Shown piece by piece: positions 1-64,000 of a stretch of 64,000 nt of DNA. Positions within the stretch are counted from its first letter, which is position 1; every line of letters begins with the position of its first letter. Source of the DNA: Roseomonas sp. GTDB taxonomy: Bacteria; Pseudomonadota; Alphaproteobacteria; Acetobacterales; Acetobacteraceae. The stretch lies in assembly GCA_020249925.1 (NCBI GenBank), contig JADCER010000019.1, forward strand, positions 1-64,000, given 5' to 3'. A model generated the notes under the pieces. The model was not told where the DNA came from. It worked only from the letters and a program-made list of their open reading frames with translations, and searched no databases. The translations under genes and the position numbers were made by a program.

Positions 1-233
1 AGGCTGGCGAGGTGGTGTTCGAGCCCTTCGCGGGTAGCGGCACGACGCTGATTGCAGGGGAACGCACGGGCCGCGTTGTGCGCGGCGTGGAACTCGCGCC
101 CGCTTATGTGGATTTGGCGATTGCGCGCTGGCGGATGCTGTATCCGGATCAGCCGGTGACGCTGGCGGGCGATGGGCGCGATTACGATGCAGTGGCAGCC
201 GCGCGCGAAGGGGCACTTATCGATGCAGCCTGA
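1..233 (+). CDS. ParB-DNA methylase A, C-terminal end (cut by window edge)
   Basis: This is the last 77 codons of a beta-class DNA methyltransferase whose start lies outside the window; the reading frame begins at base 3. The S-adenosylmethionine-binding motif FAGSGTT is visible near the left edge. The DNA is almost identical to 59549-59748, the end of the complete ParB-methylase at 58324, so the full protein is presumably ParB-like domain plus methylase as there. The stop codon overlaps the start of the next gene, which suggests translational coupling. Confidence 0.9.
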   Translation, partial: AGEVVFEPFAGSGTTLIAGERTGRVVRGVELAPAYVDLAIARWRMLYPDQPVTLAGDGRDYDAVAAAREGALIDAA

Positions 234-1488
234 GCTTGCCGTTGTCTCGCTGCCGGTCGCCGCGCTGGTCCCCTATGCCGAAAATGCGCGCACGCATTCA
301 CCGGCGCAGGTGGCGCAGATTGCGTCCTCGATCGCCGAATTCGGCTTTGTGAACCCGGTGCTGGTGGATGGTGCGGGCGTACTCGTCGCAGGCCACGGTC
401 GCGTCATGGCCGCCAAGCGGCTCGGCATGGCATCGGTCCCGGCTATTCGACTGGCGCATCTCACCGAACCCCAGGCGCGCGCATTGCGCCTCGCGGATAA
501 TCAGATCGCACTGAATTCCGGTTGGGACGAGGCGCTGCTGGCGGCGGAGATTGCGCGCATCCGTGATGAAGGCACGGTGGATTTGGAGGTGCTGGGGTTT
601 TCCAGCGAAGCGCTTGAAGACTTGCTTGCCAGCATCGGCGCCAATGGTGACGCGCCAGCGCAAGGCGATCCAGACGCACCTGCACCGGAACCACCCGCGA
701 AGCCCATCACGCGCCCCGGCGATCTCTGGCGCCTCGGTCGCCACCGGCTGCTCTGTGGCGATGCCACCAATCGCGCCGATGTGCTGAAACTGCTGGGCGG
801 TGCGCAGCCGCATTTGATGGTGAGCGACCCGCCCTATGGGGTTGGCTATGATCCTGCCTGGCGTAACGAAGCTGGTGTCTCGGCCACCGCGCGCACCGGC
901 AAGGTTGCCAATGATGATCGCGCCGATTGGCGCGAAGCCTGGGCGCTATTCCCTGGTGATGTTGCTTACATCTGGCACGCTGGCGTGCATGCGCGCACGG
1001 TGATCGAAAGTCTGGAAGCGGCAGGCTTTGTCGTGCGCAGCCAGATTGTCTGGGCCAAGCCGCGCTTGGTGCTCGGGCGTGGCGATTATCATTGGCAGCA
1101 TGAGCCGAATATATACTGTGTCAGAAAGGGCGCCACCGGCCATTGGCAGGGTGCGCGCGATCAGACAACGCTCTGGCAAATCGGTGCCGGTGACGAGGAT
1201 ATGGCGACGGTGCATGGCACGCAGAAGCCGGTAGAATGCATGCGCCGCCCGATGCTGAACAATAGCGAACCAGGCGATGCGATTTACGAGCCCTTTTGTG
1301 GCAGCGGTACGACGATCATCGCGGCAGAGACTGCCGAGCGCATCTGCTACGCAATGGAAATTGATCCTGGCTATTGCGATGTAGCGATTGCACGATTTGA
1401 GGCCATGACGGGCCAGCCTGCAATACTGGATGGCGAGGACCGCACCTTTGCTGACGTCACTGCGACGCGTGCGATCCATACATCATGA
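223..1488 (+). CDS. ParB-like domain fused to beta-class DNA methyltransferase (methylase B, copy 1)
   Basis: This 421-residue protein should methylate adenine N6 or cytosine N4 in phage or element DNA. Residues 1-130 are a ParB/sulfiredoxin-like domain (VAGHGR at 55-60, then LRLADNQIA). The methylase follows, with catalytic DPPYG at 202-206 and the cofactor motif FCGSGTT at 358-364, the motif order of beta-class enzymes. The start at 223 is chosen because it overlaps the previous stop and matches the start at 60836 in the second copy. The N-terminal third and the last 40 residues are very like the copy at 60836, but the middle differs, so target specificity may differ. The target sequence cannot be read from the gene. 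Confidence 0.88.
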   Translation: MQPELAVVSLPVAALVPYAENARTHSPAQVAQIASSIAEFGFVNPVLVDGAGVLVAGHGRVMAAKRLGMASVPAIRLAHLTEPQARALRLADNQIALNSGWDEALLAAEIARIRDEGTVDLEVLGFSSEALEDLLASIGANGDAPAQGDPDAPAPEPPAKPITRPGDLWRLGRHRLLCGDATNRADVLKLLGGAQPHLMVSDPPYGVGYDPAWRNEAGVSATARTGKVANDDRADWREAWALFPGDVAYIWHAGVHARTVIESLEAAGFVVRSQIVWAKPRLVLGRGDYHWQHEPNIYCVRKGATGHWQGARDQTTLWQIGAGDEDMATVHGTQKPVECMRRPMLNNSEPGDAIYEPFCGSGTTIIAAETAERICYAMEIDPGYCDVAIARFEAMTGQPAILDGEDRTFADVTATRAIHTS

Positions 1489-1531
1489 TTGCAACTCGCC
1501 AGTTATAGCAACGAAATTACGCTCAATCTCA

Positions 1532-1564
1532 CTTGGCTCGTCCCCCGCTACAGCGCGAATGGTC
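1532..1564 (+). promoter_or_regulatory. Repeated leader motif, copy 1
   Basis: A 33-nt block runs from CTTGGCTC to CAGCGCGAATGGTC, preceded by AGCAACGAAATTACGCTC. The same block precedes four other small genes in this window. Here it ends 46 nt before the start codon at 1611. It could be a phage promoter or activator site or a structured leader; the function is inferred only from position and repetition. Confidence 0.55.
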
Positions 1565-1610
1565 CCTCGCGCGCCGCGAATGTCGCAGGCGCCACAGCAA
1601 GGAGACCAAG

Positions 1611-1811
1611 ATGAACGACACCCCTTCAACCGACCAGCTTTTCCTGGAAATCGCCAAGCGGCACATGCCCTCGGTTGAAACGCTGGAAACCAGAAACCGC
1701 GACGCGCTCGATTTCCACGATGTCGCTGTCTGGTCCATCCGAAACTCACTGGCGGAAGCCTACGCCGCCGGCCAAGCCGCCGCGAAGCGCAGCAAAAAAC
1801 TTAGCCGATAA
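1611..1811 (+). CDS. DUF6900 family protein (copy 1)
   Basis: A 66-residue protein with the family signature LETRNRDALDFHDVAVWSIR, followed by an alanine-rich helix and a basic tail (AAKRSKKLSR). Function is unknown; such genes lie in mobile elements and prophages of alphaproteobacteria. The start has AAGGAGA a few bases upstream. A near-identical copy is at 63568. It sits behind a repeated leader motif and in front of a conserved hairpin. Confidence 0.8.
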   Translation: MNDTPSTDQLFLEIAKRHMPSVETLETRNRDALDFHDVAVWSIRNSLAEAYAAGQAAAKRSKKLSR

Positions 1812-1819
1812 GGGAAACC

Positions 1820-1850
1820 GAGGGCCGAATGGTGCTGCCATTTGGCCCTC
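1820..1850. repeat. Conserved hairpin after DUF6900
   Basis: Arms 1820-1832 and 1838-1850 pair over 13 positions (one G-T pair) around a 5-nt loop. The same hairpin follows the second DUF6900 copy near 63779-63809. No T-tract follows, so it is not a classical terminator; it may be an RNA processing or attenuation element. Confidence 0.5.
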
Positions 1851-1902
1851 ACATCATGATCAAAACCTGCTGATCTTAGCAATGAAATAACGCTCTATTT
1901 CG

Positions 1903-1935
1903 CTTGGCTCAGCCCCCATCACAGCGCGAATGGTC
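1903..1935 (+). promoter_or_regulatory. Repeated leader motif, copy 2
   Basis: CTTGGCTC through CACAGCGCGAATGGTC, preceded by AGCAATGAAATAACGCTC. It ends 45 nt before the start codon at 1981, nearly the same spacing as copy 1. The role is inferred from repetition. Confidence 0.55.
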
Positions 1936-1980
1936 TGTCACGCGCAGGGGATTTTCCCCGCCGATGACGGAGACAAACAG

Positions 1981-2337
1981 ATGAACACGATCCTTCCCAC
2001 CGAAAACCAAGACTGGGGTTTCTGGGGCACCATGCGCGAACATGCCGCAGATGCCTGGCCGATCGCCTTCACCGCGATCCACAACGCGACAAGCACGGAT
2101 CCTGCCTCGGTCCGCGCCTTCCTCGACAGCCGCTACGGGCGCCACTTCGCGGATGGGGTGAATAGCCAGATGCATCACGGCGCGAGCCTTGCGGATGCCA
2201 TCGCGAAGACCACTGCGGAATGGATGGGCTGGCGCATCACGCAGCGCACCAGCCGCGAGACGGGCATCCCCGCCGGCCTGCCCTACCTGACGGGCTTCGT
2301 GATCAACGAGGGCATCGCCGCCGAAGCGCAAGACTGA
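1981..2337 (+). CDS. Conserved hypothetical phage/element protein, 118 residues
   Basis: A soluble 118-residue protein with no signal peptide or membrane segment and no motif that I can name. It begins MNTILPTENQDWGFWGTM and contains GINAG-free, mixed helical sequence with several Trp residues. It starts 45 nt after a repeated leader motif. The next element copy begins at 63938 with almost the same N-terminus, so it belongs to the conserved early module with DUF6900 and DUF3489. No function can be assigned. Confidence 0.7.
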   Translation: MNTILPTENQDWGFWGTMREHAADAWPIAFTAIHNATSTDPASVRAFLDSRYGRHFADGVNSQMHHGASLADAIAKTTAEWMGWRITQRTSRETGIPAGLPYLTGFVINEGIAAEAQD

Positions 2338-2444
2338 CGCGCCACACGCCGCGCAGCGGCGCCGCACTGCCCCGCAGGGTCCGCCCGCGGGGCTCCCGGC
2401 AGTAGGGGGCCGATGGTCGGCGCCCGCAACCGGAGACTGAGACG

Positions 2445-3212
2445 ATGAAGCTTTCAGATACGCAGCGGATTGTATTGAGCCATGGCGCACAGCACCCGCA
2501 ATTGCTGGCAATTGCGCCGAAGCATTTGCCAGTCGCTGCCTGCCGCGCGGTGGTGAACAGCCTGATCAAAAGCCGCCTGCTGATTGAGGTCGCTGCACCG
2601 CGCGATCAATTGGCGATGGTGTGGCGCAAGGATGCGGATGGCACACCGATCCTGATCCAGGTGACGGATGAGGGACTGCGCGCCATTGGCATTGACCCGA
2701 ATGAAGGGCGCGTAGCGCCCGACACGGCGCCGCAGGGCGGGGAAGACGAGACACCGCAGCAGGACGACGCGGAGGCAGAACAACCCGCCCAGGTCGCGCC
2801 CGAGGCGCCCAACATGGGAAGCGTGAACCTACGCGAAGCCGCCGAGCGCTTGCTCGCAGCCTGGGAAGAAACGCCACCGGCCAATGCCGACAAGGACCCC
2901 GTCACGCGCGCGATGGACATGCTGCGCAACGCGCTCTCACGCCGAGGCACACGCGCTACGGGCGCGCCACGCAAGCCGCGCGAGGGGACCAAGCAGGAAG
3001 TGGTGCTGGCGATGCTCCGCCGCCCTGAGGGCGCGACAGTGGCGCAAATCGCGGAGGCCACCGGCTGGGCACAGCATACGGTGCGTGGGTTTTTCGCTGG
3101 GCTGAAAAAGCGCCAGGGCATCACGGTGGAGATTGCTGAGCGTATCCGCCAAGTCGGCCCGAACAAGCAGGGCGCAAAGGGGTCCTACACTGTCTACCGC
3201 GTGGCGGAATGA
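2445..3212 (+). CDS. DUF3489 domain protein (predicted HTH)
   Basis: A 255-residue protein. The N-terminal part (1-85) resembles a winged-helix fold with an ILIQVTDEGLRAIG strand. An acidic, Gln/Ala-rich linker follows, and the C-terminal 70 residues match DUF3489: KQEVVLAMLRRPEGATVAQI, then ATGWAQHTVRGFFAG and a conserved GSYTVYRV end. The DUF3489 part looks like a helix-turn-helix that binds DNA; such proteins are common beside serine recombinases and phage genes in alphaproteobacteria. The role, perhaps regulation of the element, is inference. Confidence 0.82.
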   Translation: MKLSDTQRIVLSHGAQHPQLLAIAPKHLPVAACRAVVNSLIKSRLLIEVAAPRDQLAMVWRKDADGTPILIQVTDEGLRAIGIDPNEGRVAPDTAPQGGEDETPQQDDAEAEQPAQVAPEAPNMGSVNLREAAERLLAAWEETPPANADKDPVTRAMDMLRNALSRRGTRATGAPRKPREGTKQEVVLAMLRRPEGATVAQIAEATGWAQHTVRGFFAGLKKRQGITVEIAERIRQVGPNKQGAKGSYTVYRVAE

Positions 3213-3249
3213 AGCTGCCCAGCCACAGCGGTATGAACGATTGCCAAGC

Positions 3250-3272
3250 CCAGGGATCATCGCGATCCCTGG
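3250..3272 (+). terminator. Probable intrinsic terminator after DUF3489
   Basis: Perfect 9-bp arms (3250-3258 and 3264-3272) enclose a 5-nt loop and are followed by CGCTTTATTG. The hairpin is 38 nt past the DUF3489 stop. The T-run is short, so termination strength is uncertain. Confidence 0.5.
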
Positions 3273-3283
3273 CGCTTTATTGC

Positions 3284-3315
3284 CTTGGCTCGCGCAAACC
3301 ACAGCGCGAAGCGTC
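3284..3315 (+). promoter_or_regulatory. Repeated leader motif, copy 3 (divergent)
   Basis: CTTGGCTCG and ACAGCGCGAA are kept, but the upstream half and the last bases differ from the other copies. It ends 24 nt before the start codon at 3340, closer than the others. Confidence 0.45.
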
Positions 3316-3339
3316 CGTCACGCAAGACGGAGATTGACG

Positions 3340-3618
3340 ATGCACGCAGAAACTGAAACCCGCTGGATGGTCTTGGGCACCGATGGCCGGCATGTTTCAT
3401 TGGGTCGCGCCGAACCAAGCGAGGCAGAAGTGCAGACCGCCAGCGACGCCCTTGCCGCGCAGGGACTTTCCGGATGGCTCGCACGCATGCATGGCGAATA
3501 CTACAGCCGGCGGAAAGTGACGCTCGAACCCATCCAGCGCATCGGCATTGCGCATGACAGTGACTGGCAAGCCGCTCTCGCCGCATTCCATGCAGCGCGC
3601 CACCGCGCCACTCACTGA
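3340..3618 (+). CDS. Conserved hypothetical protein, 92 residues
   Basis: A soluble 92-residue protein starting MHAETETRWMVLGTDGRHVS. It has no recognised domain. A GDAGATT-type Shine-Dalgarno (GGAGATTG) lies just upstream of the chosen start, and the leader motif lies before that. Upstream in-frame codons extend the frame but lack a ribosome site. It continues the string of small early genes of the element. Function unknown. Confidence 0.6.
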   Translation: MHAETETRWMVLGTDGRHVSLGRAEPSEAEVQTASDALAAQGLSGWLARMHGEYYSRRKVTLEPIQRIGIAHDSDWQAALAAFHAARHRATH

Positions 3619-3660
3619 CGCCCCTGATTCCACACCAACGCGCGGCGGGAGGTCGCCGCC

Positions 3661-3930
3661 ATGGCTGAACTGACATCCTCCACGCGTGAAGCAGCGCGAC
3701 GCCTTGGCGTCAGCGACACCACCATGCACAAGGCCGAACGCACAGGGCGCATCAGGCGCGAGCCCGATGGCCAGTGGGATATCGCCAAGCTGCGGGTGCA
3801 AATGCGTGAAACCGCGGACCCGCAGCGTTCCACCCTCGCTGGCAGCGCGGCGGCAGAGGGTATCCACCGTGGATCTACCCGCGGCTGCGCTGCATGTGCA
3901 GGTGGTCAAGCGAAGGGTGGGGTAAGGTGA
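3661..3930 (+). CDS. Terminase-small-subunit-like HTH protein, truncated
   Basis: Residues 1-57 form an HTH like those of Nu1-type terminase small subunits (REAARRLGVSDTTMHKAERTGR, then DGQWDIAKLR). These proteins recognise phage DNA ends for packaging. Family members are usually much longer. Here the reading frame loses similarity after about residue 62 (PQRSTLAGS) and runs on as low-quality sequence to a stop at 3930, because a deletion joins it to the end of another phage gene (3860-3925, different frame). It is probably non-functional in packaging but may still bind DNA. Confidence 0.6.
   Translation: MAELTSSTREAARRLGVSDTTMHKAERTGRIRREPDGQWDIAKLRVQMRETADPQRSTLAGSAAAEGIHRGSTRGCAACAGGQAKGGVR
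3860..3925 (+). pseudogene. C-terminal scrap of a phage structural gene
   Basis: The frame starting at 3860 reads VSTVDLPAAALHVQVVKRRV then Gly and stop. It aligns with the end of the fragment at 45211-45354 (FDLAAATLSVDVTKRRVP), with about 11 of 18 residues the same. It overlaps the broken terminase-like gene in another frame, as expected for a deletion scar that removed the head and tail genes. Confidence 0.45.
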
Positions 3931-3957
3931 GGGAACGTCGATCGCACCGAAGCCTTG

Positions 3958-6900
3958 CTACCAGCTTCTGTTGAGACGGCGTAAATGCTCCTGAGCGAGT
4001 GGGCGATTCTGGCGGGCAGCACGTTGGTACCACATCACCGCTTCCTCCAGGTTCGGTGGTGTTCCGCGGCCATTCTCCAGCATTACACCAAGGTTATTCT
4101 GTGCGGGCGCGTGTCCCTGCTCAGCGGCGCGCCTATACCAATACACCGCCTTGGGTTCATCCGGCGCCACCCCGCGCCCCCTCTCAAGAGCTAAGCCGAG
4201 ATTAAACTGCGCGTGGGCGTTGCCCTGCTCGGCGGCACGTCTCCACCACTGCACAGCCTCGGGGAGGTTCTGCGTTGCGCCACGACCCTGGGCTAGCATG
4301 AAGGCAAGGTTGTTCTGACCTACGTCATCTCCCTGATCCGCAGCCAGTATGAACCACCGCACAGCCTCCGGGTCATTCCGTGTCACCCCGCGACCTTCCC
4401 GTAGCGCGACACCAAGATTACTCTGTGCATCTGCGAGGCCCTGCTCGGCGGCGCGCCGATACCATTCCACCGCCTCTGCGGGATTCTGCGTTACGCCGTG
4501 CCCATACTCCAGCATGAAGCCGAGCAGATTTTGTGCGAAGGCATGGCCTTGCTCGGCCGCGCGTCGATAGGCCGCGGCCGCTTGATCTTGGAGGCCGCCG
4601 GCTTGGAGAGCGCGCCCGAGCCATGTCTGGAAGCGCGGCTCTTGCGGATGGGCGGAAATCGCGAACTCGCAGGCCACACGGGCCCGCGGAACGTTGATGG
4701 CCGTCGATGCCACGCCTTCAACCAGGGCAGAACGGCCCAGGTCAGACCGCAATGGCTGCGCCAGCCGGTCGCAGTCAGTAACGCCGGGCCTTGTGCTCGC
4801 CGAGGCCGCCGGGGGCGTCGGAGTGGGCCGCGCGGGCTGCGCATTTGGCGTGGGGGATGAGTCCGCAGGTCTCGCTGTGGCAGGCACCGAAGGAGGCGCC
4901 GGCTGAGGCGCTGGCGCCGCCGCCGCGCGCTCTGCGGCATCGTGGTCGTCGAGCATGCGCTGCAGCATCGCAGGCCATCGCCGCTGCGCACCGGACAGGC
5001 GGTCCGCTGCGGCGAGGGGTGCTACGCGCGCTATCGCCTCGACCAGCACTGCTCTGCGGCGCTCACCGGTGGTGACGTCTGAGATTCTCACCAAGCTGGA
5101 GATCACATCGGCAGCCCATCGAACGTCCCGCGGATCGCGCGCCGCCAAGCTGCGGGCGATCCGCAGCGACTCTTCAAAGACGTCGCGCGCCGCCGCGGCA
5201 TCGCCCGCCTGGAAGAGCAGGTCGCCGATCCGCTCCAGGTTGACTGAGACGGTGCGAGCCCACTGGGCATTCTCCGGATCGCGCACGGCGAGGCTGCGGG
5301 CGATGCGGAGCGCCTCCTTGTAGGCATCGAGTGCCGCCGCACCGTCGCCCATCTGCAGGTGTAGGTCGCCGATCCGCTGCTGCCCGAGCGATACTGCTCG
5401 GTCCCATTGGGTATTCTGCGGATCACGCGCGCCGAGGGCGCGGGCGATGCGCAGCGCTTCCCCTTGGGCGTCGAGCGCTGCCGCGGCGTCGCCCATCTGC
5501 AACCTCAGGTCACCGATCCGCTGCAGGCTGACCGTCACGTCGTGCGTCCACTCCATGTTCTGCGGATCGCGTGCGGCGAGGGCGCGGGCGATGCGCAGCG
5601 CCTCCTCATAGGCGTCGCGCGCCGCCGCAGCATCGCCGACCGGCGAGAACGGGAGCAGATCGCCGATCAGCAGCAAAGTGATCAAGACGTCACGAGCCCA
5701 CTCGGTATTCTGCGGATCGCGTGCGGCGAGGCCGCGGGCGATGCGCAGCGCCTCCTCGTGGGCGTCGCGCGCCGCCGCGGCGTCGCCCGCCTGGGCAAAC
5801 AGGCTGCCAAATCTGTTCAAGCTGGATAATAGTCCGCGGACCGACCCGGTATTCTGCGGAACGCGTGCGGCGATGGCGCGCTCAATGCTCAGCGCCTCCG
5901 CGTAGGCATCGAGCGCCGCCCCGGCGTCGCCCGCCTGCCGGCGCAGGTCGCCGATCTGGACCAGCCCCACTGCGACATCGCGAGCCCAGTCGGTGTTCTG
6001 TGGGTCGTGCGCGGCGAGGCTGCGGGCGATGCGGAGCGCCTCCTCGTAGGCATCGAGTGCCGCCGCTGCGTCGCCCGCCCGCCGACGCATATCACCGATC
6101 CGGTCCAGGCTGACCGACACGCCACGGGCCCAGTCGGTGTTCTGCGGATCGCGCGCGGCGAGGCTGCGGAAGATGCGTAGCGCCTCCTCCTGGGCGTCGA
6201 GCGCCGCCGCGGCGTCGCCCTGAACGGCCAGCAGAACACCCACCGAGCCCAGCGCGACGCCCCGGCTGCGTTGCAGCGTGGCGTCCTCCGGGAAGCTCGG
6301 CGCCAGCCGGTCCTGCAGCCGCCGCGCCTCGTCCAGAATCAAGCGTGTAACCGTCGAGGGAAGGCCGCGGTGGCGGAACTGCTCTGCAAGGTCGAAGACC
6401 AGCGTGTTCGCCGCCTGGATCGCGCTATGCAGCGCCACCGTCGCCCGCTCTCCGGCCGCCTCCGCTTCCTGCTGGCGTTCGACGGCGACACCCCGCGCCT
6501 GCAACGCTAACCAGCCTGCCGTCCCGGCACCGGCCGCCAGCAGGATCATGGCCGCTGCGATGCCCTGCGCGATCCGCGTTCGGCGCCGCGATGCCTCAAG
6601 TTCACGCTGCCGCAGCGCCTCGAACCCGATGCCCAGAATTCCGGCAATGACCTTCAGCAGCGCATTCTCGCGCCCATCCCCCTCGGGCCGGGCGTCGGCG
6701 GCGATCGGCTCCACCGACCTTGTCGGCTGATCCTCGGCGACCTTCGCCTCCAGAAGAGCGCGGGGAAAGCACTCCTTCTCCGTGCCGGCATGCGGCTCAC
6801 CCCGCGCGATGATCGCGAAAATGCGGTCGCCGCGGCCCATGCGCCGGAAGGTCAGAATCTCTTCGTTCACCCATCGTGACGACGCAGCATCGGGCGAGCA

Positions 6901-7143
6901 GATGACGATAAGCGCCTTGGATCGGTCGAGCGCCTCGATGATCCTATCGCCAAGATCGGGGGAGGTCGGCAATTCATCGCGGTCACGAAACACGGGGAAC
7001 AGCCTTGCCGGCACCGGGCCGTCATGCCCCGGGGCGCCAATGATCCGGCGTGGCATGCGATAGGATTCCAGCCGACGATGCAGCCAATCAGCGAATTGCC
7101 GATCCCGATGGCTGTAGCTGAGGAAGGCTGTGTACTGGGTCAT
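3958..7143 (-). CDS. TIR domain - TPR - Sel1 repeat membrane protein
   Basis: A 1061-residue protein. Residues 1-130 are a TIR domain (TAFLSYSHRDRQFADWL; SSRWVNEEI, where Glu95 aligns with the catalytic Glu of NAD-cleaving TIRs). One membrane segment lies near 210-230. Eight tandem 48-residue TPR-like units follow (core ALDAYEEALRIARSLAARDP), then a Pro/Ala-rich linker with PTPTPPA, and five Sel1 repeats at the C-terminus (WYRRAAEQGHAPAQNNLG). The start at 7143 is used because TIR homology begins there. TIR proteins of this kind act as NADases in bacterial immunity; here the repeats would sense or scaffold. It lies downstream of the STAND gene on the same strand, with a 416-nt gap, so it probably has its own promoter. 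The activity is inferred. Confidence 0.85.
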   Translation of the reverse strand: MTQYTAFLSYSHRDRQFADWLHRRLESYRMPRRIIGAPGHDGPVPARLFPVFRDRDELPTSPDLGDRIIEALDRSKALIVICSPDAASSRWVNEEILTFRRMGRGDRIFAIIARGEPHAGTEKECFPRALLEAKVAEDQPTRSVEPIAADARPEGDGRENALLKVIAGILGIGFEALRQRELEASRRRTRIAQGIAAAMILLAAGAGTAGWLALQARGVAVERQQEAEAAGERATVALHSAIQAANTLVFDLAEQFRHRGLPSTVTRLILDEARRLQDRLAPSFPEDATLQRSRGVALGSVGVLLAVQGDAAAALDAQEEALRIFRSLAARDPQNTDWARGVSVSLDRIGDMRRRAGDAAAALDAYEEALRIARSLAAHDPQNTDWARDVAVGLVQIGDLRRQAGDAGAALDAYAEALSIERAIAARVPQNTGSVRGLLSSLNRFGSLFAQAGDAAAARDAHEEALRIARGLAARDPQNTEWARDVLITLLLIGDLLPFSPVGDAAAARDAYEEALRIARALAARDPQNMEWTHDVTVSLQRIGDLRLQMGDAAAALDAQGEALRIARALGARDPQNTQWDRAVSLGQQRIGDLHLQMGDGAAALDAYKEALRIARSLAVRDPENAQWARTVSVNLERIGDLLFQAGDAAAARDVFEESLRIARSLAARDPRDVRWAADVISSLVRISDVTTGERRRAVLVEAIARVAPLAAADRLSGAQRRWPAMLQRMLDDHDAAERAAAAPAPQPAPPSVPATARPADSSPTPNAQPARPTPTPPAASASTRPGVTDCDRLAQPLRSDLGRSALVEGVASTAINVPRARVACEFAISAHPQEPRFQTWLGRALQAGGLQDQAAAAYRRAAEQGHAFAQNLLGFMLEYGHGVTQNPAEAVEWYRRAAEQGLADAQSNLGVALREGRGVTRNDPEAVRWFILAADQGDDVGQNNLAFMLAQGRGATQNLPEAVQWWRRAAEQGNAHAQFNLGLALERGRGVAPDEPKAVYWYRRAAEQGHAPAQNNLGVMLENGRGTPPNLEEAVMWYQRAARQNRPLAQEHLRRLNRSW

Positions 7144-7559
7144 GCGGCCATCCCGACGCAACCCGTCATGCTGATAAAACCTGGCAACCCGGCTTCTTGC
7201 GAAGAGCGCTTTAGCCCCTCCGCCGCCACGTCGCCAGGAACGGACATGAACATGCGATGCTTCGGCAGATCGCGCGGCATGAAATTCCCTCATCCGACAA
7301 ATAAATGTTCCCGAAGCGTCACCCCCGCGTCAACCCACAATCCGCAAATACCGCGCCACCACGTAAGGAGAAGAGAAAATGAGTAGCATAAATCCCATGG
7401 CGCGGCCACGGCACGGATAAGGGAGCGGGCAGCGCCTTGGCGGTGTGCGGTGGCGCAAGGATTTCCTAAAAATCGCACTGCATTCTGAAAACGTCGGCGA
7501 TGGAAACTGATGCCCGTTCGCGAATCCTTTGCGCGCGCGCCCTGGCTCAGGCATTCGTG
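7144..7559. other. Intergenic, no gene seen
   Basis: These 416 bases separate the start of the TIR gene from the end of the STAND gene. Open frames here lack ribosome sites or recognisable protein sequence. It should hold the TIR gene promoter. I saw no TGTG-N8-CACA site in it. Confidence 0.5.
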
Positions 7560-10500
7560 TCAGCACTCAGTGGATGGGCGGATTTGGTTGCGGTCCGCCG
7601 TGGGGTTTGGGTGCGGCGGCAGACCGAAGGCGTCGCGCTGGGCATCGCTCAGGCAGCGGGTGAGGCGGGAGCGAGCGAAGGCCAACAACTCCTGGCCGGT
7701 CGGCACGTCGAAGAGGAGCACGAGGCCATTAGAGGAGGTGGTCACCAGTCGACGCCCGTCCGGGCTGAACGCAGCGTAGATGACATTGCCAGTATGCCCT
7801 TCAAGGACGCTGGCGGCAGGCCGTTCGCCGTGCAAATCCCAAAGCCGCGTGGTGCTATCCCCGGACGCGGTGACCAGGCGTCGCCCGTCCGGGCTGAACG
7901 CGGCGTGGAGCACCGGGCCGGTATGCCCTTCGAGGAGTGCGGGGACGGGTCGCTCGCCGGTCAGATCCCAAAGCCGCACGGTGGGCCGCTCGGGGTTATC
8001 GGCGAGCGTGGACGCGGTAACCAGGCGCCGTCCATCCGGGCTGAAGGCTGAGATGTAGGTGTCGCCCCTCAGGCCGACATGCCGTTCGAGGACGGTATCG
8101 ACTGGCCGGTCGCCCGTGAGATCCCACAGCCGTGCAATGCCATCCTCGGATACAGCCACCAAGCGCCGCCCATCTGGGCTAATCACAATATAGCGCACCG
8201 GGCCGATATGCCATGCGAGGATTGTGGCGACCGGCCATTCGCCGGTGAGATCCCACAGTCGTGCAATACCATCCTCGGACACAGTCACCAGACGCCGCCC
8301 GTCCGCGCTGAACGAGGCGTTGAAGTAATCGCCAATATGCCCCTCGAAGATGGTCTTGACTGACCGCTCGCCAGTCAGATCCCACAGCCGCGCGGTGCCA
8401 TCCTCGGACACAGTCACCAGACGCCGCCCGTCCGCGCTGAACGGGGCGTTGAAGTCATCGCCAATATGCCCCTCGAAGATGGTCTCGACTGACCGCTCGC
8501 CAGTCAGATCCCACAGCCGCGCGGTGCCATCCTCAGACGCGGTGACCAGGCGCCGTCCGTCCGGGCTGAACATGGCGAAGTTTACCCAGCTGGTATGCCC
8601 CTTAACAATTGTGGCAACGGGTTGCGCACCGGTCAGATCCCACAGCCGAGCGGTGTGATCGTGGGACGCGGTCACCAAGCGTCGCCCGTTCGGGCTGAAG
8701 GCGGCGTGGACCACCGGGCCGACATGCCCCGCGAGGGCGGTGGCGACGGGCCGGTTGCCGGACAGATCCCACATGCGTACGGTATCATCCTCGGACGCGG
8801 TGACTAGGCGCCGTCCGTCCGGGCTGAACACAATGTAGTTCACCGAGCCAGTATGCCATTCGATAGTTGTGGCGGCTGACCGTTCGCCGGTCATGTTCCA
8901 AAGCCGCGCGGTGCCATCGGCGGACGCGGTGACTAGGCGCCGCCCGTCTGGGCTAAACACGGCACCATAGACCCTGGAGCGATGCCCTTCGAGTACCGCG
9001 ACGGCGCTCGGTTCGCCTGTTAGAGTCCACAGTCGGGCGCGGCCGTCGAAGGACGCTGTCACCAGGAGCCGCCCGTCCGGGCTGAAATCGGCGTCAAGTA
9101 CAAAGCTGTTAAGCGGGAGCGTCTTGGCGATGGGTCGCTCGCCGGTCAGATCCCACAGCCTCGTGGTACCACCGCTGGAGGTCACCAGACGCCGCCCGTC
9201 CGGGCTGAACGGGGCGCGACGGGAGATCACGCCTGCGAGAACGCCGGCGACGCTCGGTTCGCCGGTTAGATCCCACAGCCGCGTGGTGCCATCGGCGGAC
9301 GAAGTCGCCAAGCGCTTTCCTTCCGGACTGAATACGGCACTGTGGACCCGCCTGGCATGCCCTTCGAGAACGGTGGCGACAGGCCGATCGCCGCTCAGTT
9401 CCCACAGCCGTGCGATGTTTTGCGAGGACAAGGTCACCAGGCGCCGCCCGTCCGGGCTGAACGCGGCAAGGCGGACCGCGTCGGAATGCCCGTCGAGGAC
9501 GGTGGCGACGGGCTGCTCGCGGGTCAGGTCCCAGAGCCACGCGGTGCCATCCTCGGACGCGGTCACCAGGCGCCGCCCATCCGGGCTGAACGCAGCGTAC
9601 ACGAAGCCGGAATGCCCATCGAGGACGGTGGGGACTGGCCGCTCGCCGCTGAGGTCCCACAGCCACGCGGTGCCGTCTCGGGACGCGGTCACCACGCGCT
9701 GCCCGTCCGGGCTCAACGCTGCGCGGGTGAAGGAGTCGTTACTCCTCATGAGGACGAAGACTTCCCGGTTCATCAGCGTGCCGCGCAACAGTGCGCTCGC
9801 TGCCTCGGCACTCCAGGGCCGCTCGTCCCGTTCCGGCAGTACGGCCAGCGCCGCCAGCATCCCCGTCATGGCATCGCCGCGGTCGATCGCCTGCTCCGCC
9901 AGGATCGCGGTCGCGCGCGCTTGCTGCAGGAGCGCCGCGTCACGCTGCGCCGCCGTCTCGGCCGTAAGCCGTGCCTCACTATCGGCCCGCGCGCGCTGCT
10001 CCTCGGCAAAGCGGGCGGCGTCTGCGGCTCGCTCATTCGCCGCCTGCGTCAAGCTGCGCTGCGCCTCAGCCTCCCGCTCGCCGGCCGCCTCCGCCTCGGC
10101 GCGGTTGGCCTCGGCGATCTGTGCCTGGCGCTCCGCCTCCTGCGTTTGGCGGTTCGCAACCACCCATTGCCAGCCCGCAAAGCTGGCCATGAACGCAAGC
10201 ACGATCGCGGCCGCCATAGCCCCGCGAAAACGCCACAGGTCCCGCCGCCTTTCTCGATCCAGTTCTGCCACCGACCGCGTCACGAAGTCGCGCAACGCCT
10301 CGGGCAGCGCCGCGCCATGTGCTTTCAGCAGCGCCTGCGCCCCTTCCAGGGCCGTGCCGCGCAGCAGATCAGCCCTGCGCATGCCGCCCGCCTGCCATTC
10401 GCGCTGCGCCTGCTCCACCTTTGGTTTGGCGCGCAGCGACTCCGGTTCCAGGATAGCCTGCGCCCGCTTCCAGTTGCGCAGCAGCGCCTCATGCGCCACC

Positions 10501-12260
10501 CGCACCCAGATTTGGCGGGTGCCATCCGGCGCTTCCCGACCATCCGTCAGCAGCAGCCGGCCTTCCACCATCAGCGCCAGCAGCGCCTCCCGCGCCGGCG
10601 TATCCGCCAGTACCGCCGCTGGCGCCTCCCGCGCCAATACGCGCCCCTCCTCAGTGACGCCACCGACCAGGCCGAGCAGCAGCGCTGGCAGTTCTGCCGC
10701 CGCGGCGGGATCAGCCTTGGCAAAGACGCCCTCAGCTTGCTTGTCTACCACACCGCTCAAGCCACCAAATTCGCGATAGGCACGGAACGTCATGGTGTCG
10801 CTGTCGCGGTCACGCTCCTTAAATAGTCGCGCCAGGGTCATTTGCAGCAGCGGCAGAGCGTCCGCGTTGGGCACGGCGCGACGTAGCTCCACGGCTAGGT
10901 CCTGACCTCCGGCGTCGCGTTCGAAACGCAGGCCGGAGCGCAGCGCAGGCTCACGGATCACCGCCTCCAGCTCAGCGCCCTCCGGCGGTATCAGGTCCTG
11001 TGTGGCGCCGTCGCGCTTCAGCGCCAGAAGCAGCGGCTGTTCCAGCAGGCCGGCGTAGCGATCGTCGCGGAGCGTCGCCAGCACCCAGGCCTCACCGCCG
11101 CGCGCCAGTGCGGCCACCGCCGCGGCGAAGGCGGCGCGCTCCTCAGGCGTGGCAGCGAAGGCTTCCTCAAGCTGGTCCACCAGCAGCAGCAGCTTCAGGC
11201 GCCGCGGTGTCGTCGCCTTTGTTGCTGCGTTGGTCAGCGCGGCCTTCACTGAATTCGCCGCGGCCTCCGCATGGCCGCGCACTGTCGCGCACCAGACAGC
11301 CGGCGTGGGGGTGCCGGTTACCGCCAGTTCCGGTAATGCCGCGAACAATGCGCGCGCCAGCGCCGCCAGCGGGTCCTGGCCCGGCCGGAAGATTGCTTCG
11401 CGCCAGCCATCCACCCCGGGCGCCGCGCCCGCCTTGTTGAGCCGCGGCAATAGCCCGGCCCGCGCCAGTGAGGATTTCCCCGCCCCGCTGGCGCCCAGCA
11501 ACAGCAGGAAGGCACAGCCCCGCTGCGCTGCCGCGCGCAGATCCTGCAGGCAAAGCTCCAGCACCTGGTCGCGGCCGCAGAATACCGGGGCATGCTCAGC
11601 GTCATAGGCGTGGAAGCCGGGATAGGGCGTGCGGTCCTGGCCATCCTGGTCCCGGATGCGCCAGACTACGCCGTCGGCGCCGTGGCCGCGCTCGACCAGC
11701 CAGGCGCGTAGGTGTTTTTCCAGCAGTCTCTCGAATTCATCGGGGTCGGTGAACCTATTAAAGCCCGCCTTGGAGGCGCCGGTCTTGGTCTGCAGCCAGC
11801 GGCGCCTGATCGCCTCCATCAGTCCCAAGTTGCGCGCGAGTTCAGCGGCCTCGGCATGGCTCGGCGCGGTGAGCGGTGGCGCATTCTTCTGGAACAGCGC
11901 GACGTCCGGCAGTCGGTTCTGCCGGAGCAAATCCAGCGCGGTTTCGATTTCGAACACCGTGCCGCTCTCATACGGCTCACCGGTTTCGGGCCTCGGGTAG
12001 CGCACTTCATCCAGCGCCGTGCCGATAAGGTTCCAAAGAATGCCAATCACCAAATGGCAGTTGGCAGTCGCTTCAATTTGCGACTGGAAATCGGTATGGG
12101 CGCCGTAGGTTTTATCCTCCCAGAATTCTGGTTTGAGGCGCAGCCGACCTTCATATTCGCCATTCACACGTTCAATTACTGCCCGCGCCCGCGCCCGCTC
12201 AGCCGGGACATCATTCGGCGAGGAGACAAAGATGCGATATTCAGGCAGATCGATAGGCAA
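7560..12260 (-). CDS. DUF4062 - STAND NTPase - WD40 signalling protein
   Basis: A 1566-residue protein. Residues 1-130 match DUF4062 (YRIFVSSPNDVPAERARA). Residues 215-670 are a STAND-type NTPase with Walker A GASGAGKSS at 256-264, Walker B LLLLVDQLEE at 357-366 and a C-terminal winged-helix region. A membrane segment near 685-705 and a Glu/Ala/Arg coiled coil follow, then 16 WD40 repeats (FSPDGRRLVTASEDGTARLW) to the end. STAND proteins oligomerise when their repeat sensor meets a ligand and activate an effector; DUF4062 is a TIR-like effector region in such proteins. Two neighbouring WD repeats are almost identical in DNA (8287-8544), a sign of recent repeat gain. The ligand is unknown. Confidence 0.88.
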   Translation of the reverse strand: MPIDLPEYRIFVSSPNDVPAERARARAVIERVNGEYEGRLRLKPEFWEDKTYGAHTDFQSQIEATANCHLVIGILWNLIGTALDEVRYPRPETGEPYESGTVFEIETALDLLRQNRLPDVALFQKNAPPLTAPSHAEAAELARNLGLMEAIRRRWLQTKTGASKAGFNRFTDPDEFERLLEKHLRAWLVERGHGADGVVWRIRDQDGQDRTPYPGFHAYDAEHAPVFCGRDQVLELCLQDLRAAAQRGCAFLLLLGASGAGKSSLARAGLLPRLNKAGAAPGVDGWREAIFRPGQDPLAALARALFAALPELAVTGTPTPAVWCATVRGHAEAAANSVKAALTNAATKATTPRRLKLLLLVDQLEEAFAATPEERAAFAAAVAALARGGEAWVLATLRDDRYAGLLEQPLLLALKRDGATQDLIPPEGAELEAVIREPALRSGLRFERDAGGQDLAVELRRAVPNADALPLLQMTLARLFKERDRDSDTMTFRAYREFGGLSGVVDKQAEGVFAKADPAAAAELPALLLGLVGGVTEEGRVLAREAPAAVLADTPAREALLALMVEGRLLLTDGREAPDGTRQIWVRVAHEALLRNWKRAQAILEPESLRAKPKVEQAQREWQAGGMRRADLLRGTALEGAQALLKAHGAALPEALRDFVTRSVAELDRERRRDLWRFRGAMAAAIVLAFMASFAGWQWVVANRQTQEAERQAQIAEANRAEAEAAGEREAEAQRSLTQAANERAADAARFAEEQRARADSEARLTAETAAQRDAALLQQARATAILAEQAIDRGDAMTGMLAALAVLPERDERPWSAEAASALLRGTLMNREVFVLMRSNDSFTRAALSPDGQRVVTASRDGTAWLWDLSGERPVPTVLDGHSGFVYAAFSPDGRRLVTASEDGTAWLWDLTREQPVATVLDGHSDAVRLAAFSPDGRRLVTLSSQNIARLWELSGDRPVATVLEGHARRVHSAVFSPEGKRLATSSADGTTRLWDLTGEPSVAGVLAGVISRRAPFSPDGRRLVTSSGGTTRLWDLTGERPIAKTLPLNSFVLDADFSPDGRLLVTASFDGRARLWTLTGEPSAVAVLEGHRSRVYGAVFSPDGRRLVTASADGTARLWNMTGERSAATTIEWHTGSVNYIVFSPDGRRLVTASEDDTVRMWDLSGNRPVATALAGHVGPVVHAAFSPNGRRLVTASHDHTARLWDLTGAQPVATIVKGHTSWVNFAMFSPDGRRLVTASEDGTARLWDLTGERSVETIFEGHIGDDFNAPFSADGRRLVTVSEDGTARLWDLTGERSVKTIFEGHIGDYFNASFSADGRRLVTVSEDGIARLWDLTGEWPVATILAWHIGPVRYIVISPDGRRLVAVSEDGIARLWDLTGDRPVDTVLERHVGLRGDTYISAFSPDGRRLVTASTLADNPERPTVRLWDLTGERPVPALLEGHTGPVLHAAFSPDGRRLVTASGDSTTRLWDLHGERPAASVLEGHTGNVIYAAFSPDGRRLVTTSSNGLVLLFDVPTGQELLAFARSRLTRCLSDAQRDAFGLPPHPNPTADRNQIRPSTEC

Positions 12261-12342
12261 GAGCGCGGCACCCTAATGCTGCAACGAATTTATTCTTCCT
12301 GAGAAGGCCTGGCCTCGTCAAGCGAGATCGGTCTGGCGGTTC

Positions 12343-12429
12343 GGCAGCCTGCTTGGACTTATGGTGCGTCGTGGACTCGCTTGGTCTCGTGCGCCTATTA
12401 AGTCGCCAAGCAGGCTGCCTATTGGCTGC
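12343..12429. repeat. Long inverted repeat between dynamin and STAND genes
   Basis: Arms 12343-12356 and 12416-12429 are perfect 14-bp complements. ACTTA/TAAGT continues the pairing inward after a 2-nt bulge. It lies 5 bp past the dynamin stop and 82 bp before the STAND start. No T-run follows on the minus strand, so it may be a transcript-stabilising or weak terminator structure. Confidence 0.5.
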
Positions 12430-12433
12430 CCCC

Positions 12434-14032
12434 TCAGGCCTGCTGCAGCAAGGGTAGAAGCCGATCCGCCCACCCTTCCAGTTGCTTTACCCGACGCCTT
12501 GCCGGAGCAGTGCTTTCCGGCCGCGGGGGTTCGGGCGGCAACACCCATCCCAAGAACTTCGCAGTAACATTGTCCTGCTTCTGTGCCATGTCTGCTGCGG
12601 CACGTTCGGCGGCGGCCAAAATTTCCGCGCGTGCGCCATTCTGCGTGTCGGTGACTTGTTTGATTTTTGCAGCGGCGACTGCAGCGGGGCCTGTTACGGC
12701 CACGACAATTCCGCCAAAAAGCAACCCGCCTAGCCCTGCCGCAGCCACACCCCATGGATAGGGGCTTTGCGTGATAGTGATGGTTTGGTGCTGCGGGCTG
12801 CAAAGCTTGGTTACCTTCGCACGCGTCTGCCTATCGCTTGGGGGCAGCCCAAGCTCAAGCAGCACTTCATCGACCCGTTGGAGCAGTGCGGGCCCGGGGT
12901 TGACGCGTTGCAGGGCGCTGTTCAGCTCATTCTGATAAGTATCGTCAAACTTGACGTCTTCCTTGCCGATCTTCGATGCCACCGCTTTCCCCGCAATCTC
13001 CGCATCTTTTTTGAAATCGGCCAGTGCTTTCTTGACCAGTGGACTGAGCCTGTTGCGGAATGCGTCTCGGCGCCCGAGGTTCACGCGATGCAACGTATCA
13101 CGCACGATGCGCGCCTTCAGTTCATTTTGTGCCCTGGTGAGGGCCGGTTCCAGTCGCTGGCTGAAGGCGGTTCGGGCACGTTCTGCGCGTTCCTGACGAC
13201 TATGCCTTACAAGCGCGCAGTGCGGGCCCGAAAGCGTGTCCAGCCAGGCGCGCAGCGGGCCGGCACCGAAGCCGTATCCGCCGCGCCCAGCAGCAGCGCG
13301 TGCGCTGACTGGAAAGAGAGGCGCTTCTTCTGGCTTCAGACCCATGTCTTTGCAGCGCGCTGCAAGGCGACGCTCCAGCACCGGCCATTCCCGTTCCATA
13401 AAGCTTTGCCAAGCCGCTTCGTCATCCATCGGCAGGAATACATTGACAACGAAAGCCAGTGCAGCAGTGCCGCGTCTAGAAATGAAGTCACGCAGAAATT
13501 GGACTTCCGGCTCGGAAAGATGCTGCCTACCGTTGAACACCCAAACCAAAACATCCGCATCCACCGCCAATCGCATCAGCCGATCCGACATGGCGCGGTC
13601 GTCATTATGCCCAGGCGCATCAATCCAGACGGTCTCGGCGGGTATCGGCGCATGTGCGAGAGAGATGTCGATCCTGTCGGGCATTTGATCGATCGGACGC
13701 CGTTCACCATGCTCATCATAGATGGAGCAGAGCGCGGCAAGGGCGGCTGGTTCGCAGGCGACAGCCTTGTCTTGCCCGGCGAGGCGAGCGTGGTCGGCAC
13801 TGCCGGCGCTAAGAAAGGCCGCAGTGCCGGTTTCCGGAAGCGAACCTGTGGGCAGCACGTCGCGTCCAAGCAACATGTTCAGCAGGCTCGATTTTCCGGC
13901 ATTGTAATGACCTCCGAAACAGATCTCGGCTGTCGGTCGGCGAAGTATTGAAAGCGTCCGCGGCAGGCGGGCAGGCGTTTCAATCTCGTCGTATTGCGGC
14001 GGGCTGCTCGCCCAGTACGAATGGTCGGGCAT
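12434..14032 (-). CDS. Dynamin-like GTPase, second of a pair
   Basis: A 532-residue large GTPase. P-loop GHYNAGKSS is at 41-49, a G2-like threonine follows in PETGTAA, and G3 DAPGHND is at 139-145; the usual TKxD motif is not obvious, with VVNVFLP in its place. A hydrophobic, Gly-rich stretch near 440-470 (GVAAAGLGGLLFGGIVVAV) could insert in the membrane. GGAGAA lies just upstream of the chosen start; an extension of 16 codons to 14080 is possible. Bacterial dynamins often come in pairs that remodel membranes, and some protect against phage. It follows the other dynamin by 79 nt, so the two are likely co-transcribed. Confidence 0.82.
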   Translation of the reverse strand: MPDHSYWASSPPQYDEIETPARLPRTLSILRRPTAEICFGGHYNAGKSSLLNMLLGRDVLPTGSLPETGTAAFLSAGSADHARLAGQDKAVACEPAALAALCSIYDEHGERRPIDQMPDRIDISLAHAPIPAETVWIDAPGHNDDRAMSDRLMRLAVDADVLVWVFNGRQHLSEPEVQFLRDFISRRGTAALAFVVNVFLPMDDEAAWQSFMEREWPVLERRLAARCKDMGLKPEEAPLFPVSARAAAGRGGYGFGAGPLRAWLDTLSGPHCALVRHSRQERAERARTAFSQRLEPALTRAQNELKARIVRDTLHRVNLGRRDAFRNRLSPLVKKALADFKKDAEIAGKAVASKIGKEDVKFDDTYQNELNSALQRVNPGPALLQRVDEVLLELGLPPSDRQTRAKVTKLCSPQHQTITITQSPYPWGVAAAGLGGLLFGGIVVAVTGPAAVAAAKIKQVTDTQNGARAEILAAAERAAADMAQKQDNVTAKFLGWVLPPEPPRPESTAPARRRVKQLEGWADRLLPLLQQA

Positions 14033-14111
14033 GGGTGTTCTCCGTTCGGTTGGTTCGCTTGGAAGGGAGGCCGCGCCCAAGCCTCAGGGCATGGACGCGA
14101 CCAGATTGTTC

Positions 14112-16187
14112 TCAGGCAGCTGCCATGGCTGGGACACGCTTGGCCTCAATCTCGAGCGCGGTGAGCATCGCCAGGACCTCTTCGATGCGACGGCGGCCCG
14201 CCTCTGCATTCGCCGCCAAGAGTTCTTTGGCGTCGAGCGTTCCGCGGTTCATGATTCGCAGATTTTCGAGGCTTTTTTCCTGCTCATCAAGGACGGCATC
14301 GAGGCCGGTCATCACTGCTTCCTTGGTTTGGCGCAAGCTGACAGCAATGCTCTGGGTGATCTCCTCAATCGCCTTGCCCTCAAACGCCATGTCGTGGATC
14401 ATGCGGCGTGCGCCCTCCAGCGCCTTTTCGCGAATGCGCTGCTCCAAACGGTAAAGTGCACCAGCAGCGGCACCGCTAAAAAAAGCAGTGACGCCGATAG
14501 CCAGGGCGGCGGGCGCTCCGATAGTAATGCCGAAGGTAGTTGCCGCAACCAGCACAGCCGCCTTGGCCGCAGTCAACGCGATTGCTGCACCCGCCACGCC
14601 GCGGTACCCTGTGACAGCAAAGACCGCCCCGAGCGGGCCCAAAGCCACAACACCAAGCCCAGCTGAGACCAGCCGATCTTGCAAGCTCACAGCCGGCGCG
14701 CCACCCACTGCGTCGGGGTTGACCCGCGCGATCTCCAGGCTCATGGAATTGAGACGTTCAGTGATGCCCGAGTATTCCCGGTCCAGCTCGCGCCGTGCAC
14801 CTTCAAGGCCAGGCATCAGGTCACGCTGCAAGCCGCTCTCCGTAGGAGGGGCACTGCCCCAACGGGTGAGTTGCTCGTTGATGATGGCATTGACGGCCTC
14901 GCGGGCTTCCTTTTGGGCGCGCTGCGTCACCAGCGCAGCCGCCTTGTTCGCGGTACCGGACAAGCTAGGCAATGGCCGCTCCGCAAAGCGGCCGGGCAAA
15001 CTTAGGTCAAGCTCCCGACACATTGCCTGATAGCTGGATCGCGTGTCTGAAACCGCACGGTCAATCATGCGATCCAAGATGTCCTGCACGCGGTCACGCC
15101 GTTCCTTGATTTCGCGCATGTCACTGTCGCATTGATCCAGGACCGCGGTTACGCTGGCGCTATCGGCGCTGGCCACGTTGAATATCTTGGTGAGATCATC
15201 GTCGAGAACACGGCAGATAGCCTTTGCACCGTCAATGGCCGCACGCTGCTTGGATGGATAGGCACTTTCAACGAGAAAGCGACCCAACCGCTGCTCCATC
15301 GCAACGATACCGGATGACGCGACACGTTCGGCATCACCACGAGCATAGCCTTCGAAAGCATCCGCGGCATTGATAAAGGCGATTTCGGGATCCAGCTTCT
15401 CTGCCGCCGGTTCTTTGCGCAACCCAGCAAGGCGCCCATTCAACGCATTGCGAAGGCGCGCAACCTGATCGTCGCGGAACAGGTTCACGACTGGGAAGAC
15501 ATAGCCCGTTTTGTCAAGCACTTCGATCAGCGCGGCCTGTTCATCAAGTCCGGCCATCATGTCGCTGCGGAAGACAAAGAGGCCCGCATCAGTCTCAGAC
15601 AGCGCATCGCGAGTGATTTCCGTGCGTGCCGGATCTTCGCTCAACCCTGGGCTGTCTACCAGTTCCAGACCGCTGCGCAGCAAACCGACAGGTAGGCCGA
15701 TCTCGAAAGACTTGACGGTGGCGAGGCGGCTCCCCGCCTTGATGGTACCGTCGGGAGACGCGGTCTCACTATAGATACGCGCCTGATCGAGGTAGTCATC
15801 AAAGGTCCATGGCTCCACGCGGCCATCGAAGAGGCGCGCGACCACCACGGGTTTGGCCGCGTAGCTGATCTTGGTCAGTACCGCGGTGCAGGGTAGCGTA
15901 TCTACCGGAAGCAGGCCTTTGTTCTTCACAGCGCCAGTGGCCCCGGTGGAACTCAAAAGGGCATTGAGGAAGGTGGACTTGCCCACCTTGAAGCGGCCTA
16001 CCACCATCAAACGAAAATTCTCGGCGGTAAGCCGGGCGCGGAGCGCCTGGCTACTGCGGGTGATATGCCCCAGCGAGAATTCCGAAGACACCTCCTGCAG
16101 GGGCTTCGTGGCTTCTTCAAAGCGCCTCTCGAATTTGGTTCGAGCCGCCTTGATGATGTCATTGAGGCTGGTATCGTGCGAGTCCAT
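14112..16187 (-). CDS. Dynamin-like GTPase, first of a pair
   Basis: A 691-residue GTPase with P-loop GRFKVGKST at 64-72, G2 threonine in DTLPCTAVLT near 101, G3 DSPGL at 178-182 and VVNLFRDDQ as a possible G4. Long helical regions follow. Residues about 510-580 form a strongly hydrophobic double segment (AIALTAAKAAVLVAATTFG, AALAIGVTAFFSGAAAGAL), as in membrane-inserting paddle regions of bacterial dynamins. The start at 16187 is chosen because AGGAG stands 7 nt before it; the ATG at 16193 is too close to that site. It heads the operon and faces the CRP-type regulator across a 173-nt gap containing a CRP-like palindrome. Confidence 0.85.
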   Translation of the reverse strand: MDSHDTSLNDIIKAARTKFERRFEEATKPLQEVSSEFSLGHITRSSQALRARLTAENFRLMVVGRFKVGKSTFLNALLSSTGATGAVKNKGLLPVDTLPCTAVLTKISYAAKPVVVARLFDGRVEPWTFDDYLDQARIYSETASPDGTIKAGSRLATVKSFEIGLPVGLLRSGLELVDSPGLSEDPARTEITRDALSETDAGLFVFRSDMMAGLDEQAALIEVLDKTGYVFPVVNLFRDDQVARLRNALNGRLAGLRKEPAAEKLDPEIAFINAADAFEGYARGDAERVASSGIVAMEQRLGRFLVESAYPSKQRAAIDGAKAICRVLDDDLTKIFNVASADSASVTAVLDQCDSDMREIKERRDRVQDILDRMIDRAVSDTRSSYQAMCRELDLSLPGRFAERPLPSLSGTANKAAALVTQRAQKEAREAVNAIINEQLTRWGSAPPTESGLQRDLMPGLEGARRELDREYSGITERLNSMSLEIARVNPDAVGGAPAVSLQDRLVSAGLGVVALGPLGAVFAVTGYRGVAGAAIALTAAKAAVLVAATTFGITIGAPAALAIGVTAFFSGAAAGALYRLEQRIREKALEGARRMIHDMAFEGKAIEEITQSIAVSLRQTKEAVMTGLDAVLDEQEKSLENLRIMNRGTLDAKELLAANAEAGRRRIEEVLAMLTALEIEAKRVPAMAAA

Positions 16188-16258
16188 GTGCATTCTCCTG
16201 TGTCTGGCGTCACGCCGTTCGTGAGCGAGAGGAAAAAAGCACTGCTGGAGTTTTGCGC

Positions 16259-16274
16259 TGTGTGATTTATCACA
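16259..16274. promoter_or_regulatory. CRP-type operator 1 (regulator/dynamin divergent promoter)
   Basis: TGTGTGATTTATCACA fits TGTG-N8-CACA, the geometry of CRP sites. Its centre is 94.5 nt before the regulator start at 16361 and 79.5 nt before the dynamin start at 16187. Autoregulation and control of the dynamin operon are inferred. Confidence 0.6.
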
Positions 16275-16360
16275 TCGGGGCCGGGGGGGCGGCCTTGCGC
16301 TGCCCCGCGTTGATGGACACCCTAGCGTCGCCGCATGGTTAGACGGGCCTGGAGGAAAAG

Positions 16361-19030
16361 ATGCTACAATTCGAGAGCGATCTGATCAAGGCGCTTAGGA
16401 CGATCCAAGAACAGCAAGCTAGACCGCTGAAATTGCCGAAGAAGGCCGGGAGTATGGTATATTCCTCCGGCGAGGCTTCAGATAAGCTCTTTCTTATCAC
16501 CAGCGGCGTCGTCGAGTTGAGTCGGCCGCTTGACGACGAAATGCCGCTCACTAGCGGGCCGATGCGGGGCCAACCGCGAGGCCAAGCGCGCGTGAAGGTC
16601 AAGGTCACCAAGTTGGGCTGGGTAGGGCCGGGCGGGATGGTAGGTGAACTTGAATTCCATGCCCGGCGAGATGCGCAGCGGCAGATCTACCCCAAGCGCT
16701 ACTTCAATGCCCGCGCGATCACCGACGTCCAGTTACTCGAACTGCCCTATACCCGCCTGCTTGAAGCGCTACCGGGACAGCCGATCGTAGAGGAGCAGTT
16801 ACGGCGACATGTGGTGTCATGGCTCGACCATATGGCGGAAACTATCGGCGCCGCGCGCTTCCAGCCCATGCAGGTGCGGCTGGCGCGCGTCCTGCGCGAC
16901 CTGGCCATCGCTTCAGCCCCGTCCGGCCCGGTCGCCCCGACGAACCGCGCGGTCATCGCGCTGGAAAGCTGCCCTCCACAGGATGAAATCGCCATCGCCG
17001 TTGGCGAGGAGCGGGAGACGATCAGCCGGCAGATGAAGCAGTGGGAGCGGTCTGGCATTCTACGCAACGGCGAAAGGCAGATGCTGATCATCACTGACTT
17101 CCAACGGCTAAGCGAGATCGCCCAGCTCGGCGAGGCGACGCGGCGCCAGGGTCATGACGATTCGCGCATGCGGATCGATACCCTGCTCGACCGTGGGGAT
17201 AATTACCGCGCGCGCAACTTGGCGCTACAGTTGGTCGAGAGAACCTATCCCCGCAGCCCCGAAATACAGCACCGTGCCTGCATAGCCTGTGCCCGGGCCG
17301 GCGGCGCCGAGGAAGCAATGCGCCTTGTTGTGCGCTTCGGTTTCGACGCTGATCTGGCGACATTGTGGAAAACGGTGGGGAAAGGCTTCGCCAACCCGCT
17401 GGTGCGCGGCGCGCGGGACCGCGAGGAGGATGACAGTTCGGAAGCTTGGGAAGATGACCAATCGATTTTGGCTGAACGGAAAAAGCGGCTCGACCAGCTG
17501 ATCGAGGACATCTCCGTCCTGGCCGGCCGCCTCGCCAAGGACGCGGCATTCGCGCCGGGAACCAAGTCTAACCGTCAAGCATTCCTGCGCCGCGCCCATC
17601 AGCGCTATAATGAGGTCTATGAAAGCACGGGTCGCCCCTTCTCGGGCATCAACGCGGCTGCCATGGCAGCCTTACTTGGTGACGCGTCTGAAGCGACACG
17701 CATCGCTGGCTTGGTGCAGGCGAGGCTACCGCCGAAGATCGAGAACTATTGGCAGGCAGCGACGCGCGCCGAGGCCTCGGCCTTGCTCGGCTTTGCCCAA
17801 CAAGCGCAGCTCAACATGGCCGCGGCGGCAAAAATGGAAGATGCAACGCCGGGCCGGCGAGCATCGACCCGGCGGCAGCTGACCCGTCTGAAGGGGGCGG
17901 TCGCGCAGGAATGCCTTGACGCGATGCTCGAAGCGCTGCCCGTGGAGGTCCCGATCGCCTATTCCGGCCACATGATGCTTGGCGATCGGATGGATAAGAC
18001 CGCGCAGGCGTCGGCGGCGTTCAATCTTGGTGAAAAACTTAAAGTCAAGCTAGCAGAAGCGCGCGTTGGTTCAGCCTATGGCGCACTCGCAGCCGGGTCC
18101 GATATTCTGATCGCGGAGGAGGTCCTGCGACAACGAGCTTCACTGCATGTGGTACTCCCCACGCGCCCTGCCGAATTCGTTGTGGCATCGGTTAACCCAG
18201 GCGATCCGCCGGGTGAACCGGGTCATTGGCGGCGTCGTTTCGACCATTGCCTGGCGCAGGCCGCAAGCGTGACCATCCTGCACGAGGGGGCGGTCGGTTT
18301 GACGGAGCGAGATGCAGTGTTCCAGGCTGGTTTTCGTTTTGCCGCCGGCCTCGCGCTACTGCAAGCGGAGGAATTGGTCACGCGAGCCTCGATGTTGGCC
18401 GTTTACGATGGTGGGCCGGCCAACAACATCGCCGGCACTGCCATGGCGCTCCGTACCTGGGAGGCTACAGGCGAGGCTCTGCATGTGCTTGACTGTGACT
18501 GGCGCCAAGCGGGCAAAGGGTCCGACATAGTGGCTAAGACGCCGTTCCGACCAGTGATCTTTGTCTGGTCGGAACCGGATCGGGTCGGCAAGGGTGCCGG
18601 CCAAATCAGGAAAGCTGTGGAAGGCGTGATGGGTTCCGATCGACCATTGCTGGGCAAGCAGACCCAAGATGCCGTCGTTGCGCTAGTTTGCGAGGGAATG
18701 GCCGAAGCCGCAGATTTGGCGATACGACTGGCCCAAGATCTCCCTAATCGGGGTGTCACGCCACGCATCATTTGCGATTTCGGCTTGGCACTCGACCCGA
18801 ATGGTCAACCGAGCCAGGCGCGCATTGCCCAGATGCGCGGCTGCAAAGAGATGCCCGAAATCCCTCCCGGCCAGGTCGCCGCCACCGAAGGCTTTGCCGC
18901 CGAGGCGTGCCTTGAAAAGCATTGCAACCATAGCTTCCAGCCGATGGGGCGCGTGGCCGTCGCCGCGAAGGACAAGGCATCAGGTATGCCGCTGCCATCG
19001 GTCAGGATGTTTCAGGTCTTGCCCCCTTAA
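16361..19030 (+). CDS. CRP-family regulator fused to TPR/TRAFs-like and SLOG-like domains
   Basis: An 889-residue protein with GGAGG five bases before the start. Residues 30-150 are a cyclic-nucleotide-binding fold (FLITSGVVELSRP; GGMVGELEF) carrying an insert of about 25 residues. Residues 160-260 are a CRP-type HTH whose recognition helix RETISR (218-223) keeps Arg, Glu and Arg at the places of CRP Arg180, Glu181 and Arg185. Residues 260-520 are helical repeats like the TRAFs-binding/DUF4071 region (PFSGINAAAMAALLGDASEA). From about 530 a Rossmann-like SLOG-type region follows (IAYSGHMML, GALAAGSDILIAEEVL, LHVVLP). SLOG domains bind nucleotides or nucleotide-derived signals. The whole suggests a transcription factor that itself senses a signal. 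The last two domain calls are from pattern memory and need a profile search. Confidence 0.8.
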   Translation: MLQFESDLIKALRTIQEQQARPLKLPKKAGSMVYSSGEASDKLFLITSGVVELSRPLDDEMPLTSGPMRGQPRGQARVKVKVTKLGWVGPGGMVGELEFHARRDAQRQIYPKRYFNARAITDVQLLELPYTRLLEALPGQPIVEEQLRRHVVSWLDHMAETIGAARFQPMQVRLARVLRDLAIASAPSGPVAPTNRAVIALESCPPQDEIAIAVGEERETISRQMKQWERSGILRNGERQMLIITDFQRLSEIAQLGEATRRQGHDDSRMRIDTLLDRGDNYRARNLALQLVERTYPRSPEIQHRACIACARAGGAEEAMRLVVRFGFDADLATLWKTVGKGFANPLVRGARDREEDDSSEAWEDDQSILAERKKRLDQLIEDISVLAGRLAKDAAFAPGTKSNRQAFLRRAHQRYNEVYESTGRPFSGINAAAMAALLGDASEATRIAGLVQARLPPKIENYWQAATRAEASALLGFAQQAQLNMAAAAKMEDATPGRRASTRRQLTRLKGAVAQECLDAMLEALPVEVPIAYSGHMMLGDRMDKTAQASAAFNLGEKLKVKLAEARVGSAYGALAAGSDILIAEEVLRQRASLHVVLPTRPAEFVVASVNPGDPPGEPGHWRRRFDHCLAQAASVTILHEGAVGLTERDAVFQAGFRFAAGLALLQAEELVTRASMLAVYDGGPANNIAGTAMALRTWEATGEALHVLDCDWRQAGKGSDIVAKTPFRPVIFVWSEPDRVGKGAGQIRKAVEGVMGSDRPLLGKQTQDAVVALVCEGMAEAADLAIRLAQDLPNRGVTPRIICDFGLALDPNGQPSQARIAQMRGCKEMPEIPPGQVAATEGFAAEACLEKHCNHSFQPMGRVAVAAKDKASGMPLPSVRMFQVLPP

Positions 19031-19047
19031 GCAGCCTGAACCTCAAC

Positions 19048-19063
19048 TGTGCGGAAGCTCACA
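19048..19063. promoter_or_regulatory. CRP-type operator 2
   Basis: TGTGCGGAAGCTCACA fits TGTG-N8-CACA. It lies 17 bp after the regulator stop, centred 87.5 nt before the next start codon at 19143. Confidence 0.55.
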
Positions 19064-19142
19064 GCAAGATTCGCGCTAGGGCCGGATATCTAAAGAGGGG
19101 GCTTACCTCTGCCCACTGTCAATCCAGGCCAAGGAGCGCGCC

Positions 19143-19739
19143 ATGTCAATCGAGATCAACTCATCCCCGATTGTCCAGGGGTTTACTCTGGCGACCGTGA
19201 TCCCCGCCGTCGCCTCCACGCTGAAACAGGCGCAACGTGAAGCCGCAGGAGCGCTGCATTGCCTCGCGCGCTATCACGCGCGCGTGAAGGCGGTTGGCGG
19301 GACGAAATTGCCGCCTGACGCTGCTACGCGAATGGCTGCGCGGCGCTTTGGCCAAGTCCTGGTCGAACAGACGATCAATGGCAGCACCTTCTTTCTGGCC
19401 GTGAAGTTAGCACTGATGGGCTTCGGTGCGGCGGGGGGAGTCACTGCTCAGGTCGCCATAACGGGCAACACCATTATTACCCCCCACCAGACCCAGCGAT
19501 TCAACCCAGCGCGTATCTTGTTTGATGCGCTGGGGAGTGAGCCCGACTGGGTGAATTGCCTATCTGAGGAGGCGCTCGCGATATTTGCGTACCAGTCGGG
19601 TGCCTTCGCTGCCCTTTGTGGCTACGGCGAAGGAAGCCCTGAAGAGACACCAACCTCACCGGCTCAACCCGCCCCGTCGCACTTCCGTGTGACAGTCATC
19701 CGGCCCCATTCTGCTTCGCTCAGCTGGCGCTCAACGTGA
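19143..19739 (+). CDS. Unknown protein in the CRP-like regulon, 198 residues
   Basis: AAGGAG stands six bases before the start. The protein has amphipathic helices at 15-60, a hydrophobic Gly-rich segment at about 78-110 (FFLAVKLALMGFGAAGGVTA) and a Pro/Ser/Thr-rich, probably disordered tail after 165. No family is recognised. It follows the regulator in the same direction but has its own CRP-type palindrome, so it is likely a regulated target rather than only a read-through partner. It may associate with the membrane. Confidence 0.65.
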   Translation: MSIEINSSPIVQGFTLATVIPAVASTLKQAQREAAGALHCLARYHARVKAVGGTKLPPDAATRMAARRFGQVLVEQTINGSTFFLAVKLALMGFGAAGGVTAQVAITGNTIITPHQTQRFNPARILFDALGSEPDWVNCLSEEALAIFAYQSGAFAALCGYGEGSPEETPTSPAQPAPSHFRVTVIRPHSASLSWRST

Positions 19740-19865
19740 AAAGCGTATCTTCGTTGGTACGCATGAATGCCTGTTCCAATCTTAAAGGTGACGCTTACCA
19801 GCGGGCTTTTGCGGCCCTAGGTTGCGGATGATCTGGGGGGCGGCTTTTCGCCCTTGAACAAATGT

Positions 19866-19994
19866 ATGAGCGCTCACCGTGACACGGATGTAGTTTCTGC
19901 CAAGGACTATGCGCTTGCGCGGGAGAACGAAGGACTTCGTCGAGAGGTCCGTATCCTGAAGGAGGAGAGGTACACCCTAAAAAAGCCACTTTGA
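19866..19994 (+). pseudogene. IS3-type transposase OrfA remnant
   Basis: A 42-codon frame contains ARENEGLRREVRILKEERYT, like the C-terminal leucine-zipper end of IS3-family OrfA (normally REN..LR.E..ILKK). The HTH half is missing and no OrfB follows. It marks a past insertion at the edge of this block. The match is short, so the call is tentative. Confidence 0.4.
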
Positions 19995-20211
19995 CCGCCG
20001 ACAATCAAGCTGAGAGAGCAGCTACAATCATGGGGCTGGCCCACCTATGTCTCAAAGGATCAGGCTGAAACCAGCATATTTTTCGAATTGATCTTCGCAC
20101 GATACAAATAGCGTTCCATGCTGATCACCGCTAATCAGCCCTTTGGCGAATCGGGGCGCATCTTTCCAGGTCAATCCATGACAATCGCCGCCATCGAAAG
20201 GGTGGTATGAA

Positions 20212-20243
20212 TGTGCGCCGGTCGGGGACTCGACCGGCGCACA
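20212..20243 (-). terminator. Strong hairpin after the glycine-zipper gene
   Basis: Perfect 13-bp arms (20212-20224 and 20231-20243) enclose a 6-nt loop, 10 bp past the stop of the minus-strand gene at 20253. The T-tract is weak, but position and stability fit a terminator. Confidence 0.55.
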
Positions 20244-20252
20244 AAAGATGGT

Positions 20253-20408
20253 TCAGGAGGATGCGCCTCCTGCCCCCCCGATCTTGGCGCCAATGGCGGC
20301 TCCGGGAGGTCCGCCAAGCACGAAACCGAGAATGGCACCGACAGCAATGCCGATGACGGCATTCGTAATTGGCTGCGGAATTTTTGCGGTATTGTTGGTT
20401 TGCGACAT
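20253..20408 (-). CDS. Small glycine-zipper membrane protein, 51 residues
   Basis: The frame reads MSQTNNTAKIPQPITNAVIG followed by a hydrophobic stretch rich in GxxxG-type spacing (AVGAILGFVLGGPPGAAIGA) and a Gly/Ala/Ser end. Such glycine-zipper peptides sit in membranes and can oligomerise. AAGGAAC precedes the start. A CRP-type palindrome is centred 88.5 nt upstream and a strong hairpin follows the stop, which together argue that this is a real gene. Possible roles include a membrane stress protein or a small toxin-like effector; neither can be proved. Confidence 0.62.
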   Translation of the reverse strand: MSQTNNTAKIPQPITNAVIGIAVGAILGFVLGGPPGAAIGAKIGGAGGASS

Positions 20409-20488
20409 GATACGTTCCTTCTCTTCCGGTTGTGGGGAGAGCGCTAACCATCCCCTGTTTCTGCCTAGCCGATGTTGGACATCCTGAT

Positions 20489-20504
20489 TGTGAGAAATCG
20501 CACA
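20489..20504. promoter_or_regulatory. CRP-type operator 3
   Basis: TGTGAGAAATCGCACA fits TGTG-N8-CACA, centred 88.5 nt before the start of the minus-strand gene at 20408. Confidence 0.55.
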
Positions 20505-20540
20505 AGCTTCAATAAAGCTTGACTGGTGGCATCTATTTGC

Positions 20541-20927
20541 TCAGGGCACCTCGTGTAGATCATACTGCCTTGGCAATATTTTATATATACAAGCTATGTT
20601 ATCTCTCCACCACAGCGCGCGGGTGCAGAGCATCGCGAATCCAACAAAGACCCCGATCAGCTGGGCACGCAACAGCACGTCGAGCCGCGCTGGAAGCGGA
20701 ATGGCGATGATCGCGATGACCAAGGCTTTTTCCGGTGCGAAGCGAAGTACACGTAATGCGATCGCAGCGGCGATGACGGCCGCTGTCGCTGCGCAAGCCA
20801 AGCCAAGCCAAACATCCGCCGTACCAAAAGCAAACTGCGAAAGACCAAGGCTAGCCTTGCCCCAGGTGCCCGCGCATGAGGAGACTGCAAGGCGCTTTAT
20901 CGCTGCTTGGCGTCCAAGGTTGATCAT
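20541..20927 (-). CDS. Small membrane protein in the CRP-like regulon, 128 residues
   Basis: The start at 20927 has CAGGAGA eight bases upstream. Hydrophobic segments are at about 42-62 (GLACAATAAVIAAAIALRVL) and 70-85 (ALVIAIIAIPLPARL), with a third weaker one at 92-106 (LIGVFVGFAMLCTRALW). The family is unknown. Two CRP-type palindromes lie upstream, centred 62.5 and 93.5 nt before the start and 31 bp apart. It probably acts in the inner membrane. Confidence 0.6.
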   Translation of the reverse strand: MINLGRQAAIKRLAVSSCAGTWGKASLGLSQFAFGTADVWLGLACAATAAVIAAAIALRVLRFAPEKALVIAIIAIPLPARLDVLLRAQLIGVFVGFAMLCTRALWWRDNIACIYKILPRQYDLHEVP

Positions 20928-20981
20928 GACTGCTCTCCTGTTTGGTAACAGGTGCAGTCTCTGCATTCGTGATGGACCTGC

Positions 20982-20997
20982 TGTGTGCTTCGCCACA
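20982..20997. promoter_or_regulatory. CRP-type operator 4
   Basis: TGTGTGCTTCGCCACA fits TGTG-N8-CACA. It is centred 31 bp (about three helical turns) from operator 5, as in tandem sites bound on one face of the helix. Confidence 0.55.
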
Positions 20998-21012
20998 GTC
21001 GGCACCGCTGCC

Positions 21013-21028
21013 TGTGAGCAAGCGCACA
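21013..21028. promoter_or_regulatory. CRP-type operator 5
   Basis: TGTGAGCAAGCGCACA fits TGTG-N8-CACA and shares 13 of 16 bases with operator 3. Its centre is 93.5 nt before the minus-strand start at 20927. Confidence 0.55.
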
Positions 21029-21089
21029 ATGCCAGCTTACCACTCTGGTTTAATGTTTCAGTCAGTTGCGTGGAAACGAGGACGAGATA

Positions 21090-21248
21090 ATGAAATTTTC
21101 TGATTTGCCGTTAGGCTCGGCACTATTAGAAAACGAAGGGCGAGACAGACCGCGCAATCTTCACCAGTGTTTCGTCATAGATGATATCGAGCATCGCGAA
21201 GGAAGGCAGCCGCTACCCAACAGAGCAATGATGAGGAGGCCCATATGA
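21090..21248 (+). CDS. Possible 52-residue leader ORF
   Basis: A frame starting MKFSDLPLGSALLENEGRD has GAGGACGAG upstream and ends in an ATGA overlap with the WD40 gene. Codon usage is poorer in GC at third positions than in neighbours and there is no known homology. It may only be a translated leader or chance. Confidence 0.25.
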   Translation: MKFSDLPLGSALLENEGRDRPRNLHQCFVIDDIEHREGRQPLPNRAMMRRPI

Positions 21249-23311
21249 TCCGCCGTCGCCACCTTCCCGCCCTGATCCCGGCCATCGGCGCAGCGCTCGC
21301 CCCAGGCGCCCGGGCTGCCAACGAACGCGAAGCACCCGGTGCGCTGATGCACGGGACCGCGGCCTTCGGCGTGCGGGTCAGCGTCAATGCCAGGGGCACG
21401 GCCTTCATCTGCGGCGCCGGCGCCGAGACAGCCTCACCCGGCGCGCCGGTGCTCCGCGCCTGGTCCATCGCCGCCTGGCGGGAAATGGCGGTGCTCACTG
21501 GCCTGCGCGGCCCCGCCGCCGACGCTGCCTTCGCGCCGCGGCGCGAGGAGGTGGGCTTTGTGACCACGGAGGGGCTCCTCGGGCTCTGGACGCCAGGCTC
21601 CGCCGAGCCCGCGCGCCAATGGGCCCAGCACCCTAAGGGCTATTCCAGGCTCGTTTGGCTGCCCTCCGGCGATCAGCTTCTCACCGTGGATCAAAGCGGA
21701 TGGGTGCGGCTCTGGGACCGGTCCCGCGGCAGCCTTATTCGCAGCTTTGATACTGGCACCAAAGAGATTCATTCCATCGCTCTCTGCCCGCAAGGTCGCT
21801 ATCTGGCCCTCGCCGCACATTCCGGCCCGCTTGGCGTCTGGGATCTAGCCGAGCCCGGGCGTGAACCGTGGCGGATGCCGCTTGGTGACGTCGCAGGGCT
21901 CGCTTTCCATCGAAGTTCTGGGCGGCTTTTCATAGCGCTGAGCGCGCGCGAACTCCTGGCCTGGATGCCCGATGGCGCGGCGGCGCCGCAACCCGTGGCG
22001 GCGCTGGATCAGGCGGGCAAGCTCGCTCCTTGGGGCAAGGACCGGTTGATCGTGATCGGATCCCGCTGCGGAGTGTTCGACGTCGCTCGCGGCGTGATGC
22101 TGAAGCCCTTGGATATCGGCTGGAACAATATCTGCAGCCTTGTCGAGTTGCCCGGGAGCGCGGATCTCTTGGTCGCTACTGCCCGTGACGATGGCGAGGA
22201 CGCTGTCGGTCGGTTCAGCACGATAAGCCAGCGGATAGTCCGCGAGGCAGCGGCAGCCGCCAGCCGGATCAACGCGCTGGCTGTGCTTCCGAACGGCTCT
22301 GGCGTACTGACCGCGACGCGGCAAGTGAGCTTATGGTCGGCCTCCGAGGGGCGGCTGCTTCGCCGCTATTTCGGCCATGAGAACCTAATCCGCGCCCTAG
22401 CGGTCGCAGACGACAGCTGGCGTGCATTCAGCATTAGCTATGAAGAGCGGGTGGGCGTGACGGCGTTGCCCGCGCCAGACGGCACACATTATTCCCCGCG
22501 CCTGGGACTAGACAGTTTCGACGGCATCGCTGCCGCGCCGCTGAGCAACGAGTTCGCCACCGCCGGCATCATGAGCGGCCTTGTCGTTTGGGATGGCGCT
22601 GGCCCCAAACTGCGGCTGCGACGGGACGAAGCAGATAGCGGAGCCCTGTCCGTGGCCTATGCGCCGAATGGGCAGCGCCTAGTGCTCGGGCTGATGGACG
22701 GGGAGGTGATGGTCTACGACACGCGTAGTTGGCAGATTGAGCGTCGGTTCTGGGCCTCCCGCACCGGTGCCGCCCAAGCTTTCGCCTTTGCGCCGGACGG
22801 CGAGCGTTTGTTGATGGCACATGGCGGCAGCGATGCCCTCATTGTCGAATTCCCCTCTGGTCGCCCTATCCAAGTGCTGACTGGTCATGCGTCGGCCCCA
22901 CGCGTGGTGTCGTGGTCGCCCCTCGGCCCGGGGATCGCAATAGGTGCGGAGGATGGAGCGGTGTATTTCTGGGATGTCGGGACGATGCGCCCGCGCCAAC
23001 GCCTGGACGCTCATGAGGGGGCGGTGACTGGGGCGGCCTTCTCTCCGGATGGGCAGGTTCTTTACAGCACATCTGAAGATGGTAGCTTGGCGCTATGGCG
23101 CGTCACTGATGGTCGGCTATTGGCCCGAATTATCAACCTGCGCACGGGGGAGGAACTGATAGTCTACGAGGAAGGGCGCGCCATCTGGACGACAGCCCCT
23201 GATGACCATGCCGTATGGGCGCTGCCCTCAGTGCAGGGACCGTCGGGGCGGTCGATTGTGCCACGCGTGCTTCAAGCCCCAAGGCCGGTGGCGCAACTGC
23301 TGTCAGGGTGA
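21245..23311 (+). CDS. Exported WD40-repeat protein
   Basis: A 688-residue protein with GAGGAGG before the start. The N-terminus MIRRRHLPALIPAIGAALAP ends in AxA (ARA|A), so it is probably exported, perhaps by Tat given the arginines. The rest consists of degenerate WD40/beta-propeller repeats; the clearest are TGAAFSPDGQVLYSTSEDGSLALW near 590 and SVAYAPNGQRLVLGLMDGEVMVYD near 470. It would form one or two periplasmic propellers that bind proteins or ligands. No enzymatic motif is seen. It adjoins the CRP-like regulon but no operator clearly serves it. Confidence 0.75.
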   Translation: MIRRRHLPALIPAIGAALAPGARAANEREAPGALMHGTAAFGVRVSVNARGTAFICGAGAETASPGAPVLRAWSIAAWREMAVLTGLRGPAADAAFAPRREEVGFVTTEGLLGLWTPGSAEPARQWAQHPKGYSRLVWLPSGDQLLTVDQSGWVRLWDRSRGSLIRSFDTGTKEIHSIALCPQGRYLALAAHSGPLGVWDLAEPGREPWRMPLGDVAGLAFHRSSGRLFIALSARELLAWMPDGAAAPQPVAALDQAGKLAPWGKDRLIVIGSRCGVFDVARGVMLKPLDIGWNNICSLVELPGSADLLVATARDDGEDAVGRFSTISQRIVREAAAAASRINALAVLPNGSGVLTATRQVSLWSASEGRLLRRYFGHENLIRALAVADDSWRAFSISYEERVGVTALPAPDGTHYSPRLGLDSFDGIAAAPLSNEFATAGIMSGLVVWDGAGPKLRLRRDEADSGALSVAYAPNGQRLVLGLMDGEVMVYDTRSWQIERRFWASRTGAAQAFAFAPDGERLLMAHGGSDALIVEFPSGRPIQVLTGHASAPRVVSWSPLGPGIAIGAEDGAVYFWDVGTMRPRQRLDAHEGAVTGAAFSPDGQVLYSTSEDGSLALWRVTDGRLLARIINLRTGEELIVYEEGRAIWTTAPDDHAVWALPSVQGPSGRSIVPRVLQAPRPVAQLLSG

Positions 23312-23336
23312 GGACCGCTTACTCTCGCGGTCCTTT
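23311..23336 (+). terminator. Probable terminator after WD40 gene
   Basis: Arms AGGACCGC (23311-23318) and GCGGTCCT (23327-23334) enclose an 8-nt loop and are followed by TT. The left arm begins at the stop codon. Confidence 0.55.
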
Positions 23337-23344
23337 CCACCACC

Positions 23345-23551
23345 GAAGCCTCTAACCCGCGTGGCGATATACAACACTGCCTTGCGGCGGCGCAGAATAC
23401 GCTGTGGATTGCAGAACTCACTTATCGCATCGCCGAGCGCGACCGCGGCGCCATCTGGGGGGCGATGAACGCGCCAGGCGAAGACGCCGCCATCAGCCGG
23501 GACAGCCTGCCCCTGGCGTCGCGCGGGTTCAGGATGGTGGAGAGGGTGTGA
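23345..23551 (+). pseudogene. Gene fragment, C-terminal 68 codons
   Basis: One open frame without a start reads ...LTYRIAERDRGAIWGAMNAP then GEDAAISRDSLPLASRGFR and ends at 23551. It looks like the tail of a real protein, but I do not recognise the family. The rest of 23312-23680 shows nothing coding. Confidence 0.3.
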
Positions 23552-23680
23552 GAACGCTGGCCAAGCCGTCAGAATTGAGAGCACCGACTCTTCTTCACTC
23601 CCCTTGGGGTTACGATGATCCAGAATTCCTCCGTTACTCAAATCGCCAGTTTGGCTCTTTAGGCACTTGCACCTATCGGA

Positions 23681-24883
23681 TCAGAACAGAACACCAATTA
23701 GCCTCCTGACTAATTCATCGAGCGGCATCATGGTCAATAATAGTGGCGCGACCGGCACAAGTGTGACGATTACCAGGCGAACAACATCATCCCTTGAAAT
23801 CGGGGCAAGGCGCATGGTTCTCACAACCTCGAAACTGTTGGAAAGATCGGCGAGAGATTGGATATCCGAGCTACCCACCAAAGCCTCATCGGGCGGCGCA
23901 CCACCCCGCAGCCACTTAGTTTCGAAAGCGCGTACGTACCGCTCGGCCAAGGTCCCGTATTCTCGCATGCCCGCCCGCTTCGTTGCTGCCAATTGACCCG
24001 AAAATACCAAAAGCGGCATGAGCGCGAGGCACAGCACAAAGACGACAACAGCGCCGATCTCGAACATGAAGCCGGACAGCGGTACGCCAAAATGAAGGAT
24101 ACGATTTGCCAGATACGATGCCAATAATGCCCCATGCGCGGCTGCAAGAACGACGAAACCCTGCACAGCCATTGACAAGAAACCAAGGCCGCCAACGCGG
24201 TCCGGGTGCGTCGGCACCAGGCTTAGCCGAATGTGCGAAACTTGCCAGAGCAGGCGCGCCCAAATAAAAATCCGAAAGTACCATCGGCAAAGAAGGAATT
24301 GGAAAACCGGCAGGCTGACAAAACCAAACCAGACACCAGCAAGAGAAAGGCGCGCCCCTTCGGCAGATGGCGATGCGTACCAAGTGGCTGCATCAATGGC
24401 TACGTATTGCCGCCAGATGATCATGATACCGATCACGTAGACGAAAGCAATAAGAAGTACCTCTGCAACAATCGAATTGCGCAGCCGATACGCCGATGTA
24501 ATGGCCGCCTTGTAACGCGGCAGATCCTTTTCGGGAATAAGGTGACGTTCAAGAAAAATGCGCGCCACCGGTCGCATCCGCTCCTGCACCAGCAATTCGG
24601 CAGCGATCAATAGCGGAACCGCGACAAGAAAGCGGACATGGACCTCCGCATCAAAGATAAAGGGAATCGCGACCCCTCCCAGCGCGTGACCCTCTAACAA
24701 CGATAAGATAAGCAAGGGCAACCAGGTCAGTAGTGTGATGACGATGACACGCTTTCGCATCATCAGCAGCGCGTCATCGGTCAAGCGCGCCCGCAGCATC
24801 AACTGGAACAAGGGCCCGCCAAGGAAGAGTGAGAAATTCTCGGTATCCTTGTTTGGGGTCCCGAGGGGTTCGGCAGAATCCAT
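23681..24883 (-). CDS. Polytopic inner-membrane protein of unknown function
   Basis: A 400-residue protein with about seven hydrophobic segments: near 45-65, 85-102, 140-160, 180-203, 240-262, 278-300 and a C-terminal one. A conserved-looking PTHPDRVGGLGFL motif lies between the fourth and fifth. The start at 24883 follows GGAAGGG; a longer frame begins 16 codons earlier. I recognise it only as a conserved hypothetical membrane family. It is transcribed towards the WD40 gene and shares no operon with it. Confidence 0.7.
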   Translation of the reverse strand: MDSAEPLGTPNKDTENFSLFLGGPLFQLMLRARLTDDALLMMRKRVIVITLLTWLPLLILSLLEGHALGGVAIPFIFDAEVHVRFLVAVPLLIAAELLVQERMRPVARIFLERHLIPEKDLPRYKAAITSAYRLRNSIVAEVLLIAFVYVIGIMIIWRQYVAIDAATWYASPSAEGARLSLAGVWFGFVSLPVFQFLLCRWYFRIFIWARLLWQVSHIRLSLVPTHPDRVGGLGFLSMAVQGFVVLAAAHGALLASYLANRILHFGVPLSGFMFEIGAVVVFVLCLALMPLLVFSGQLAATKRAGMREYGTLAERYVRAFETKWLRGGAPPDEALVGSSDIQSLADLSNSFEVVRTMRLAPISRDDVVRLVIVTLVPVAPLLLTMMPLDELVRRLIGVLF

Positions 24884-25050
24884 CACATGGCCCTTCCAGG
24901 CAGGTTCACTTGGGTTTCGGAAGACGCGCACGCAAAAGGTTATTCTGATCCCCGATCAGAAAGGGCCCAAGGCGGGTGAGCCTTCCATCATCTTGATTTG
25001 GCGCCATCGCACGCCAGATCGATCAGCTTCCGGAAGACTGACAAAACGCT

Positions 25051-26511
25051 CTACACATCGGTGGTGACGGTCACGCTCCCCTTTCGCACAGCAGCCTTGA
25101 GCGCAGCATGATCGCGTTCGGCCTGATCCGCATAGGCAAGGGCGAAATCGCCCATCGCCTCATCGAACTCGTCACCCTTGCCGAGATATCCTGCGATAAG
25201 CCTAACATCAGCACTGCGCGCATGTGCACGCGCAAGTGACCAGCCGCAGAGCTTGCCGTAGATCTCCATCAACTCCTCATCAAAGGTCTCGACCAATGGC
25301 TTGATCTTCGCGTCACGCAATTGCCGGAAATAGAATTGTTTTCCGCCTGGTCCAGTGACCCAGCCAAGAAACAGGTCAGACGCCGGCTGCATCAACCGCT
25401 GACCCATCACTACCCGCTGGCCATGATGCGGATAGGCGCTTTTGCCGGCATGCGGTTCAAGCACGGATTTGGTAACTTCCTTGACTTGCAGAAATAGCGG
25501 GTCATTTGTCGCGGACATCAGCAATATGATCCAACAGCGCCGCCCAACGCTTCCCACCCCAACCACCTTGATGGCCGCATCTACAATCCTGTAGCGATCC
25601 AGCAATACGCGCCGGTCATCCGCAAGCGTGTCGCGGTAGGCAGCGAAAACTTCATTCAGAACCTTCTCGAAAGCGGGCGTGCGCGCGGCGTCGGGATGGA
25701 AAATGAGCGGTGCCGCATCGCGAATGGTTGTGCGTCCGCCGACAATTTCAGCCAAGCGGGGGAAGTCATATTCAGAACTGCTGCCGTCCATCGCCTTACT
25801 GACCCGCGCGCGGAGCCGCTCTGCCGCTGCCGGCGGCACTTCCGCCGCCACATCCTCGGCCGTGATACGCGCATACCAAACGTCAAGCGGCGACATGCGT
25901 GCAAATTCCCGCAGACGTTTGCGGTAGCTGCGCGCGCAGGCAATAGCCGCAGCCCGCCCGTCCTTATCCGCAAGGCCATTCGCCCGTGATGCCAGCACGA
26001 AGGACGCAACAAGCCGCTTGACATCCCATTCCCATGGCGCCGGTAAGGTCTCATCGAAATCATTGATGTCGAACAATACATTGCGCTCGGGCGAAGCGAA
26101 GCCACCGAAATTGGAAAGATGACAATCACCGCAGGCCTGCACGTGCAAGCCGGTGGAGGGCATTCTCGCCAGATCGCCTGCCATAACCGCTGCCGCGCCG
26201 CGATAAAAGGCAAAGGGCGATTGCAGCATGCGCCCGTAGCGAATGGGCACCAGTTCGGGCAGCCGATCAGGGTCAGATGCTTGCAGTACAGCCACCGGGT
26301 CAGGGCGATCCGCTGGCCGCTTCCATATGGCCTGCGCGGTGCGCGGAACCTTGTCTCGCAACGCCTTGCCGGCTTCAAACCTGTCATCCAGTGAGGCACC
26401 GTGGCTGGCCGTTGCTTTGGGCACTGCTGCAATTGCCGGGGCCGGCAGCGGCGCTTTAGCAACCACTTTCTTGCTTGAGGGCGCGCGTGACGATTTGACG
26501 GATTTTTTCAT
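25051..26511 (-). CDS. DUF2252 family protein
   Basis: A 486-residue protein with a Lys/Ala/Pro-rich N-terminal 40 residues and then the full DUF2252 region: RYGRMLQSPFAFYRGAAAVM, GLHVQACGDCHLSNFGGF, FDINDFDETLPAPWEWDVKR and GVGSVGRRCW. The family has a protein-kinase-like fold, with HLSNFG and DINDFD resembling a catalytic loop and a metal site; its substrate is unknown. The divergent promoter contains two FNR-type boxes, the nearer centred 90.5 nt before this start, so expression may respond to oxygen or nitric oxide. Confidence 0.85.
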   Translation of the reverse strand: MKKSVKSSRAPSSKKVVAKAPLPAPAIAAVPKATASHGASLDDRFEAGKALRDKVPRTAQAIWKRPADRPDPVAVLQASDPDRLPELVPIRYGRMLQSPFAFYRGAAAVMAGDLARMPSTGLHVQACGDCHLSNFGGFASPERNVLFDINDFDETLPAPWEWDVKRLVASFVLASRANGLADKDGRAAAIACARSYRKRLREFARMSPLDVWYARITAEDVAAEVPPAAAERLRARVSKAMDGSSSEYDFPRLAEIVGGRTTIRDAAPLIFHPDAARTPAFEKVLNEVFAAYRDTLADDRRVLLDRYRIVDAAIKVVGVGSVGRRCWIILLMSATNDPLFLQVKEVTKSVLEPHAGKSAYPHHGQRVVMGQRLMQPASDLFLGWVTGPGGKQFYFRQLRDAKIKPLVETFDEELMEIYGKLCGWSLARAHARSADVRLIAGYLGKGDEFDEAMGDFALAYADQAERDHAALKAAVRKGSVTVTTDV

Positions 26512-26594
26512 GAGCTTCGCTCCTTTGCCAGGGCATCCGGACTGACTGCAATCTGCAATCGCTCACCAACAAGCATCAAAACAACATTTCCTTG

Positions 26595-26608
26595 TTGATA
26601 AAGATCAA
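26595..26608. promoter_or_regulatory. FNR/ANR/DNR-type box 1
   Basis: TTGATAAAGATCAA is a perfect TTGAT-N4-ATCAA palindrome. It is centred 90.5 nt before the DUF2252 start. Confidence 0.7.
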
Positions 26609-26655
26609 GAAACGGTCAATGCTCAGCATTCTGCCTCCATTGCCCTCAATGGATT

Positions 26656-26669
26656 TTGATCTTGATCAA
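26656..26669. promoter_or_regulatory. FNR/ANR/DNR-type box 2
   Basis: TTGATCTTGATCAA is a second perfect TTGAT-N4-ATCAA palindrome, centred 148.5 nt before the sulfatase start and 61 bp from box 1. Confidence 0.7.
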
Positions 26670-26810
26670 GGTCTCTAGTGCAGGCAGGGTCTAGTGGGGA
26701 CCATGGCAGCATGCCCGCACGCGACAAAGGCGCGGGTTACAGACCACCAAGCAAAGCCTGACCTATCGCGTTGCATAAAAAAGAACCCAAGCACGAAGGA
26801 AACCAGCACC

Positions 26811-29285
26811 ATGCGTCTGCCAAAGCTTATTGCCCTCACAGGGTTCATAGCCGCGCTGATGGTAAACGCCGATGCGGGCGCACAGCAGATCCGCGGCACG
26901 CCAGGCGCACCGGATACGGTCATGACGCCGAACCCCTTCAGCCTGCCAGCGCCAACGCCACCCTTCACCGGCACGATCATGCCCAATGTCGGTGATAGCC
27001 GGACCGCTTGGCCCCCACAGGTCGCAGCACCCGCCGATGCACCGAATATCCTTGTAATTTTGACCGATGATGTCGGTTTTGGTGCGCCATCCACCTTCGG
27101 CGGTGTTATCCCAACACCCGCGCTGGATCGCGTGGCGCAGGCTGGGCTGCGCTACACGCAATTCCACACCACGGCGCTCTGCTCGCCAACCCGCGCCGCG
27201 TTGCTTACTGGCCGCAATCACCATTCCGTGGGCTTTGCCACCATTTCCGAAACCACCACCGGTTTTCCAGGCTACAATTCCATCATCCCGCGGGAGACCG
27301 CGACGATTGCAGCGACGCTGCAGGCCACGGGCTATGCGACGGCTTGGTTCGGCAAGAACCACAATGTGCCGAGTTGGGAAGCGAGCCCAGCCGGGCCCTT
27401 CCATAATTGGCCATCGGGCATGGGCTTTGACTATTTCTATGGTTTCGTCGGCGGCGATACGAGCCAGTGGCAGCCCGGCAATCTGTTCCGGGGCCACACG
27501 CCGATCCATCCCAATCTCGGGGTGCCTGGCTGGAACCTGACCACTGCGACAGCGGACGACGCAATCGCCCATATCCGGCTCAACACCTCGGTCGCGCCGA
27601 AGCGGCCTTGGTTCATCCACTACGCCCCGGGCGGCGCCCATGCGCCCCACCACGCTACCCCGGAATGGATTGCCCGCTTCCGCGGCCAATTCGATGAAGG
27701 CTGGGACGTGCTGCGCCAGCGCATCTTCGACAATCAGCGCCGCATGGGGGTTATTCCCGCAAACGCGCAATTGCCGCCGCTGCCCGATGTTGTGCCGCGG
27801 TGGGCCAGCCTTTCGGCAAATCAGCGGCGGCTCTATGCGCGCCAGATGGAGGTGTATGCTGCCTACCTCGCCTATACTGATTTCGAAATCAACCGAGTAA
27901 TTCAGGCCGTGGATGAGGCTGGTCAGTTCGATAATACGCTGATCATCTACATCAGCGGCGACAATGGCGGCAGCGCAGAAGGCGGCCTTGATGGCACAGT
28001 GAACGAAGTGGCTTGGTTCAACGGTACCTTGTTCTCCGTAGATCAAATGCTGCCATTCATTGACGATTGGGGAAATGACCGCACTTACAACCACATGTCC
28101 GCAGGCTGGACTTTCGCGCTCAACACGCCCTATCGCTGGACTAAGCAGATCGCTTCGCATCTTGGTGGTACGCGCAATGGCATGGCGATTTCCTGGCCAC
28201 GCCGCATCACCGAACGCGGCGCCATTCGTCACCAGTTCCACCACGTGATTGACGTTGTGCCGACCATTCTGGAGGCGGTTGGCGTGCAGGCGCCCACGAT
28301 GGTCAACGGCATTGCACAGCGCCCGATTGAGGGTGTCAGTATGGCCTATACCTTTGATGCCGCGGGCCGCGAGGCACCCAGCCAAAGGCGCACCCAATAC
28401 TTCGAAATGCTGGGCAATCGCGCAATCTACCATGATGGTTGGATGGCCAATACCACGCCGCCCGTCGTGCCGTGGGATTCGCAGTCACCCAAGCCGGCTG
28501 ATGTGATGCATGGCTATACCTGGGAACTCTACAATCTGGCCGCAGATCCGACGCAGATGAACGACCTTGCAGCGCGGGAGCCCGCGCGGCTGCGTGCGAT
28601 GCAAGACATCTTCATGATGGAGGCAGCACGCTACCAGGTTCTACCACTCGATAACAGTGTTTTGACGCGGATGATCTCCGCACGGCCTGGTCCGGCGGCT
28701 GGTCGGCAGCAATTCGCTTATACTGGCCCCGTCGCCTCTATCCAAGGCAATGCGGCCCCGAGCCTTCTGAACCGTTCCTACCGTATCACGGCTGAAATCG
28801 AAGTGCCGCAGGGCGGCGCCAATGGCGTGTTGCTGACGCAAGGCGGGCGCTTTGCCGGTTACGGCTTCTACCTGCATCAAGGTCGGCCAGTCTTTCTCTG
28901 GAACTTTCTCAATGTGCAGCGCCATCGTTGGGAAGGGCCAACTGCCTTGCCGCCCGGGCGCCACACGCTAGTCTTTGATTGGCAAATGCAGCCGCAGGGG
29001 ATGCCCTTTGGGCGCGGCGGTACTGGCACGCTGACCTTCAATGGCACACAAGTCGCGCAGCGGGCGCTACCCAATACGCTGCCCTTCACCGTCGCCTGGG
29101 ACGAAACCTTCGATGTAGGCCTGGATACCGGCACATCGGTGGATGATGGCGATTATACCTCCCCCAATCCCTTCACCGGGCGGATTGTGCGGCTGACCAT
29201 TGACCTGGGCGATAGCACCATCACGCCAGCGGCGCTGCAGGCGCTGCAGGAGGAGATGGCACGGCGGCAGCGCCGGACGAACTGA
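26811..29285 (+). CDS. Exported arylsulfatase
   Basis: An 824-residue sulfatase. The signal peptide MRLPKLIALTGFIAALMVNA ends near ADAGA|QQ. LVILTDDVGFG carries metal-binding aspartates, and LCSPTRAALLTGR holds Cys124, which maturases turn into formylglycine (C-x-P-x-R). HHSVGF, NHNVPSW and the ISGDNGGSAEGG metal motif follow. After about 560 a C-terminal beta-sandwich-like region is present. It hydrolyses sulfate esters in the periplasm; the substrate is unknown. CGAAGGA precedes the chosen start. It heads a same-strand cluster with a DUF1254 protein, an outer-membrane barrel and a multihaem cytochrome. No maturase gene is visible in the window. Confidence 0.88.
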   Translation: MRLPKLIALTGFIAALMVNADAGAQQIRGTPGAPDTVMTPNPFSLPAPTPPFTGTIMPNVGDSRTAWPPQVAAPADAPNILVILTDDVGFGAPSTFGGVIPTPALDRVAQAGLRYTQFHTTALCSPTRAALLTGRNHHSVGFATISETTTGFPGYNSIIPRETATIAATLQATGYATAWFGKNHNVPSWEASPAGPFHNWPSGMGFDYFYGFVGGDTSQWQPGNLFRGHTPIHPNLGVPGWNLTTATADDAIAHIRLNTSVAPKRPWFIHYAPGGAHAPHHATPEWIARFRGQFDEGWDVLRQRIFDNQRRMGVIPANAQLPPLPDVVPRWASLSANQRRLYARQMEVYAAYLAYTDFEINRVIQAVDEAGQFDNTLIIYISGDNGGSAEGGLDGTVNEVAWFNGTLFSVDQMLPFIDDWGNDRTYNHMSAGWTFALNTPYRWTKQIASHLGGTRNGMAISWPRRITERGAIRHQFHHVIDVVPTILEAVGVQAPTMVNGIAQRPIEGVSMAYTFDAAGREAPSQRRTQYFEMLGNRAIYHDGWMANTTPPVVPWDSQSPKPADVMHGYTWELYNLAADPTQMNDLAAREPARLRAMQDIFMMEAARYQVLPLDNSVLTRMISARPGPAAGRQQFAYTGPVASIQGNAAPSLLNRSYRITAEIEVPQGGANGVLLTQGGRFAGYGFYLHQGRPVFLWNFLNVQRHRWEGPTALPPGRHTLVFDWQMQPQGMPFGRGGTGTLTFNGTQVAQRALPNTLPFTVAWDETFDVGLDTGTSVDDGDYTSPNPFTGRIVRLTIDLGDSTITPAALQALQEEMARRQRRTN

Positions 29286-29418
29286 CGGCAACTGGGACCG
29301 GCAGCAGGCAGCATGAGTGGCGTCAGCACGGGTACACCGCTCACGTCAGCCTGACCAACCGTCGCACGAGCGTTTCTTGAATGATCAGCCGAAAGAACGG
29401 GAACGGAGACCCAACACC

Positions 29419-30951
29419 ATGACCACACGACGCGAGCTTCCTTTCGTTGCCGCCGGAGTACTGCCTTTGCTCGCCCGGACCGCGCAGGCGCAGCCCCTGT
29501 CCGGCACGCCTGCTCAGCCGGCGTTGCGCTACACGACGCCGATACCCACCGGGGTCGCCATCCCCGCCACGGTCGAGACGCGCTTCGGTCGGCTGAACTT
29601 TTTCGACGGTGTGCCGGATGCGAGCAGCACGGGCTTGATCTACGACAACCTCGATCAGCAGCGCGCCTTGCAAGCCTACCTGCTCGGTCTGCCGGCCGTG
29701 AATCAGGCGGCGAACCGCAATGCCATTCTCACCGTCGGCCCGATCAACAGCACCGTGCCGATCTGGGAGCGGCTGGTGGATAGCCGTACGGTCGAACTGA
29801 CGGCCAACAACAACACGCCGTACACTTGGTTCTGGATTGATCTGCGCTCCGGGCCGCTGGTGGTCGAGGTGCCTCCCGGCGTGCTCGGTCTCATCAACGA
29901 CATGTTCTACACCTTCGTCGCCGACGTCGGCATCATCGGCGCCGACCGCGGTCAAGGCGGGAAATACCTGCTGCTGCCGCCGGGCTGGAGCGGCGAGATA
30001 CCTCGGGGCTACGAGGTCTTGCGTCCCAAAACCTTCCAGAACTTCATTGGTTGGCGCAGTTTTCCCGTCAATGGTGACTTGCGCCCGGGCGTGGACGCGG
30101 TGAAGCGCTTCACCAAGATCTACCCGCCGGCGCAAGCCTCCAATCCGCCGACGCCAACCTTCGTGGACATGTCAGAGCGACCGTTCAACATGGTCGGTCC
30201 CTCCGACTACCGCTTCTGGGAAATGCTGAACGATGTGGTTCAGAACGAGCCCACCGACGCTTCTGACCCGATCACACTCGGCTTCTTCGCCTCCGTCGGC
30301 ATCGTGAAGGGTCGCCCCTTCCAGCCGGATGCGCGGATGCGCCGCATCCTGACCGAAGCCGCCGTGGCCGGCGACGCGACGGCGCGTGCCCTTTGCTATC
30401 GCGCACGCGACGCCGAGGCGCGGATCTTTCCCGACCGCCGTTGGCGCTTTGCGTTCCAGGGCGGATACAAATTCGAACAGCTTCCGGGCGTCACTAACCT
30501 CGATGCGCGCGCCTTCTTCTTTTTCTTTGCGACCGGCGTTACGCCCGCGATGGATACGCGCACGGTTGGCGAGGGCTCGACCTATCCCTGGACCGCCGAG
30601 GATTCGAGCGGCAACGCCTTGGATGGAGGGAAGACCTACCGCCTGCGCTTGCCTGGGCCTGTGCCGGTACGGACCTTCTGGTCGGTCATCGTCTACGATA
30701 CCCAGACCCGATCCATGCTGCAGACCAATCAACGTTTCCCCTCGGTCACCAGCCAGAGTTCCGACGTGCAACGCAACCCCGATGGGTCAGTGGATGTGTG
30801 GTTCGGGCCGAGCCCGCCGGCTGGACGCGAGAGCAACTGGGTACAGACCATCCAGGGCAAGTCCTGGTTCACCATCCTGCGGCTCTACGGGCCGGAGCAG
30901 CCTTGGTTCGACCAAAGCTGGCGGCCGGGCGATATTGAGGTGGTGGTTTGA
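29419..30951 (+). CDS. DUF1254/DUF1214 exported protein
   Basis: A 510-residue protein. The signal sequence TTRRELPFVAAGVLPLLART ends near QAQ|P and has a twin Arg. DUF1254 lies at about 45-170 (LIYDNLDQQRALQAYLLGLP) and DUF1214 at about 390-500 (YRLRLPGPVPVRTFWSVIVY; FGPSPPAGRESNWVQT). The pair of domains forms a known envelope family of unknown biochemical function, often next to sulfatases and barrels. It sits 133 nt after the sulfatase and its stop overlaps the next start. Confidence 0.85.
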   Translation: MTTRRELPFVAAGVLPLLARTAQAQPLSGTPAQPALRYTTPIPTGVAIPATVETRFGRLNFFDGVPDASSTGLIYDNLDQQRALQAYLLGLPAVNQAANRNAILTVGPINSTVPIWERLVDSRTVELTANNNTPYTWFWIDLRSGPLVVEVPPGVLGLINDMFYTFVADVGIIGADRGQGGKYLLLPPGWSGEIPRGYEVLRPKTFQNFIGWRSFPVNGDLRPGVDAVKRFTKIYPPAQASNPPTPTFVDMSERPFNMVGPSDYRFWEMLNDVVQNEPTDASDPITLGFFASVGIVKGRPFQPDARMRRILTEAAVAGDATARALCYRARDAEARIFPDRRWRFAFQGGYKFEQLPGVTNLDARAFFFFFATGVTPAMDTRTVGEGSTYPWTAEDSSGNALDGGKTYRLRLPGPVPVRTFWSVIVYDTQTRSMLQTNQRFPSVTSQSSDVQRNPDGSVDVWFGPSPPAGRESNWVQTIQGKSWFTILRLYGPEQPWFDQSWRPGDIEVVV

Positions 30952-31817
30952 ACCCGCTCGGGAGCTTGGAGGAGGCTTGGACGGCGCGCCTTCTTCGGCT
31001 TCTTCGCGCTGCGGTCGCGCTTGGCCTGACGCCGGGCATGGTTGGCACGGCACTGGCGCAAGAACCGCAAGCCGGCGCGGCTGGTAGTGCGGAGGAACTG
31101 GCGCGCGCCGCGCAGAACCCGATTGCGGCGATGATCAGCGTTCCTTTTCAGAACAATATGAATTTTGGCTATGGCCCGAATGACCACATCCAGAATGTGC
31201 TCAACATCCAACCTGTCGTGCCCTTCAGCTTGAACGAAGACTGGAACCTGGTCACGCGCACGATTCTGCCGCTTATCTCGCAGCCGGGGATAACGCCTGG
31301 GCAGGGCACGACCTTCGGCCTGGGTGCCACCCAATTCTCGGCCTTCCTGTCCCCGGCGCAGGCCGGGCGGCTGATCTGGGGCGCCGGCGCTGTGGTGCAG
31401 GCGCCAACAACAACTGATCAGGCGCTTGGCAGTAATGTCTGGGGCGGCGGGCCGAGCTTCGTCGCGCTCACTAAGGCGGGGCCTTGGGTGATCGGCGGGC
31501 TGGTGAACAATATCTGGTCAGCCGGTGGCGAAGGGCGCAATAAATACAATACGCTCACCATGCAGCCCTTCGTGAACTATAACTTTGCGTCGTCACCCGG
31601 CACCTATATGTCCTTCTCACCACTCATCACCTCGAATTGGGAGGCAGAGTCCGGCCAGCAATGGACAGTGCCGCTGGGCCTTGCGCTGGGGCAGATTCTT
31701 CGTATCGGGCAGCAGCCAATAAATGCGCAGCTTGGCGCGTATTATAATGCCATCCGACCGGATATAGGACCTGAATGGCAGCTTCGTTTCCAGATCCAGT
31801 TTCTATTCCCGCGCTGA
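30948..31817 (+). CDS. Outer-membrane barrel transporter-like protein
   Basis: A 289-residue protein of the MetA-pathway/neuromedin-U-like barrel type: alternating strands such as NMNFGYGPNDHIQNVLNIQP and a C-terminal aromatic strand ending QFLFPR. The signal region has LRLLRAAVALGLTPGM and AQA-type cleavage near TALAQ. A TTG start at 30948 overlapping the previous stop is used; a TTG at 30966 is also possible. It probably forms a pore for the substrate or product of the sulfatase cluster. The next gene overlaps it by 43 nt. Confidence 0.75.
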   Translation: MNPLGSLEEAWTARLLRLLRAAVALGLTPGMVGTALAQEPQAGAAGSAEELARAAQNPIAAMISVPFQNNMNFGYGPNDHIQNVLNIQPVVPFSLNEDWNLVTRTILPLISQPGITPGQGTTFGLGATQFSAFLSPAQAGRLIWGAGAVVQAPTTTDQALGSNVWGGGPSFVALTKAGPWVIGGLVNNIWSAGGEGRNKYNTLTMQPFVNYNFASSPGTYMSFSPLITSNWEAESGQQWTVPLGLALGQILRIGQQPINAQLGAYYNAIRPDIGPEWQLRFQIQFLFPR

Positions 31818-34165
31818 CGCGCGCGCGGCGTCTGGCAGGCTGGGCGGCGCTGCTTGCCGCGATCCTGTTGCCCTTGGGCATTGTGGCGCTGCTGACGCTA
31901 TCGGCAGAACCTCGGGCGCGTGAGGCAGCGCGTGCGGGCTTTGTCGGCTCGGCAAGCTGCGGCAGCTGCCATGCGCGGGAATATGGCGACTGGCGCAGCA
32001 GTGATCACGCGCGCGCCATGGCTGCGGCAACACCGGCGAATGTGCTTGGCGATTTCTCCGGCGTGACAGTCCATGATGGCCGGCATAACGCAAGCTTCCG
32101 GCGTGAGGGGGATCGTTACATTATCCGCACTGATGGACCGGGCGGGACAGTCGCGGATTTCACCATTACGGAGACTTTCGGCGTAGACCCGCTACAACAA
32201 TATTTGGTGTTGTTTCCCGATGGGCGCCGCCAGGCGCTGCCCTGGGCCTGGGATAGCCGTCCGCGCGAACAGGGGGGACAGCGCTGGTACCATTTGATGG
32301 CGGATGATCCGCTGCCCGCCAGCGATCCTCTGCATTGGACTGGGCGCGAGCAGACTTGGAATTTCATGTGCGCATCCTGCCATTCGACCGGCTTGGTGCG
32401 CGGATATGATCAGACGACGGATCGCTACGACACAAGCTGGACCGAAATCAGTGTGGGCTGCGAAAGCTGCCACGGACCAGGCGCGGCGCATTTGGCCTGG
32501 GCGCAGGCCGGTGCGGATAAAGGCAATCCGCATCGCGGGCTTTCAGTGTGGTTCCGCGATGCTTCCGGTGGCGCCTGGCGCTTTGCCAAGGATGACCCGC
32601 GTGGTATCGCGCAGTGGGATGGGCCGCCGCGGCAAGCCACCGCTGCTCAGGTGGAAAGCTGCGCGCCGTGCCATTCCAGATCGCGCCCGTTGGTCGCGGA
32701 CCCGCTGCCAGGCCAGCGCTTTCTGGACACGCATGCACCCATGCTGCTCCAGCAGGGCGAATATCACGCTGATGGCCAAATTCAGGGCGAGGTATTTGAG
32801 TGGGGATCCTTCGCGCAAAGCCGCATGCAGCGCGCCGGCGTGGTCTGCGCCGATTGTCACGACCCGCATCGCGGTACGCTACGCGCCGAAGGCAACGCGG
32901 TCTGCGCGCAATGCCACTTGCCGGCACGTTTTGATGTGGCGGAACATCATCGGCATCCGCCCGGCAGTGCTGGCGCGCAATGCGTATCCTGCCACATGCC
33001 AGCCGTGACCTATATGGGCGTGGATCGGCGGCGGGATCACGCCTTCAGCATTCCGCGCCCTGATGTGGCATCGCAGATCGGTGCGCCGGATGTTTGCACA
33101 TCATGCCACACAGATCGCCCGCAATCCTGGGCGGCAAGCCAGATCGTGGAATGGTTCGGACCGCGCCGCCGCGATGATCCCCACCCCGCCTTGGCCATTG
33201 CTGCGGGACGACATGGGGATGCCGGTGCGGATAGGCTGCTTGCCGCCGTCGCGACCAACCGCGCCCATGCACCGATCCTGCGTGCGACGGCCATTTCACT
33301 ATTGCCCATGCCGCCATCCCAGGCCTCGGCACAAGCGATTGGCGCGACCTTGCTGGACCCGGAACCGCTGGTGCGCGCGGCGGCACTTCGCACATTGGAT
33401 GGGCTGCACCCGCGCAATCGCCTGCACGCGGCGCGCTTTCTGGCAGATGAGACGCGGCTGGTGCGCATTGAGGCAGCACGCGCCCTTGCCCCCGTGCCAC
33501 TTGAAGCCTTGCCAGAGGCGGCGCGCACGGCCTTTACCCAGGCTTGGGCGGAACTGCTCACAAGCGAGCGTGTCGTAGCCGAGCGGCCAGAGGCGCATGT
33601 GAACATCGCTGCCTTGCTTGCCGCGCGTGGTGACATGGCGAGCGCCGAGGCTGCCTATCGCGATGCACTGGCGCGCGATCCGACGCACCTCGATGCGCTG
33701 GTAAATTTCGCGGATTTCGAAGCACGGCGCGGGCAGCGCGAAGCTGCGGAAGCAATATTGCGGCGTGCCGTTGCGGCGCATCCGCGTGAGGCCGAGGCGC
33801 ATTACGCGCTGGCGCTGACAATCGCCCAACAGGGGCGCGTGGCGGATGCGCTTGGCCCGATCGGTCAGGCCAGTGCGTTGCGGCCAGAGGAGCCACGCTA
33901 TGCCTATGTTCAAGGCATCGCCCTTAACCAGTTGCGGCGGACTGAAGATGCCGTTGCGGTACTCCGCGCAAATCTGGAACGGCATCCGCGGCACCGAGAC
34001 AGCCTGTTTGCGCTGGCGACTATTGAACGCGACCGCGCGAATATCGCTGAGGCTGAGCGGCTTGCCGCCGCAGCGGCCGCGTTGAATCCAGCAGATCGAG
34101 AGGCGGCCACACTGCTTGCGCAGTTGCGTGCGCTTCGTGGGCGCTTGCCCGCGCGACAGCAATAG
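31775..34165 (+). CDS. Membrane-anchored octahaem c-type cytochrome with TPR tail
   Basis: A 796-residue protein. A membrane anchor (residues 19-41) is followed by eight CxxCH haem motifs between residue 62 and about 441: CGSCH, CASCH, CESCH, CAPCH, CADCH, CAQCH, CVSCH and CTSCH. HEAT-like and TPR repeats then fill residues 470-790 (EAAYRDALARDPTHLDALVN). This resembles cytochrome c-554-like electron carriers joined to TPRs. It faces the periplasm. It overlaps the barrel gene and ends the FNR-box operon, so it may serve a respiratory reaction at low oxygen. Substrate and partner are unknown. Confidence 0.85.
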   Translation: MAASFPDPVSIPALTRARRLAGWAALLAAILLPLGIVALLTLSAEPRAREAARAGFVGSASCGSCHAREYGDWRSSDHARAMAAATPANVLGDFSGVTVHDGRHNASFRREGDRYIIRTDGPGGTVADFTITETFGVDPLQQYLVLFPDGRRQALPWAWDSRPREQGGQRWYHLMADDPLPASDPLHWTGREQTWNFMCASCHSTGLVRGYDQTTDRYDTSWTEISVGCESCHGPGAAHLAWAQAGADKGNPHRGLSVWFRDASGGAWRFAKDDPRGIAQWDGPPRQATAAQVESCAPCHSRSRPLVADPLPGQRFLDTHAPMLLQQGEYHADGQIQGEVFEWGSFAQSRMQRAGVVCADCHDPHRGTLRAEGNAVCAQCHLPARFDVAEHHRHPPGSAGAQCVSCHMPAVTYMGVDRRRDHAFSIPRPDVASQIGAPDVCTSCHTDRPQSWAASQIVEWFGPRRRDDPHPALAIAAGRHGDAGADRLLAAVATNRAHAPILRATAISLLPMPPSQASAQAIGATLLDPEPLVRAAALRTLDGLHPRNRLHAARFLADETRLVRIEAARALAPVPLEALPEAARTAFTQAWAELLTSERVVAERPEAHVNIAALLAARGDMASAEAAYRDALARDPTHLDALVNFADFEARRGQREAAEAILRRAVAAHPREAEAHYALALTIAQQGRVADALGPIGQASALRPEEPRYAYVQGIALNQLRRTEDAVAVLRANLERHPRHRDSLFALATIERDRANIAEAERLAAAAAALNPADREAATLLAQLRALRGRLPARQQ

Positions 34166-34185
34166 TTTGAAGCTAAAAATCTGGC

Positions 34186-35028
34186 TCAGAAAGAGTAATT
34201 CAACGCAAGATAGGCGCCTTGCATTGATAAGTCTTGGACAAGGCTGCTACCCTTTTGGTCGAAGGAAAGGTAGCGGTAGCCGAGTTGCACACCCACCGAG
34301 CCGGTCTGATAGCCGATGCCGCCGAACATCAGACTGGTCAGGCTGGAGTCGCCGGTGCCAAGATCAAGATAATAGGGAAGGAAGAAGCCTCCTTCGCCCA
34401 GGCGAAGACGCCCCCGGATGCCGATGATGCCGTTCCAGATATCCTGGCTTCCGGATAGGCGACCATTACGCGCCAGCGCCACGCCATGGCCGCCAGGCCC
34501 GGTGATATCTGCTGAAAGCGCGTAGTCGGTTCGAAGTTCGGCGCCGAAATATCGGAAGCCGCCGACCATATCCATATGACCCCAATTGCCCGAAGCAGCG
34601 GTATAGCCGCCTGCCATGGTGATGATCAGGGCCTTGAGATTTGTATCGGCGTTGCTGTTGGTGCTGGTCGAAAGCGGGTTTGAAGGCAAGCCACGAACAT
34701 CCACCGACCGAAGGCGGCTGGAGTCAGCGCCAATGTCCATATGGACAAGATCGGTGATCAAAGAGAAGTTTTCGTAGCGTATTTCAGCCGCCATCAGCGC
34801 TGCAAAATTCAGCTTTGAGAAATAGTCGCCCGCATCCACCGATACATCGGCCGTGCCCGCAATGCCCTTCGGCAAGGCATAATTCAATGTTCCATTCATG
34901 GTGGGCAGCCAGAGATAGGCGCCAAGATTGAAACTCCACCCCGGCCGTAGAGGCGCATCCTCCGCCATCGTGGCGGGTGCGAAAAGACCAATGGCGATGA
35001 CCGCTGCTAGGGCGCTTTTGAACCGCAT
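34186..35028 (-). CDS. Outer-membrane barrel protein, 280 residues
   Basis: The signal peptide MRFKSALAAVIAIGLFAPAT is cleaved near MA|EDA. The mature part begins with SFNLGAYLWLPTMNG and has alternating strands ending ALNYSF, with a terminal Phe as in outer-membrane barrels. The family is a conserved hypothetical barrel. It converges with the cytochrome gene with only 20 nt between stops. No specific transport role can be named. Confidence 0.75.
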   Translation of the reverse strand: MRFKSALAAVIAIGLFAPATMAEDAPLRPGWSFNLGAYLWLPTMNGTLNYALPKGIAGTADVSVDAGDYFSKLNFAALMAAEIRYENFSLITDLVHMDIGADSSRLRSVDVRGLPSNPLSTSTNSNADTNLKALIITMAGGYTAASGNWGHMDMVGGFRYFGAELRTDYALSADITGPGGHGVALARNGRLSGSQDIWNGIIGIRGRLRLGEGGFFLPYYLDLGTGDSSLTSLMFGGIGYQTGSVGVQLGYRYLSFDQKGSSLVQDLSMQGAYLALNYSF

Positions 35029-35089
35029 GACAAATTCCCTTCATGGCCGGGACAATTGGCGGTGTGACGACGAAAACGCTATGCGACGG

Positions 35090-35554
35090 TTACTCCAATT
35101 GGATCAACAGGCCATCGGCGCCAACCTGCAGCGCGTAGCCAGTACGTTCTGGATGGAGATGAATGACGACACCAGCTGGATTTTGTAACCACAAGCCGCC
35201 CTGAAGCTCGCTGGCGCCCGCGACTGCGCCAGTACGCGCGCCGCCATAAAGGCCTGGAAAATCGGCGATGCGGGAGAGATGATAGACTTCCCCGGCGGCG
35301 CGAAGTTCGGAAATACCGATGCCGCCGACACCAAGGCCACGGATCCGAAAGCGGTAGCTGTGCCCGCCGAAAGTCAGCGTGCCGCTGCCCCAGGACACGC
35401 TACCGAACAAACTGACCTGAGTCTGCGACAGGGTCACGCGCCCGACAGGGCGTTCCGCTGCTTGGTCACCAGTCTGCGCGGCCACACGCCGAGTGAAGAG
35501 CGCGGCCAAAGCAAGCCCGCTTACGGCGCGTCGTGTTGTAATCGGTCCGTTCAT
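35090..35554 (-). CDS. Exported conserved protein, 154 residues
   Basis: A twin-arginine-like signal (ITTRRAVSGLALAALFTRRV) is cleaved near AA|QTG. The mature 125 residues are Gly-rich and beta-like, with GLGVGGIGISELRAAGEVYH and FPGLYG, typical of a small conserved exported family that I know only as hypothetical. It lies 61 nt upstream of the barrel gene on the same strand, so the two may be co-expressed. Confidence 0.65.
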   Translation of the reverse strand: MNGPITTRRAVSGLALAALFTRRVAAQTGDQAAERPVGRVTLSQTQVSLFGSVSWGSGTLTFGGHSYRFRIRGLGVGGIGISELRAAGEVYHLSRIADFPGLYGGARTGAVAGASELQGGLWLQNPAGVVIHLHPERTGYALQVGADGLLIQLE

Positions 35555-36577
35555 TGCAACTGGCTCCTTTTAGAGGACAACATCGCCTTGGCGGTGCTGC
35601 GGGTACGTGGATCGGTCCACCCAAGATATAGCTAGTGGTGTGCGGCAGCATTTTGTGGCCGGTCAAAGGCAGCCTGATTCCCACCCCTAGAAAATCCTTA
35701 GAATTGTCAATCTAGGCTACTGACGAAGGAACACATTGAGATATCGCAAGAACGACGCCGCACCACTTTTTCAGCATCAGGATCAATGACGCCGAATTGG
35801 TGATTTGCATAACGAGAGACTTCCCGCGTGCCGTCCCTTGGAGAAGCCAAGAAGAGCCAGAAATCCTCCGCCCCGCCCACCGGCCCGTGTTCCTGCCGAA
35901 AAGCTTGTCTGCGATATCTGTCGCGCCACGCGCACGAGCCATTCCATCGAGGGTAGGATCAGCATTGTCTCGAAAGGGCTGGTATTCGATTAAAATATTG
36001 AAATTATTGAAAACTAAGGGCCAGAGACGTTCTTCTTTCCGGTTCCCTTTCCTACGCCACCTCCCTTTCCCCAAACATGCTCTCAGCCCTGGGTGGGCTT
36101 GGAAATTCCCGAGTATTTGCGGGCTTCTCGCCAGAAACCTTGATGGTGCGAGGACGGAATGGTCTGGTTTTTTCTCTCCGAATCGGGGGATTGTCTCCAA
36201 AGCTTGAGGGTTGGTCGATTTTTCCAGCAAGGTTTAATGCGTTGATCTGAATGGGTTTTGTTATGCTGCGGCGCAGTATGGGTTGGCGAAATAGATGCCT
36301 GGGGGAATGGAACTGGGGGCGGAAAATTAAGGCTAAACTCCGTGGTTTAGAATTCCGTTCTCCAAAGACGGCCAATCCCCAGATATTTGGCAGGTTTCCT
36401 GGGGGTTTTGGGGCGGACCTATTGACCGGCAAAGCCGGGAAAAGCCCAAAAATGGCTCTTCAAGGGCCAATTCTCTCCGAACCTGTTGAGTTGGACGATT
36501 CAGTGCGGGGGTCTTAAGCTATTGGAATACCTCGAATTTTGTGTGCCAAAAATGTGGCGTGATTAGCAGTACACTTG
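35555..36577. other. About 1 kb without a supported gene
   Basis: Open frames exist on both strands (35797-36207 plus; 35712-36230 minus), but neither has a good ribosome site or recognisable sequence. Base composition is lower in GC than the flanks. It marks the edge of the restriction-modification block. Confidence 0.45.
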
Positions 36578-38188
36578 CTAGAGCGAATAAAAATGCTCCA
36601 AACCTTCCATCAACGCGTTAGTTAAGCTGAGGGTGTCAGAGAATCTAATCTGCTGCCATGAACGCAAATTGAAGCCAATGGCATTGTCTCCGGTGAGCTT
36701 TGATTGATCTGCAATCAGGATGAAGTTATCCTGGTTGCCTCCGCGTCCCTTGTTCAAACCCATCATATAGCCGACTTCGTGATAGACGTTTTTGTTGCCT
36801 TGGGTCAGGTCAGCGATCAACAAGCCGGAACCGTCGATGACATTCAGGATTTCATCATTGATGGTGTAGGAGTGCCCCTTGATCATTCGGTCGATGCGAA
36901 TCGGCTTGAGGGCAAGGCCTAACTGCTTAAGCTTATGCTTTTCGTTCAGCGTCTCGATGGCACTCTCGATCGCCTTGTAAACGGCATTCGTATGTTGGCC
37001 AAATTCCATTGATACAAAGACCTCGCGGCTGCGGGCCTTCAAGATGCTCTCAAACACTTCGACAAGGCTCGCGGCATCCACCGCCTGCGTCTGCCCCAGA
37101 TGGTAGTGGTAGCCCAGCCCGCGCGTTGTGCCTGACGGGGTGAGGCGGTCGATGCGATTACTTGTCACCCAGCGGGCAAAGGCAGGAAGCTGGGCACCGT
37201 TGTTCTTGAACGCAAAATGGACGGCGGCGGTCAGAACGCCATGGCAACCGGCCTCGCGCAACTGCTTGTGATTTTCCCCCTCATACATCAAATTAGTTCG
37301 CTTTAATGCCTCGCGGATCGGGCCAATATGGGAGTTGATCTCTTCGGCAGTCTTGGCCTTCTCTAGCGTGTCATCCCGCACCATCAAGAACTGGGACAGG
37401 CCGAGCGCCAGCGTGTGCTTGTTCTCGAAATGCTTGGCTAGGCCAGACAGGAACCGCACGTCGAACTCTGGCAACAGCTTACGGGCCATCAGATAGGGGG
37501 GACCAAGGCTTGGGTTGCTGACCAGATGGGCGTCCTTGAACAGCGACGCGTCCCCTTCTTCCAAGATGAGCCGCAAATTCTCTTCCGATGTCAGCGGTAT
37601 CTGCTTTGCGTTGATGTTGTGGAACACGACCTTTTCGAACTGGCGGGCCAGCGTCGGGTCTTCATGCAGGACGATGCAGAACGGCGTTTCCAATTTGTAG
37701 GTCGCTTCTCCCGCTTTCAGGTCTTTCGCGGCACTAAGGCGATGGTTCCCGTCGATGCGGAACAGCTTCACAGCATCATCCGCGTCCATCTCGGCATCGG
37801 GCAGTTCCAGATAGACAAGCGTCGGAGCATTCGTGCCACCGACCGTCTCCAATGCCTTAGGTAGCTTCGTGGACTGCACCATAATCTTGAGGCCGTTGAC
37901 GTTGGAAACGAAACCCTTGCCGGTGAACAGGTCGGCAAGCGGATTGACGGCACGGCCCTTTGCCTTTTCAAAATCGAACCTGAGCGATGCCGACAGCACC
38001 ACCTCGGGAAAGAACAGAAACTGGCGATCTGCAAGGAACCGCTCAATCTCGGCCTTGTGGGTGGCGATCAGGTTGCGCTGATAGGCAGTGTCAAAGCGCG
38101 AACAGCGGGCGAGGTCGCCAAGCGGGGCCACACCCCGGATCACCATGAAGCCGCCCAGCGAGGAATGCAGGATGCCTGACAGGATCAT
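36578..38188 (-). CDS. DGQHR/ParB-like domain fused to nucleoside deoxyribosyltransferase-like domain
   Basis: A 536-residue protein. Residues 15-390 resemble DGQHR/DndB-type proteins, with FRIDGNHRLSAAK at 143-155. Residues 393-536 form a separate Rossmann-like domain: VFVSMEFGQ, then LLIADLTQGNKNVYHEVGY at 456-474, the pattern of deoxyribosyltransferase/TIR-like nucleotide hydrolases (Asp460, Asn467, Glu471). That suggests cleavage of a nucleotide, perhaps NAD-like, as an effector. Its start overlaps the specificity-subunit stop by 4 nt, so it is translated as part of the restriction-modification operon. Both domain calls are mine from pattern and need confirmation. Confidence 0.72.
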   Translation of the reverse strand: MILSGILHSSLGGFMVIRGVAPLGDLARCSRFDTAYQRNLIATHKAEIERFLADRQFLFFPEVVLSASLRFDFEKAKGRAVNPLADLFTGKGFVSNVNGLKIMVQSTKLPKALETVGGTNAPTLVYLELPDAEMDADDAVKLFRIDGNHRLSAAKDLKAGEATYKLETPFCIVLHEDPTLARQFEKVVFHNINAKQIPLTSEENLRLILEEGDASLFKDAHLVSNPSLGPPYLMARKLLPEFDVRFLSGLAKHFENKHTLALGLSQFLMVRDDTLEKAKTAEEINSHIGPIREALKRTNLMYEGENHKQLREAGCHGVLTAAVHFAFKNNGAQLPAFARWVTSNRIDRLTPSGTTRGLGYHYHLGQTQAVDAASLVEVFESILKARSREVFVSMEFGQHTNAVYKAIESAIETLNEKHKLKQLGLALKPIRIDRMIKGHSYTINDEILNVIDGSGLLIADLTQGNKNVYHEVGYMMGLNKGRGGNQDNFILIADQSKLTGDNAIGFNLRSWQQIRFSDTLSLTNALMEGLEHFYSL

Positions 38189-39510
38189 GGCATAACTCCG
38201 TTAAACAATTGATTTTCGAAGCGCTGACGCGCAGCTTGCCAGATAGACTGGGCTTCATCGCGCAATCGGGATGCCTCGGCCTCACGCTCCATTGCCGCTG
38301 CGACGATCCGATCTTGCACTTCTGGATCAGCCAAGGGGATCAACAGATTGCCAACATCCTCGTTCGCGATTCGGGGGTGAGTGTTTCCTGTCATCATGTG
38401 CTTTGTCTGAGCAACGATCAGCCCAGTGCGCAACACGACGGCCAGATACTCGGGTCGAAGGCGCTGTTCATCCTTGGTGCGCATCACATGAAATTCAGTT
38501 GAGCAAACGCCGCCAAAAGTCGCAGCCCAAACCTTGTTGAGGTAGGGACGCAGTCGACCATAAAGAACGTCGCCTTCTTCAAATCGAAAGCACTGACCAG
38601 TAGCAGTCTCAATCGCATCGGTTAGTTGGCCGGTATTACTTGCCACGGATGCAAGACCAAGATAGCGGGTTTGACCCGGCTCTTTGAGAATTGAGCGCTC
38701 AAACGTAACAAGTTCACTGAGCTTTGCGTTCGGCACAGACACAATCTGGCTTATCGCGTGCATGCGCTCCGGATGAAAGTAGTCGGCCGATAAAGTCTGA
38801 CCGTTCAGCGCAGTAAGCCGCCGGATTGCGTATCCACCAGACCGAGGCGGGTTTGGCCTTGAGAGCGATAATGCCTCGACCAAAAGATCATCGATTGAGC
38901 TGATGAGCCCAACGCTCCTTCTACCTGCCTCTTCACTTGCGACTTTTGCATTGTGAAGATCATTCACAAGTTGCGCTTGGACGCTTTCAGGCGGCACTGG
39001 AACCAATAGATGTTCCAGAAAACTGGCAGGCACCCTTTGATGGCCCGATGATCCGGCAAAGGCTCCCTGCGCCGCAAAAAGCAGTCGCGGCATTGAGAGC
39101 ATAGCCCACAGAAATTCAGGCAGGGCTTTTGGCCCGGCCCGCAGAACGTGGAATTCTGTCGATCCGCTTCCAACCCCATTCGTCAAGCCACGAACCAGAG
39201 CAGATTTCCCGTTCTGCATGCAGGGCGTGATCTTTGCCCAAATCACGTCATTGTCTGCGAACGCGGTGTAGCCCTTTCGGACGTCAGCCACAGGCCGCAC
39301 TGTCGGATGGAAGGTATTGGTGTTCTCTTCGACGGCTTCCATAGGCAGGAATGATACTGGCGCATCGTCGTTCAAGGATTTCAGATCGACCTTGGGATTG
39401 ATCTCTGCCACGTCTGGGTGACCCAATGGCAGGATCGACCAGGGTGCTGCCGCCAAATCGGCGCGAAGCTGTTTCAACGCCACGACCTGTGGGCTTACCG
39501 AAAGTGTCAT
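38185..39510 (-). CDS. Restriction-modification specificity subunit (HsdS-like)
   Basis: A 441-residue S subunit with two target-recognition regions, each followed by a helical spacer. The first half has STEFHVLRAG and PEFLWAMLSMPRLLFAAQGA; the second has STEFHVMRTKDEQRLRPEYL and MMTGNTHPRIANEDVGNLLI. It chooses the DNA site for the methylase. The start at 39510 follows GGGGGAAG; a longer frame reaches into the methylase gene. It follows the methylase gene by 59 nt and overlaps the next gene by 4 nt. Confidence 0.85.
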   Translation of the reverse strand: MTLSVSPQVVALKQLRADLAAAPWSILPLGHPDVAEINPKVDLKSLNDDAPVSFLPMEAVEENTNTFHPTVRPVADVRKGYTAFADNDVIWAKITPCMQNGKSALVRGLTNGVGSGSTEFHVLRAGPKALPEFLWAMLSMPRLLFAAQGAFAGSSGHQRVPASFLEHLLVPVPPESVQAQLVNDLHNAKVASEEAGRRSVGLISSIDDLLVEALSLSRPNPPRSGGYAIRRLTALNGQTLSADYFHPERMHAISQIVSVPNAKLSELVTFERSILKEPGQTRYLGLASVASNTGQLTDAIETATGQCFRFEEGDVLYGRLRPYLNKVWAATFGGVCSTEFHVMRTKDEQRLRPEYLAVVLRTGLIVAQTKHMMTGNTHPRIANEDVGNLLIPLADPEVQDRIVAAAMEREAEASRLRDEAQSIWQAARQRFENQLFNGVMP

Positions 39511-39569
39511 GGAGGATGCTTCCCCCCGTTTCACCGCAAACCAGACAGCCTGCCTGGCGGGAACGGGGG

Positions 39570-41690
39570 TTAGACGAAAAAAGGCATCGGATCCTTCTGG
39601 AATGTCGCAAATTGGCCCAATAGCCCACTGCCCCGCGTTACATTCCGATTCCGTTCCGTCCAAGCGCCGGGCCTGCGCCCTTCGCCGGGTTTCCAGTCGT
39701 AGACCACACGCCAATCAAAAAGATCGCAGCGGTGCCGCTCGATCCGTTCGACCTCTGGCGTCTCGCTCAACACGTCGATTTGATAGGTATTTCGCCCAGC
39801 AGCGTCATAGCCGATGTTCTCGGCCATCGCCATGAAGATGGGTTCTTCGTCGCTAACTGAGCCTACGACAACGATCTCCTTGCCTTCGCGCTTGGTGATC
39901 GAGAAGGAGCGCTTTTCAAGAAAAACAATACTGGACTTCACGCCCGCACCGAAATGGGCAAAGGCGAACTGCGGTAGGGAAATGACAGCTAGAACTTTGA
40001 AACGTTCCAGCAGCCAGTCGCGGACGCCTTGTAAGCTGGCGTTTGTCAACAGGCCATCGGGTAGCACAACCGCCGCCTGACCGCCCGGTTTTAGAAGCTG
40101 CCAGATACGTTCGACATAAATAATCTCGGTTTTGACGCTGGCCCGCTGTTTGATCGACTTCTTGCCAGAACTAGGACTGCGAGCGTCATCTTCATCATCC
40201 TCAACCGCCGCGCCTTTGGCGATATAGCGCGACAGTTCATAGCTTTTGAGGTAAGTATGAAGTTCCTCCTTCACGACAGCCCCGAATGGCGGGTTCGTAG
40301 GGATTTTCGAGAAGCCTTTTTTTTCATCTCGCCGCCCGGTGGCTCGGTCGATTCCCATTATCCTGGCGAAAGTCTCATTCCTTTCTGCAATTACCTTCAG
40401 AGGTTCAAGTGCATCATTGCCAATAACGTTGGTGTGGCCGTCATCGTGGACAATCATGTTCATTTTGGCGACGCGGGCGATCTCTTCGTTAATCTCGATC
40501 CCGAATAGGCGCTTTTCCGCAAAGTCGTGCCAATAATTGAAATGCTGTGGGCTATCCTCAGGGTAGAAGTCGCCGGCCTGTTTGCGGATATGATCCAACG
40601 CATGCAGCAAGAAGCCGCCCGACCCACACGCCGGGTCCATGACTGTATCGTCGCTTTCGATGTTCAACATCTGGATCGAGAAGGCGATGATGTTGCGTGG
40701 CGTGAAATACTGGCCGAAGTCACCCTTGAAAAAGCCATCCATAAACTGCTCGAACGCTACCCCCTTTGTATCAAGATCAGTCGCGGTAAGGTTTACTCCT
40801 TCAAGGTGAAGAACAACATTTTTTAGCGTCACATCGTCGATTTTGATTCCCTCGTTGAAAACCTCAGGGTCCTTTTTTTGTTCGGCCTCGTAGAGCGCCC
40901 GGATACGCCCAGCAAGGCGTTCCGGTTTCTCGTTTGTCTTAATCTGGAACTCGTAGGGTTCACCCCTCCGGCGCGGCTTCTTCTCGTCGCGGGTTTTGAC
41001 GAAGATTAGCTTGCATAACTCGCCAAAAGCTGTGGGTGGCGAGAGGCGGCCTCCACCCCACAGCGTCTGATGGCACTTACGAATTGTCTTGATGAGGTCA
41101 TCGCGACCTACGGCGGCAATATCGGGTTTCGGGGGAGCAGCATAATAATACTTGAATTCTTCCGGCTTTCCAAACTTTACGGGCAAGTCAGCAATAATAT
41201 TTGCTTCACGTTCAAGAGCCCCGAACCGATCCGAACAGTCGTAAAATGCGCGCGTCTGCCCAGCTATTACCCCAATGTATTCGGCTCTGAATTTGTGAGC
41301 ATGGCCGTTTCCAAAAGCTTGCTCGACTGCCTGCTTTAGCTCCGTGTCAGTAATTCCATCGCGCTTACACTCGATCACAGCAAACGGTCGTGTGCGTTGC
41401 CGGTCGCGAAAAATCACGAGATCGGCGCGATCATGGGGGACTCTATCAGGAACCGTGACCTCAACTCCAATCAGTTCAGGATCGTATCCATAACGGTAAA
41501 TGAGCTCAGCATAAAACGCTGCGCGAACCTTTTCTTCGGGGTCGCCCCAGCGCTCTGCAATATTACTAGCTCCATAGATGATTTTTTCAGACTTACCAGA
41601 CGCAACTATCTGAAGGTAACCCTTCCTGAACGCCGCCTGTAGTATATCAGGGTTATTGTTGCTCATCGCTTCTCTCTCGATCTTGTTCAT
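39570..41690 (-). CDS. Nuclease-methylase fusion of a BcgI-like restriction-modification system
   Basis: A 706-residue protein. The N-terminal HsdR_N-like PD-(D/E)xK nuclease has Asp90 (RADLVIF) and Glu107/Lys109 (VIECKRD). A gamma-class N6-adenine methylase follows, with DPACGSGGF at 352-360 and NPPFG at 466-470. No helicase domain or separate HsdR gene is seen, so this is closer to BcgI-type A+B enzymes than to classical type I. A TAATG junction links it to the upstream small gene; an alternative start is at 41666. The cleavage pattern is inferred from architecture only. Confidence 0.85.
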   Translation of the reverse strand: MNKIEREAMSNNNPDILQAAFRKGYLQIVASGKSEKIIYGASNIAERWGDPEEKVRAAFYAELIYRYGYDPELIGVEVTVPDRVPHDRADLVIFRDRQRTRPFAVIECKRDGITDTELKQAVEQAFGNGHAHKFRAEYIGVIAGQTRAFYDCSDRFGALEREANIIADLPVKFGKPEEFKYYYAAPPKPDIAAVGRDDLIKTIRKCHQTLWGGGRLSPPTAFGELCKLIFVKTRDEKKPRRRGEPYEFQIKTNEKPERLAGRIRALYEAEQKKDPEVFNEGIKIDDVTLKNVVLHLEGVNLTATDLDTKGVAFEQFMDGFFKGDFGQYFTPRNIIAFSIQMLNIESDDTVMDPACGSGGFLLHALDHIRKQAGDFYPEDSPQHFNYWHDFAEKRLFGIEINEEIARVAKMNMIVHDDGHTNVIGNDALEPLKVIAERNETFARIMGIDRATGRRDEKKGFSKIPTNPPFGAVVKEELHTYLKSYELSRYIAKGAAVEDDEDDARSPSSGKKSIKQRASVKTEIIYVERIWQLLKPGGQAAVVLPDGLLTNASLQGVRDWLLERFKVLAVISLPQFAFAHFGAGVKSSIVFLEKRSFSITKREGKEIVVVGSVSDEEPIFMAMAENIGYDAAGRNTYQIDVLSETPEVERIERHRCDLFDWRVVYDWKPGEGRRPGAWTERNRNVTRGSGLLGQFATFQKDPMPFFV

Positions 41691-41887
41691 TATGTAATTT
41701 CACGGGAAGGACTGAGCCTTGTTATTTTGGCTTCAGTCAAGATTGGGAATGAGGGCTCGTACTCTTCAATCGAGATGACCACAATAACCTGCTCACCGCG
41801 CTTCTCTATCTGAAATGGTGCGAAGCGTGGGAAGTTGATCTGTCGCCCGAAGCTGTTCTTCTCCCGTCTTGCTGGCAGCGTTTCCAT
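41690..41887 (-). CDS. Phd/YefM-like antitoxin-type protein, 65 residues
   Basis: The sequence ARREKNSFGRQINFPRFAPF then QIEKRGEQVIVVISIEEYE matches the N-terminal DNA-binding part of Phd/YefM antitoxins (KNSFGELL...VTIEKHGRPVAVV.S.EEYE). No toxin gene lies next to it; the methylase gene follows directly. It may act as a repressor of the restriction-modification operon. The remaining C-terminal 20 residues are unlike the usual toxin-binding tail. Confidence 0.6.
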   Translation of the reverse strand: METLPARREKNSFGRQINFPRFAPFQIEKRGEQVIVVISIEEYEPSFPILTEAKITRLSPSREIT

Positions 41888-42126
41888 GGCCCCTCTCGAA
41901 ACTGCGTCTTTATAGTCACAATGGTTCGATCCTGTGTCAAAAATCTAGGCCCTCTGCCCGCTGGCGCTCGTTGGGGTGTGGCCGGCTTCCATCCGCATCT
42001 TGCGGTCTTGGGCGAGTTTGGCAGACGCTAGATGAAACTATAGGAAACTGTTCTATCTTCTCGGTCAAATGCTGTTAGATCGATTAGTTTGCTTCCAGTA
42101 GGGTCTCCTCAGAAGCTTCTTGTGGA

Positions 42127-42528
42127 TCAGAGTGATTTTTGTTCCCGCGCCCCCCACCCCGCCGGCATCCCCTCCAGCAGCACCGGTAGCGTCACCCCCT
42201 CCGGCTGCCGCCCGTCCAGGATCGCCTCGACCATTTTCGGCTCCAGTAGCGTGAGCCGCAGCAGGCTGCCGAGATACCCCCGCTCGATCTTCTCCGCCTT
42301 CGCCATTTCGCTGATCGAGGCGTACCGCCCCTCTTCCAGCATCCGCCGCCAGCGAAAGCCCCGCGCCAGCGCTTTTATCAGCGCCGGGTCGCCATGCACC
42401 GGGACAAATCCGGCTCCGCCGTCGCGCTGCCGGGCCACAGCCCCGTCCGGCCCGATGATCTGCTTCCGCCCACCGCGTCGGCGGATGGTCAGCGGCACTG
42501 AAACCGTCACGCTGGTCAGGCCCGTCAT
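42127..42528 (-). CDS. Recombinase-associated small protein, 133 residues
   Basis: A 133-residue protein with an HTH-like stretch (ISEMAKAEKIERGYLGSLLR) and LLEPKMVEAILDGRQPEGV. This gene type regularly follows serine recombinases in alphaproteobacterial elements and probably binds DNA. It overlaps the recombinase stop by 4 nt. Function in recombination is inferred. Confidence 0.75.
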   Translation of the reverse strand: MTGLTSVTVSVPLTIRRRGGRKQIIGPDGAVARQRDGGAGFVPVHGDPALIKALARGFRWRRMLEEGRYASISEMAKAEKIERGYLGSLLRLTLLEPKMVEAILDGRQPEGVTLPVLLEGMPAGWGAREQKSL

Positions 42529-43850
42529 GCTGCAATCTCCTTCGGTTGCGAAAGGTCCCGCGCGAGGCTCGCGAGGCCTTCAAGGTTCAGGCTGATTTGT
42601 GCCCCGGCATCACCCACCACCACGCGCTGAACCAGGAGCCGGATCAGCCGTTCCTGCTCGGCGGGGAACAGCTCAGACCAGACGGGGTCAAACCGGGCCA
42701 GGGCATCGCGCACCTTGTCTTCGCCAAGGTCCTGTTCCTGGGCCAGCGCCGCGCGCCAAGTGCCGACCACCACCTCTGGCTGGCGCAGCAGGGCGCGAAT
42801 CTGGTCCAGCACCAGTGCCTCAATCTCGCCTGCCGGTAAGCGGCGATGGGGCGCATCATCCGCGCCGCCCTTCAGCACCGATTGGCTTACATAGTAGCGA
42901 TACAAGCGCCCCTGTTTGCGTGTGTGCGTGGGCGATAGAGCGCGCCCATCGGCGCCAAAGATCAACCCGCGCAGCAGCGCTGGCGATCGGTTGCGCGCCA
43001 GCCCAGCGCGCGCATGCGGGTTGGTCGCCATGATCTCATGCACCCGGTTCCAGAGCGTTTGCGGAATGATGGCCGCGTGCTCGCCGGGGTAGGATTTTCC
43101 CTTGTGCACGGCCTCCCCAAGATACACGCGGTTGACGAGCAGCTTGTAGACCGCGCCCTTGTCAAAGGGGCGGCCATGTTTGGTGAGCAGCCCCTCGGCG
43201 CGCAAGATCGGCAGCACCTGTGTGACCGAGCCTATTTCCGCAAAGCCCTCGAACACGCGACGCACGGTGGCGGCAGTGGCTTCATCAATCAGCAGCTTGC
43301 GGTTTTCGACGCGATGGCCGAGCGGCACCGGGCCGCCCATCCACATGCCCCGCGCGCGGGATGCCGCGATCTTGTCCCGCACACGCTCACCAATCACCTC
43401 ACGCTCGAATTGCGCAAATGACAGCAGAATATTCAGCGTCAACCGACCCATGCTTGTCGTGGTATTGAAAGACTGCGTGACGGAAACAAAGGTCACATCA
43501 TTCTGATCAAAAATCTGCACCAGCTTCGCGAAATCCATCAGCGAGCGGGACAGGCGGTCGATCTTATAGACCACCACCACATCCACGAGCCCGGCTTCGA
43601 TATCGGCCAACAGCCGTTTCAGCGCCGGGCGTTCCAGCGTGCCGCCGGAAACACCGCCATCATCATAGCGGTCATGCACCAGCACCCAGCCTTCGGAACG
43701 TTGGCTGGCGATATAGGCCTCGCAGGATTCGCGCTGCGCATCGAGCGAATTGAATTCCTTCTCCAGGCCCTCATCGGTGGATTTGCGCGTATAGACTGCG
43801 CAGCGGCGCTTGCGCGTGAGCGCCGGTGATGCAGGATCGCGGCGGGTCAT
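42525..43850 (-). CDS. Large serine recombinase
   Basis: A 441-residue serine recombinase. The N-terminal resolvase domain has catalytic Ser24 in YTRKSTDEG, with DDGGVSGG and VYKIDRLSRS. The recombinase domain (GPVPLGHRVENRKL, LVNRVYLGEAVHKGKSYPGE) lies at 150-260. A short C-terminal region follows, and no clear zinc ribbon with four Cys is seen. It moves or inverts DNA at att sites. It heads a four- or five-gene module transcribed leftwards. Attachment sites were not identified. Confidence 0.9.
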   Translation of the reverse strand: MTRRDPASPALTRKRRCAVYTRKSTDEGLEKEFNSLDAQRESCEAYIASQRSEGWVLVHDRYDDGGVSGGTLERPALKRLLADIEAGLVDVVVVYKIDRLSRSLMDFAKLVQIFDQNDVTFVSVTQSFNTTTSMGRLTLNILLSFAQFEREVIGERVRDKIAASRARGMWMGGPVPLGHRVENRKLLIDEATAATVRRVFEGFAEIGSVTQVLPILRAEGLLTKHGRPFDKGAVYKLLVNRVYLGEAVHKGKSYPGEHAAIIPQTLWNRVHEIMATNPHARAGLARNRSPALLRGLIFGADGRALSPTHTRKQGRLYRYYVSQSVLKGGADDAPHRRLPAGEIEALVLDQIRALLRQPEVVVGTWRAALAQEQDLGEDKVRDALARFDPVWSELFPAEQERLIRLLVQRVVVGDAGAQISLNLEGLASLARDLSQPKEIAA

Positions 43851-44326
43851 GCGCTGGCCTTTCGCAAGCCAAAGAACAGCCAGCCATTCCAGCGCGTGCC
43901 GGTGATGGCGCGCGCGATGGCGGAGAGCGATTGATAGGGTCGGCCCTGATATTCGAAGCCCTCGCGCGTGACGGTCACGACATGCTCGACGCCCTGATAT
44001 TCGCGCAGCAGCCTTGTGCCGACGATTGGGCGCTGTTCCTGCCGGATGCGGCGGAGCGTGATGTTGCCGCCATCAATCTGTTCGCCCAACGCTTCCAGGC
44101 GCGCGATGGTTTCAGGCTTGAGGCCACCATAGGCCAGTTCCTGAATGCGATAGGCCAGGCGGCTTTCGAGAAAGCGCCGATTATAGGGCGGCGGCTCGCT
44201 GCCAAAGAGGCTGCGCCATTGCGCCTTCAAATCCCGGATATCGCTCTGCGGCAGTGCTGCCAGTCGCGCTGGCACGTCCTGCTTCGGAATGGCCGAGACG
44301 ATGATTGCGGGTTCGGTTCGTTTCAT
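43847..44326 (-). CDS. DUF2924 protein
   Basis: A 159-residue protein with the DUF2924 features: LKAQWRSLFGSEPPPYNRRF, LAYRIQELAYGG, and TLLREY/GRPYQSLSAIARAITG. The family accompanies serine recombinases in alphaproteobacteria and probably binds DNA; its exact role is unknown. It overlaps the recombinase start by 4 nt. The first eight codons are repeated in a duplicated segment at 45000. Confidence 0.85.
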   Translation of the reverse strand: MKRTEPAIIVSAIPKQDVPARLAALPQSDIRDLKAQWRSLFGSEPPPYNRRFLESRLAYRIQELAYGGLKPETIARLEALGEQIDGGNITLRRIRQEQRPIVGTRLLREYQGVEHVVTVTREGFEYQGRPYQSLSAIARAITGTRWNGWLFFGLRKASA

Positions 44327-44583
44327 GCGGAGCCCTTTCTCTTGGGGTTCGCATAACGGCGCTGGGGGGCCGTGAAGTGTAGGCGAATGTCTCCGTGCTT
44401 CGCGGTTTCGGCGCTTTCCACTGCCATACCGCGGCTGCGGAGCCGCAGCAGGCCGCGGACGAGGATGTCGCAGACCTCGCGGAGGTTCGGTGGGAGGTGG
44501 GGATTCGTCTGTGGCAGGGGCATCGCGGCTCCGCGTGGATTTCCTGCCATGTAATTACGTAAATCAGGCCGAGTTTTTCTCAC
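44323..44583 (-). CDS. Recombinase-module protein, 86 residues
   Basis: The C-terminal 50 residues read REVCDILVRGLLRLRSRGMA then DIRLHFTAPQRRYANPKRKG, a conserved small protein upstream of DUF2924 in such modules. It overlaps DUF2924 by 4 nt. A truncated copy of its 3' part is present at about 45000-45200. Function unknown. Confidence 0.65.
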   Translation of the reverse strand: MRKTRPDLRNYMAGNPRGAAMPLPQTNPHLPPNLREVCDILVRGLLRLRSRGMAVESAETAKHGDIRLHFTAPQRRYANPKRKGSA

Positions 44584-44601
44584 GGCCTCGCGCGGCGTGG
44601 T

Positions 44602-45045
44602 TCAGGCAGCCTTGTCCTGCGCCTCCGGTCCAAAGATGGTCCAAAATTTTCTGAGGCGCCGCTTCAGAGTGCTTTCATCCGGCACGCGGCCACCCTTGGC
44701 GATGTACCAGCCCTGGATGTGGCGAATGAGCGCACCAAAGGATGGCGGCACGCCGTCGAAATAGACCAGCCGAAACGCCTCAAGCTGCGCTTCTTCCCAA
44801 TCATAGGCGGTCGGTGCACGACGCTTTTCCTGGCGCCCGATAGGCGCCGCATCCTCAAGCGATTGTTCGAAGGCGAGATAGCGCATCAATTCCTCATGCC
44901 GCAGCCCCACATCTTCGCGCGTGGCAAGGCGCCCAGAGGACTGAGATCTATTGTCGATGAGCCGGCGATAGTAGCCTTTCTCTGCTGGGAGAAAATTGCT
45001 GGTTCGGTTCGTTTCATGCGGTGCCCTTTCTCTTGGGGTTCGCAT
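44602..45045 (-). CDS. Recombinase-module protein with disturbed 5' end
   Basis: The C-terminal 120 residues (REDVGLRHEELMRYLAFEQS; VYFDGVPPSFGALIRHIQGW; STLKRRLRKFW) look like a conserved protein of recombinase modules. The upstream part runs into a duplicated piece of the neighbouring genes read in another frame, so the native start has been lost and 45045 is only the nearest ATG. It may be non-functional. Confidence 0.5.
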   Translation of the reverse strand: MRTPRERAPHETNRTSNFLPAEKGYYRRLIDNRSQSSGRLATREDVGLRHEELMRYLAFEQSLEDAAPIGRQEKRRAPTAYDWEEAQLEAFRLVYFDGVPPSFGALIRHIQGWYIAKGGRVPDESTLKRRLRKFWTIFGPEAQDKAA

Positions 45046-45200
45046 AACGGCGCTGGGGGGCCGTGAAGTGTAGGCGAATGTCTCTGGGCTCGGCGGTTTC
45101 CACAACTTCCACTGCCATACCGCGGCTGCAGAGCCGCAGCACACCGCGGGCGAGGATGTCGCAGACCTCGTGGAGGTGCGGCGGGAGGTGGGGGTTTGGG
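45000..45200. repeat. Partial direct duplication of 44308-44506
   Basis: About 200 bp repeat the end of the 86-residue gene plus the first eight codons of DUF2924. The second copy keeps an open frame ending in ...YANPKRKGTA and stop. It has diverged at scattered positions and so is not very recent. Confidence 0.75.
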
Positions 45201-45210
45201 GGGGTGGGCG

Positions 45211-45354
45211 TCGTCGACTCGGTTCATCGAGCTCGACGCCGCCGTGTGGTCGAACAACACGGTCCGGGTGATGGCGCGGAACGTCTCGGGCGCGACGTTC
45301 GACCTCGCGGCCGCCACGCTATCGGTGGATGTGACGAAGCGGCGCGTGCCATGA
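45211..45354 (+). pseudogene. C-terminal fragment of a phage structural gene
   Basis: The frame reads RFIELDAAVWSNNTVRVMAR then NVSGATFDLAAATLSVDVTK and stops at 45354. It has no start, and its end resembles the scrap at 3860-3925. It is probably the end of the last structural gene of a phage of the same type, cut by the recombinase module. Confidence 0.5.
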
Positions 45355-45377
45355 TGCTGAGGCGGACTACTCCAACC

Positions 45378-47375
45378 TCAAGAAGGCGGGTGTGAGCAGT
45401 GAAACCCCAGACCTGCCAACCGCGCATGCACGACGGGCGAGCCGAGCGCCTCGAAGAAGGCCTTCATGGGTACGCGCGGCAGCGCGCTCTCCGGCACGAA
45501 GAAGTCATAATGCTCATCGGCCAGCGGCAGGAAGCCCAGGCCGTAGTCGCGCGCCACCGTCTCGATCGCGACACCCCAGTCGGCGCGTGATTGCGCCACG
45601 GCCGCCGCCACTGCGTTGTGGGATTTCGGCTGGTTCGCGTAGCCGGCCGGACGCATGCCCGCGAGCAGCCCATCGAGCAGGATGCGCGTCCCGGACCCGG
45701 CATTGCGGTTGACCAGCAGGCGGTCCGGATCGAGCGCGGCTCGTCGGACGGCCTCGCGCCCATCGAGCCCCTCGAAGCGCGCATCCCCGGGGCGGAACAC
45801 CACGCCCTGGCTGCGGCGCCAGCCGGACTTCAGCACCAGCCCTGGCGCCAGGAAGGGCGTGTTGTAGCTGCCCGTCGTCGGGTCGAGCAGATGGGCCGGC
45901 GCCAGATCGCACTCGCCACGCTTCGCCGCCGCCAGGCCGCCGAGGCTGCCGACGGCCAGCGTCCGCGCGCGGATGCCCTGTTCGGCCAGCACGTCCAGCA
46001 CGGCATCGAGACCGACACAGTGCGAGCCGATGATGACGAGATCGGGTGCGCGCGTCGCACCGCCGATCAGACGCACCCGCACCGTGCTCCCGGCCTCGAC
46101 CGCCTGGTCGAGGGCGGGGATCGCGAAGAACCCATCCGCCTGCGCGAAGGCCGTCACGCTGCCCGACCCCTTCCCGAGCGGAAAGGCGCGCGGGCTGCCT
46201 TCACCCTCGGCCAGCGAGACCATGACGTATTCGGTGCGCCCCAGTTCGCTCGGTATGCGCACGGCAAGCCGTGCCTCGACCTCGGTCTCCTGCCGCGGCG
46301 GCAGTCCCGCCATCGCGCGCAGCACCGGCACGGCGAATTCGTGGAAGGTGAAGACGGCGCTGGTGGGAAAGCCGGGCAGCACCACGACCGGCTTGTGGCC
46401 CGCGACCGCAAGGCAGAGCGGCTTGCCCGGCTTCAGCGCGACGCCATGCACGAGAACGCCCGGCGCGGGCAGCGCGGCCAGGATGCGATGCGAGACATCA
46501 CCCGCGCCCTTGCTGGTGCCGCCCGACATCACGACCATGTCGGCCCGCGCCAGGGCATCGCGCAGCGCCGCCGCGAGTGCGTCCGGATCGTCGCGGAAGA
46601 TGCCCATCGCCAGCGGCTCGCCGCCATTCTCGCTGACCGCGGCGCAGAGGATCGCGGCGTTGCTGTCGGTGATGCCGCCGGGCGGCAGGGGCGCACCCGG
46701 CGGGTGTAGCTCGTCGCCGGTCGAGATCACGGCCACGACCGGGCGCCGCACCACTGGCACCTCGCTCCATCCGGCGGCGGCCAGCATGCCGATCTCGCGG
46801 CTGGTGATCTGCGCGCCGGCCCGGAGCAGCGCCTCGCCACGCGCGATGTCGCTGCCGGCGAAGCCGATGAACTGGCCCGGCGCCAAGGCGCGCGAGAGCT
46901 GGATCACCGGCCCATCCGCGGCGTCCTCCAGTTCGGTCCACTCGATCATGGCCACGGCATCGGCGCCGCGCGGAATCATGCCGCCCGTGGCGATGGCGGT
47001 CGCCGTGCCGGGGGCCACCTCGATCCCGGGCGCTGCGCCGCAGGCCAGGACCTCGGCATTCAGCCGCAGCCGGACGGGTGCGGTCTCGGAGGCTCCGGCT
47101 GTGTCGGCAGCGCGCAGCGCGAAGCCGTCCACCGAGGCGCGGTCGAAGGGCGGCGCGTCGGCGCGTGCGGGCAGCGTCTCCGCGACGATCCGCCCCAGGG
47201 CCGCGGCTAATGGCAAAAGCTCGGCCCCGAGCCGGCCGGGCGGCAGGGCGGCACGGAAGCGCCGCATCGCCTCCTCGGCGGAGACGATGTCGAGGAACTG
47301 CTCCTGCCGGGCGGCGTGGCGCACACGTGCGAGCAGCGCTTCGGGGTCGTGGGCGTGCGTGCTGGAGTCGGTCAT
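45378..47375 (-). CDS. MoeA-like molybdopterin molybdotransferase fused to a PBP-like domain
   Basis: A 665-residue protein. Residues 20-430 are MoeA: PFDRASVDGFALRAADT, ATGGMIPRGADAV, the MoCF motif MSGGTSKGAGDVS and LPGFPTSAVFTF. Residues 440-660 are a periplasmic-binding-protein-like domain (PF12727 type): GSHCVGLDAVLDVLAEQGI, VNRNAGSGTRILLDGLL, FLPLADEHYDFFVPESAL. It should insert molybdenum or tungsten into molybdopterin in the cytoplasm, with the added domain sensing or delivering the oxyanion. It overlaps the upstream MoeA-like gene by 4 nt and is the last of the operon. Confidence 0.85.
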   Translation of the reverse strand: MTDSSTHAHDPEALLARVRHAARQEQFLDIVSAEEAMRRFRAALPPGRLGAELLPLAAALGRIVAETLPARADAPPFDRASVDGFALRAADTAGASETAPVRLRLNAEVLACGAAPGIEVAPGTATAIATGGMIPRGADAVAMIEWTELEDAADGPVIQLSRALAPGQFIGFAGSDIARGEALLRAGAQITSREIGMLAAAGWSEVPVVRRPVVAVISTGDELHPPGAPLPPGGITDSNAAILCAAVSENGGEPLAMGIFRDDPDALAAALRDALARADMVVMSGGTSKGAGDVSHRILAALPAPGVLVHGVALKPGKPLCLAVAGHKPVVVLPGFPTSAVFTFHEFAVPVLRAMAGLPPRQETEVEARLAVRIPSELGRTEYVMVSLAEGEGSPRAFPLGKGSGSVTAFAQADGFFAIPALDQAVEAGSTVRVRLIGGATRAPDLVIIGSHCVGLDAVLDVLAEQGIRARTLAVGSLGGLAAAKRGECDLAPAHLLDPTTGSYNTPFLAPGLVLKSGWRRSQGVVFRPGDARFEGLDGREAVRRAALDPDRLLVNRNAGSGTRILLDGLLAGMRPAGYANQPKSHNAVAAAVAQSRADWGVAIETVARDYGLGFLPLADEHYDFFVPESALPRVPMKAFFEALGSPVVHARLAGLGFHCSHPPS

Positions 47376-48490
47376 GGATCGGGCCGGAAAAGCGTCATGG
47401 AAATCTCGGCGCCTGCCTCCGCGCCCTCGGACGCGGCCGGCAGAATGAGCACGGCACCGCTCGCCAGCGCGTGCAGCGGGAGCGCGCCCGTCGCCACCGG
47501 CTCGACGCGCCCATCCGCGAGACGGCGCAGCGGCGCGAGTTCCACCAGCCCGACCGTCGAGGTCACCTTGCGCGCAAGCCGCGCATGCAGCGGCGGCGCA
47601 GGTGGCACGTCCGTGAGCGCGGCGAGCGCCGGCCGCACTAACAGCAGCCAGGCCGCCAGCGCATCGCCCGGCATGCCGGGCAGCAGGATCACGGGCTGGC
47701 CGCCCACCGCGCCGAAGCCTGCACTCATGCCGGGGCGCGCGCCGATGCCGTGCACCAGGAGGCGGCCCGCAGAGCGGAGCCCTGTCGCCGTGACGTCGCG
47801 CGCGCCCGCCCCGGTGCCGCCCACGGCCAACAGCAGGTCGCATCCGTCGGCGCCGGAGCGCAGGGCCGCGGCGATGGTAGCGGCGTCGTCGGGCGCAGGC
47901 GGCAGGCGGACAAGCGCCGCCCCGGCCGCCTGCGCGAGCGCCGCGCAGGCGGCAAACAGCGTATCGCGCACGCCATCGGCCAGGATTTCGTCACCGATGG
48001 CGAGCCAGCCCAGGCGGGGCCGCCGCACCGCCACCTCGGTCACGCCCAGCGCCGCGAGAAGCGGAAGGTCGAGCGGCGAAAGCCGTTCCCCGGCAGCACG
48101 CAGCAGGGTGCCTGCAGCGGCGTCCTCGCCTGGCGCGCGCACGCCGGTGCCGGGAGCGACAGCGTCCAGCACCTGCGCGAAGGGACCGTCCCGCACCAGG
48201 TCGGGCAGCGGCAGCACGGCGTCGGTGCCGGGCGGCAGCGCATCGCCGGGCTGCAGCAGGAGCGGCGGCATCGACAGCACCGCGGGCGCATAGGGCCCGG
48301 CGCCGAGCGTATCGGCCGCCGCGATGGCCCATCCATCCCACCTTGCCACCGGGCAGGCCGGCGCGGGCGCGGTGGCCCGGAGCGGCGCCGCGAGCACGCA
48401 GCCCATGGCCTCGGCCAGGGGCAGGCTGCGTGGCGCGACGGCCGCGATGCCGGCCAGCAGCAGCGCAACGGCCTCATCCAGCGCGGTCAT
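47372..48490 (-). CDS. Short MoeA-like protein
   Basis: A 372-residue protein with the MoeA plan: PVARWDGWAIAAADT, LPPGTDAVLPL, GTGVRAPGEDA, IGDEIL and LPGMPGDALAAWL. The MoCF motif is altered (VGGTGAGARD in place of GGxSxGxxD), and it is shorter than usual MoeA. It may be specialised for tungsten, for another step, or for regulation. It is linked by 4-nt overlaps to the ATPase upstream and the MoeA fusion downstream. Confidence 0.8.
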   Translation of the reverse strand: MTALDEAVALLLAGIAAVAPRSLPLAEAMGCVLAAPLRATAPAPACPVARWDGWAIAAADTLGAGPYAPAVLSMPPLLLQPGDALPPGTDAVLPLPDLVRDGPFAQVLDAVAPGTGVRAPGEDAAAGTLLRAAGERLSPLDLPLLAALGVTEVAVRRPRLGWLAIGDEILADGVRDTLFAACAALAQAAGAALVRLPPAPDDAATIAAALRSGADGCDLLLAVGGTGAGARDVTATGLRSAGRLLVHGIGARPGMSAGFGAVGGQPVILLPGMPGDALAAWLLLVRPALAALTDVPPAPPLHARLARKVTSTVGLVELAPLRRLADGRVEPVATGALPLHALASGAVLILPAASEGAEAGAEISMTLFRPDP

Positions 48491-49281
48491 GGCGGTGCGA
48501 CCAGCGGCGCGCAGACGAGGCGCTCGCCCTGCGGTGTCGCCAGCGCGCCCACCACGGCATCCACGCCATAGGCTGCGCGCAGGCGGGCCGGGGTGATGAG
48601 GTCGGCAGGCGGCATGGGGCCGGTCATCGCGCCCCCATGCAGCAGCATGGCCGCATCGGCAACCAGCAGCGCATGATCCGGGTGGTGCGTCGTCATCAGC
48701 ACGGCGAGGCCATCGCGCACGGCAAGCGCGCGCACCTCGCGCAGCACCAGCGCCTGGTTGCCGAAATCGAGGCTCGCCGTCGGCTCGTCGAGCACCAAGC
48801 AACGCGCATCCTGGACCAGGGCGCGGGCAATCAGCACCAGCTGACGCTCGCCGCCCGACAGCTCCGTCACGGGCCGATCCGCCAGGTGGGAGATGCCCAG
48901 CCGATCGAGTGCCGCCTCGGCCAAAGCGAGATCGCGCGCGCCCGGCGCTGCAAGCAAGGGCAGGCGCGCCGCGCGACCCATCGCCACCACCTCGCGCGCC
49001 GCATAGGCGAAGCCACCCGGCGCCGCCTGCGGCACATAGGCGAGGCGATGCGCGACCTCGCGGCGCGACAGGGAGGCGAGCGGCGCCGCATCGAGCCGGA
49101 CCTCGCCGGCCAGCGCCGGGATCAGGCCGAGCAGCGTGCGCAGAAGCGTCGTCTTGCCGCCGCCATTCGGTCCCAGCAGGCTCAGCACCTGGCCGGTCTC
49201 CAGCGTGAAGGAGATTCCGGCCGCGACGACGCGCCGCCCATGGCCAACAGACAGACCTTGCGCTGCGAGCAGCGTTGTCAT
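48487..49281 (-). CDS. ABC transporter ATPase (FecE/MolC type)
   Basis: A 264-residue ATPase with Walker A GPNGGGKTT, signature LSGGE, Walker B CLVLDEP and the switch His in TTHHPDHALL. It would power the FecCD-type permease, whose gene it overlaps by 4 nt. In this operon the substrate is probably molybdate or tungstate rather than iron-siderophore, by context. It works at the cytoplasmic face of the membrane. Confidence 0.85.
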   Translation of the reverse strand: MTTLLAAQGLSVGHGRRVVAAGISFTLETGQVLSLLGPNGGGKTTLLRTLLGLIPALAGEVRLDAAPLASLSRREVAHRLAYVPQAAPGGFAYAAREVVAMGRAARLPLLAAPGARDLALAEAALDRLGISHLADRPVTELSGGERQLVLIARALVQDARCLVLDEPTASLDFGNQALVLREVRALAVRDGLAVLMTTHHPDHALLVADAAMLLHGGAMTGPMPPADLITPARLRAAYGVDAVVGALATPQGERLVCAPLVAPP

Positions 49282-50273
49282 GCCGCACCACCTCGCCTTG
49301 CGCGCACCAGCAGCCAGAGGAATAGCGGCGTGCCCAGCACCGCGGTCAGGATGCCAAGCGGCAGCTCGGTGCGCCCCGCGACGCGCGCGAGCGTGTCCAC
49401 GGCTAGCAGGAACGCCGCGCCCAGCAGCGCCGAGAGCGGGATCAGCCGGCGCAGATCCGGCCCGCCCAGCATCCGCGCCATGTGTGGCACGACCAGCCCG
49501 ATCCAGCCGACCGCACCGGCGAGCGCCGTAACCGCGGCGGTGGCCAGCGTGGCGCCCGCGACCGCGAAAGCCCGCAAGGCCGTGGTGTTGACGCCGAGCG
49601 CCCGCGCCTCGTCCTCGCCAAGTGTGAGCAGGTTCAACCGCCAGCGCAGCAGCAGCAGCACGACCAGGCCGAGCAGCGCCGCGGGTGCCGCGGCGAGGAT
49701 GTCCTCCCGCGTCGCCGCCGAGAGCGTCCCGAGCAGCCAGAAGGTGATCGCCGGGAGCTGGTTGTACGGGTCGGCGAGGATCTTCAGGAGGCTGATCGCC
49801 GCCCCCATCAGCGCGCCCAGTGCGATGCCGGCCAGGATCAGCACCAGCACCGGGTCGCCTTGACCGCGCACGACGCTCGACAGCGCCGCGACGGCTGCCA
49901 CCGCCGCGATGCCGCCCGCGAAGGCGAGCCCCTGCACCGCCGCCACCGGCAGGCCGAGAAAGATGCCGAGCACCGCGCCAAGCGAGGCGCCGGCCGAAAC
50001 ACCGAGCAGGTCGGGCGAGGCAAGCGGGTTGCGGAACATGCCCTGGAAGGCGGCGCCGGCGGCCGCGAGGGACGCGCCGACCAGGATTGCTGCCCCCACC
50101 CGCGGCGCGCGGATGTTCCAGAACACGATGGCCGGCGTGCCGGTCTCGGTACCCGTCAGGATCGCCCAGAGCTGCCCCGGCGCGATCGGGAAGCGACCGA
50201 CCGCCAGCGCCCCCAGCACCGCGACGACGAGGGCCGCGACGCCGACGCCCCAGGCCAGCGCCCCACGCCTCAT
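49278..50273 (-). CDS. FecCD-type ABC permease
   Basis: A 331-residue permease with about ten membrane segments and the family motifs RAPRVGAAILVGASLAAAGA, FQGMFRNPLASPDLLGVSAG and GWIGLVVPHMARMLGG. The FecCD/BtuC family carries siderophores, cobalamin or, in MolBC systems, molybdate. Its place between a FecB-type binding protein and the ATPase in a molybdenum operon favours molybdate or tungstate. Confidence 0.85.
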   Translation of the reverse strand: MRRGALAWGVGVAALVVAVLGALAVGRFPIAPGQLWAILTGTETGTPAIVFWNIRAPRVGAAILVGASLAAAGAAFQGMFRNPLASPDLLGVSAGASLGAVLGIFLGLPVAAVQGLAFAGGIAAVAAVAALSSVVRGQGDPVLVLILAGIALGALMGAAISLLKILADPYNQLPAITFWLLGTLSAATREDILAAAPAALLGLVVLLLLRWRLNLLTLGEDEARALGVNTTALRAFAVAGATLATAAVTALAGAVGWIGLVVPHMARMLGGPDLRRLIPLSALLGAAFLLAVDTLARVAGRTELPLGILTAVLGTPLFLWLLVRARRGGAA

Positions 50274-50283
50274 GCTAGGCGCC

Positions 50284-51321
50284 TCACGCCGGCAGCGGCA
50301 AGGCGGGGCGCAGTAGCGCCTCGATCAGCGCGGGCTCCGGGCGGCGGTGATAGAACAGGGCGTGGAACGCGGCGACGGCTTCCACCAGCCCCGCGCGCGG
50401 CCGCAGCCCGAACAGCACCGGCAGCCAGATCAGCCCGAGCAGGCGGTTCACTGCGGGCGGGAAATCCACCCAGCCGAAGGGCAGGCCCGGCGCAAGCGCC
50501 AAGCGCCCCTCACGCACCGCAGGCACCGCGGACCATAGCCGGTCGGTCTTCGCGGTCGTCATGAAGTCGGGATGGATGGCGATGATCCAGTCCGGGTTCC
50601 AGGCGAAGACCTGCTCCATCGAGAATTGCACCAGGCTGCCGGCACCAAGCGCCGAGGCGGCGACGTTCTCGGCGCCCGCGAATTCGATGATCTCGGTGTT
50701 GATCGAGCCGGCGACGCCGGTCTCCAACCCGCGCGGGCCGCGCACATAGAGCACGCGCGGCCGCCCACGCGCGCGCAGCGCCTCGGCCGCTGCGACGGCC
50801 TCGCCCAGGATGCGCTCAGCGGCGGCGGCCCGCGCTGCTGCGGCGTCGCGGCGGTCGAGGATCTCGCCGAGCAGGCGATAGGTCTCGGGGATCTTGGGCA
50901 GCGCGCCGTCGAGCAGCAGGGTGGGCAGCCCGGTCTGCGCCTGCACGCGCTCGGCCAGCGAGACGAAGACCGGCCGCACCGAGCCGTAGTCGAGCACGAG
51001 GTCGGGTTGTTGCCGCAGCACGGCCTCGATATTGGCCGTGTTGTCGCGGCCGGTCAGGCGCCCGATCTCGGGCAGGGCGGCGGCCTCGGGCAGCATGAAG
51101 GCGGCTTCGGCCGGGCGTGGCGGCCGGGCGGGCCAGCCGGCCAGCATCTCCGGTGCCAGCGTATAGAGCAGGATCGCGGCGGGCGGGCCGGCCGGGAAGA
51201 CCCGCGAGACGCGGTCCGGCACCGCGATCCGCCGGCCTGTCGCATCCGGCACCTGCCGCTCCGCCCGGGCGGGTGTCGCGAGCAGCGCCGGTGCGGCCAG
51301 CAGGGCGCGGCGCGGGATCAT
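50284..51321 (-). CDS. FecB/MolA-type periplasmic binding protein
   Basis: A 345-residue exported protein (MIPRRALLAAPALLATPARA signal). It has the helical-backbone binding fold: IAVPDRVSRVFPAGPPAAIL, NIEAVLRQQPDLVLDYGSV, and FAWNPDWIIAIHPDF. The partner permease is 10 nt downstream. The ligand is probably molybdate or tungstate, as in MolA, by operon context. Its start overlaps the Mop gene stop by 4 nt. Confidence 0.82.
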   Translation of the reverse strand: MIPRRALLAAPALLATPARAERQVPDATGRRIAVPDRVSRVFPAGPPAAILLYTLAPEMLAGWPARPPRPAEAAFMLPEAAALPEIGRLTGRDNTANIEAVLRQQPDLVLDYGSVRPVFVSLAERVQAQTGLPTLLLDGALPKIPETYRLLGEILDRRDAAAARAAAAERILGEAVAAAEALRARGRPRVLYVRGPRGLETGVAGSINTEIIEFAGAENVAASALGAGSLVQFSMEQVFAWNPDWIIAIHPDFMTTAKTDRLWSAVPAVREGRLALAPGLPFGWVDFPPAVNRLLGLIWLPVLFGLRPRAGLVEAVAAFHALFYHRRPEPALIEALLRPALPLPA

Positions 51322-51533
51322 CCCTTGGTGCCGACCATCACATCGGAGGCCTTGATCACCGCCACCGCCTCGCCGCCGACCGCGAGGCCCAACTCCTCGG
51401 CCGATTCATTGGTGATGGCGGCGGTGACAGTGACGCCAGGTGCCACGTCGATCGTGACATGCGTCGTGGTGACGCCCTTGCGGATGCCGGTGATGGTGCC
51501 GGGGAACTGGTTGCGGGCAGAGAGCTTGAGCAT
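51318..51533 (-). CDS. Mop-type molybdate-binding protein (molbindin)
   Basis: A 71-residue single Mop domain: KLSARNQFPGTITGIRKGVT, NHV-like TTHVTIDV and ITNESAEELGL. Such proteins form hexamers that store molybdate or tungstate in the cytoplasm. It lies 18 nt after the ModA-like gene. The length fits single-domain Mop proteins. Confidence 0.9.
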   Translation of the reverse strand: MLKLSARNQFPGTITGIRKGVTTTHVTIDVAPGVTVTAAITNESAEELGLAVGGEAVAVIKASDVMVGTKG

Positions 51534-51551
51534 GGCATTTCCCTTCGGAGA

Positions 51552-52346
51552 TCAGCGGGCTGGCAGGCCGGGTGCGACGAAGCCGTGGCGATCCAGGATA
51601 CCTTGCCCGGCAGGAGATAGGAGGAACATCGCGAAGCGCACAGCCTCCGGCCGGTCCGACAGCAGGATCAGCCCGTAATCCGCGCCGACCGACAGCGCCT
51701 CCGGCACCGCGACCTGCCGCAGCGACGTATCGGCCGCGCGCGCCAGTACGGCGTTGGTGCAGTAGGTCAGGAACAAATCGGTCGCGTTGCGCTCGAATTG
51801 CCAGGCGTAGAGGTCGCGCCCCTGCGGCGGGCGCGGGCTGTCGGGCCCGCCGGTCAGCAGCAGCGCCTTGGCTTCCAGCGCCGCGCGCGCGCCAGGACGA
51901 ACAGCCTCCGCCCTCCCGAACAGCGCGAAGGCGTAGTCGCCGGCAGGATCGGCGCGCGGTGTGGAAGTGCCAAGCCGCACCGTGGGGTCGAGCATGCGCT
52001 CCAGCAGCGTCGCCGGCGTCACGTCGAGCCCCGGCCGCGCGATGGCGCACAGCGCGTTGCGCGCGAAGAGCACGGTCGGGCGGTTGCGCTCGCGCCCCAC
52101 CGCTTCCGGATGCTCCATGTTCGCGGAAGCAAAAACCTCGAAGGGCTCACCGCCGGCGATGCGCTGTCGCAGCAATCCGGAGGGCGCGTAGGTTTGCGTG
52201 ACCGCGCCGCCGCCTGGTGCACGTTCGAAGGCCTGTGCCACCTCGGCGAGCGCCGCCCTCAGCGAGCCGGCGGCGGCGAGACGCACCGGCTCGGCGGCGG
52301 CCGGCATGGCGAAGATCAGGGCCCCCAGAAGAGCCGCGAGCCTCAC
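51552..52346 (-). CDS. ModA-like periplasmic binding protein without its own permease
   Basis: A 264-residue SBP_bac_11-type protein: RLAAAGSLRAALAEVAQAFE, YAPSGLLRQRIAGGEPFEVF and ASANMEHPEA. The signal peptide is VRLAALLGALIFAMPAAA. The GTG start overlaps the TupA stop by 4 nt. It should bind molybdate or a similar oxyanion. No ModB or ModC gene is next to it; it may feed TupBC or the FecCD permease, or act as a sensor. Confidence 0.8.
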   Translation of the reverse strand: MRLAALLGALIFAMPAAAEPVRLAAAGSLRAALAEVAQAFERAPGGGAVTQTYAPSGLLRQRIAGGEPFEVFASANMEHPEAVGRERNRPTVLFARNALCAIARPGLDVTPATLLERMLDPTVRLGTSTPRADPAGDYAFALFGRAEAVRPGARAALEAKALLLTGGPDSPRPPQGRDLYAWQFERNATDLFLTYCTNAVLARAADTSLRQVAVPEALSVGADYGLILLSDRPEAVRFAMFLLSPAGQGILDRHGFVAPGLPAR

Positions 52347-53176
52347 GAGGTCGGCTCCGGCTGGGTCGCGTTCGGGAAGAACAGCTGCTCGCCATTGATC
52401 TGGTAGGAGGCGATGGCGCGCTGCCCGGCGGGCGAGAGGATCCAGTCGATGAAGCGCTGGCCGTCGGCGACCTTCACATGCACGTGGCGCTGCGGGTTCA
52501 CGAGCATCACGCCGTACTGGTTGAACAGCCGCGCATCGCCCTCGACCACGATCCGCAGATCCTGGCGGTTGCGGAAGCTGAGCCAGGTGCCGCGGTCGGT
52601 CAGGATATAGGCGTTCTGCGCCGCGGCGGTGTTCAACGCCGGGCCCATGCCCTGGCCGACCTCGCGGTACCATTGGCCCCGGCCGGCCGTGGGGTCGACG
52701 CCGGCAAGCTGCCACAGGCGAAGCTCAGCGGCATGCGTGCCGGAGCGGTCGCCACGGCTGACGAAGGGCGCGCGGGCTTCGGCGATGCGCTTCAGCGCGT
52801 CGTTGGTGTCGCGCAGCCCGTTGACCCGCGCGGGATCGGCGGCGGGGCCGACGACGACGAAGTCGTTGAACATCACGTGCCGGCGCGGCCCACCGAAACC
52901 CTCGGCCACGAAGCGCTCCTCGGCGACGCGGTCATGCACGAACACCACATCGGCATCGCCGCGGCGGCCGACATCGAGCGCCTGGCCGGTGCCGAGCGCC
53001 ACGACGCGCACCGTGATGCCCGTCTCCGCCGTGAAGATCGGCAGGATGTGGCGGAACAGACCGGATTGCTCGGTGCTGGTGGTGCTGGCGACGGTGATGA
53101 AGCGCTCCTGCGCGGATGGTGCGCCTGGCAGGAGAAGTGCCGCGGCAGCGGCAGCGAGGAAAAGGCGGCGGAACAT
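52343..53176 (-). CDS. tupA: Tungstate-binding protein TupA
   Basis: A 277-residue exported protein with signal MFRRLFLAAAAAALLLPGAP. The TupA motif ASTTSTEQSGLF begins the mature part; SRGDRSGTHAAELRLW and YILTDRGTWLSF follow. TupA binds tungstate tightly and delivers it to TupBC. GGGAGA precedes the start at 53176. A longer frame to 53206 lacks a ribosome site. It sits 23 nt after tupC. Confidence 0.88.
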   Translation of the reverse strand: MFRRLFLAAAAAALLLPGAPSAQERFITVASTTSTEQSGLFRHILPIFTAETGITVRVVALGTGQALDVGRRGDADVVFVHDRVAEERFVAEGFGGPRRHVMFNDFVVVGPAADPARVNGLRDTNDALKRIAEARAPFVSRGDRSGTHAAELRLWQLAGVDPTAGRGQWYREVGQGMGPALNTAAAQNAYILTDRGTWLSFRNRQDLRIVVEGDARLFNQYGVMLVNPQRHVHVKVADGQRFIDWILSPAGQRAIASYQINGEQLFFPNATQPEPTS

Positions 53177-53199
53177 GGCGGGTCTCCCGGATGGGCCCT

Positions 53200-53916
53200 T
53201 CACCACACCAGTTCGCCGCGCAGGAAGGCCGCGGCTTCTGGTGTGGCAGGCTGGTTGAAGAAGGCGGCGGCCGGTGTCTGCTCGCGCAGGCGGCCGCGGT
53301 TGAGGAACAGCACCTCGCCCGCCAGGCGACGGGCCTGACCGAGGTCGTGCGTGGTCATCACGATCTTGGTGCCACGCGCGGCGAGCGTGCCCACGATCTC
53401 CTCGACCGCGCGGGTCGCCATGGGATCGAGGCTGGCGCAGGGCTCGTCGAGGAACAGCACCTCGGGCGACAGGGCGGCGGCGCGGGCGAGTGCGAGGCGC
53501 TGCTGCTCCCCGCCCGAAAGCCGGCGTGCCGGGCGGTCGGCGAGCGCTGCGAGGCCCACCATCTCCAAGGCAGCGCGGGCGCGGGGTTCGCGCTCCGCTG
53601 CCGCGATGCCGGCCAGCTTCAGCGGATAGACAGCATTGGCCAGCACGCTGCGGCGCAGCATCACGGGACGCTGGAACACCATTGCCTGGCGGCGTGCGGC
53701 ATCGCCCGCCGAGAGGACGCGCCCCGTGCTGGGCGTCAGCAGCCCGTGCAGAAGCCGCAGCAGCACGGATTTCCCGGCGCCGTTCGGACCGACGATGATG
53801 CTGGGGGATCCGGCCTCGAGGGTGAGCGAAACGTCGGACAGGATGGCGATTCCGCCGGCGGAGAAACCCAAGCCTTCGGCACGCAGCGGCAGGATGGTGT
53901 CGGGTGCGCGCATCAC
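53200..53916 (-). CDS. tupC: Tungstate ABC transporter ATPase TupC
   Basis: A 238-residue ATPase with Walker A GPNGAGKS, Q-loop MVFQRPVMLRRS, signature LSGGEQQR and Walker B VLFLDEP. It pairs with TupB to import tungstate. It follows tupB by 52 nt and precedes tupA. A second ATG at 53913 could be the start instead. Confidence 0.87.
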   Translation of the reverse strand: MMRAPDTILPLRAEGLGFSAGGIAILSDVSLTLEAGSPSIIVGPNGAGKSVLLRLLHGLLTPSTGRVLSAGDAARRQAMVFQRPVMLRRSVLANAVYPLKLAGIAAAEREPRARAALEMVGLAALADRPARRLSGGEQQRLALARAAALSPEVLFLDEPCASLDPMATRAVEEIVGTLAARGTKIVMTTHDLGQARRLAGEVLFLNRGRLREQTPAAAFFNQPATPEAAAFLRGELVW

Positions 53917-53968
53917 GCCCCCGATGGCCGAAGCGCCGTAGGGCGCGGAGGGCTGAATCGGTGGCGCA

Positions 53969-54673
53969 TCACGCGCCCGCCCGAGTGGCGAAGTCGCGCG
54001 AGGCCTGGGCGAGCGCGTTCACGACCAGCACGATCGACATCAGCACCATGCCGAGGGCAAGCGCCAGCGGCAGGTTGCCCGCGCTCGTTTCCAGCGCGAT
54101 GGCCGTCGTCATCACGCGGGTGAAGCCCTCGATGTTGCCGCCGACGATCATCACCGCGCCGACCTCGGCACTGGCCCGGCCAAAGCCCGCCAGAAGCACG
54201 GTCAGCAGCGCGAATCGCCCGTCCCAGAGCAGCGTCGGGACGGCGCGCACCGGGCCGGCCCCGAATGAGCGCAGTTGCTCCGCGTACTCCTCCCACAGCC
54301 CTTCCAGGACCTGGCGTGACAGGGCGGCGAGGATCGGAGTGATCAGGACCGCCTGGGCGATGATCATCGCACCCGGCGTGAAGAGCAGGCCGAGAGGCCC
54401 AAGCGGGCCGGAGCGCGACAGCAGCACGTAGATCAGCAGCCCCGCCACCACTGGCGGCAGGCCCATCAGCGCGTTGAGAACCGTCAGAATCGAACCCCGC
54501 CCCGGGAAGCGGGCGACCGCCAGCAGCGCGCCGAGCGGCAGCCCGACGAGGGCCGCGACCAGCAGGGCAGAGAAGCTGACCCTCAGCGACAGCAGCACGA
54601 TTTGCGCCACAGCCGGGTCGGCGGTGAGCACAAGGTTCAGTGCAGTCGCGGCGGCGGCTCCGAGGTCGTTCAC
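53969..54673 (-). CDS. tupB: Tungstate ABC permease TupB
   Basis: A 234-residue permease with five to six membrane segments (VLLSLRVSFSALLVAALVGL; GLPPVVAGLLIYVLL) and the coupling loop WEEYAEQLRSFGAG. It forms the membrane channel of the TupABC system. The GTG start at 54673 is chosen because protein similarity begins there. It is the first gene of the ten-gene operon, and its promoter is shared with the divergent regulator at 54775. Confidence 0.85.
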   Translation of the reverse strand: MNDLGAAAATALNLVLTADPAVAQIVLLSLRVSFSALLVAALVGLPLGALLAVARFPGRGSILTVLNALMGLPPVVAGLLIYVLLSRSGPLGPLGLLFTPGAMIIAQAVLITPILAALSRQVLEGLWEEYAEQLRSFGAGPVRAVPTLLWDGRFALLTVLLAGFGRASAEVGAVMIVGGNIEGFTRVMTTAIALETSAGNLPLALALGMVLMSIVLVVNALAQASRDFATRAGA

Positions 54674-54774
54674 GGCAAAGTCCCAGCTTGTCCTTAAACT
54701 GCGTTCGGAAAGCTGTTGGGTCAATGGGCTTGGGGCTTGACGAGGGCGCAGCAGATGCCGTTTTCTGCCATCAA

Positions 54775-55656
54775 ATGCCCGATATTCTGACCCTGCGCGA
54801 GGCAGCCGAGTTTTTGCGCCTTTCCGAACGCTCGCTTTATGACCTCGCACGCTCGCACCGCGTGCCGGCCGCCCAGCTTGGCGGCAAGTGGCTGTTCCCG
54901 CGGGCCCAATTGGAACGGTGGCTGACCACCCAGGCTGACGGACCGGAGACTGAGCCGCGGCTCGATCCCCCGCCGATCCTGGCCGGGAGCCACGACCCGC
55001 TCCTCGATTGGGCCGTGCGCCAATCCGGCTGTGGCCTGGCGCTGCGCGCCGGCGGCAGCCTCGATGGCCTATCGGCGCTGGCAACGGGCGAGGCGATGGC
55101 GGCGGCCATGCATCTGCGCGACCCGGACACCGGCGCCTTCAACGAACCCGCGGCGCGCGACACCCTGGCGCGCCGCCCCATGGTCGGCATTGTCTGGGCA
55201 TGGCGGTCACAGGGGCTCATTCTGCCCGCCGGCAATCCGCGTGGTGTCCAGGCCATCCCGGATTTGGCGCGACCGGGCATCAGCATTGTCGGGCGGCAGC
55301 CACGCGCGGGCAGCCATGTGCTGCTGGTGCATCTTTTGGGCGAAGCGGGCATCCGGCTCGATGCCGTGCGGTTCCTGACCGAGCCGGCGCTGGCCGAGGA
55401 CGAGGTTGCTGCCGCGGTGCAGGAAGGACGCGCCGATGTGGGCTTTGGCATTGGCGCTGAGGCCGCCGCGCGCGGCCTCTGCTTCGTCCCGCTATTCCGC
55501 GAACGCTTCGACCTCGTGATGGAGCGGCGCCACTATTTCGGGGCTCAGGTGCAGCGACTGATGCGCTTCGTGCGCCAGCCCGACTTCGTGACGCGCGCAA
55601 GGCGGCTGGGCGGGTATGACGTCGAAGAGACCGGGGACGTCAGTTTCTGTCTGTGA
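54775..55656 (+). CDS. HTH regulator with PBP-like sensor domain (Mo/W operon)
   Basis: A 293-residue protein. Residues 1-52 are an excisionase/MerR-like HTH (TLREAAEFLRLSERSLYDLA). Residues 75-285 are a PF12727-type PBP-like domain (GSHDPLLDWAVRQSGCGLAL; PRAGSHVLLVHLLGEAGI; LVMERRHYFG), the same type as in the MoeA fusion at 45378. It probably reads molybdate or tungstate level and controls the divergent tup operon across the 101-nt gap. No clear operator repeat was found there. Confidence 0.82.
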   Translation: MPDILTLREAAEFLRLSERSLYDLARSHRVPAAQLGGKWLFPRAQLERWLTTQADGPETEPRLDPPPILAGSHDPLLDWAVRQSGCGLALRAGGSLDGLSALATGEAMAAAMHLRDPDTGAFNEPAARDTLARRPMVGIVWAWRSQGLILPAGNPRGVQAIPDLARPGISIVGRQPRAGSHVLLVHLLGEAGIRLDAVRFLTEPALAEDEVAAAVQEGRADVGFGIGAEAAARGLCFVPLFRERFDLVMERRHYFGAQVQRLMRFVRQPDFVTRARRLGGYDVEETGDVSFCL

Positions 55657-55759
55657 GGTCGCGGTCGGCTGCCATCCGACCGACCAGCGATGGATCGACC
55701 GATAGCAACTCGGCACGCGACGCCTGCGTAGCGTCGCACATCGGCCGACACTTCATCCA

Positions 55760-55775
55760 GTGAGACGCGTCTCAC
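55760..55775. repeat. Perfect 16-bp palindrome
   Basis: GTGAGACGCGTCTCAC equals its own reverse complement. It lies at the junction between the Mo/W block and the phage-like region and could be an operator or a recombination site. Confidence 0.5.
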
Positions 55776-56410
55776 GAACACCAGCGAAGGCTAGATTCCG
55801 GTTTCTGGGCAACCTGGATGAGGTGATGGAGGCATCGGATAGCGAGGGCGGTACCTGGCGCGCCTTTATCCAGCTTTGGTGGGACCGCTTTGGCAGCGCC
55901 GAGGTGAGCGTCAGCGATTTGATTGGCTTCGCGAAAGATGCGGAGGCCAGCCTGCCCATCAGCGCGAAGAACGACCATGGCCTGAAGGTCGCCCTCGGGG
56001 CTGCCTTTACCAAGCTCCGCGACCGTGCCTTCCGGACCAGCGATAGGCTTGTGCATCTTCGGCAGGGAAAACTTCTGCACAATTCGCAGCGTTGGCGCCT
56101 CGCACCTGCCCAGGAAGTGCCCGATCATGGGGGTCTTGGGGGTCTTATGGGGGTCTCTGATCTGAAGACCCCCATAGCTGGATCCCAGGAAATCCGCGGG
56201 TTTGACGGGTCTTGGGGGTCTTGGGGGTCTTCTTCCATACCCTACACGCGCGCGCACACGCGTATGAATAAAAGAGAAGTCGAAAAAGACCCCCAAGACC
56301 CCCAAGACCCCCAAAGCGTAGAAAATTCAGATGGTTACGAGTGGGGGTCTTCCGAAGAGAGACCCCCACAGACCCCCAAAGACCCCCATTGGCTGGAAGG
56401 CGTGCCGTGA
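55760..56410 (+). CDS. C-terminal part of a phage replication-type protein, probably truncated
   Basis: A 216-residue frame from GTG. Residues 12-110 (RFLGNLDEVMEASDSEGGTW; RAFIQLWWDRFGSAEVSVSD; LKVALGAAFTKLRDRAF) resemble the C-terminal part of phage primase/helicase-type proteins, but the N-terminal enzyme domains are missing, so the gene was probably cut at the junction with the Mo/W block. Residues 125-210 are low-complexity, coded by GGGGGTCTT repeats in both orientations (GGLGGLMG, SWGSWGS, DPQDPQDPQ). The GTG lies inside a 16-bp palindrome, so the start is doubtful. Confidence 0.5.
   Translation: MRRVSRTPAKARFRFLGNLDEVMEASDSEGGTWRAFIQLWWDRFGSAEVSVSDLIGFAKDAEASLPISAKNDHGLKVALGAAFTKLRDRAFRTSDRLVHLRQGKLLHNSQRWRLAPAQEVPDHGGLGGLMGVSDLKTPIAGSQEIRGFDGSWGSWGSSSIPYTRAHTRMNKREVEKDPQDPQDPQSVENSDGYEWGSSEERPPQTPKDPHWLEGVP
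56129..56387. repeat. GGGGGTCTT repeat array with perfect 25-bp inverted repeat
   Basis: Several GGGGGTCTT units on the plus strand (56129, 56138, 56149 with one change, 56214, 56223) are followed by AAGACCCCC units (56165, 56286-56312, and more to 56387). 56207-56231 is a perfect complement of 56286-56310, a 25-bp stem with a 54-nt loop. Confidence 0.75.
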
Positions 56411-56538
56411 AGCGCCGCCCGAACAGCACCGGCCCGCCACGCGCGGCCCAAACCCCAAAGCCGGGCAGCGACGGTGTGCTCCGCCAAGAACCCCACCGCC
56501 GCCGCCCTCACCACAACCATCCCCATCAGGAGACAATC

Positions 56539-57090
56539 ATGGCTCTCTCGACTCTCCCCATGTCCGCGGCGCTGGCAAGCAGGCCGCCCCGCATCAGCGG
56601 TAGCGATATCGGCACCGCACGCCGCCCAGGCGTCCTGGCGTTGGACCTCGGCACCACAACCGGCTGGGCACTCCGCTTTGGCGACGGCGGCACAATCTCC
56701 GGCACCATGACCTTCAAGCCCGGTCGCTTTGAGGGCGGCGGCATGCGGTTTTTGCGCTTCACGGATTGGCTGGTTGAAATCGCCATGCATGCGCATGGCC
56801 TTCGGCGAGTAGTGTTCGAGGAAGTGCGCCGACACGCTGGAACGGATGCAAGCCATGTCTATGGCGGCTTCCTGGGCACGCTTACCTCTTGGTGCGAAGA
56901 GCACGAAGTACCCTACCAGGGCGTCCCGGTCGGCACGATCAAGCGCTACGCGACCGGCAAGGGCAACGCCGACAAGGCCGCCATGATCGCTGCCATGCGT
57001 GCGCGCGGCTTTGCGCCGGCTGATGACAACGAGGCAGACGCGCTGGCCCTGCTGCTCTGGGCCACCGACGCTGAGGGAGGCCGGGCATGA
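56539..57090 (+). CDS. RuvC-like Holliday junction nuclease of phage type
   Basis: A 183-residue protein of the RNase H/RuvC fold: VLALDLGTTTGWALRFGDGG with the first catalytic Asp, RRVVFEEVRRHAG with the Glu, and DDNEADALALLLW with the last Asp pair. Phage RuvC-like proteins cut branched DNA before packaging. CAGGAGA precedes the start at 56539; a GTG at 56407 in the same frame would add 44 basic residues but has no ribosome site. It overlaps the next gene by 4 nt. Confidence 0.8.
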   Translation: MALSTLPMSAALASRPPRISGSDIGTARRPGVLALDLGTTTGWALRFGDGGTISGTMTFKPGRFEGGGMRFLRFTDWLVEIAMHAHGLRRVVFEEVRRHAGTDASHVYGGFLGTLTSWCEEHEVPYQGVPVGTIKRYATGKGNADKAAMIAAMRARGFAPADDNEADALALLLWATDAEGGRA

Positions 57091-57314
57091 CCCTGCACGG
57101 CGCCCCGATGCTCGCGCAGAGCCCGCTCACGCGCCTGCGCAGCACAACCAACGATGCCGAATTGAACGCCATGCGCGCGGCCGCGTGGCACCGGCATGGC
57201 GTGGCCAGCATTGTGGTGGATGACATCACCGACCCATGGCTGCGCCAAGCCATCACCAACGAAGCCAATCGTCGCTGGGGGCGGCGTAATGGAGGAAATA
57301 ACCATGGCCGCTAA
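57087..57314 (+). CDS. Small phage protein, 75 residues
   Basis: A 75-residue protein overlapping the RuvC-like gene by 4 nt (ATGA). It contains NAMRAAAWHRHGVASIVVDD and DPWLRQAITNEANRRWG, a conserved small protein of such phage modules; I know no function. The ribosome site of the next gene lies in its last codons. Confidence 0.6.
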   Translation: MTLHGAPMLAQSPLTRLRSTTNDAELNAMRAAAWHRHGVASIVVDDITDPWLRQAITNEANRRWGRRNGGNNHGR

Positions 57315-57858
57315 ACGCAAGACCAGACATCCCGCCAAGCCGCGTGAGGATTTATCAGCGCCATCGAAATGGCGCTTGCAGCATGGTGATATCGGGGCAG
57401 CGATTCGCGCAGCAGATCCGGAGACAGGCACGCCGATCATGCAGCGAAAGGTTGTTGATACACTCTCGCAAATGCTCGCGCATGGCAGTATCTCACGAGA
57501 GATGCATGAAGCAGGCTGCATCTTTCGCACGCTCTTTCGTAGTGCTGCACTGGATAGTATTGCGACATCGCAATTCGTTCGTGTTGCAGCATCATCGGGT
57601 GATTGGCTCTCGGTCAGTCAGCTTGATGCGCGGCGTCGTGTGTTGAATGCACTCGATGTGCTGGGCGGCATTGACAGCCCTAGCGGTTCGATTGCGTGGC
57701 ACGTGGTCGGGCTGGAAGTGTCACTGCGTGCATGGTCGGCGCAGCAAGGCTGGAATGGGCGGCTTGTCTCGGCACCCATTGCCTGCGGAATTCTTGTTGC
57801 TGCGCTTGGAACATTGGCGAATCACTTCGGTCTGCTGCCGCGTTCGAACGCGGCTTGA
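57304..57858 (+). CDS. DUF6456-like protein
   Basis: A 184-residue protein. The N-terminal 30 residues are basic. The C-terminal half (RRRVLNALDVLGGIDSPSGS; WHVVGLEVSLRAWSAQQGWN; GILVAALGTLANHFGL) resembles DUF6456, a domain of phage- and regulator-type proteins. GGAGG stands 8 nt before the start at 57304. It may be a DNA-binding regulator of the early region; this is inference. Confidence 0.6.
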   Translation: MAAKRKTRHPAKPREDLSAPSKWRLQHGDIGAAIRAADPETGTPIMQRKVVDTLSQMLAHGSISREMHEAGCIFRTLFRSAALDSIATSQFVRVAASSGDWLSVSQLDARRRVLNALDVLGGIDSPSGSIAWHVVGLEVSLRAWSAQQGWNGRLVSAPIACGILVAALGTLANHFGLLPRSNAA

Positions 57859-58323
57859 TGTGCTGTGAATGGGGGGAATTGCGGCGCGCATTCTCTGTTA
57901 CAATTCTCCCCCTTCCGGCGCGTAAAACGAAAGTGATATACCTCGTGAAGGTCGAGAAATTGTGTTGAGCGGCGGTGACGCCGGCGGGCAGTAGATCGAA
58001 GAACGGAACGAACATTGGAGAGCAGGTAACGGGAAACCGCAAAGTCAAGATCTAACCTCCAATAACAATATTTCTGATTACATGGTTCCTTCCTGGCGAT
58101 TTTGTATGCGGGGGGCGGAAGCGCCCGACCCCTCTAGCGTCAGAATAAAAATATGGGTTGCAGTTTGCACTATAGCCACGTGAATTCAATGACTTAGGTG
58201 CAAACCTAGGCCCCTTAGGTTTGCACTTGGTTTGCACCCAGCCCCCGCATGGTTTGCACCCTTTCAGCGTGATTTCAGCAGCTTAGGTGCAAACCTTCGC
58301 CCAACCCTTCCCGGATATCCCCC
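57859..58323. other. Intergenic control region upstream of methylase A
   Basis: No gene is supported in these 465 bases. The first part is A/T-richer; the last 160 bases hold six copies of a GGTTTGCACC motif. Confidence 0.6.
58163..58295. promoter_or_regulatory. Six-copy GGTTTGCACC operator-like array
   Basis: GTTTGCAC or its complement occurs at 58163-58170, 58197-58206, 58218-58226, 58229-58238, 58251-58260 and 58286-58295, in both orientations, some flanked by TTA/TAA or CCTAGG. It ends 28 bp before the methylase start. It could bind a phage repressor or replication protein. Confidence 0.65.
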
Positions 58324-59775
58324 ATGACGCTTCCCTGGATGGCCGAGCGGATCCAACTCCGCGCGATTGCCTCGCTGCGTCCGCATGCCGGCAATGCGCG
58401 CGTGCATGACGCGGCGCAGCTCGCGCAGATCATGGCCAGCATGGAGGCCTTCGGCTTCACCAACCCGCTGCTGGTGGACGAAGATGGCGTGCTGATCGCA
58501 GGCCATGGCCGGTTGGCGGCGGCGGAAGCGCTGGGTATCGCCAAGGTGCCGGTGATTGAGCTGAAGCATTTGGCGCCCGCGCAAAAGGAAGCGCTGCGGC
58601 TTGCCGATAATCGCATCGCAGAAAACGCCACCTGGGACCAGGCGCTGCTGCGTGATGCGCTGGCAAGCGTCCAGGCGGCGGAAATTGACCTCGCTGCGCT
58701 TGGTTTCTCAGCGGATGAACTTGCGGGCATCCTCGCGGCGGCTGGAGATGCCGTGTCCGACGGCGATGCGCCCGAGGCACTGCCCGCAGACACCGCCGAG
58801 AACCCTGCCGCACCCGCGATTGCCGAAGATGCCGAGGATCCCGCCGATGCTGAGCCCGAGGCACCACGCCAGGCGGTCTCGCGTCCCGATGATTTGTGGT
58901 TGCTGGGCGCGCATCGGCTGCTGTGTGGCGATAGCACCGACGCGGCTGCGGTCGCGCGCGTGATGGAAAGCGATCGTGCGGCGATGCTTTTCACCTCGCC
59001 GCCCTATGGCAACCAGCGCGCCTACACCACCGGCGGTGTGACGGATTGGGATGCGCTGATGCTGGGCGTGTTTCAGCATCTGGACGCGGCCCTGCGGCCG
59101 GATGGCCAGGCGCTGATCAATCTCGGCCTGATTCATCGCGAGAATGAATGGCAGCCCTATTGGGAGGGTTGGCTGGAATGGATGCGCGCGCGGGGGTGGC
59201 GTCGTTTTGGGCTCTATACCTGGGACCAGGGGCCGGGCTTGCCGGGCGATTGGAATGGGCGTCTCGCGCCGGCCTTCGAATTAGTGTTTCACTTTAACCG
59301 CACCGCGCGGCAGGCGAACAAAATCATCCCCTGCAAATGGGCCGGTACGCCGAACAAGGGCAGTGGGTTGCGCGCGGCGGATGGCGAGGTGAAGGCCTAT
59401 ACGCATATCGGCCAGCCTGTGCAGGACATGCGCATTCCTGACGCGGTGCTGCGCATCACGCGCCATAAGGGACGCGGGATCGAGACCGAGCATCCAGCGG
59501 TGTTTCCGGTGGCGCTGCCTGATTTTCTGATGCGCGCCTACACTGAGGCTGGCGAGGTGGTGTTCGAGCCCTTCGCGGGTAGCGGCACGACGCTGATTGC
59601 AGGGGAACGCACGGGCCGCGTTGTGCGCGGCGTGGAACTCGCGCCCGCTTATGTGGATTTGGCGATTGCGCGCTGGCGGATGCTCTATCCGGATCAGCCG
59701 GTGACGCTTGCGGGCGATGGGCGCGATTACGATGCGGTGACCACAGCGCGGGCGGAGGTTGCCCATGCAGCCTGA
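58324..59775 (+). CDS. ParB-like domain fused to beta-class DNA methyltransferase (methylase A, complete)
   Basis: A 483-residue protein. The ParB-like domain at 1-135 has LVDEDGVLIAGHGRL and LRLADNRIAENA. An acidic Ala/Pro-rich linker follows, then the methylase with TSPPYG near 221, and the cofactor motif FAGSGTT near 417. It should methylate adenine N6 or cytosine N4. The last 60 codons are almost identical to 1-200. The start is chosen from homology with ParB-methylases; the stop region contains the old start of methylase B (59765). Confidence 0.88.
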   Translation: MTLPWMAERIQLRAIASLRPHAGNARVHDAAQLAQIMASMEAFGFTNPLLVDEDGVLIAGHGRLAAAEALGIAKVPVIELKHLAPAQKEALRLADNRIAENATWDQALLRDALASVQAAEIDLAALGFSADELAGILAAAGDAVSDGDAPEALPADTAENPAAPAIAEDAEDPADAEPEAPRQAVSRPDDLWLLGAHRLLCGDSTDAAAVARVMESDRAAMLFTSPPYGNQRAYTTGGVTDWDALMLGVFQHLDAALRPDGQALINLGLIHRENEWQPYWEGWLEWMRARGWRRFGLYTWDQGPGLPGDWNGRLAPAFELVFHFNRTARQANKIIPCKWAGTPNKGSGLRAADGEVKAYTHIGQPVQDMRIPDAVLRITRHKGRGIETEHPAVFPVALPDFLMRAYTEAGEVVFEPFAGSGTTLIAGERTGRVVRGVELAPAYVDLAIARWRMLYPDQPVTLAGDGRDYDAVTTARAEVAHAA

Positions 59776-59783
59776 GCTTGCCG
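59754..59783 (+). repeat. 30-bp direct repeat, left copy
   Basis: The 30 bases from GGAGGTTGCCCATGCAGCCT onward are repeated exactly at 60825-60854. Together the two copies flank a 1041-bp insertion. The left copy holds the vestigial start of methylase B, a 14-codon frame at 59765-59809. Confidence 0.85.
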
Positions 59784-59935
59784 CTCAAGTGGCGCCGCGC
59801 GGTTCTTGAATGGCGGGACCGCCGGACCATTTGATGAAGTATCGGTCCGGGCCCCTCTGGCGATGCACAGCGCATCGCGATGTCGGACCTCCATCCGGCG
59901 CGCCATGCGCGCCGTGGCAGAGGAGGCGTTTCGCT

Positions 59936-60313
59936 ATGACTGAACCATCCCCTTCGCGCGTGCCGCTGGTGCTGCGCGGCTTTGGTGCCGTGCTGCTGCT
60001 GGTGGGCGCGGCGGGCTATTTGCTGCCGGCACCGCCGGTGCACTGGACGGCGCTGATCCCGGCTGGGCTTGGCGTGGTCGCGCTGCTGGTATCGCTGGCC
60101 GGTCGATGGCCGGTGGCGGCGGCGGTCGGCGGCGCGCTGGTCGCCATGGTGGCGTTAGCGGGCGGCGGGTCTACGCTTGTGCAGTTGCCCGCGCTGCTGA
60201 CCGGGGAGGCTGGCGCGGCGGTCGCTTCGCGTTCCGCCACTGCGGCTGCGGCGATCCTAGCGCTGGGCGGCCTGATATGGGCGCTACGCGGTGGGCGGAG
60301 CGGGCCAGCATGA
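59936..60313 (+). CDS. Small membrane protein in the insertion, 125 residues
   Basis: GAGGAGG precedes the start. Four hydrophobic segments fill the protein: LVLRGFGAVLLLVGAAGYLL, ALIPAGLGVVALLVSLAG, VAAAVGGALVAMVALAGGGS and AAAAILALGGLIWAL. No family is recognised; size and position allow a holin-like role, but this is a guess. It overlaps the next gene by 4 nt and is absent from the left-end copy of the module. Confidence 0.65.
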   Translation: MTEPSPSRVPLVLRGFGAVLLLVGAAGYLLPAPPVHWTALIPAGLGVVALLVSLAGRWPVAAAVGGALVAMVALAGGGSTLVQLPALLTGEAGAAVASRSATAAAAILALGGLIWALRGGRSGPA

Positions 60314-60612
60314 TCGGCAACCTTATCGCCTTCCTGGTCGCGACCTTTCTGGTCGAGCCGTTGCAATCGAAGTTGGCCGAACAGCTCGCGGGCGGGCGTG
60401 CGCCGGCAGCGGTGGTGCAGCAGGTCGAGGCCTGCGCAACCGCAGCACTGCCAGCGTTGGTAAAACGCGCCGCCAACGAGCCCTGGTGGGCCTTTACCAC
60501 GGCGATTGGCGCCTGGGTTGGCACCACGTCGCCGGTCGCGGTGCTGACCGATGCCGAACCCTCCTGCGCGCCGGCACTGGCAGCCGCGCGGCCGTTCCTC
60601 GCCGGGTCTTGA
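60310..60612 (+). CDS. Small protein with N-terminal membrane helix, 100 residues
   Basis: The first 18 residues (MIGNLIAFLVATFLVEPL) form one membrane helix or signal anchor. The rest is Ala-rich with WWAFTTAIGAWVGTTSPVAV as a second, weaker hydrophobic stretch. The start overlaps the previous stop (ATGA), so the two are translated together. No family recognised. Confidence 0.6.
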   Translation: MIGNLIAFLVATFLVEPLQSKLAEQLAGGRAPAAVVQQVEACATAALPALVKRAANEPWWAFTTAIGAWVGTTSPVAVLTDAEPSCAPALAAARPFLAGS

Positions 60613-60824
60613 ACCCGGCTTGCGAACGGACGCCAGTTTGAAGCGTCAAAGCAAGCCTACAGCTCGGTCATTCCGCTTGGACGCAGGTTCATGGTCGCTC
60701 TAGCCAATGAGCGTCCGCGGCCAGTCGCGCGCTGCAGACAGGTATAGGGGTCGCGGATAAAGCTGGCAGGGATATGCGGCACCGCACCCATCAATTTGGC
60801 ATTCGGTAAAAAACTTTGAGTCGT

Positions 60825-60854
60825 GGAGGTTGCCCATGCAGCCTGAGCTTGCCG
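60825..60854 (+). repeat. 30-bp direct repeat, right copy
   Basis: Exact copy of 59754-59783. Here it carries the active ribosome site (GGAGG) and the start codon of methylase B at 60836. Confidence 0.85.
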
Positions 60855-62083
60855 TTATCTCGCTGCCAGTCGCGGCGCTGGTGCCTTATGCCGAGAATGC
60901 GCGCACGCATTCGCCAGCTCAGGTAGCGCAGATTGCGTCCTCGATCGCCGAATTCGGCTTTGTGAATCCGGTATTGATGGATGGCGCTGGTGTTCTGGTC
61001 GCAGGCCACGGCCGCGTCATGGCAGCCAAGCGGCTGGGTATGGCCAGCGTCCCCGCCATTCGGCTGGCACATCTCACTGAGCCCCAGGCGCGCGCGCTGC
61101 GGCTCGCGGATAATCAGATCGCGCTCAATTCCGGCTGGGATGAGGCGCTGCTGGCGGCTGAGATCGCGCGCATCCGTGATGAAGGCACGGTGGATCTCGA
61201 TCTGCTTGGCTTCTCCGGCATGGAGCTTGACCGGCTGCTGGCGGCCGCCGATGCGGGGCTCGGCGATGATGTCGACGAAGCGCCGCCGTTACCAGTCAAT
61301 CCCGTCACGCGTGAAGGTGATCTCTGGCGTTGTGGTGAGCATCGGCTGCTCTGCGGTGATGCGACCAAGCTTGCCGATGTGCAACGCGCCCTTGGCGATG
61401 GTCACCTCGCGGACATGGCCTTTCTAGATCCGCCCTATAATGTTGCTTACGAGGGCGGCACGGCAGCAAAGATGACCATCGCGAATGACGCGCTGGGCAA
61501 GGGGTTTCTAGATTTCCTGCGCCCGGCACTGACAAACCTTCTCTCTGTCACTAAGGGCGCCAGCTATGTTTGCATGTCGTCTTCCGAGTGGCCGACGCTG
61601 CATCGCGCCTGGCAGGAGGCGGGTGGCAAGTGGTCCAGCACGATCATCTGGGCCAAGAACACTTTTGCGCTTGGACGCGCAGATTACCATCAGCAATTCG
61701 AAGCGATGCTCTATGGCTGGAAGGCCGGCGCGCAGCATTACTGGTGCGGCGCGCGCGACCAGGGGAACGTCTGGCATTTCGACAAGCCGGCGAGGAACGA
61801 TCTGCACCCGACGATGAAGCCAGTGGCACTGGTCGAGCGTGCCATCCGCAACAGCAGCAAGCCGCGCGATACAGTCCTGGATTGCTTTGGCGGTTCGGGC
61901 ACGACGATGATCGCGGCCGAGCGCACTGGGCGGCGCGCGGTGCTGCTGGAGATTGATCCCGCCTACTGCGATGTGATCCTGCAACGCTGGCAGGAAGAAA
62001 CGGGGCAAGCGGCGGTGCTGGATGGCGAGGATCGTACCTTTGCCGATGTCGCAGCAAGGCGCCGCGAGTCACAAGAAATATGA
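60836..62083 (+). CDS. ParB-like domain fused to beta-class DNA methyltransferase (methylase B, copy 2)
   Basis: A 415-residue protein. Residues 1-130 are nearly the same as in the gene at 223. The methylase part has DPPYN near 202-206 (FLDPPYNVAYEGG), DWKC-free central sequence with SSEWPTLHRAWQEAGGKWSS, and the cofactor motif FGGSGTT near 345. The central region is unlike copy 1, which has DPPYG followed by VGYDPAW, so the two probably methylate different sites. The end again reads LDGEDRTFADV. It has its own start within the 30-bp repeat. Confidence 0.88.
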   Translation: MQPELAVISLPVAALVPYAENARTHSPAQVAQIASSIAEFGFVNPVLMDGAGVLVAGHGRVMAAKRLGMASVPAIRLAHLTEPQARALRLADNQIALNSGWDEALLAAEIARIRDEGTVDLDLLGFSGMELDRLLAAADAGLGDDVDEAPPLPVNPVTREGDLWRCGEHRLLCGDATKLADVQRALGDGHLADMAFLDPPYNVAYEGGTAAKMTIANDALGKGFLDFLRPALTNLLSVTKGASYVCMSSSEWPTLHRAWQEAGGKWSSTIIWAKNTFALGRADYHQQFEAMLYGWKAGAQHYWCGARDQGNVWHFDKPARNDLHPTMKPVALVERAIRNSSKPRDTVLDCFGGSGTTMIAAERTGRRAVLLEIDPAYCDVILQRWQEETGQAAVLDGEDRTFADVAARRRESQEI

Positions 62084-62153
62084 TTGCATGAATACGAGAC
62101 ACAATGCTACCCGTTTTCCGAATCGGATTTGATAGCTTCTTTGGGGATTCACC

Positions 62154-62660
62154 GTGCCGCAGAAACAAGTCTTTACTATCGGGTACGAGGGTACTGATCT
62201 CCTTTCGTTTCTCGCGGAATTGGATACGGTTGGCATCAAGCAAGTGATTGACGTCCGAGAGTTGCCACTTTCCCGCAAGCGGGGCTTCTCGAAATCAGCC
62301 CTCGCCTCCGCTCTCTCGGAATGTGGGATCAATTACGTACATCTGAGGGCTCTCGGCGATCCGAAACCAGGCCGCGAGGCTGCTCGTCGTGGTGATCAGA
62401 TAGGCTTTCAGCGTATTTACCGAAAGCATCTCGCGAGCCCCGCCGCTCAGTCAGCGTTGTCAGACGCGATACGGCATGCGTCTTCCATGCGTTCTTGCTT
62501 ACTGTGCTTTGAGCGTGACTTTGTCGGGTGCCATAGAGCTATTGTCGCGGATGCCATGGCGGCGACAAGCAGCATAAAGGTGAAGCATCTTCAGATTGTG
62601 CCACGCGTGAGAAATGCTGTGAGAGGAATCGATGAGCGTAGCGCCGTCCAAGTCTGGTGA
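62154..62660 (+). CDS. DUF488 protein
   Basis: A 168-residue protein from GTG. The DUF488 marks are clear: FTIGYEGTDLLSFLAEL, VIDVRELPLSRKRGFSK, YVHLRALGDP and the Cys-rich SCLLCFERDFVGCHRAIVAD. The family is of unknown function and is often found in accessory DNA. The next gene overlaps it by 29 nt. The pair is missing from the left-end copy of this module, so it is an insertion or cargo. Confidence 0.85.
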   Translation: MPQKQVFTIGYEGTDLLSFLAELDTVGIKQVIDVRELPLSRKRGFSKSALASALSECGINYVHLRALGDPKPGREAARRGDQIGFQRIYRKHLASPAAQSALSDAIRHASSMRSCLLCFERDFVGCHRAIVADAMAATSSIKVKHLQIVPRVRNAVRGIDERSAVQVW

Positions 62661-63405
62661 AGCAGAGGTAATCGTTATTGTTAAAGCTGCTCCGCAGCGT
62701 GGCCAGAAGCATGGCGAGACAGTTTGTTGCGCTGGTATAGACCTCCAGGGAAATTGGCTTCGCCTCTACCCTGTTGCTTTTCGAACCCTTGAAGACGGCC
62801 AGAAATTCGGGAGATGGGATCGTATTCATTTCCGCTGGCGTCTGCCAAATGATGATCGCAGACCGGAGAGTCGGCGCGTTGATCAGGACAGTATTCGCGT
62901 GGTTGGTGAGTTACCCCAAAGGGAGCGGCAGCAGTTTCTTGCTGCCCGAATAGTTACGAGCCTAAATCGCGAACGTGCGGCGAAGCGCAGCCTTGCTCTG
63001 TTAAAGGCACAGATCCTCAAATTTTCATATGAGCGCAAGTCTGACAAGGAAATTCAAAGCGAAAGGGCTAACTTCGCTGCCCTTCGTAATCAAAGCGATC
63101 TGTTTAACACCAAGCCATTGATTCCATACGAGCCTTGCCCATTCAAATTCCAATACCGTTATCAAACAGAGGACGGTATTCGCCAAGGAACATGCCAGGA
63201 CTGGGAGATCGAGGCGACGTTTTACAACTGGCGTAAGGCTTCTGGAGAAGAAAAAGCCCTTATTGATATTCAGCGCGTCTTCGGAGATGAGTACCCCTCC
63301 AAGGGTATGCTCATGGCTATGGGTACGCACTCCCTACATGCAGACACTTGGCTCATAAACGGCATCGTTCGGCTCGACGATGTAAGTCAGATGACATTAT
63401 TCTGA
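62632..63405 (+). CDS. DUF488 partner protein, 257 residues
   Basis: A soluble 257-residue protein: VIVIVKAAPQRGQKHGETVC, CAGIDLQGNWLRLYPVAFR, QKFGRWDRIHFRWRLP and a C-terminal HSLHADTWLINGIVRLDDVS. I know this type only as a conserved companion of DUF488 genes. Its GC content is clearly lower than that of neighbours, a sign of recent transfer. It overlaps DUF488, so the two probably act together. Confidence 0.65.
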   Translation: MSVAPSKSGEAEVIVIVKAAPQRGQKHGETVCCAGIDLQGNWLRLYPVAFRTLEDGQKFGRWDRIHFRWRLPNDDRRPESRRVDQDSIRVVGELPQRERQQFLAARIVTSLNRERAAKRSLALLKAQILKFSYERKSDKEIQSERANFAALRNQSDLFNTKPLIPYEPCPFKFQYRYQTEDGIRQGTCQDWEIEATFYNWRKASGEEKALIDIQRVFGDEYPSKGMLMAMGTHSLHADTWLINGIVRLDDVSQMTLF

Positions 63406-63488
63406 CGCAAGCGGAACTTGCCGTCGATTTTCGATTAAATCACAACCATTCAGACCGAATCATAGCAACGAAATTACGCTCATTCTTG

Positions 63489-63521
63489 CTTGGCTCGCCC
63501 CCCGCTACAGCGCGAATGGTC
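63489..63521 (+). promoter_or_regulatory. Repeated leader motif, copy 4
   Basis: The same block as copy 1, preceded by AGCAACGAAATTACGCTC, and ending 46 nt before the start codon at 63568. Confidence 0.55.
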
Positions 63522-63567
63522 CCTCAGGCGCAGGGAAGCTCCCCGGCGCCAAAGCAAGGAGACCAAG

Positions 63568-63768
63568 ATGAACGACGCCCCTTCAACCGACCAGCTTTTC
63601 CTGCAAATCGCCAAGCGGCACATGCCATCGGTTGAAACACTGGAAACCAGAAACCGCGACGCGCTCGATTTCCACGATGTCGCGGTTTGGTCGATCCGCC
63701 AAGTACTCGCGGAAGCCTACGCAGCCGGCCAAGCCGCCGCAAAGCGCAGCAAAAAGCGCAGCCGATAA
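63568..63768 (+). CDS. DUF6900 family protein (copy 2)
   Basis: A 66-residue protein differing from the copy at 1611 at only a few positions (DAP for DTP, LQI for LEI, RQVL for RNSL). It shares the signature LETRNRDALDFHDVAVWSIR, the leader motif upstream and the hairpin downstream. Function unknown. The spacing to neighbouring leader motifs is preserved. Confidence 0.8.
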   Translation: MNDAPSTDQLFLQIAKRHMPSVETLETRNRDALDFHDVAVWSIRQVLAEAYAAGQAAAKRSKKRSR

Positions 63769-63778
63769 GGCAAAGCGA

Positions 63779-63809
63779 GGGCCGAATGGTGCTGCCATTT
63801 GGCCCTCAC
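63779..63809. repeat. Conserved hairpin after DUF6900, copy 2
   Basis: Same hairpin as at 1820-1850, with arms beginning GAGGGCCGAATGG and CCATTTGGCCCTC. Confidence 0.5.
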
Positions 63810-63859
63810 ATCATGATCAAACCCTGCTGATCTTAGCAATGAAATAACGCTCTATTTCG

Positions 63860-63892
63860 CTTGGCTCAGCCCCCATCACAGCGCGAATGGTC
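63860..63892 (+). promoter_or_regulatory. Repeated leader motif, copy 5
   Basis: Identical in its core to copy 2 and ending 45 nt before the start codon at 63938. Confidence 0.55.
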
Positions 63893-63937
63893 TGTCACGC
63901 GCAGGGGATTTCCCCCGCCGATGACGGAGACAAACAG

Positions 63938-64000
63938 ATGAGCAAGATCCTTCCTACCGAAAACCAAGACTGGGGTTTCTGGGGCACCATGCGCGAACAC
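63938..64000 (+). CDS. 118-residue conserved protein, copy 2 (cut by window edge)
   Basis: The first 21 codons read MSKILPTENQDWGFWGTMRE, almost the same as the gene at 1981 (which begins MNTILPTENQDW). The rest lies outside the window. The module order methylase B, DUF6900, this gene is the same as at the left end. Confidence 0.75.
   Translation, partial: MSKILPTENQDWGFWGTMREH

What the first reader, a model, noticed from the sequence alone, without database searches (positions are those of the whole stretch)
16259..21028. Compact CRP-type regulon: five TGTG-N8-CACA palindromes at fixed distance from four genes
Sites at 16259, 19048, 20489, 20982 and 21013 all fit TGTG-N8-CACA. One site is centred 87.5-94.5 nt upstream of each of four starts (regulator 16361, unknown protein 19143, glycine-zipper protein 20408, membrane protein 20927). 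The last gene has a second site 31 bp away, three helical turns. A pattern with eight fixed bases should occur about once per 65 kb by chance at equal base use, yet five lie within 4.8 kb, all intergenic. The adjacent regulator keeps the CRP contact residues Arg, Glu, Arg in its recognition helix. Together this points to a local, self-regulated circuit whose targets include small membrane proteins.
Basis: partly seen in the sequence, partly recalled or inferred. Interest (0 to 1): 0.85.

Follow-up and report, generated by a model that had tools for sequence, protein, structure and literature searches.

The report
Private operators of a pseudo-cyclase CRP regulator
Five matching DNA palindromes sit between the genes of one small bacterial gene cluster, and they likely let a single unusual regulator (a CRP-like DNA-binding protein joined to a sensor that looks like a dead signalling enzyme) control its own gene and a neighbouring set of probable phage-defence, membrane-acting genes.

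Summary
All five TGTG-N8-CACA sites are where stated and intergenic. The whole 3.94 Mb genome has 20 such sites; the other 15 all lie inside predicted ORFs. The 9 members found (one N-terminally truncated) form one clade, and none has the full cyclase residue set that 62 of 66 relatives without a CRP half keep. The circuit recurs in another genus of the same family (genome G305): dynamin pair, small membrane protein and 198-aa ortholog, plus a CRP-like gene cut by its contig end. Five TGTG-N8-CACA-type sites (2 exact, 3 with one mismatch) lie in 597 intergenic bp there. Most likely reading: a self-contained circuit in which an intramolecular nucleotide-sensing module switches a CRP-type DNA-binding half that controls a dynamin-centred, defence-like locus. 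Binding, ligand, sign of regulation and defence function are untested. New variant of a known kind.

The parts
16259..16274 (.). Operator 1, TGTGTGATTTATCACA; divergent: 94.5 nt upstream of the regulator and 79.5 nt upstream of dynamin A
   Evidence: also holds the perfect 14-bp dyad TGTGATTTATCACA in an N6 register
19048..19063 (.). Operator 2, 87.5 nt upstream of the 198-aa gene
   Evidence: exact extended motif
20489..20504 (.). Operator 3, 88.5 nt upstream of the glycine-zipper gene
   Evidence: exact extended motif
20982..20997 (.). Operator 4 (weakest by the matrix, 16.1 bits), 62.5 nt upstream of the small membrane protein gene
21013..21028 (.). Operator 5, 93.5 nt upstream of the same gene, 31 bp from operator 4
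   Evidence: exact extended motif
16361..19030 (+). Regulator, 889 aa: cNMP-binding + Crp-type HTH (res. ~4-248), ASK1-like TPR-S (262-530), SLOG (528-716), degenerate class III cyclase (~720-889)
   Evidence: Pfam (TPR-S below its cut-off); model pLDDT 85; structural matches; cyclase homology; incomplete catalytic set
14112..16187 (-). Dynamin-like GTPase A (LeoA/LeoBC-like), predicted target through operator 1
   Evidence: Dynamin_N 1.7e-14, LeoA 4.6e-18; full-length ortholog beside a like site in G305
12434..14038 (-). Dynamin-like GTPase B, predicted same operon as A
   Evidence: Dynamin_N 4.9e-14; G305 counterpart, 29%
19143..19739 (+). 198-aa all-helical protein of unknown family, predicted target
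   Evidence: no Pfam; 18 homologues; model mean pLDDT 70; next to two dynamin-like genes also in G428
20253..20408 (-). 51-aa glycine-zipper membrane peptide, predicted target
   Evidence: Gly-zipper_YMGG 2.8e-05, below its cut-off; one hydrophobic segment
20541..20927 (-). 128-aa protein with two hydrophobic segments, predicted target with two operators
   Evidence: no Pfam
7560..12260 (-). nSTAND1 NTPase with WD40 repeats, same strand downstream of the dynamins; possible distal member
   Evidence: nSTAND1 1.2e-76; an nSTAND1 gene also adjoins the 198-aa ortholog in G305
3958..7293 (-). TIR-domain protein with TPR/Sel1 repeats, possible distal member of the island
   Evidence: TIR_2 8.2e-13

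Best explanation
The five palindromes are predicted to be the private operators of the adjacent 889-aa CRP-family regulator, which likely controls its own gene, the divergent dynamin-pair genes and three small genes as one self-contained, probably defensive, circuit. The regulator's N-terminal half has the CRP fold and a CRP-type recognition helix (R-E-T-I-S-R), which fits TGTG half-sites. Its C-terminal half (TPR-S, SLOG, cyclase-like domain) is homologous to a family of TPR-S-SLOG-nucleotide cyclases; its catalytic residue set is incomplete, so this half most likely acts as an intramolecular sensor of a nucleotide or invasion signal and not as an enzyme. On signal it would reposition the CRP half as a dimer on the operators. 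The site positions (62.5 to 94.5 nt upstream of starts here, with no consensus sigma-70 promoters found beside them) make activation the likelier sign. The products (two dynamin-like GTPases, a glycine-zipper peptide, a small membrane protein and a helical partner protein) would then act at the membrane, as the phage-protective dynamin DynA does.
For: Sites. Recognition helix. Conservation in another genus (G305): dynB-dynA (-), small membrane protein (-), CRP-like gene (+, cut by the contig end) and the 198-aa ortholog beside nSTAND1 on another contig; sites 73.5 (dynA), 63.5 (small protein), 169.5 (CRP-like) and 58.5 plus 136.5 nt (198-aa) upstream of the starts; 2 exact and 5 with at most one mismatch in 597 intergenic bp (stretches chosen round these genes) against 0.0165 and 0.31 in shuffles, 0 of 2000 shuffles reaching 5. 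Genome-wide in G305, TGTGGG-N4-CCCACA with at most one mismatch occurs 8 times, 4 at this system, and both exact ones are there. Domain build. Cyclase residues D1, D2, R, E all present in 62 of 66 unfused and 0 of 9 CRP-fused members. The 9 fused members are one clade, 98/96, on TPR-S+SLOG columns alone; 0 of 20 unfused members scanned show a CRP domain by Pfam. Dynamin-defence link: PADLOC LeoA/LeoBC; B. subtilis DynA delays phage lysis (PMC8844932, abstract).
Against: No binding or expression data. In G305 the regulator's HTH and sensor half are not seen (contig end), G305 is 82% complete, and its CRP-like fragment is a weak match (E 0.007 with the A1 profile; cNMP_binding below cut-off). 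Counted genome-wide, the motifs are not in excess of the reversed controls: 12 against 10 in the own genome and 8 against 12 in G305; the signal is their clustering. Site-to-start distance is not conserved. The one other full-length relative with DNA (L030) has a different recognition helix and no such sites in 20 kb. The 198-aa ortholog in G428 has no TGTG-N8-CACA in 30 kb. Single catalytic positions survive in some fused members (D1 in 5, D2 in 3, R in 1, E in 0 of 9; alignment uncertain there), so loss of activity is predicted, not shown. Defence function is by association only. No sigma-70-like promoter lies beside the sites, so activation is inferred.
Confidence: 0.72

Rival explanations
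1. Same regulator and operators, but it is an autorepressor that keeps the island silent until a signal releases it, as BrxR and RptR do for other defence islands.
For: Local repressors of defence islands are established (BrxR, PMC9122601, passages; RptR, PMC12255303, abstract). The divergent site could shut two promoters at once.
Against: Sites lie 62.5-94.5 nt upstream of start codons with no consensus promoter overlapping them; CRP-family proteins mostly activate from such positions (recalled). Transcription starts are unmapped.
Confidence: 0.33
2. A housekeeping CRP paralogue binds the sites: the genome has one at C21:21960 with recognition helix RESVSR and a canonical-looking cyclic-nucleotide pocket (by eye).
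For: Searches show this paralogue; its helix also has R-E...R.
Against: A global regulator should have intergenic sites elsewhere, but 15 of 15 outside sites are inside predicted ORFs and the exact extended motif is confined to this cluster. The other two Crp-type HTH paralogues above the cut-off have FNR-like helices (LETVSR; PESLSR); two matches below the cut-off were not followed.
Confidence: 0.12
3. The CRP half is still a cyclic-nucleotide receptor fed by some other cyclase, and the fused sensor only scaffolds or tunes it.
Against: The Ser/Thr after the arginine is Tyr here; no other TPR-S relative was found in the own genome at E <= 1e-10 (1 match, itself). Other kinds of cyclase were not searched for.
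Confidence: 0.3
4. The palindromes are chance or mobile repeats with no regulatory role.
For: Single sites of this kind occur by chance about once per 260 kb (reversed control).
Against: and recurrence with changed half-site letters in another genus; no shared flanking sequence among the five by eye.
Confidence: 0.02

Closest known systems
CRP/FNR family (E. coli CRP, M. tuberculosis CRP, GlxR)
   Same: cNMP-binding fold, wing-HTH, RET recognition helix, TGTG-N8-CACA operators of canonical geometry (geometry recalled)
   Different: 260-residue CRP half is fused to about 630 residues of TPR-S, SLOG and pseudo-cyclase; intergenic sites confined to one locus
TPR-S / SLOG / class III cyclase proteins (PF20308, PF00211), mostly from Alphaproteobacteria
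   Same: same three-domain order and sequence homology over residues ~376-868
   Different: 62 of 66 keep the four catalytic positions and none of 20 scanned has a DNA-binding half; here the reverse
NTP-dependent conflict systems of Kaur et al., eLife 2020 (PMC7159879; authors recalled)
   Same: inactive cNMP-cyclase domains, CRP-like HTH domains and CRP-like cNMP transcription-factor genes linked to some systems (passages)
   Different: the passages seen describe separate genes or vWA-fused effectors, not one polypeptide of CRP + TPR-S + SLOG + pseudo-cyclase; 'dynamin' does not occur in that text
BrxR (WYL) and RptR, local regulators of phage-defence islands
   Same: island-encoded, palindrome- or repeat-binding control of defence genes
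   Different: unrelated proteins, repressors; no cyclase-derived sensor
LeoABC and DynA bacterial dynamin-like proteins
   Same: membrane-acting GTPases; DynA protects a population against phage
   Different: window pair is divergent in sequence and sits beside a dedicated CRP-type regulator

Membership tests
CRP/FNR transcription factors | cNMP-binding domain plus Crp-type HTH | tested here: met
   PF00027 29.4 bits and PF13545 38 bits, both above cut-off; Foldseek to GlxR/CRP, best E 5.6e-12
CRP/FNR transcription factors | recognition helix with R-E...R/K and TGTG-type sites | tested here: met
   RETISR aligned with RETVNK of M. tuberculosis CRP; five TGTG-N8-CACA sites. E. coli contact residues are recalled
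CRP/FNR transcription factors | cAMP-binding pocket intact | tested here: inconclusive
   GE pair and Arg kept, Ser/Thr replaced by Tyr (sequence)
CRP/FNR transcription factors | binds the predicted DNA sites | not testable with these tools
   needs EMSA or footprinting
TPR-S (PF20308) | TPR-S profile match over its cut-off | tested here: inconclusive
SLOG superfamily | SLOG Rossmann-like fold | tested here: met
active class III nucleotide cyclase | two metal-binding Asp and the conserved R and E of the ARxEP motif, all four together | tested here: not met
   0 of 9 CRP-fused members have the set (singly D1 5, D2 3, R 1, E 0 of 9); 62 of 66 unfused relatives have it
class III cyclase fold (pseudo-enzyme) | homology to class III cyclases | tested here: met
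   C-terminal profiles of 8 fused against unfused members: hhalign probability 96.4, E 1.3e-9; family profile hits cyclases, best E 6.7e-16
LeoABC-like bacterial dynamins | Dynamin_N GTPase domain, paired genes | tested here: met
   paired also in G305
LeoABC-like bacterial dynamins | anti-phage activity | not testable with these tools
   needs plaque assays

The most novel reading that the evidence does not exclude
A cyclase and its cAMP-receptor protein have collapsed into one polypeptide: a signalling cyclase of the TPR-S/SLOG immune-sensor kind lost catalysis when it gained a CRP half, turning a diffusible second-messenger pathway into a one-molecule transcriptional alarm that switches on a private dynamin-based membrane defence.
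Probability: 0.4. Interest if true: 0.82.

Novelty: new variant of a known kind. Interest (0 to 1): 0.64.

Why it matters
How defence-like islands are switched on is poorly known. Here one locus carries regulator, operators and targets in under 10 kb, with a second-genus example, so binding, signal and output can be tested directly. The exchange of cyclase activity for a CRP half, in one clade, would show a second-messenger route being replaced by an intramolecular one. It also offers a handle on dynamin-like defence genes and on an unnamed 198-aa family that lay beside dynamin-like genes in all three genomes in which its surroundings could be compared (window, G305 by synteny over two contigs, G428).

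Tried and rejected
Tried without result: near-DNA search of plasmids with window 7500-26500 (no match); genome-contig scan with the single regulator (12 stretches, none confirmed); viral-contig scan with A1 (75 stretches, none confirmed); sigma-70 promoter scan (2 found, 1.5 expected, neither beside the sites); DNA context of the closest relatives P0002 and P0003 could not be reached. Searching 397 family genomes with the dynamin A profile gave matches in 22, but full-length ones only in the own genome and G305; the other listed hits cover part of the profile, and their 28 loci (98.7 kb) hold no TGTG-N8-CACA. A motif-count line ('motif-based triple') used a flawed slice and is not used. VIA-align showed no cyclase rows among its 50 entries; the N-terminal domain filled that list, so cyclase homology rests. 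No fold search was made with the 198-aa model.

Considered and rejected: chance cluster; global CRP operator set; the idea that site-to-start distance is fixed by function (G305 distances differ). Of the 7 one-mismatch extended sites elsewhere in the genome, 5 lie in predicted ORFs and 2 (L094, L097) lie at or between the ends of convergent ORFs. Rows dropped before counts: five rows (L027, L052, L054, L067, L080) and L030 were left out of the hhalign profiles, L027 and rows under 200 residues were left out (74 rows used). One search kept all 9 and 66 rows, gaps counted as absent. P0003 lacks its N-terminus, so its CRP half is inferred. That the 66 others lack a CRP half was checked by Pfam for 20 of them, mostly the longest (0 of 20), and by phmmer with three fused N-termini against the 65 ORFs taken from the loci, L030 among them (only L030 itself matched). 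One search scored only the 7994 candidates sharing most words. Of the 17 other exact sites in G305, 14 were examined: 13 in open frames of 100 aa or more (a weak test in GC-rich DNA), 1 intergenic; three (C468, two in C510) were not examined.

Papers: PMC7159879 and PMC9122601 passages only; PMC8844932 and PMC12255303 abstract and outline; PMC4159319 and PMC6459960 only in search listings. That this fusion was not found in print rests on the searches and 87 of an open-licence library only.
Full report
OBSERVATION. The five sites are real, exact and intergenic (0.65 expected, 0 of 100 shuffles with 5). In the whole genome (3,939,139 bases, window = contig C11 bases 1-64000) the pattern occurs 20 times, against 15 for the reversed control. 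I took the 15 outside places with about 1 kb on each side: all 15 fall inside predicted ORFs (heuristic calls). The five are also the top five in the window for a matrix built from them, 16.1-22.6 bits against 11.7 for the next (circular in part). They share more than the eight fixed bases: positions 8-9 are A/T in all five, and three fit TGTGNGNWWNCNCACA, which has exactly three matches in the genome, all here. With one mismatch there are 12 places (reversed control 10), 5 of them here; of the 7 others 5 are in predicted ORFs and 2 lie at or between the ends of convergent ORFs. So the genome-wide number is ordinary; the clustering between genes is not.

TARGETS. A fifth target was missed: the site at 16259 lies in the divergent region of the regulator and a dynamin-like gene (likely start ATG 16187, AGGAG seven bases upstream). 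That gene and the next (12434-14038) are a dynamin-like pair matching PADLOC LeoA/LeoBC profiles, followed on the same strand by an nSTAND1-WD40 protein and a TIR-TPR/Sel1 protein. Transcription units are not shown.

CONSERVATION. The 198-aa protein led to G305, another genus of the family; it was found in 1 of 396 other family genomes. G305 contig C256 has the ortholog (49% over the alignment) beside an nSTAND1 gene. The exact site TGTGGGGCGACCCACA lies 58.5 nt upstream, and a one-mismatch site 136.5 nt upstream. Contig C523 has dynamin B and A on the minus strand (29% and 33% identity), a small two-segment membrane protein on the minus strand, and on the plus strand a gene whose visible 110 residues look like a cNMP-binding domain, cut by the contig end. 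Sites lie 73.5, 63.5 and 169.5 nt upstream of the starts of dynamin A, the small protein and the CRP-like gene. In 597 intergenic bases chosen round these genes there are 2 exact and 5 at-most-one-mismatch sites, against 0.0165 and 0.31 in 2000 shuffles; none reached 5. TGTGGG-N4-CCCACA with at most one mismatch occurs 8 times in G305 (reversed control 12), 4 of them here, including both exact ones. The half-sites differ in letters (TGTGGG against mostly TGTGMG), yet the inner G6 and C11 are both kept in 7 of the 10 sites (3 of 5 and 4 of 5), as expected of co-evolving operators. In a third genome (G428, another family of the class; 2 of 385 class genomes including our own had the 198-aa family) the 198-aa ortholog lies among two dynamin-like and two HSP70-FGE genes, with no CRP gene noticed by eye in the 20 kb listed and no such sites in 30 kb. 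That ties the 198-aa family to dynamins and the sites to the CRP-bearing version.

MECHANISM. Shown: the sites, their clustering between genes, their recurrence, the domain build and the incomplete catalytic set. Inferred: that the regulator binds them (recognition helix RETISR); that the TPR-S-SLOG-pseudo-cyclase half senses a nucleotide-type or invasion signal; that activation is likelier than repression (site positions, no consensus promoter); that the output is membrane defence (LeoA/DynA analogy, TIR and STAND neighbours; L030 also sits beside a TIR-SIR2 and an nSTAND1 gene). The pocket keeps a GE pair and Arg113 but has Tyr where Ser/Thr is usual (recalled), so residual cyclic-nucleotide binding is possible.

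COMPARISON. Inactive cyclase domains, CRP-like HTH domains and linked CRP-like genes are known in NTP-dependent conflict systems (PMC7159879, passages), and local regulators of defence islands are known (BrxR, RptR). A single protein with CRP, TPR-S, SLOG and pseudo-cyclase over a private dynamin locus was not found in the searches made. The host is probably an Acetobacteraceae member: the best plasmid match of another window part is Pseudoroseomonas at 78.6% over 10% of the query; this is an inference.

Noticed in passing
L030:7663-15113: Another CRP-TPR-S fusion (820 aa, Rhodospirillaceae MAG) with a different recognition helix sits beside a SIR2-TIR protein and an nSTAND1 protein.
   Followed up: partly
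L116:2181-16131 (G428): 198-aa ortholog inside a run with two dynamin-like GTPases and two HSP70 proteins fused to an FGE-sulfatase-like domain: an unusual fusion next to dynamins.
   Followed up: partly
L018, L019, L021-L026 (same genus): TPR-S-SLOG-cyclases with a complete catalytic set occur in 8 of 12 other sampled genomes of the same genus; their signalling partner is unknown.
   Followed up: no
L055, L058, L066: Verrucomicrobial TPR-S-cyclase relatives carry an N-terminal RyR domain, another kind of input or output fused to the same sensor core.
   Followed up: no
L136:2001-2016 (G305 C359): A perfect 16-bp dyad TGTGCGCTAGCGCACA in an apparently intergenic stretch beside sugar-nucleotide-like genes; relation to the system unknown.
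   Followed up: no
16261-16274 and 20984-20997: Two of the five sites can also be read as TGTG-N6-CACA; at 16261 this is a perfect dyad, so the register used is open.
   Followed up: partly
172-1488 and 60830-62083: Genes starting almost alike (the first is an N6/N4 DNA methylase by Pfam) near both ends of the 65.3 kb contig, with a recombinase-like gene (by eye) at 42525-43850; possible mobile or assembly-repeat boundary.
   Followed up: no
L084:33-3632: The G305 nSTAND1 protein beside the 198-aa gene (cut at its N-terminus by the contig end) shows no WD40 match, unlike the window's nSTAND1 protein.
   Followed up: no
L135:9782-10111: The truncated CRP-like gene of G305 is 40.9% GC against 65.8% for its contig, which suggests recent transfer.
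   Followed up: partly
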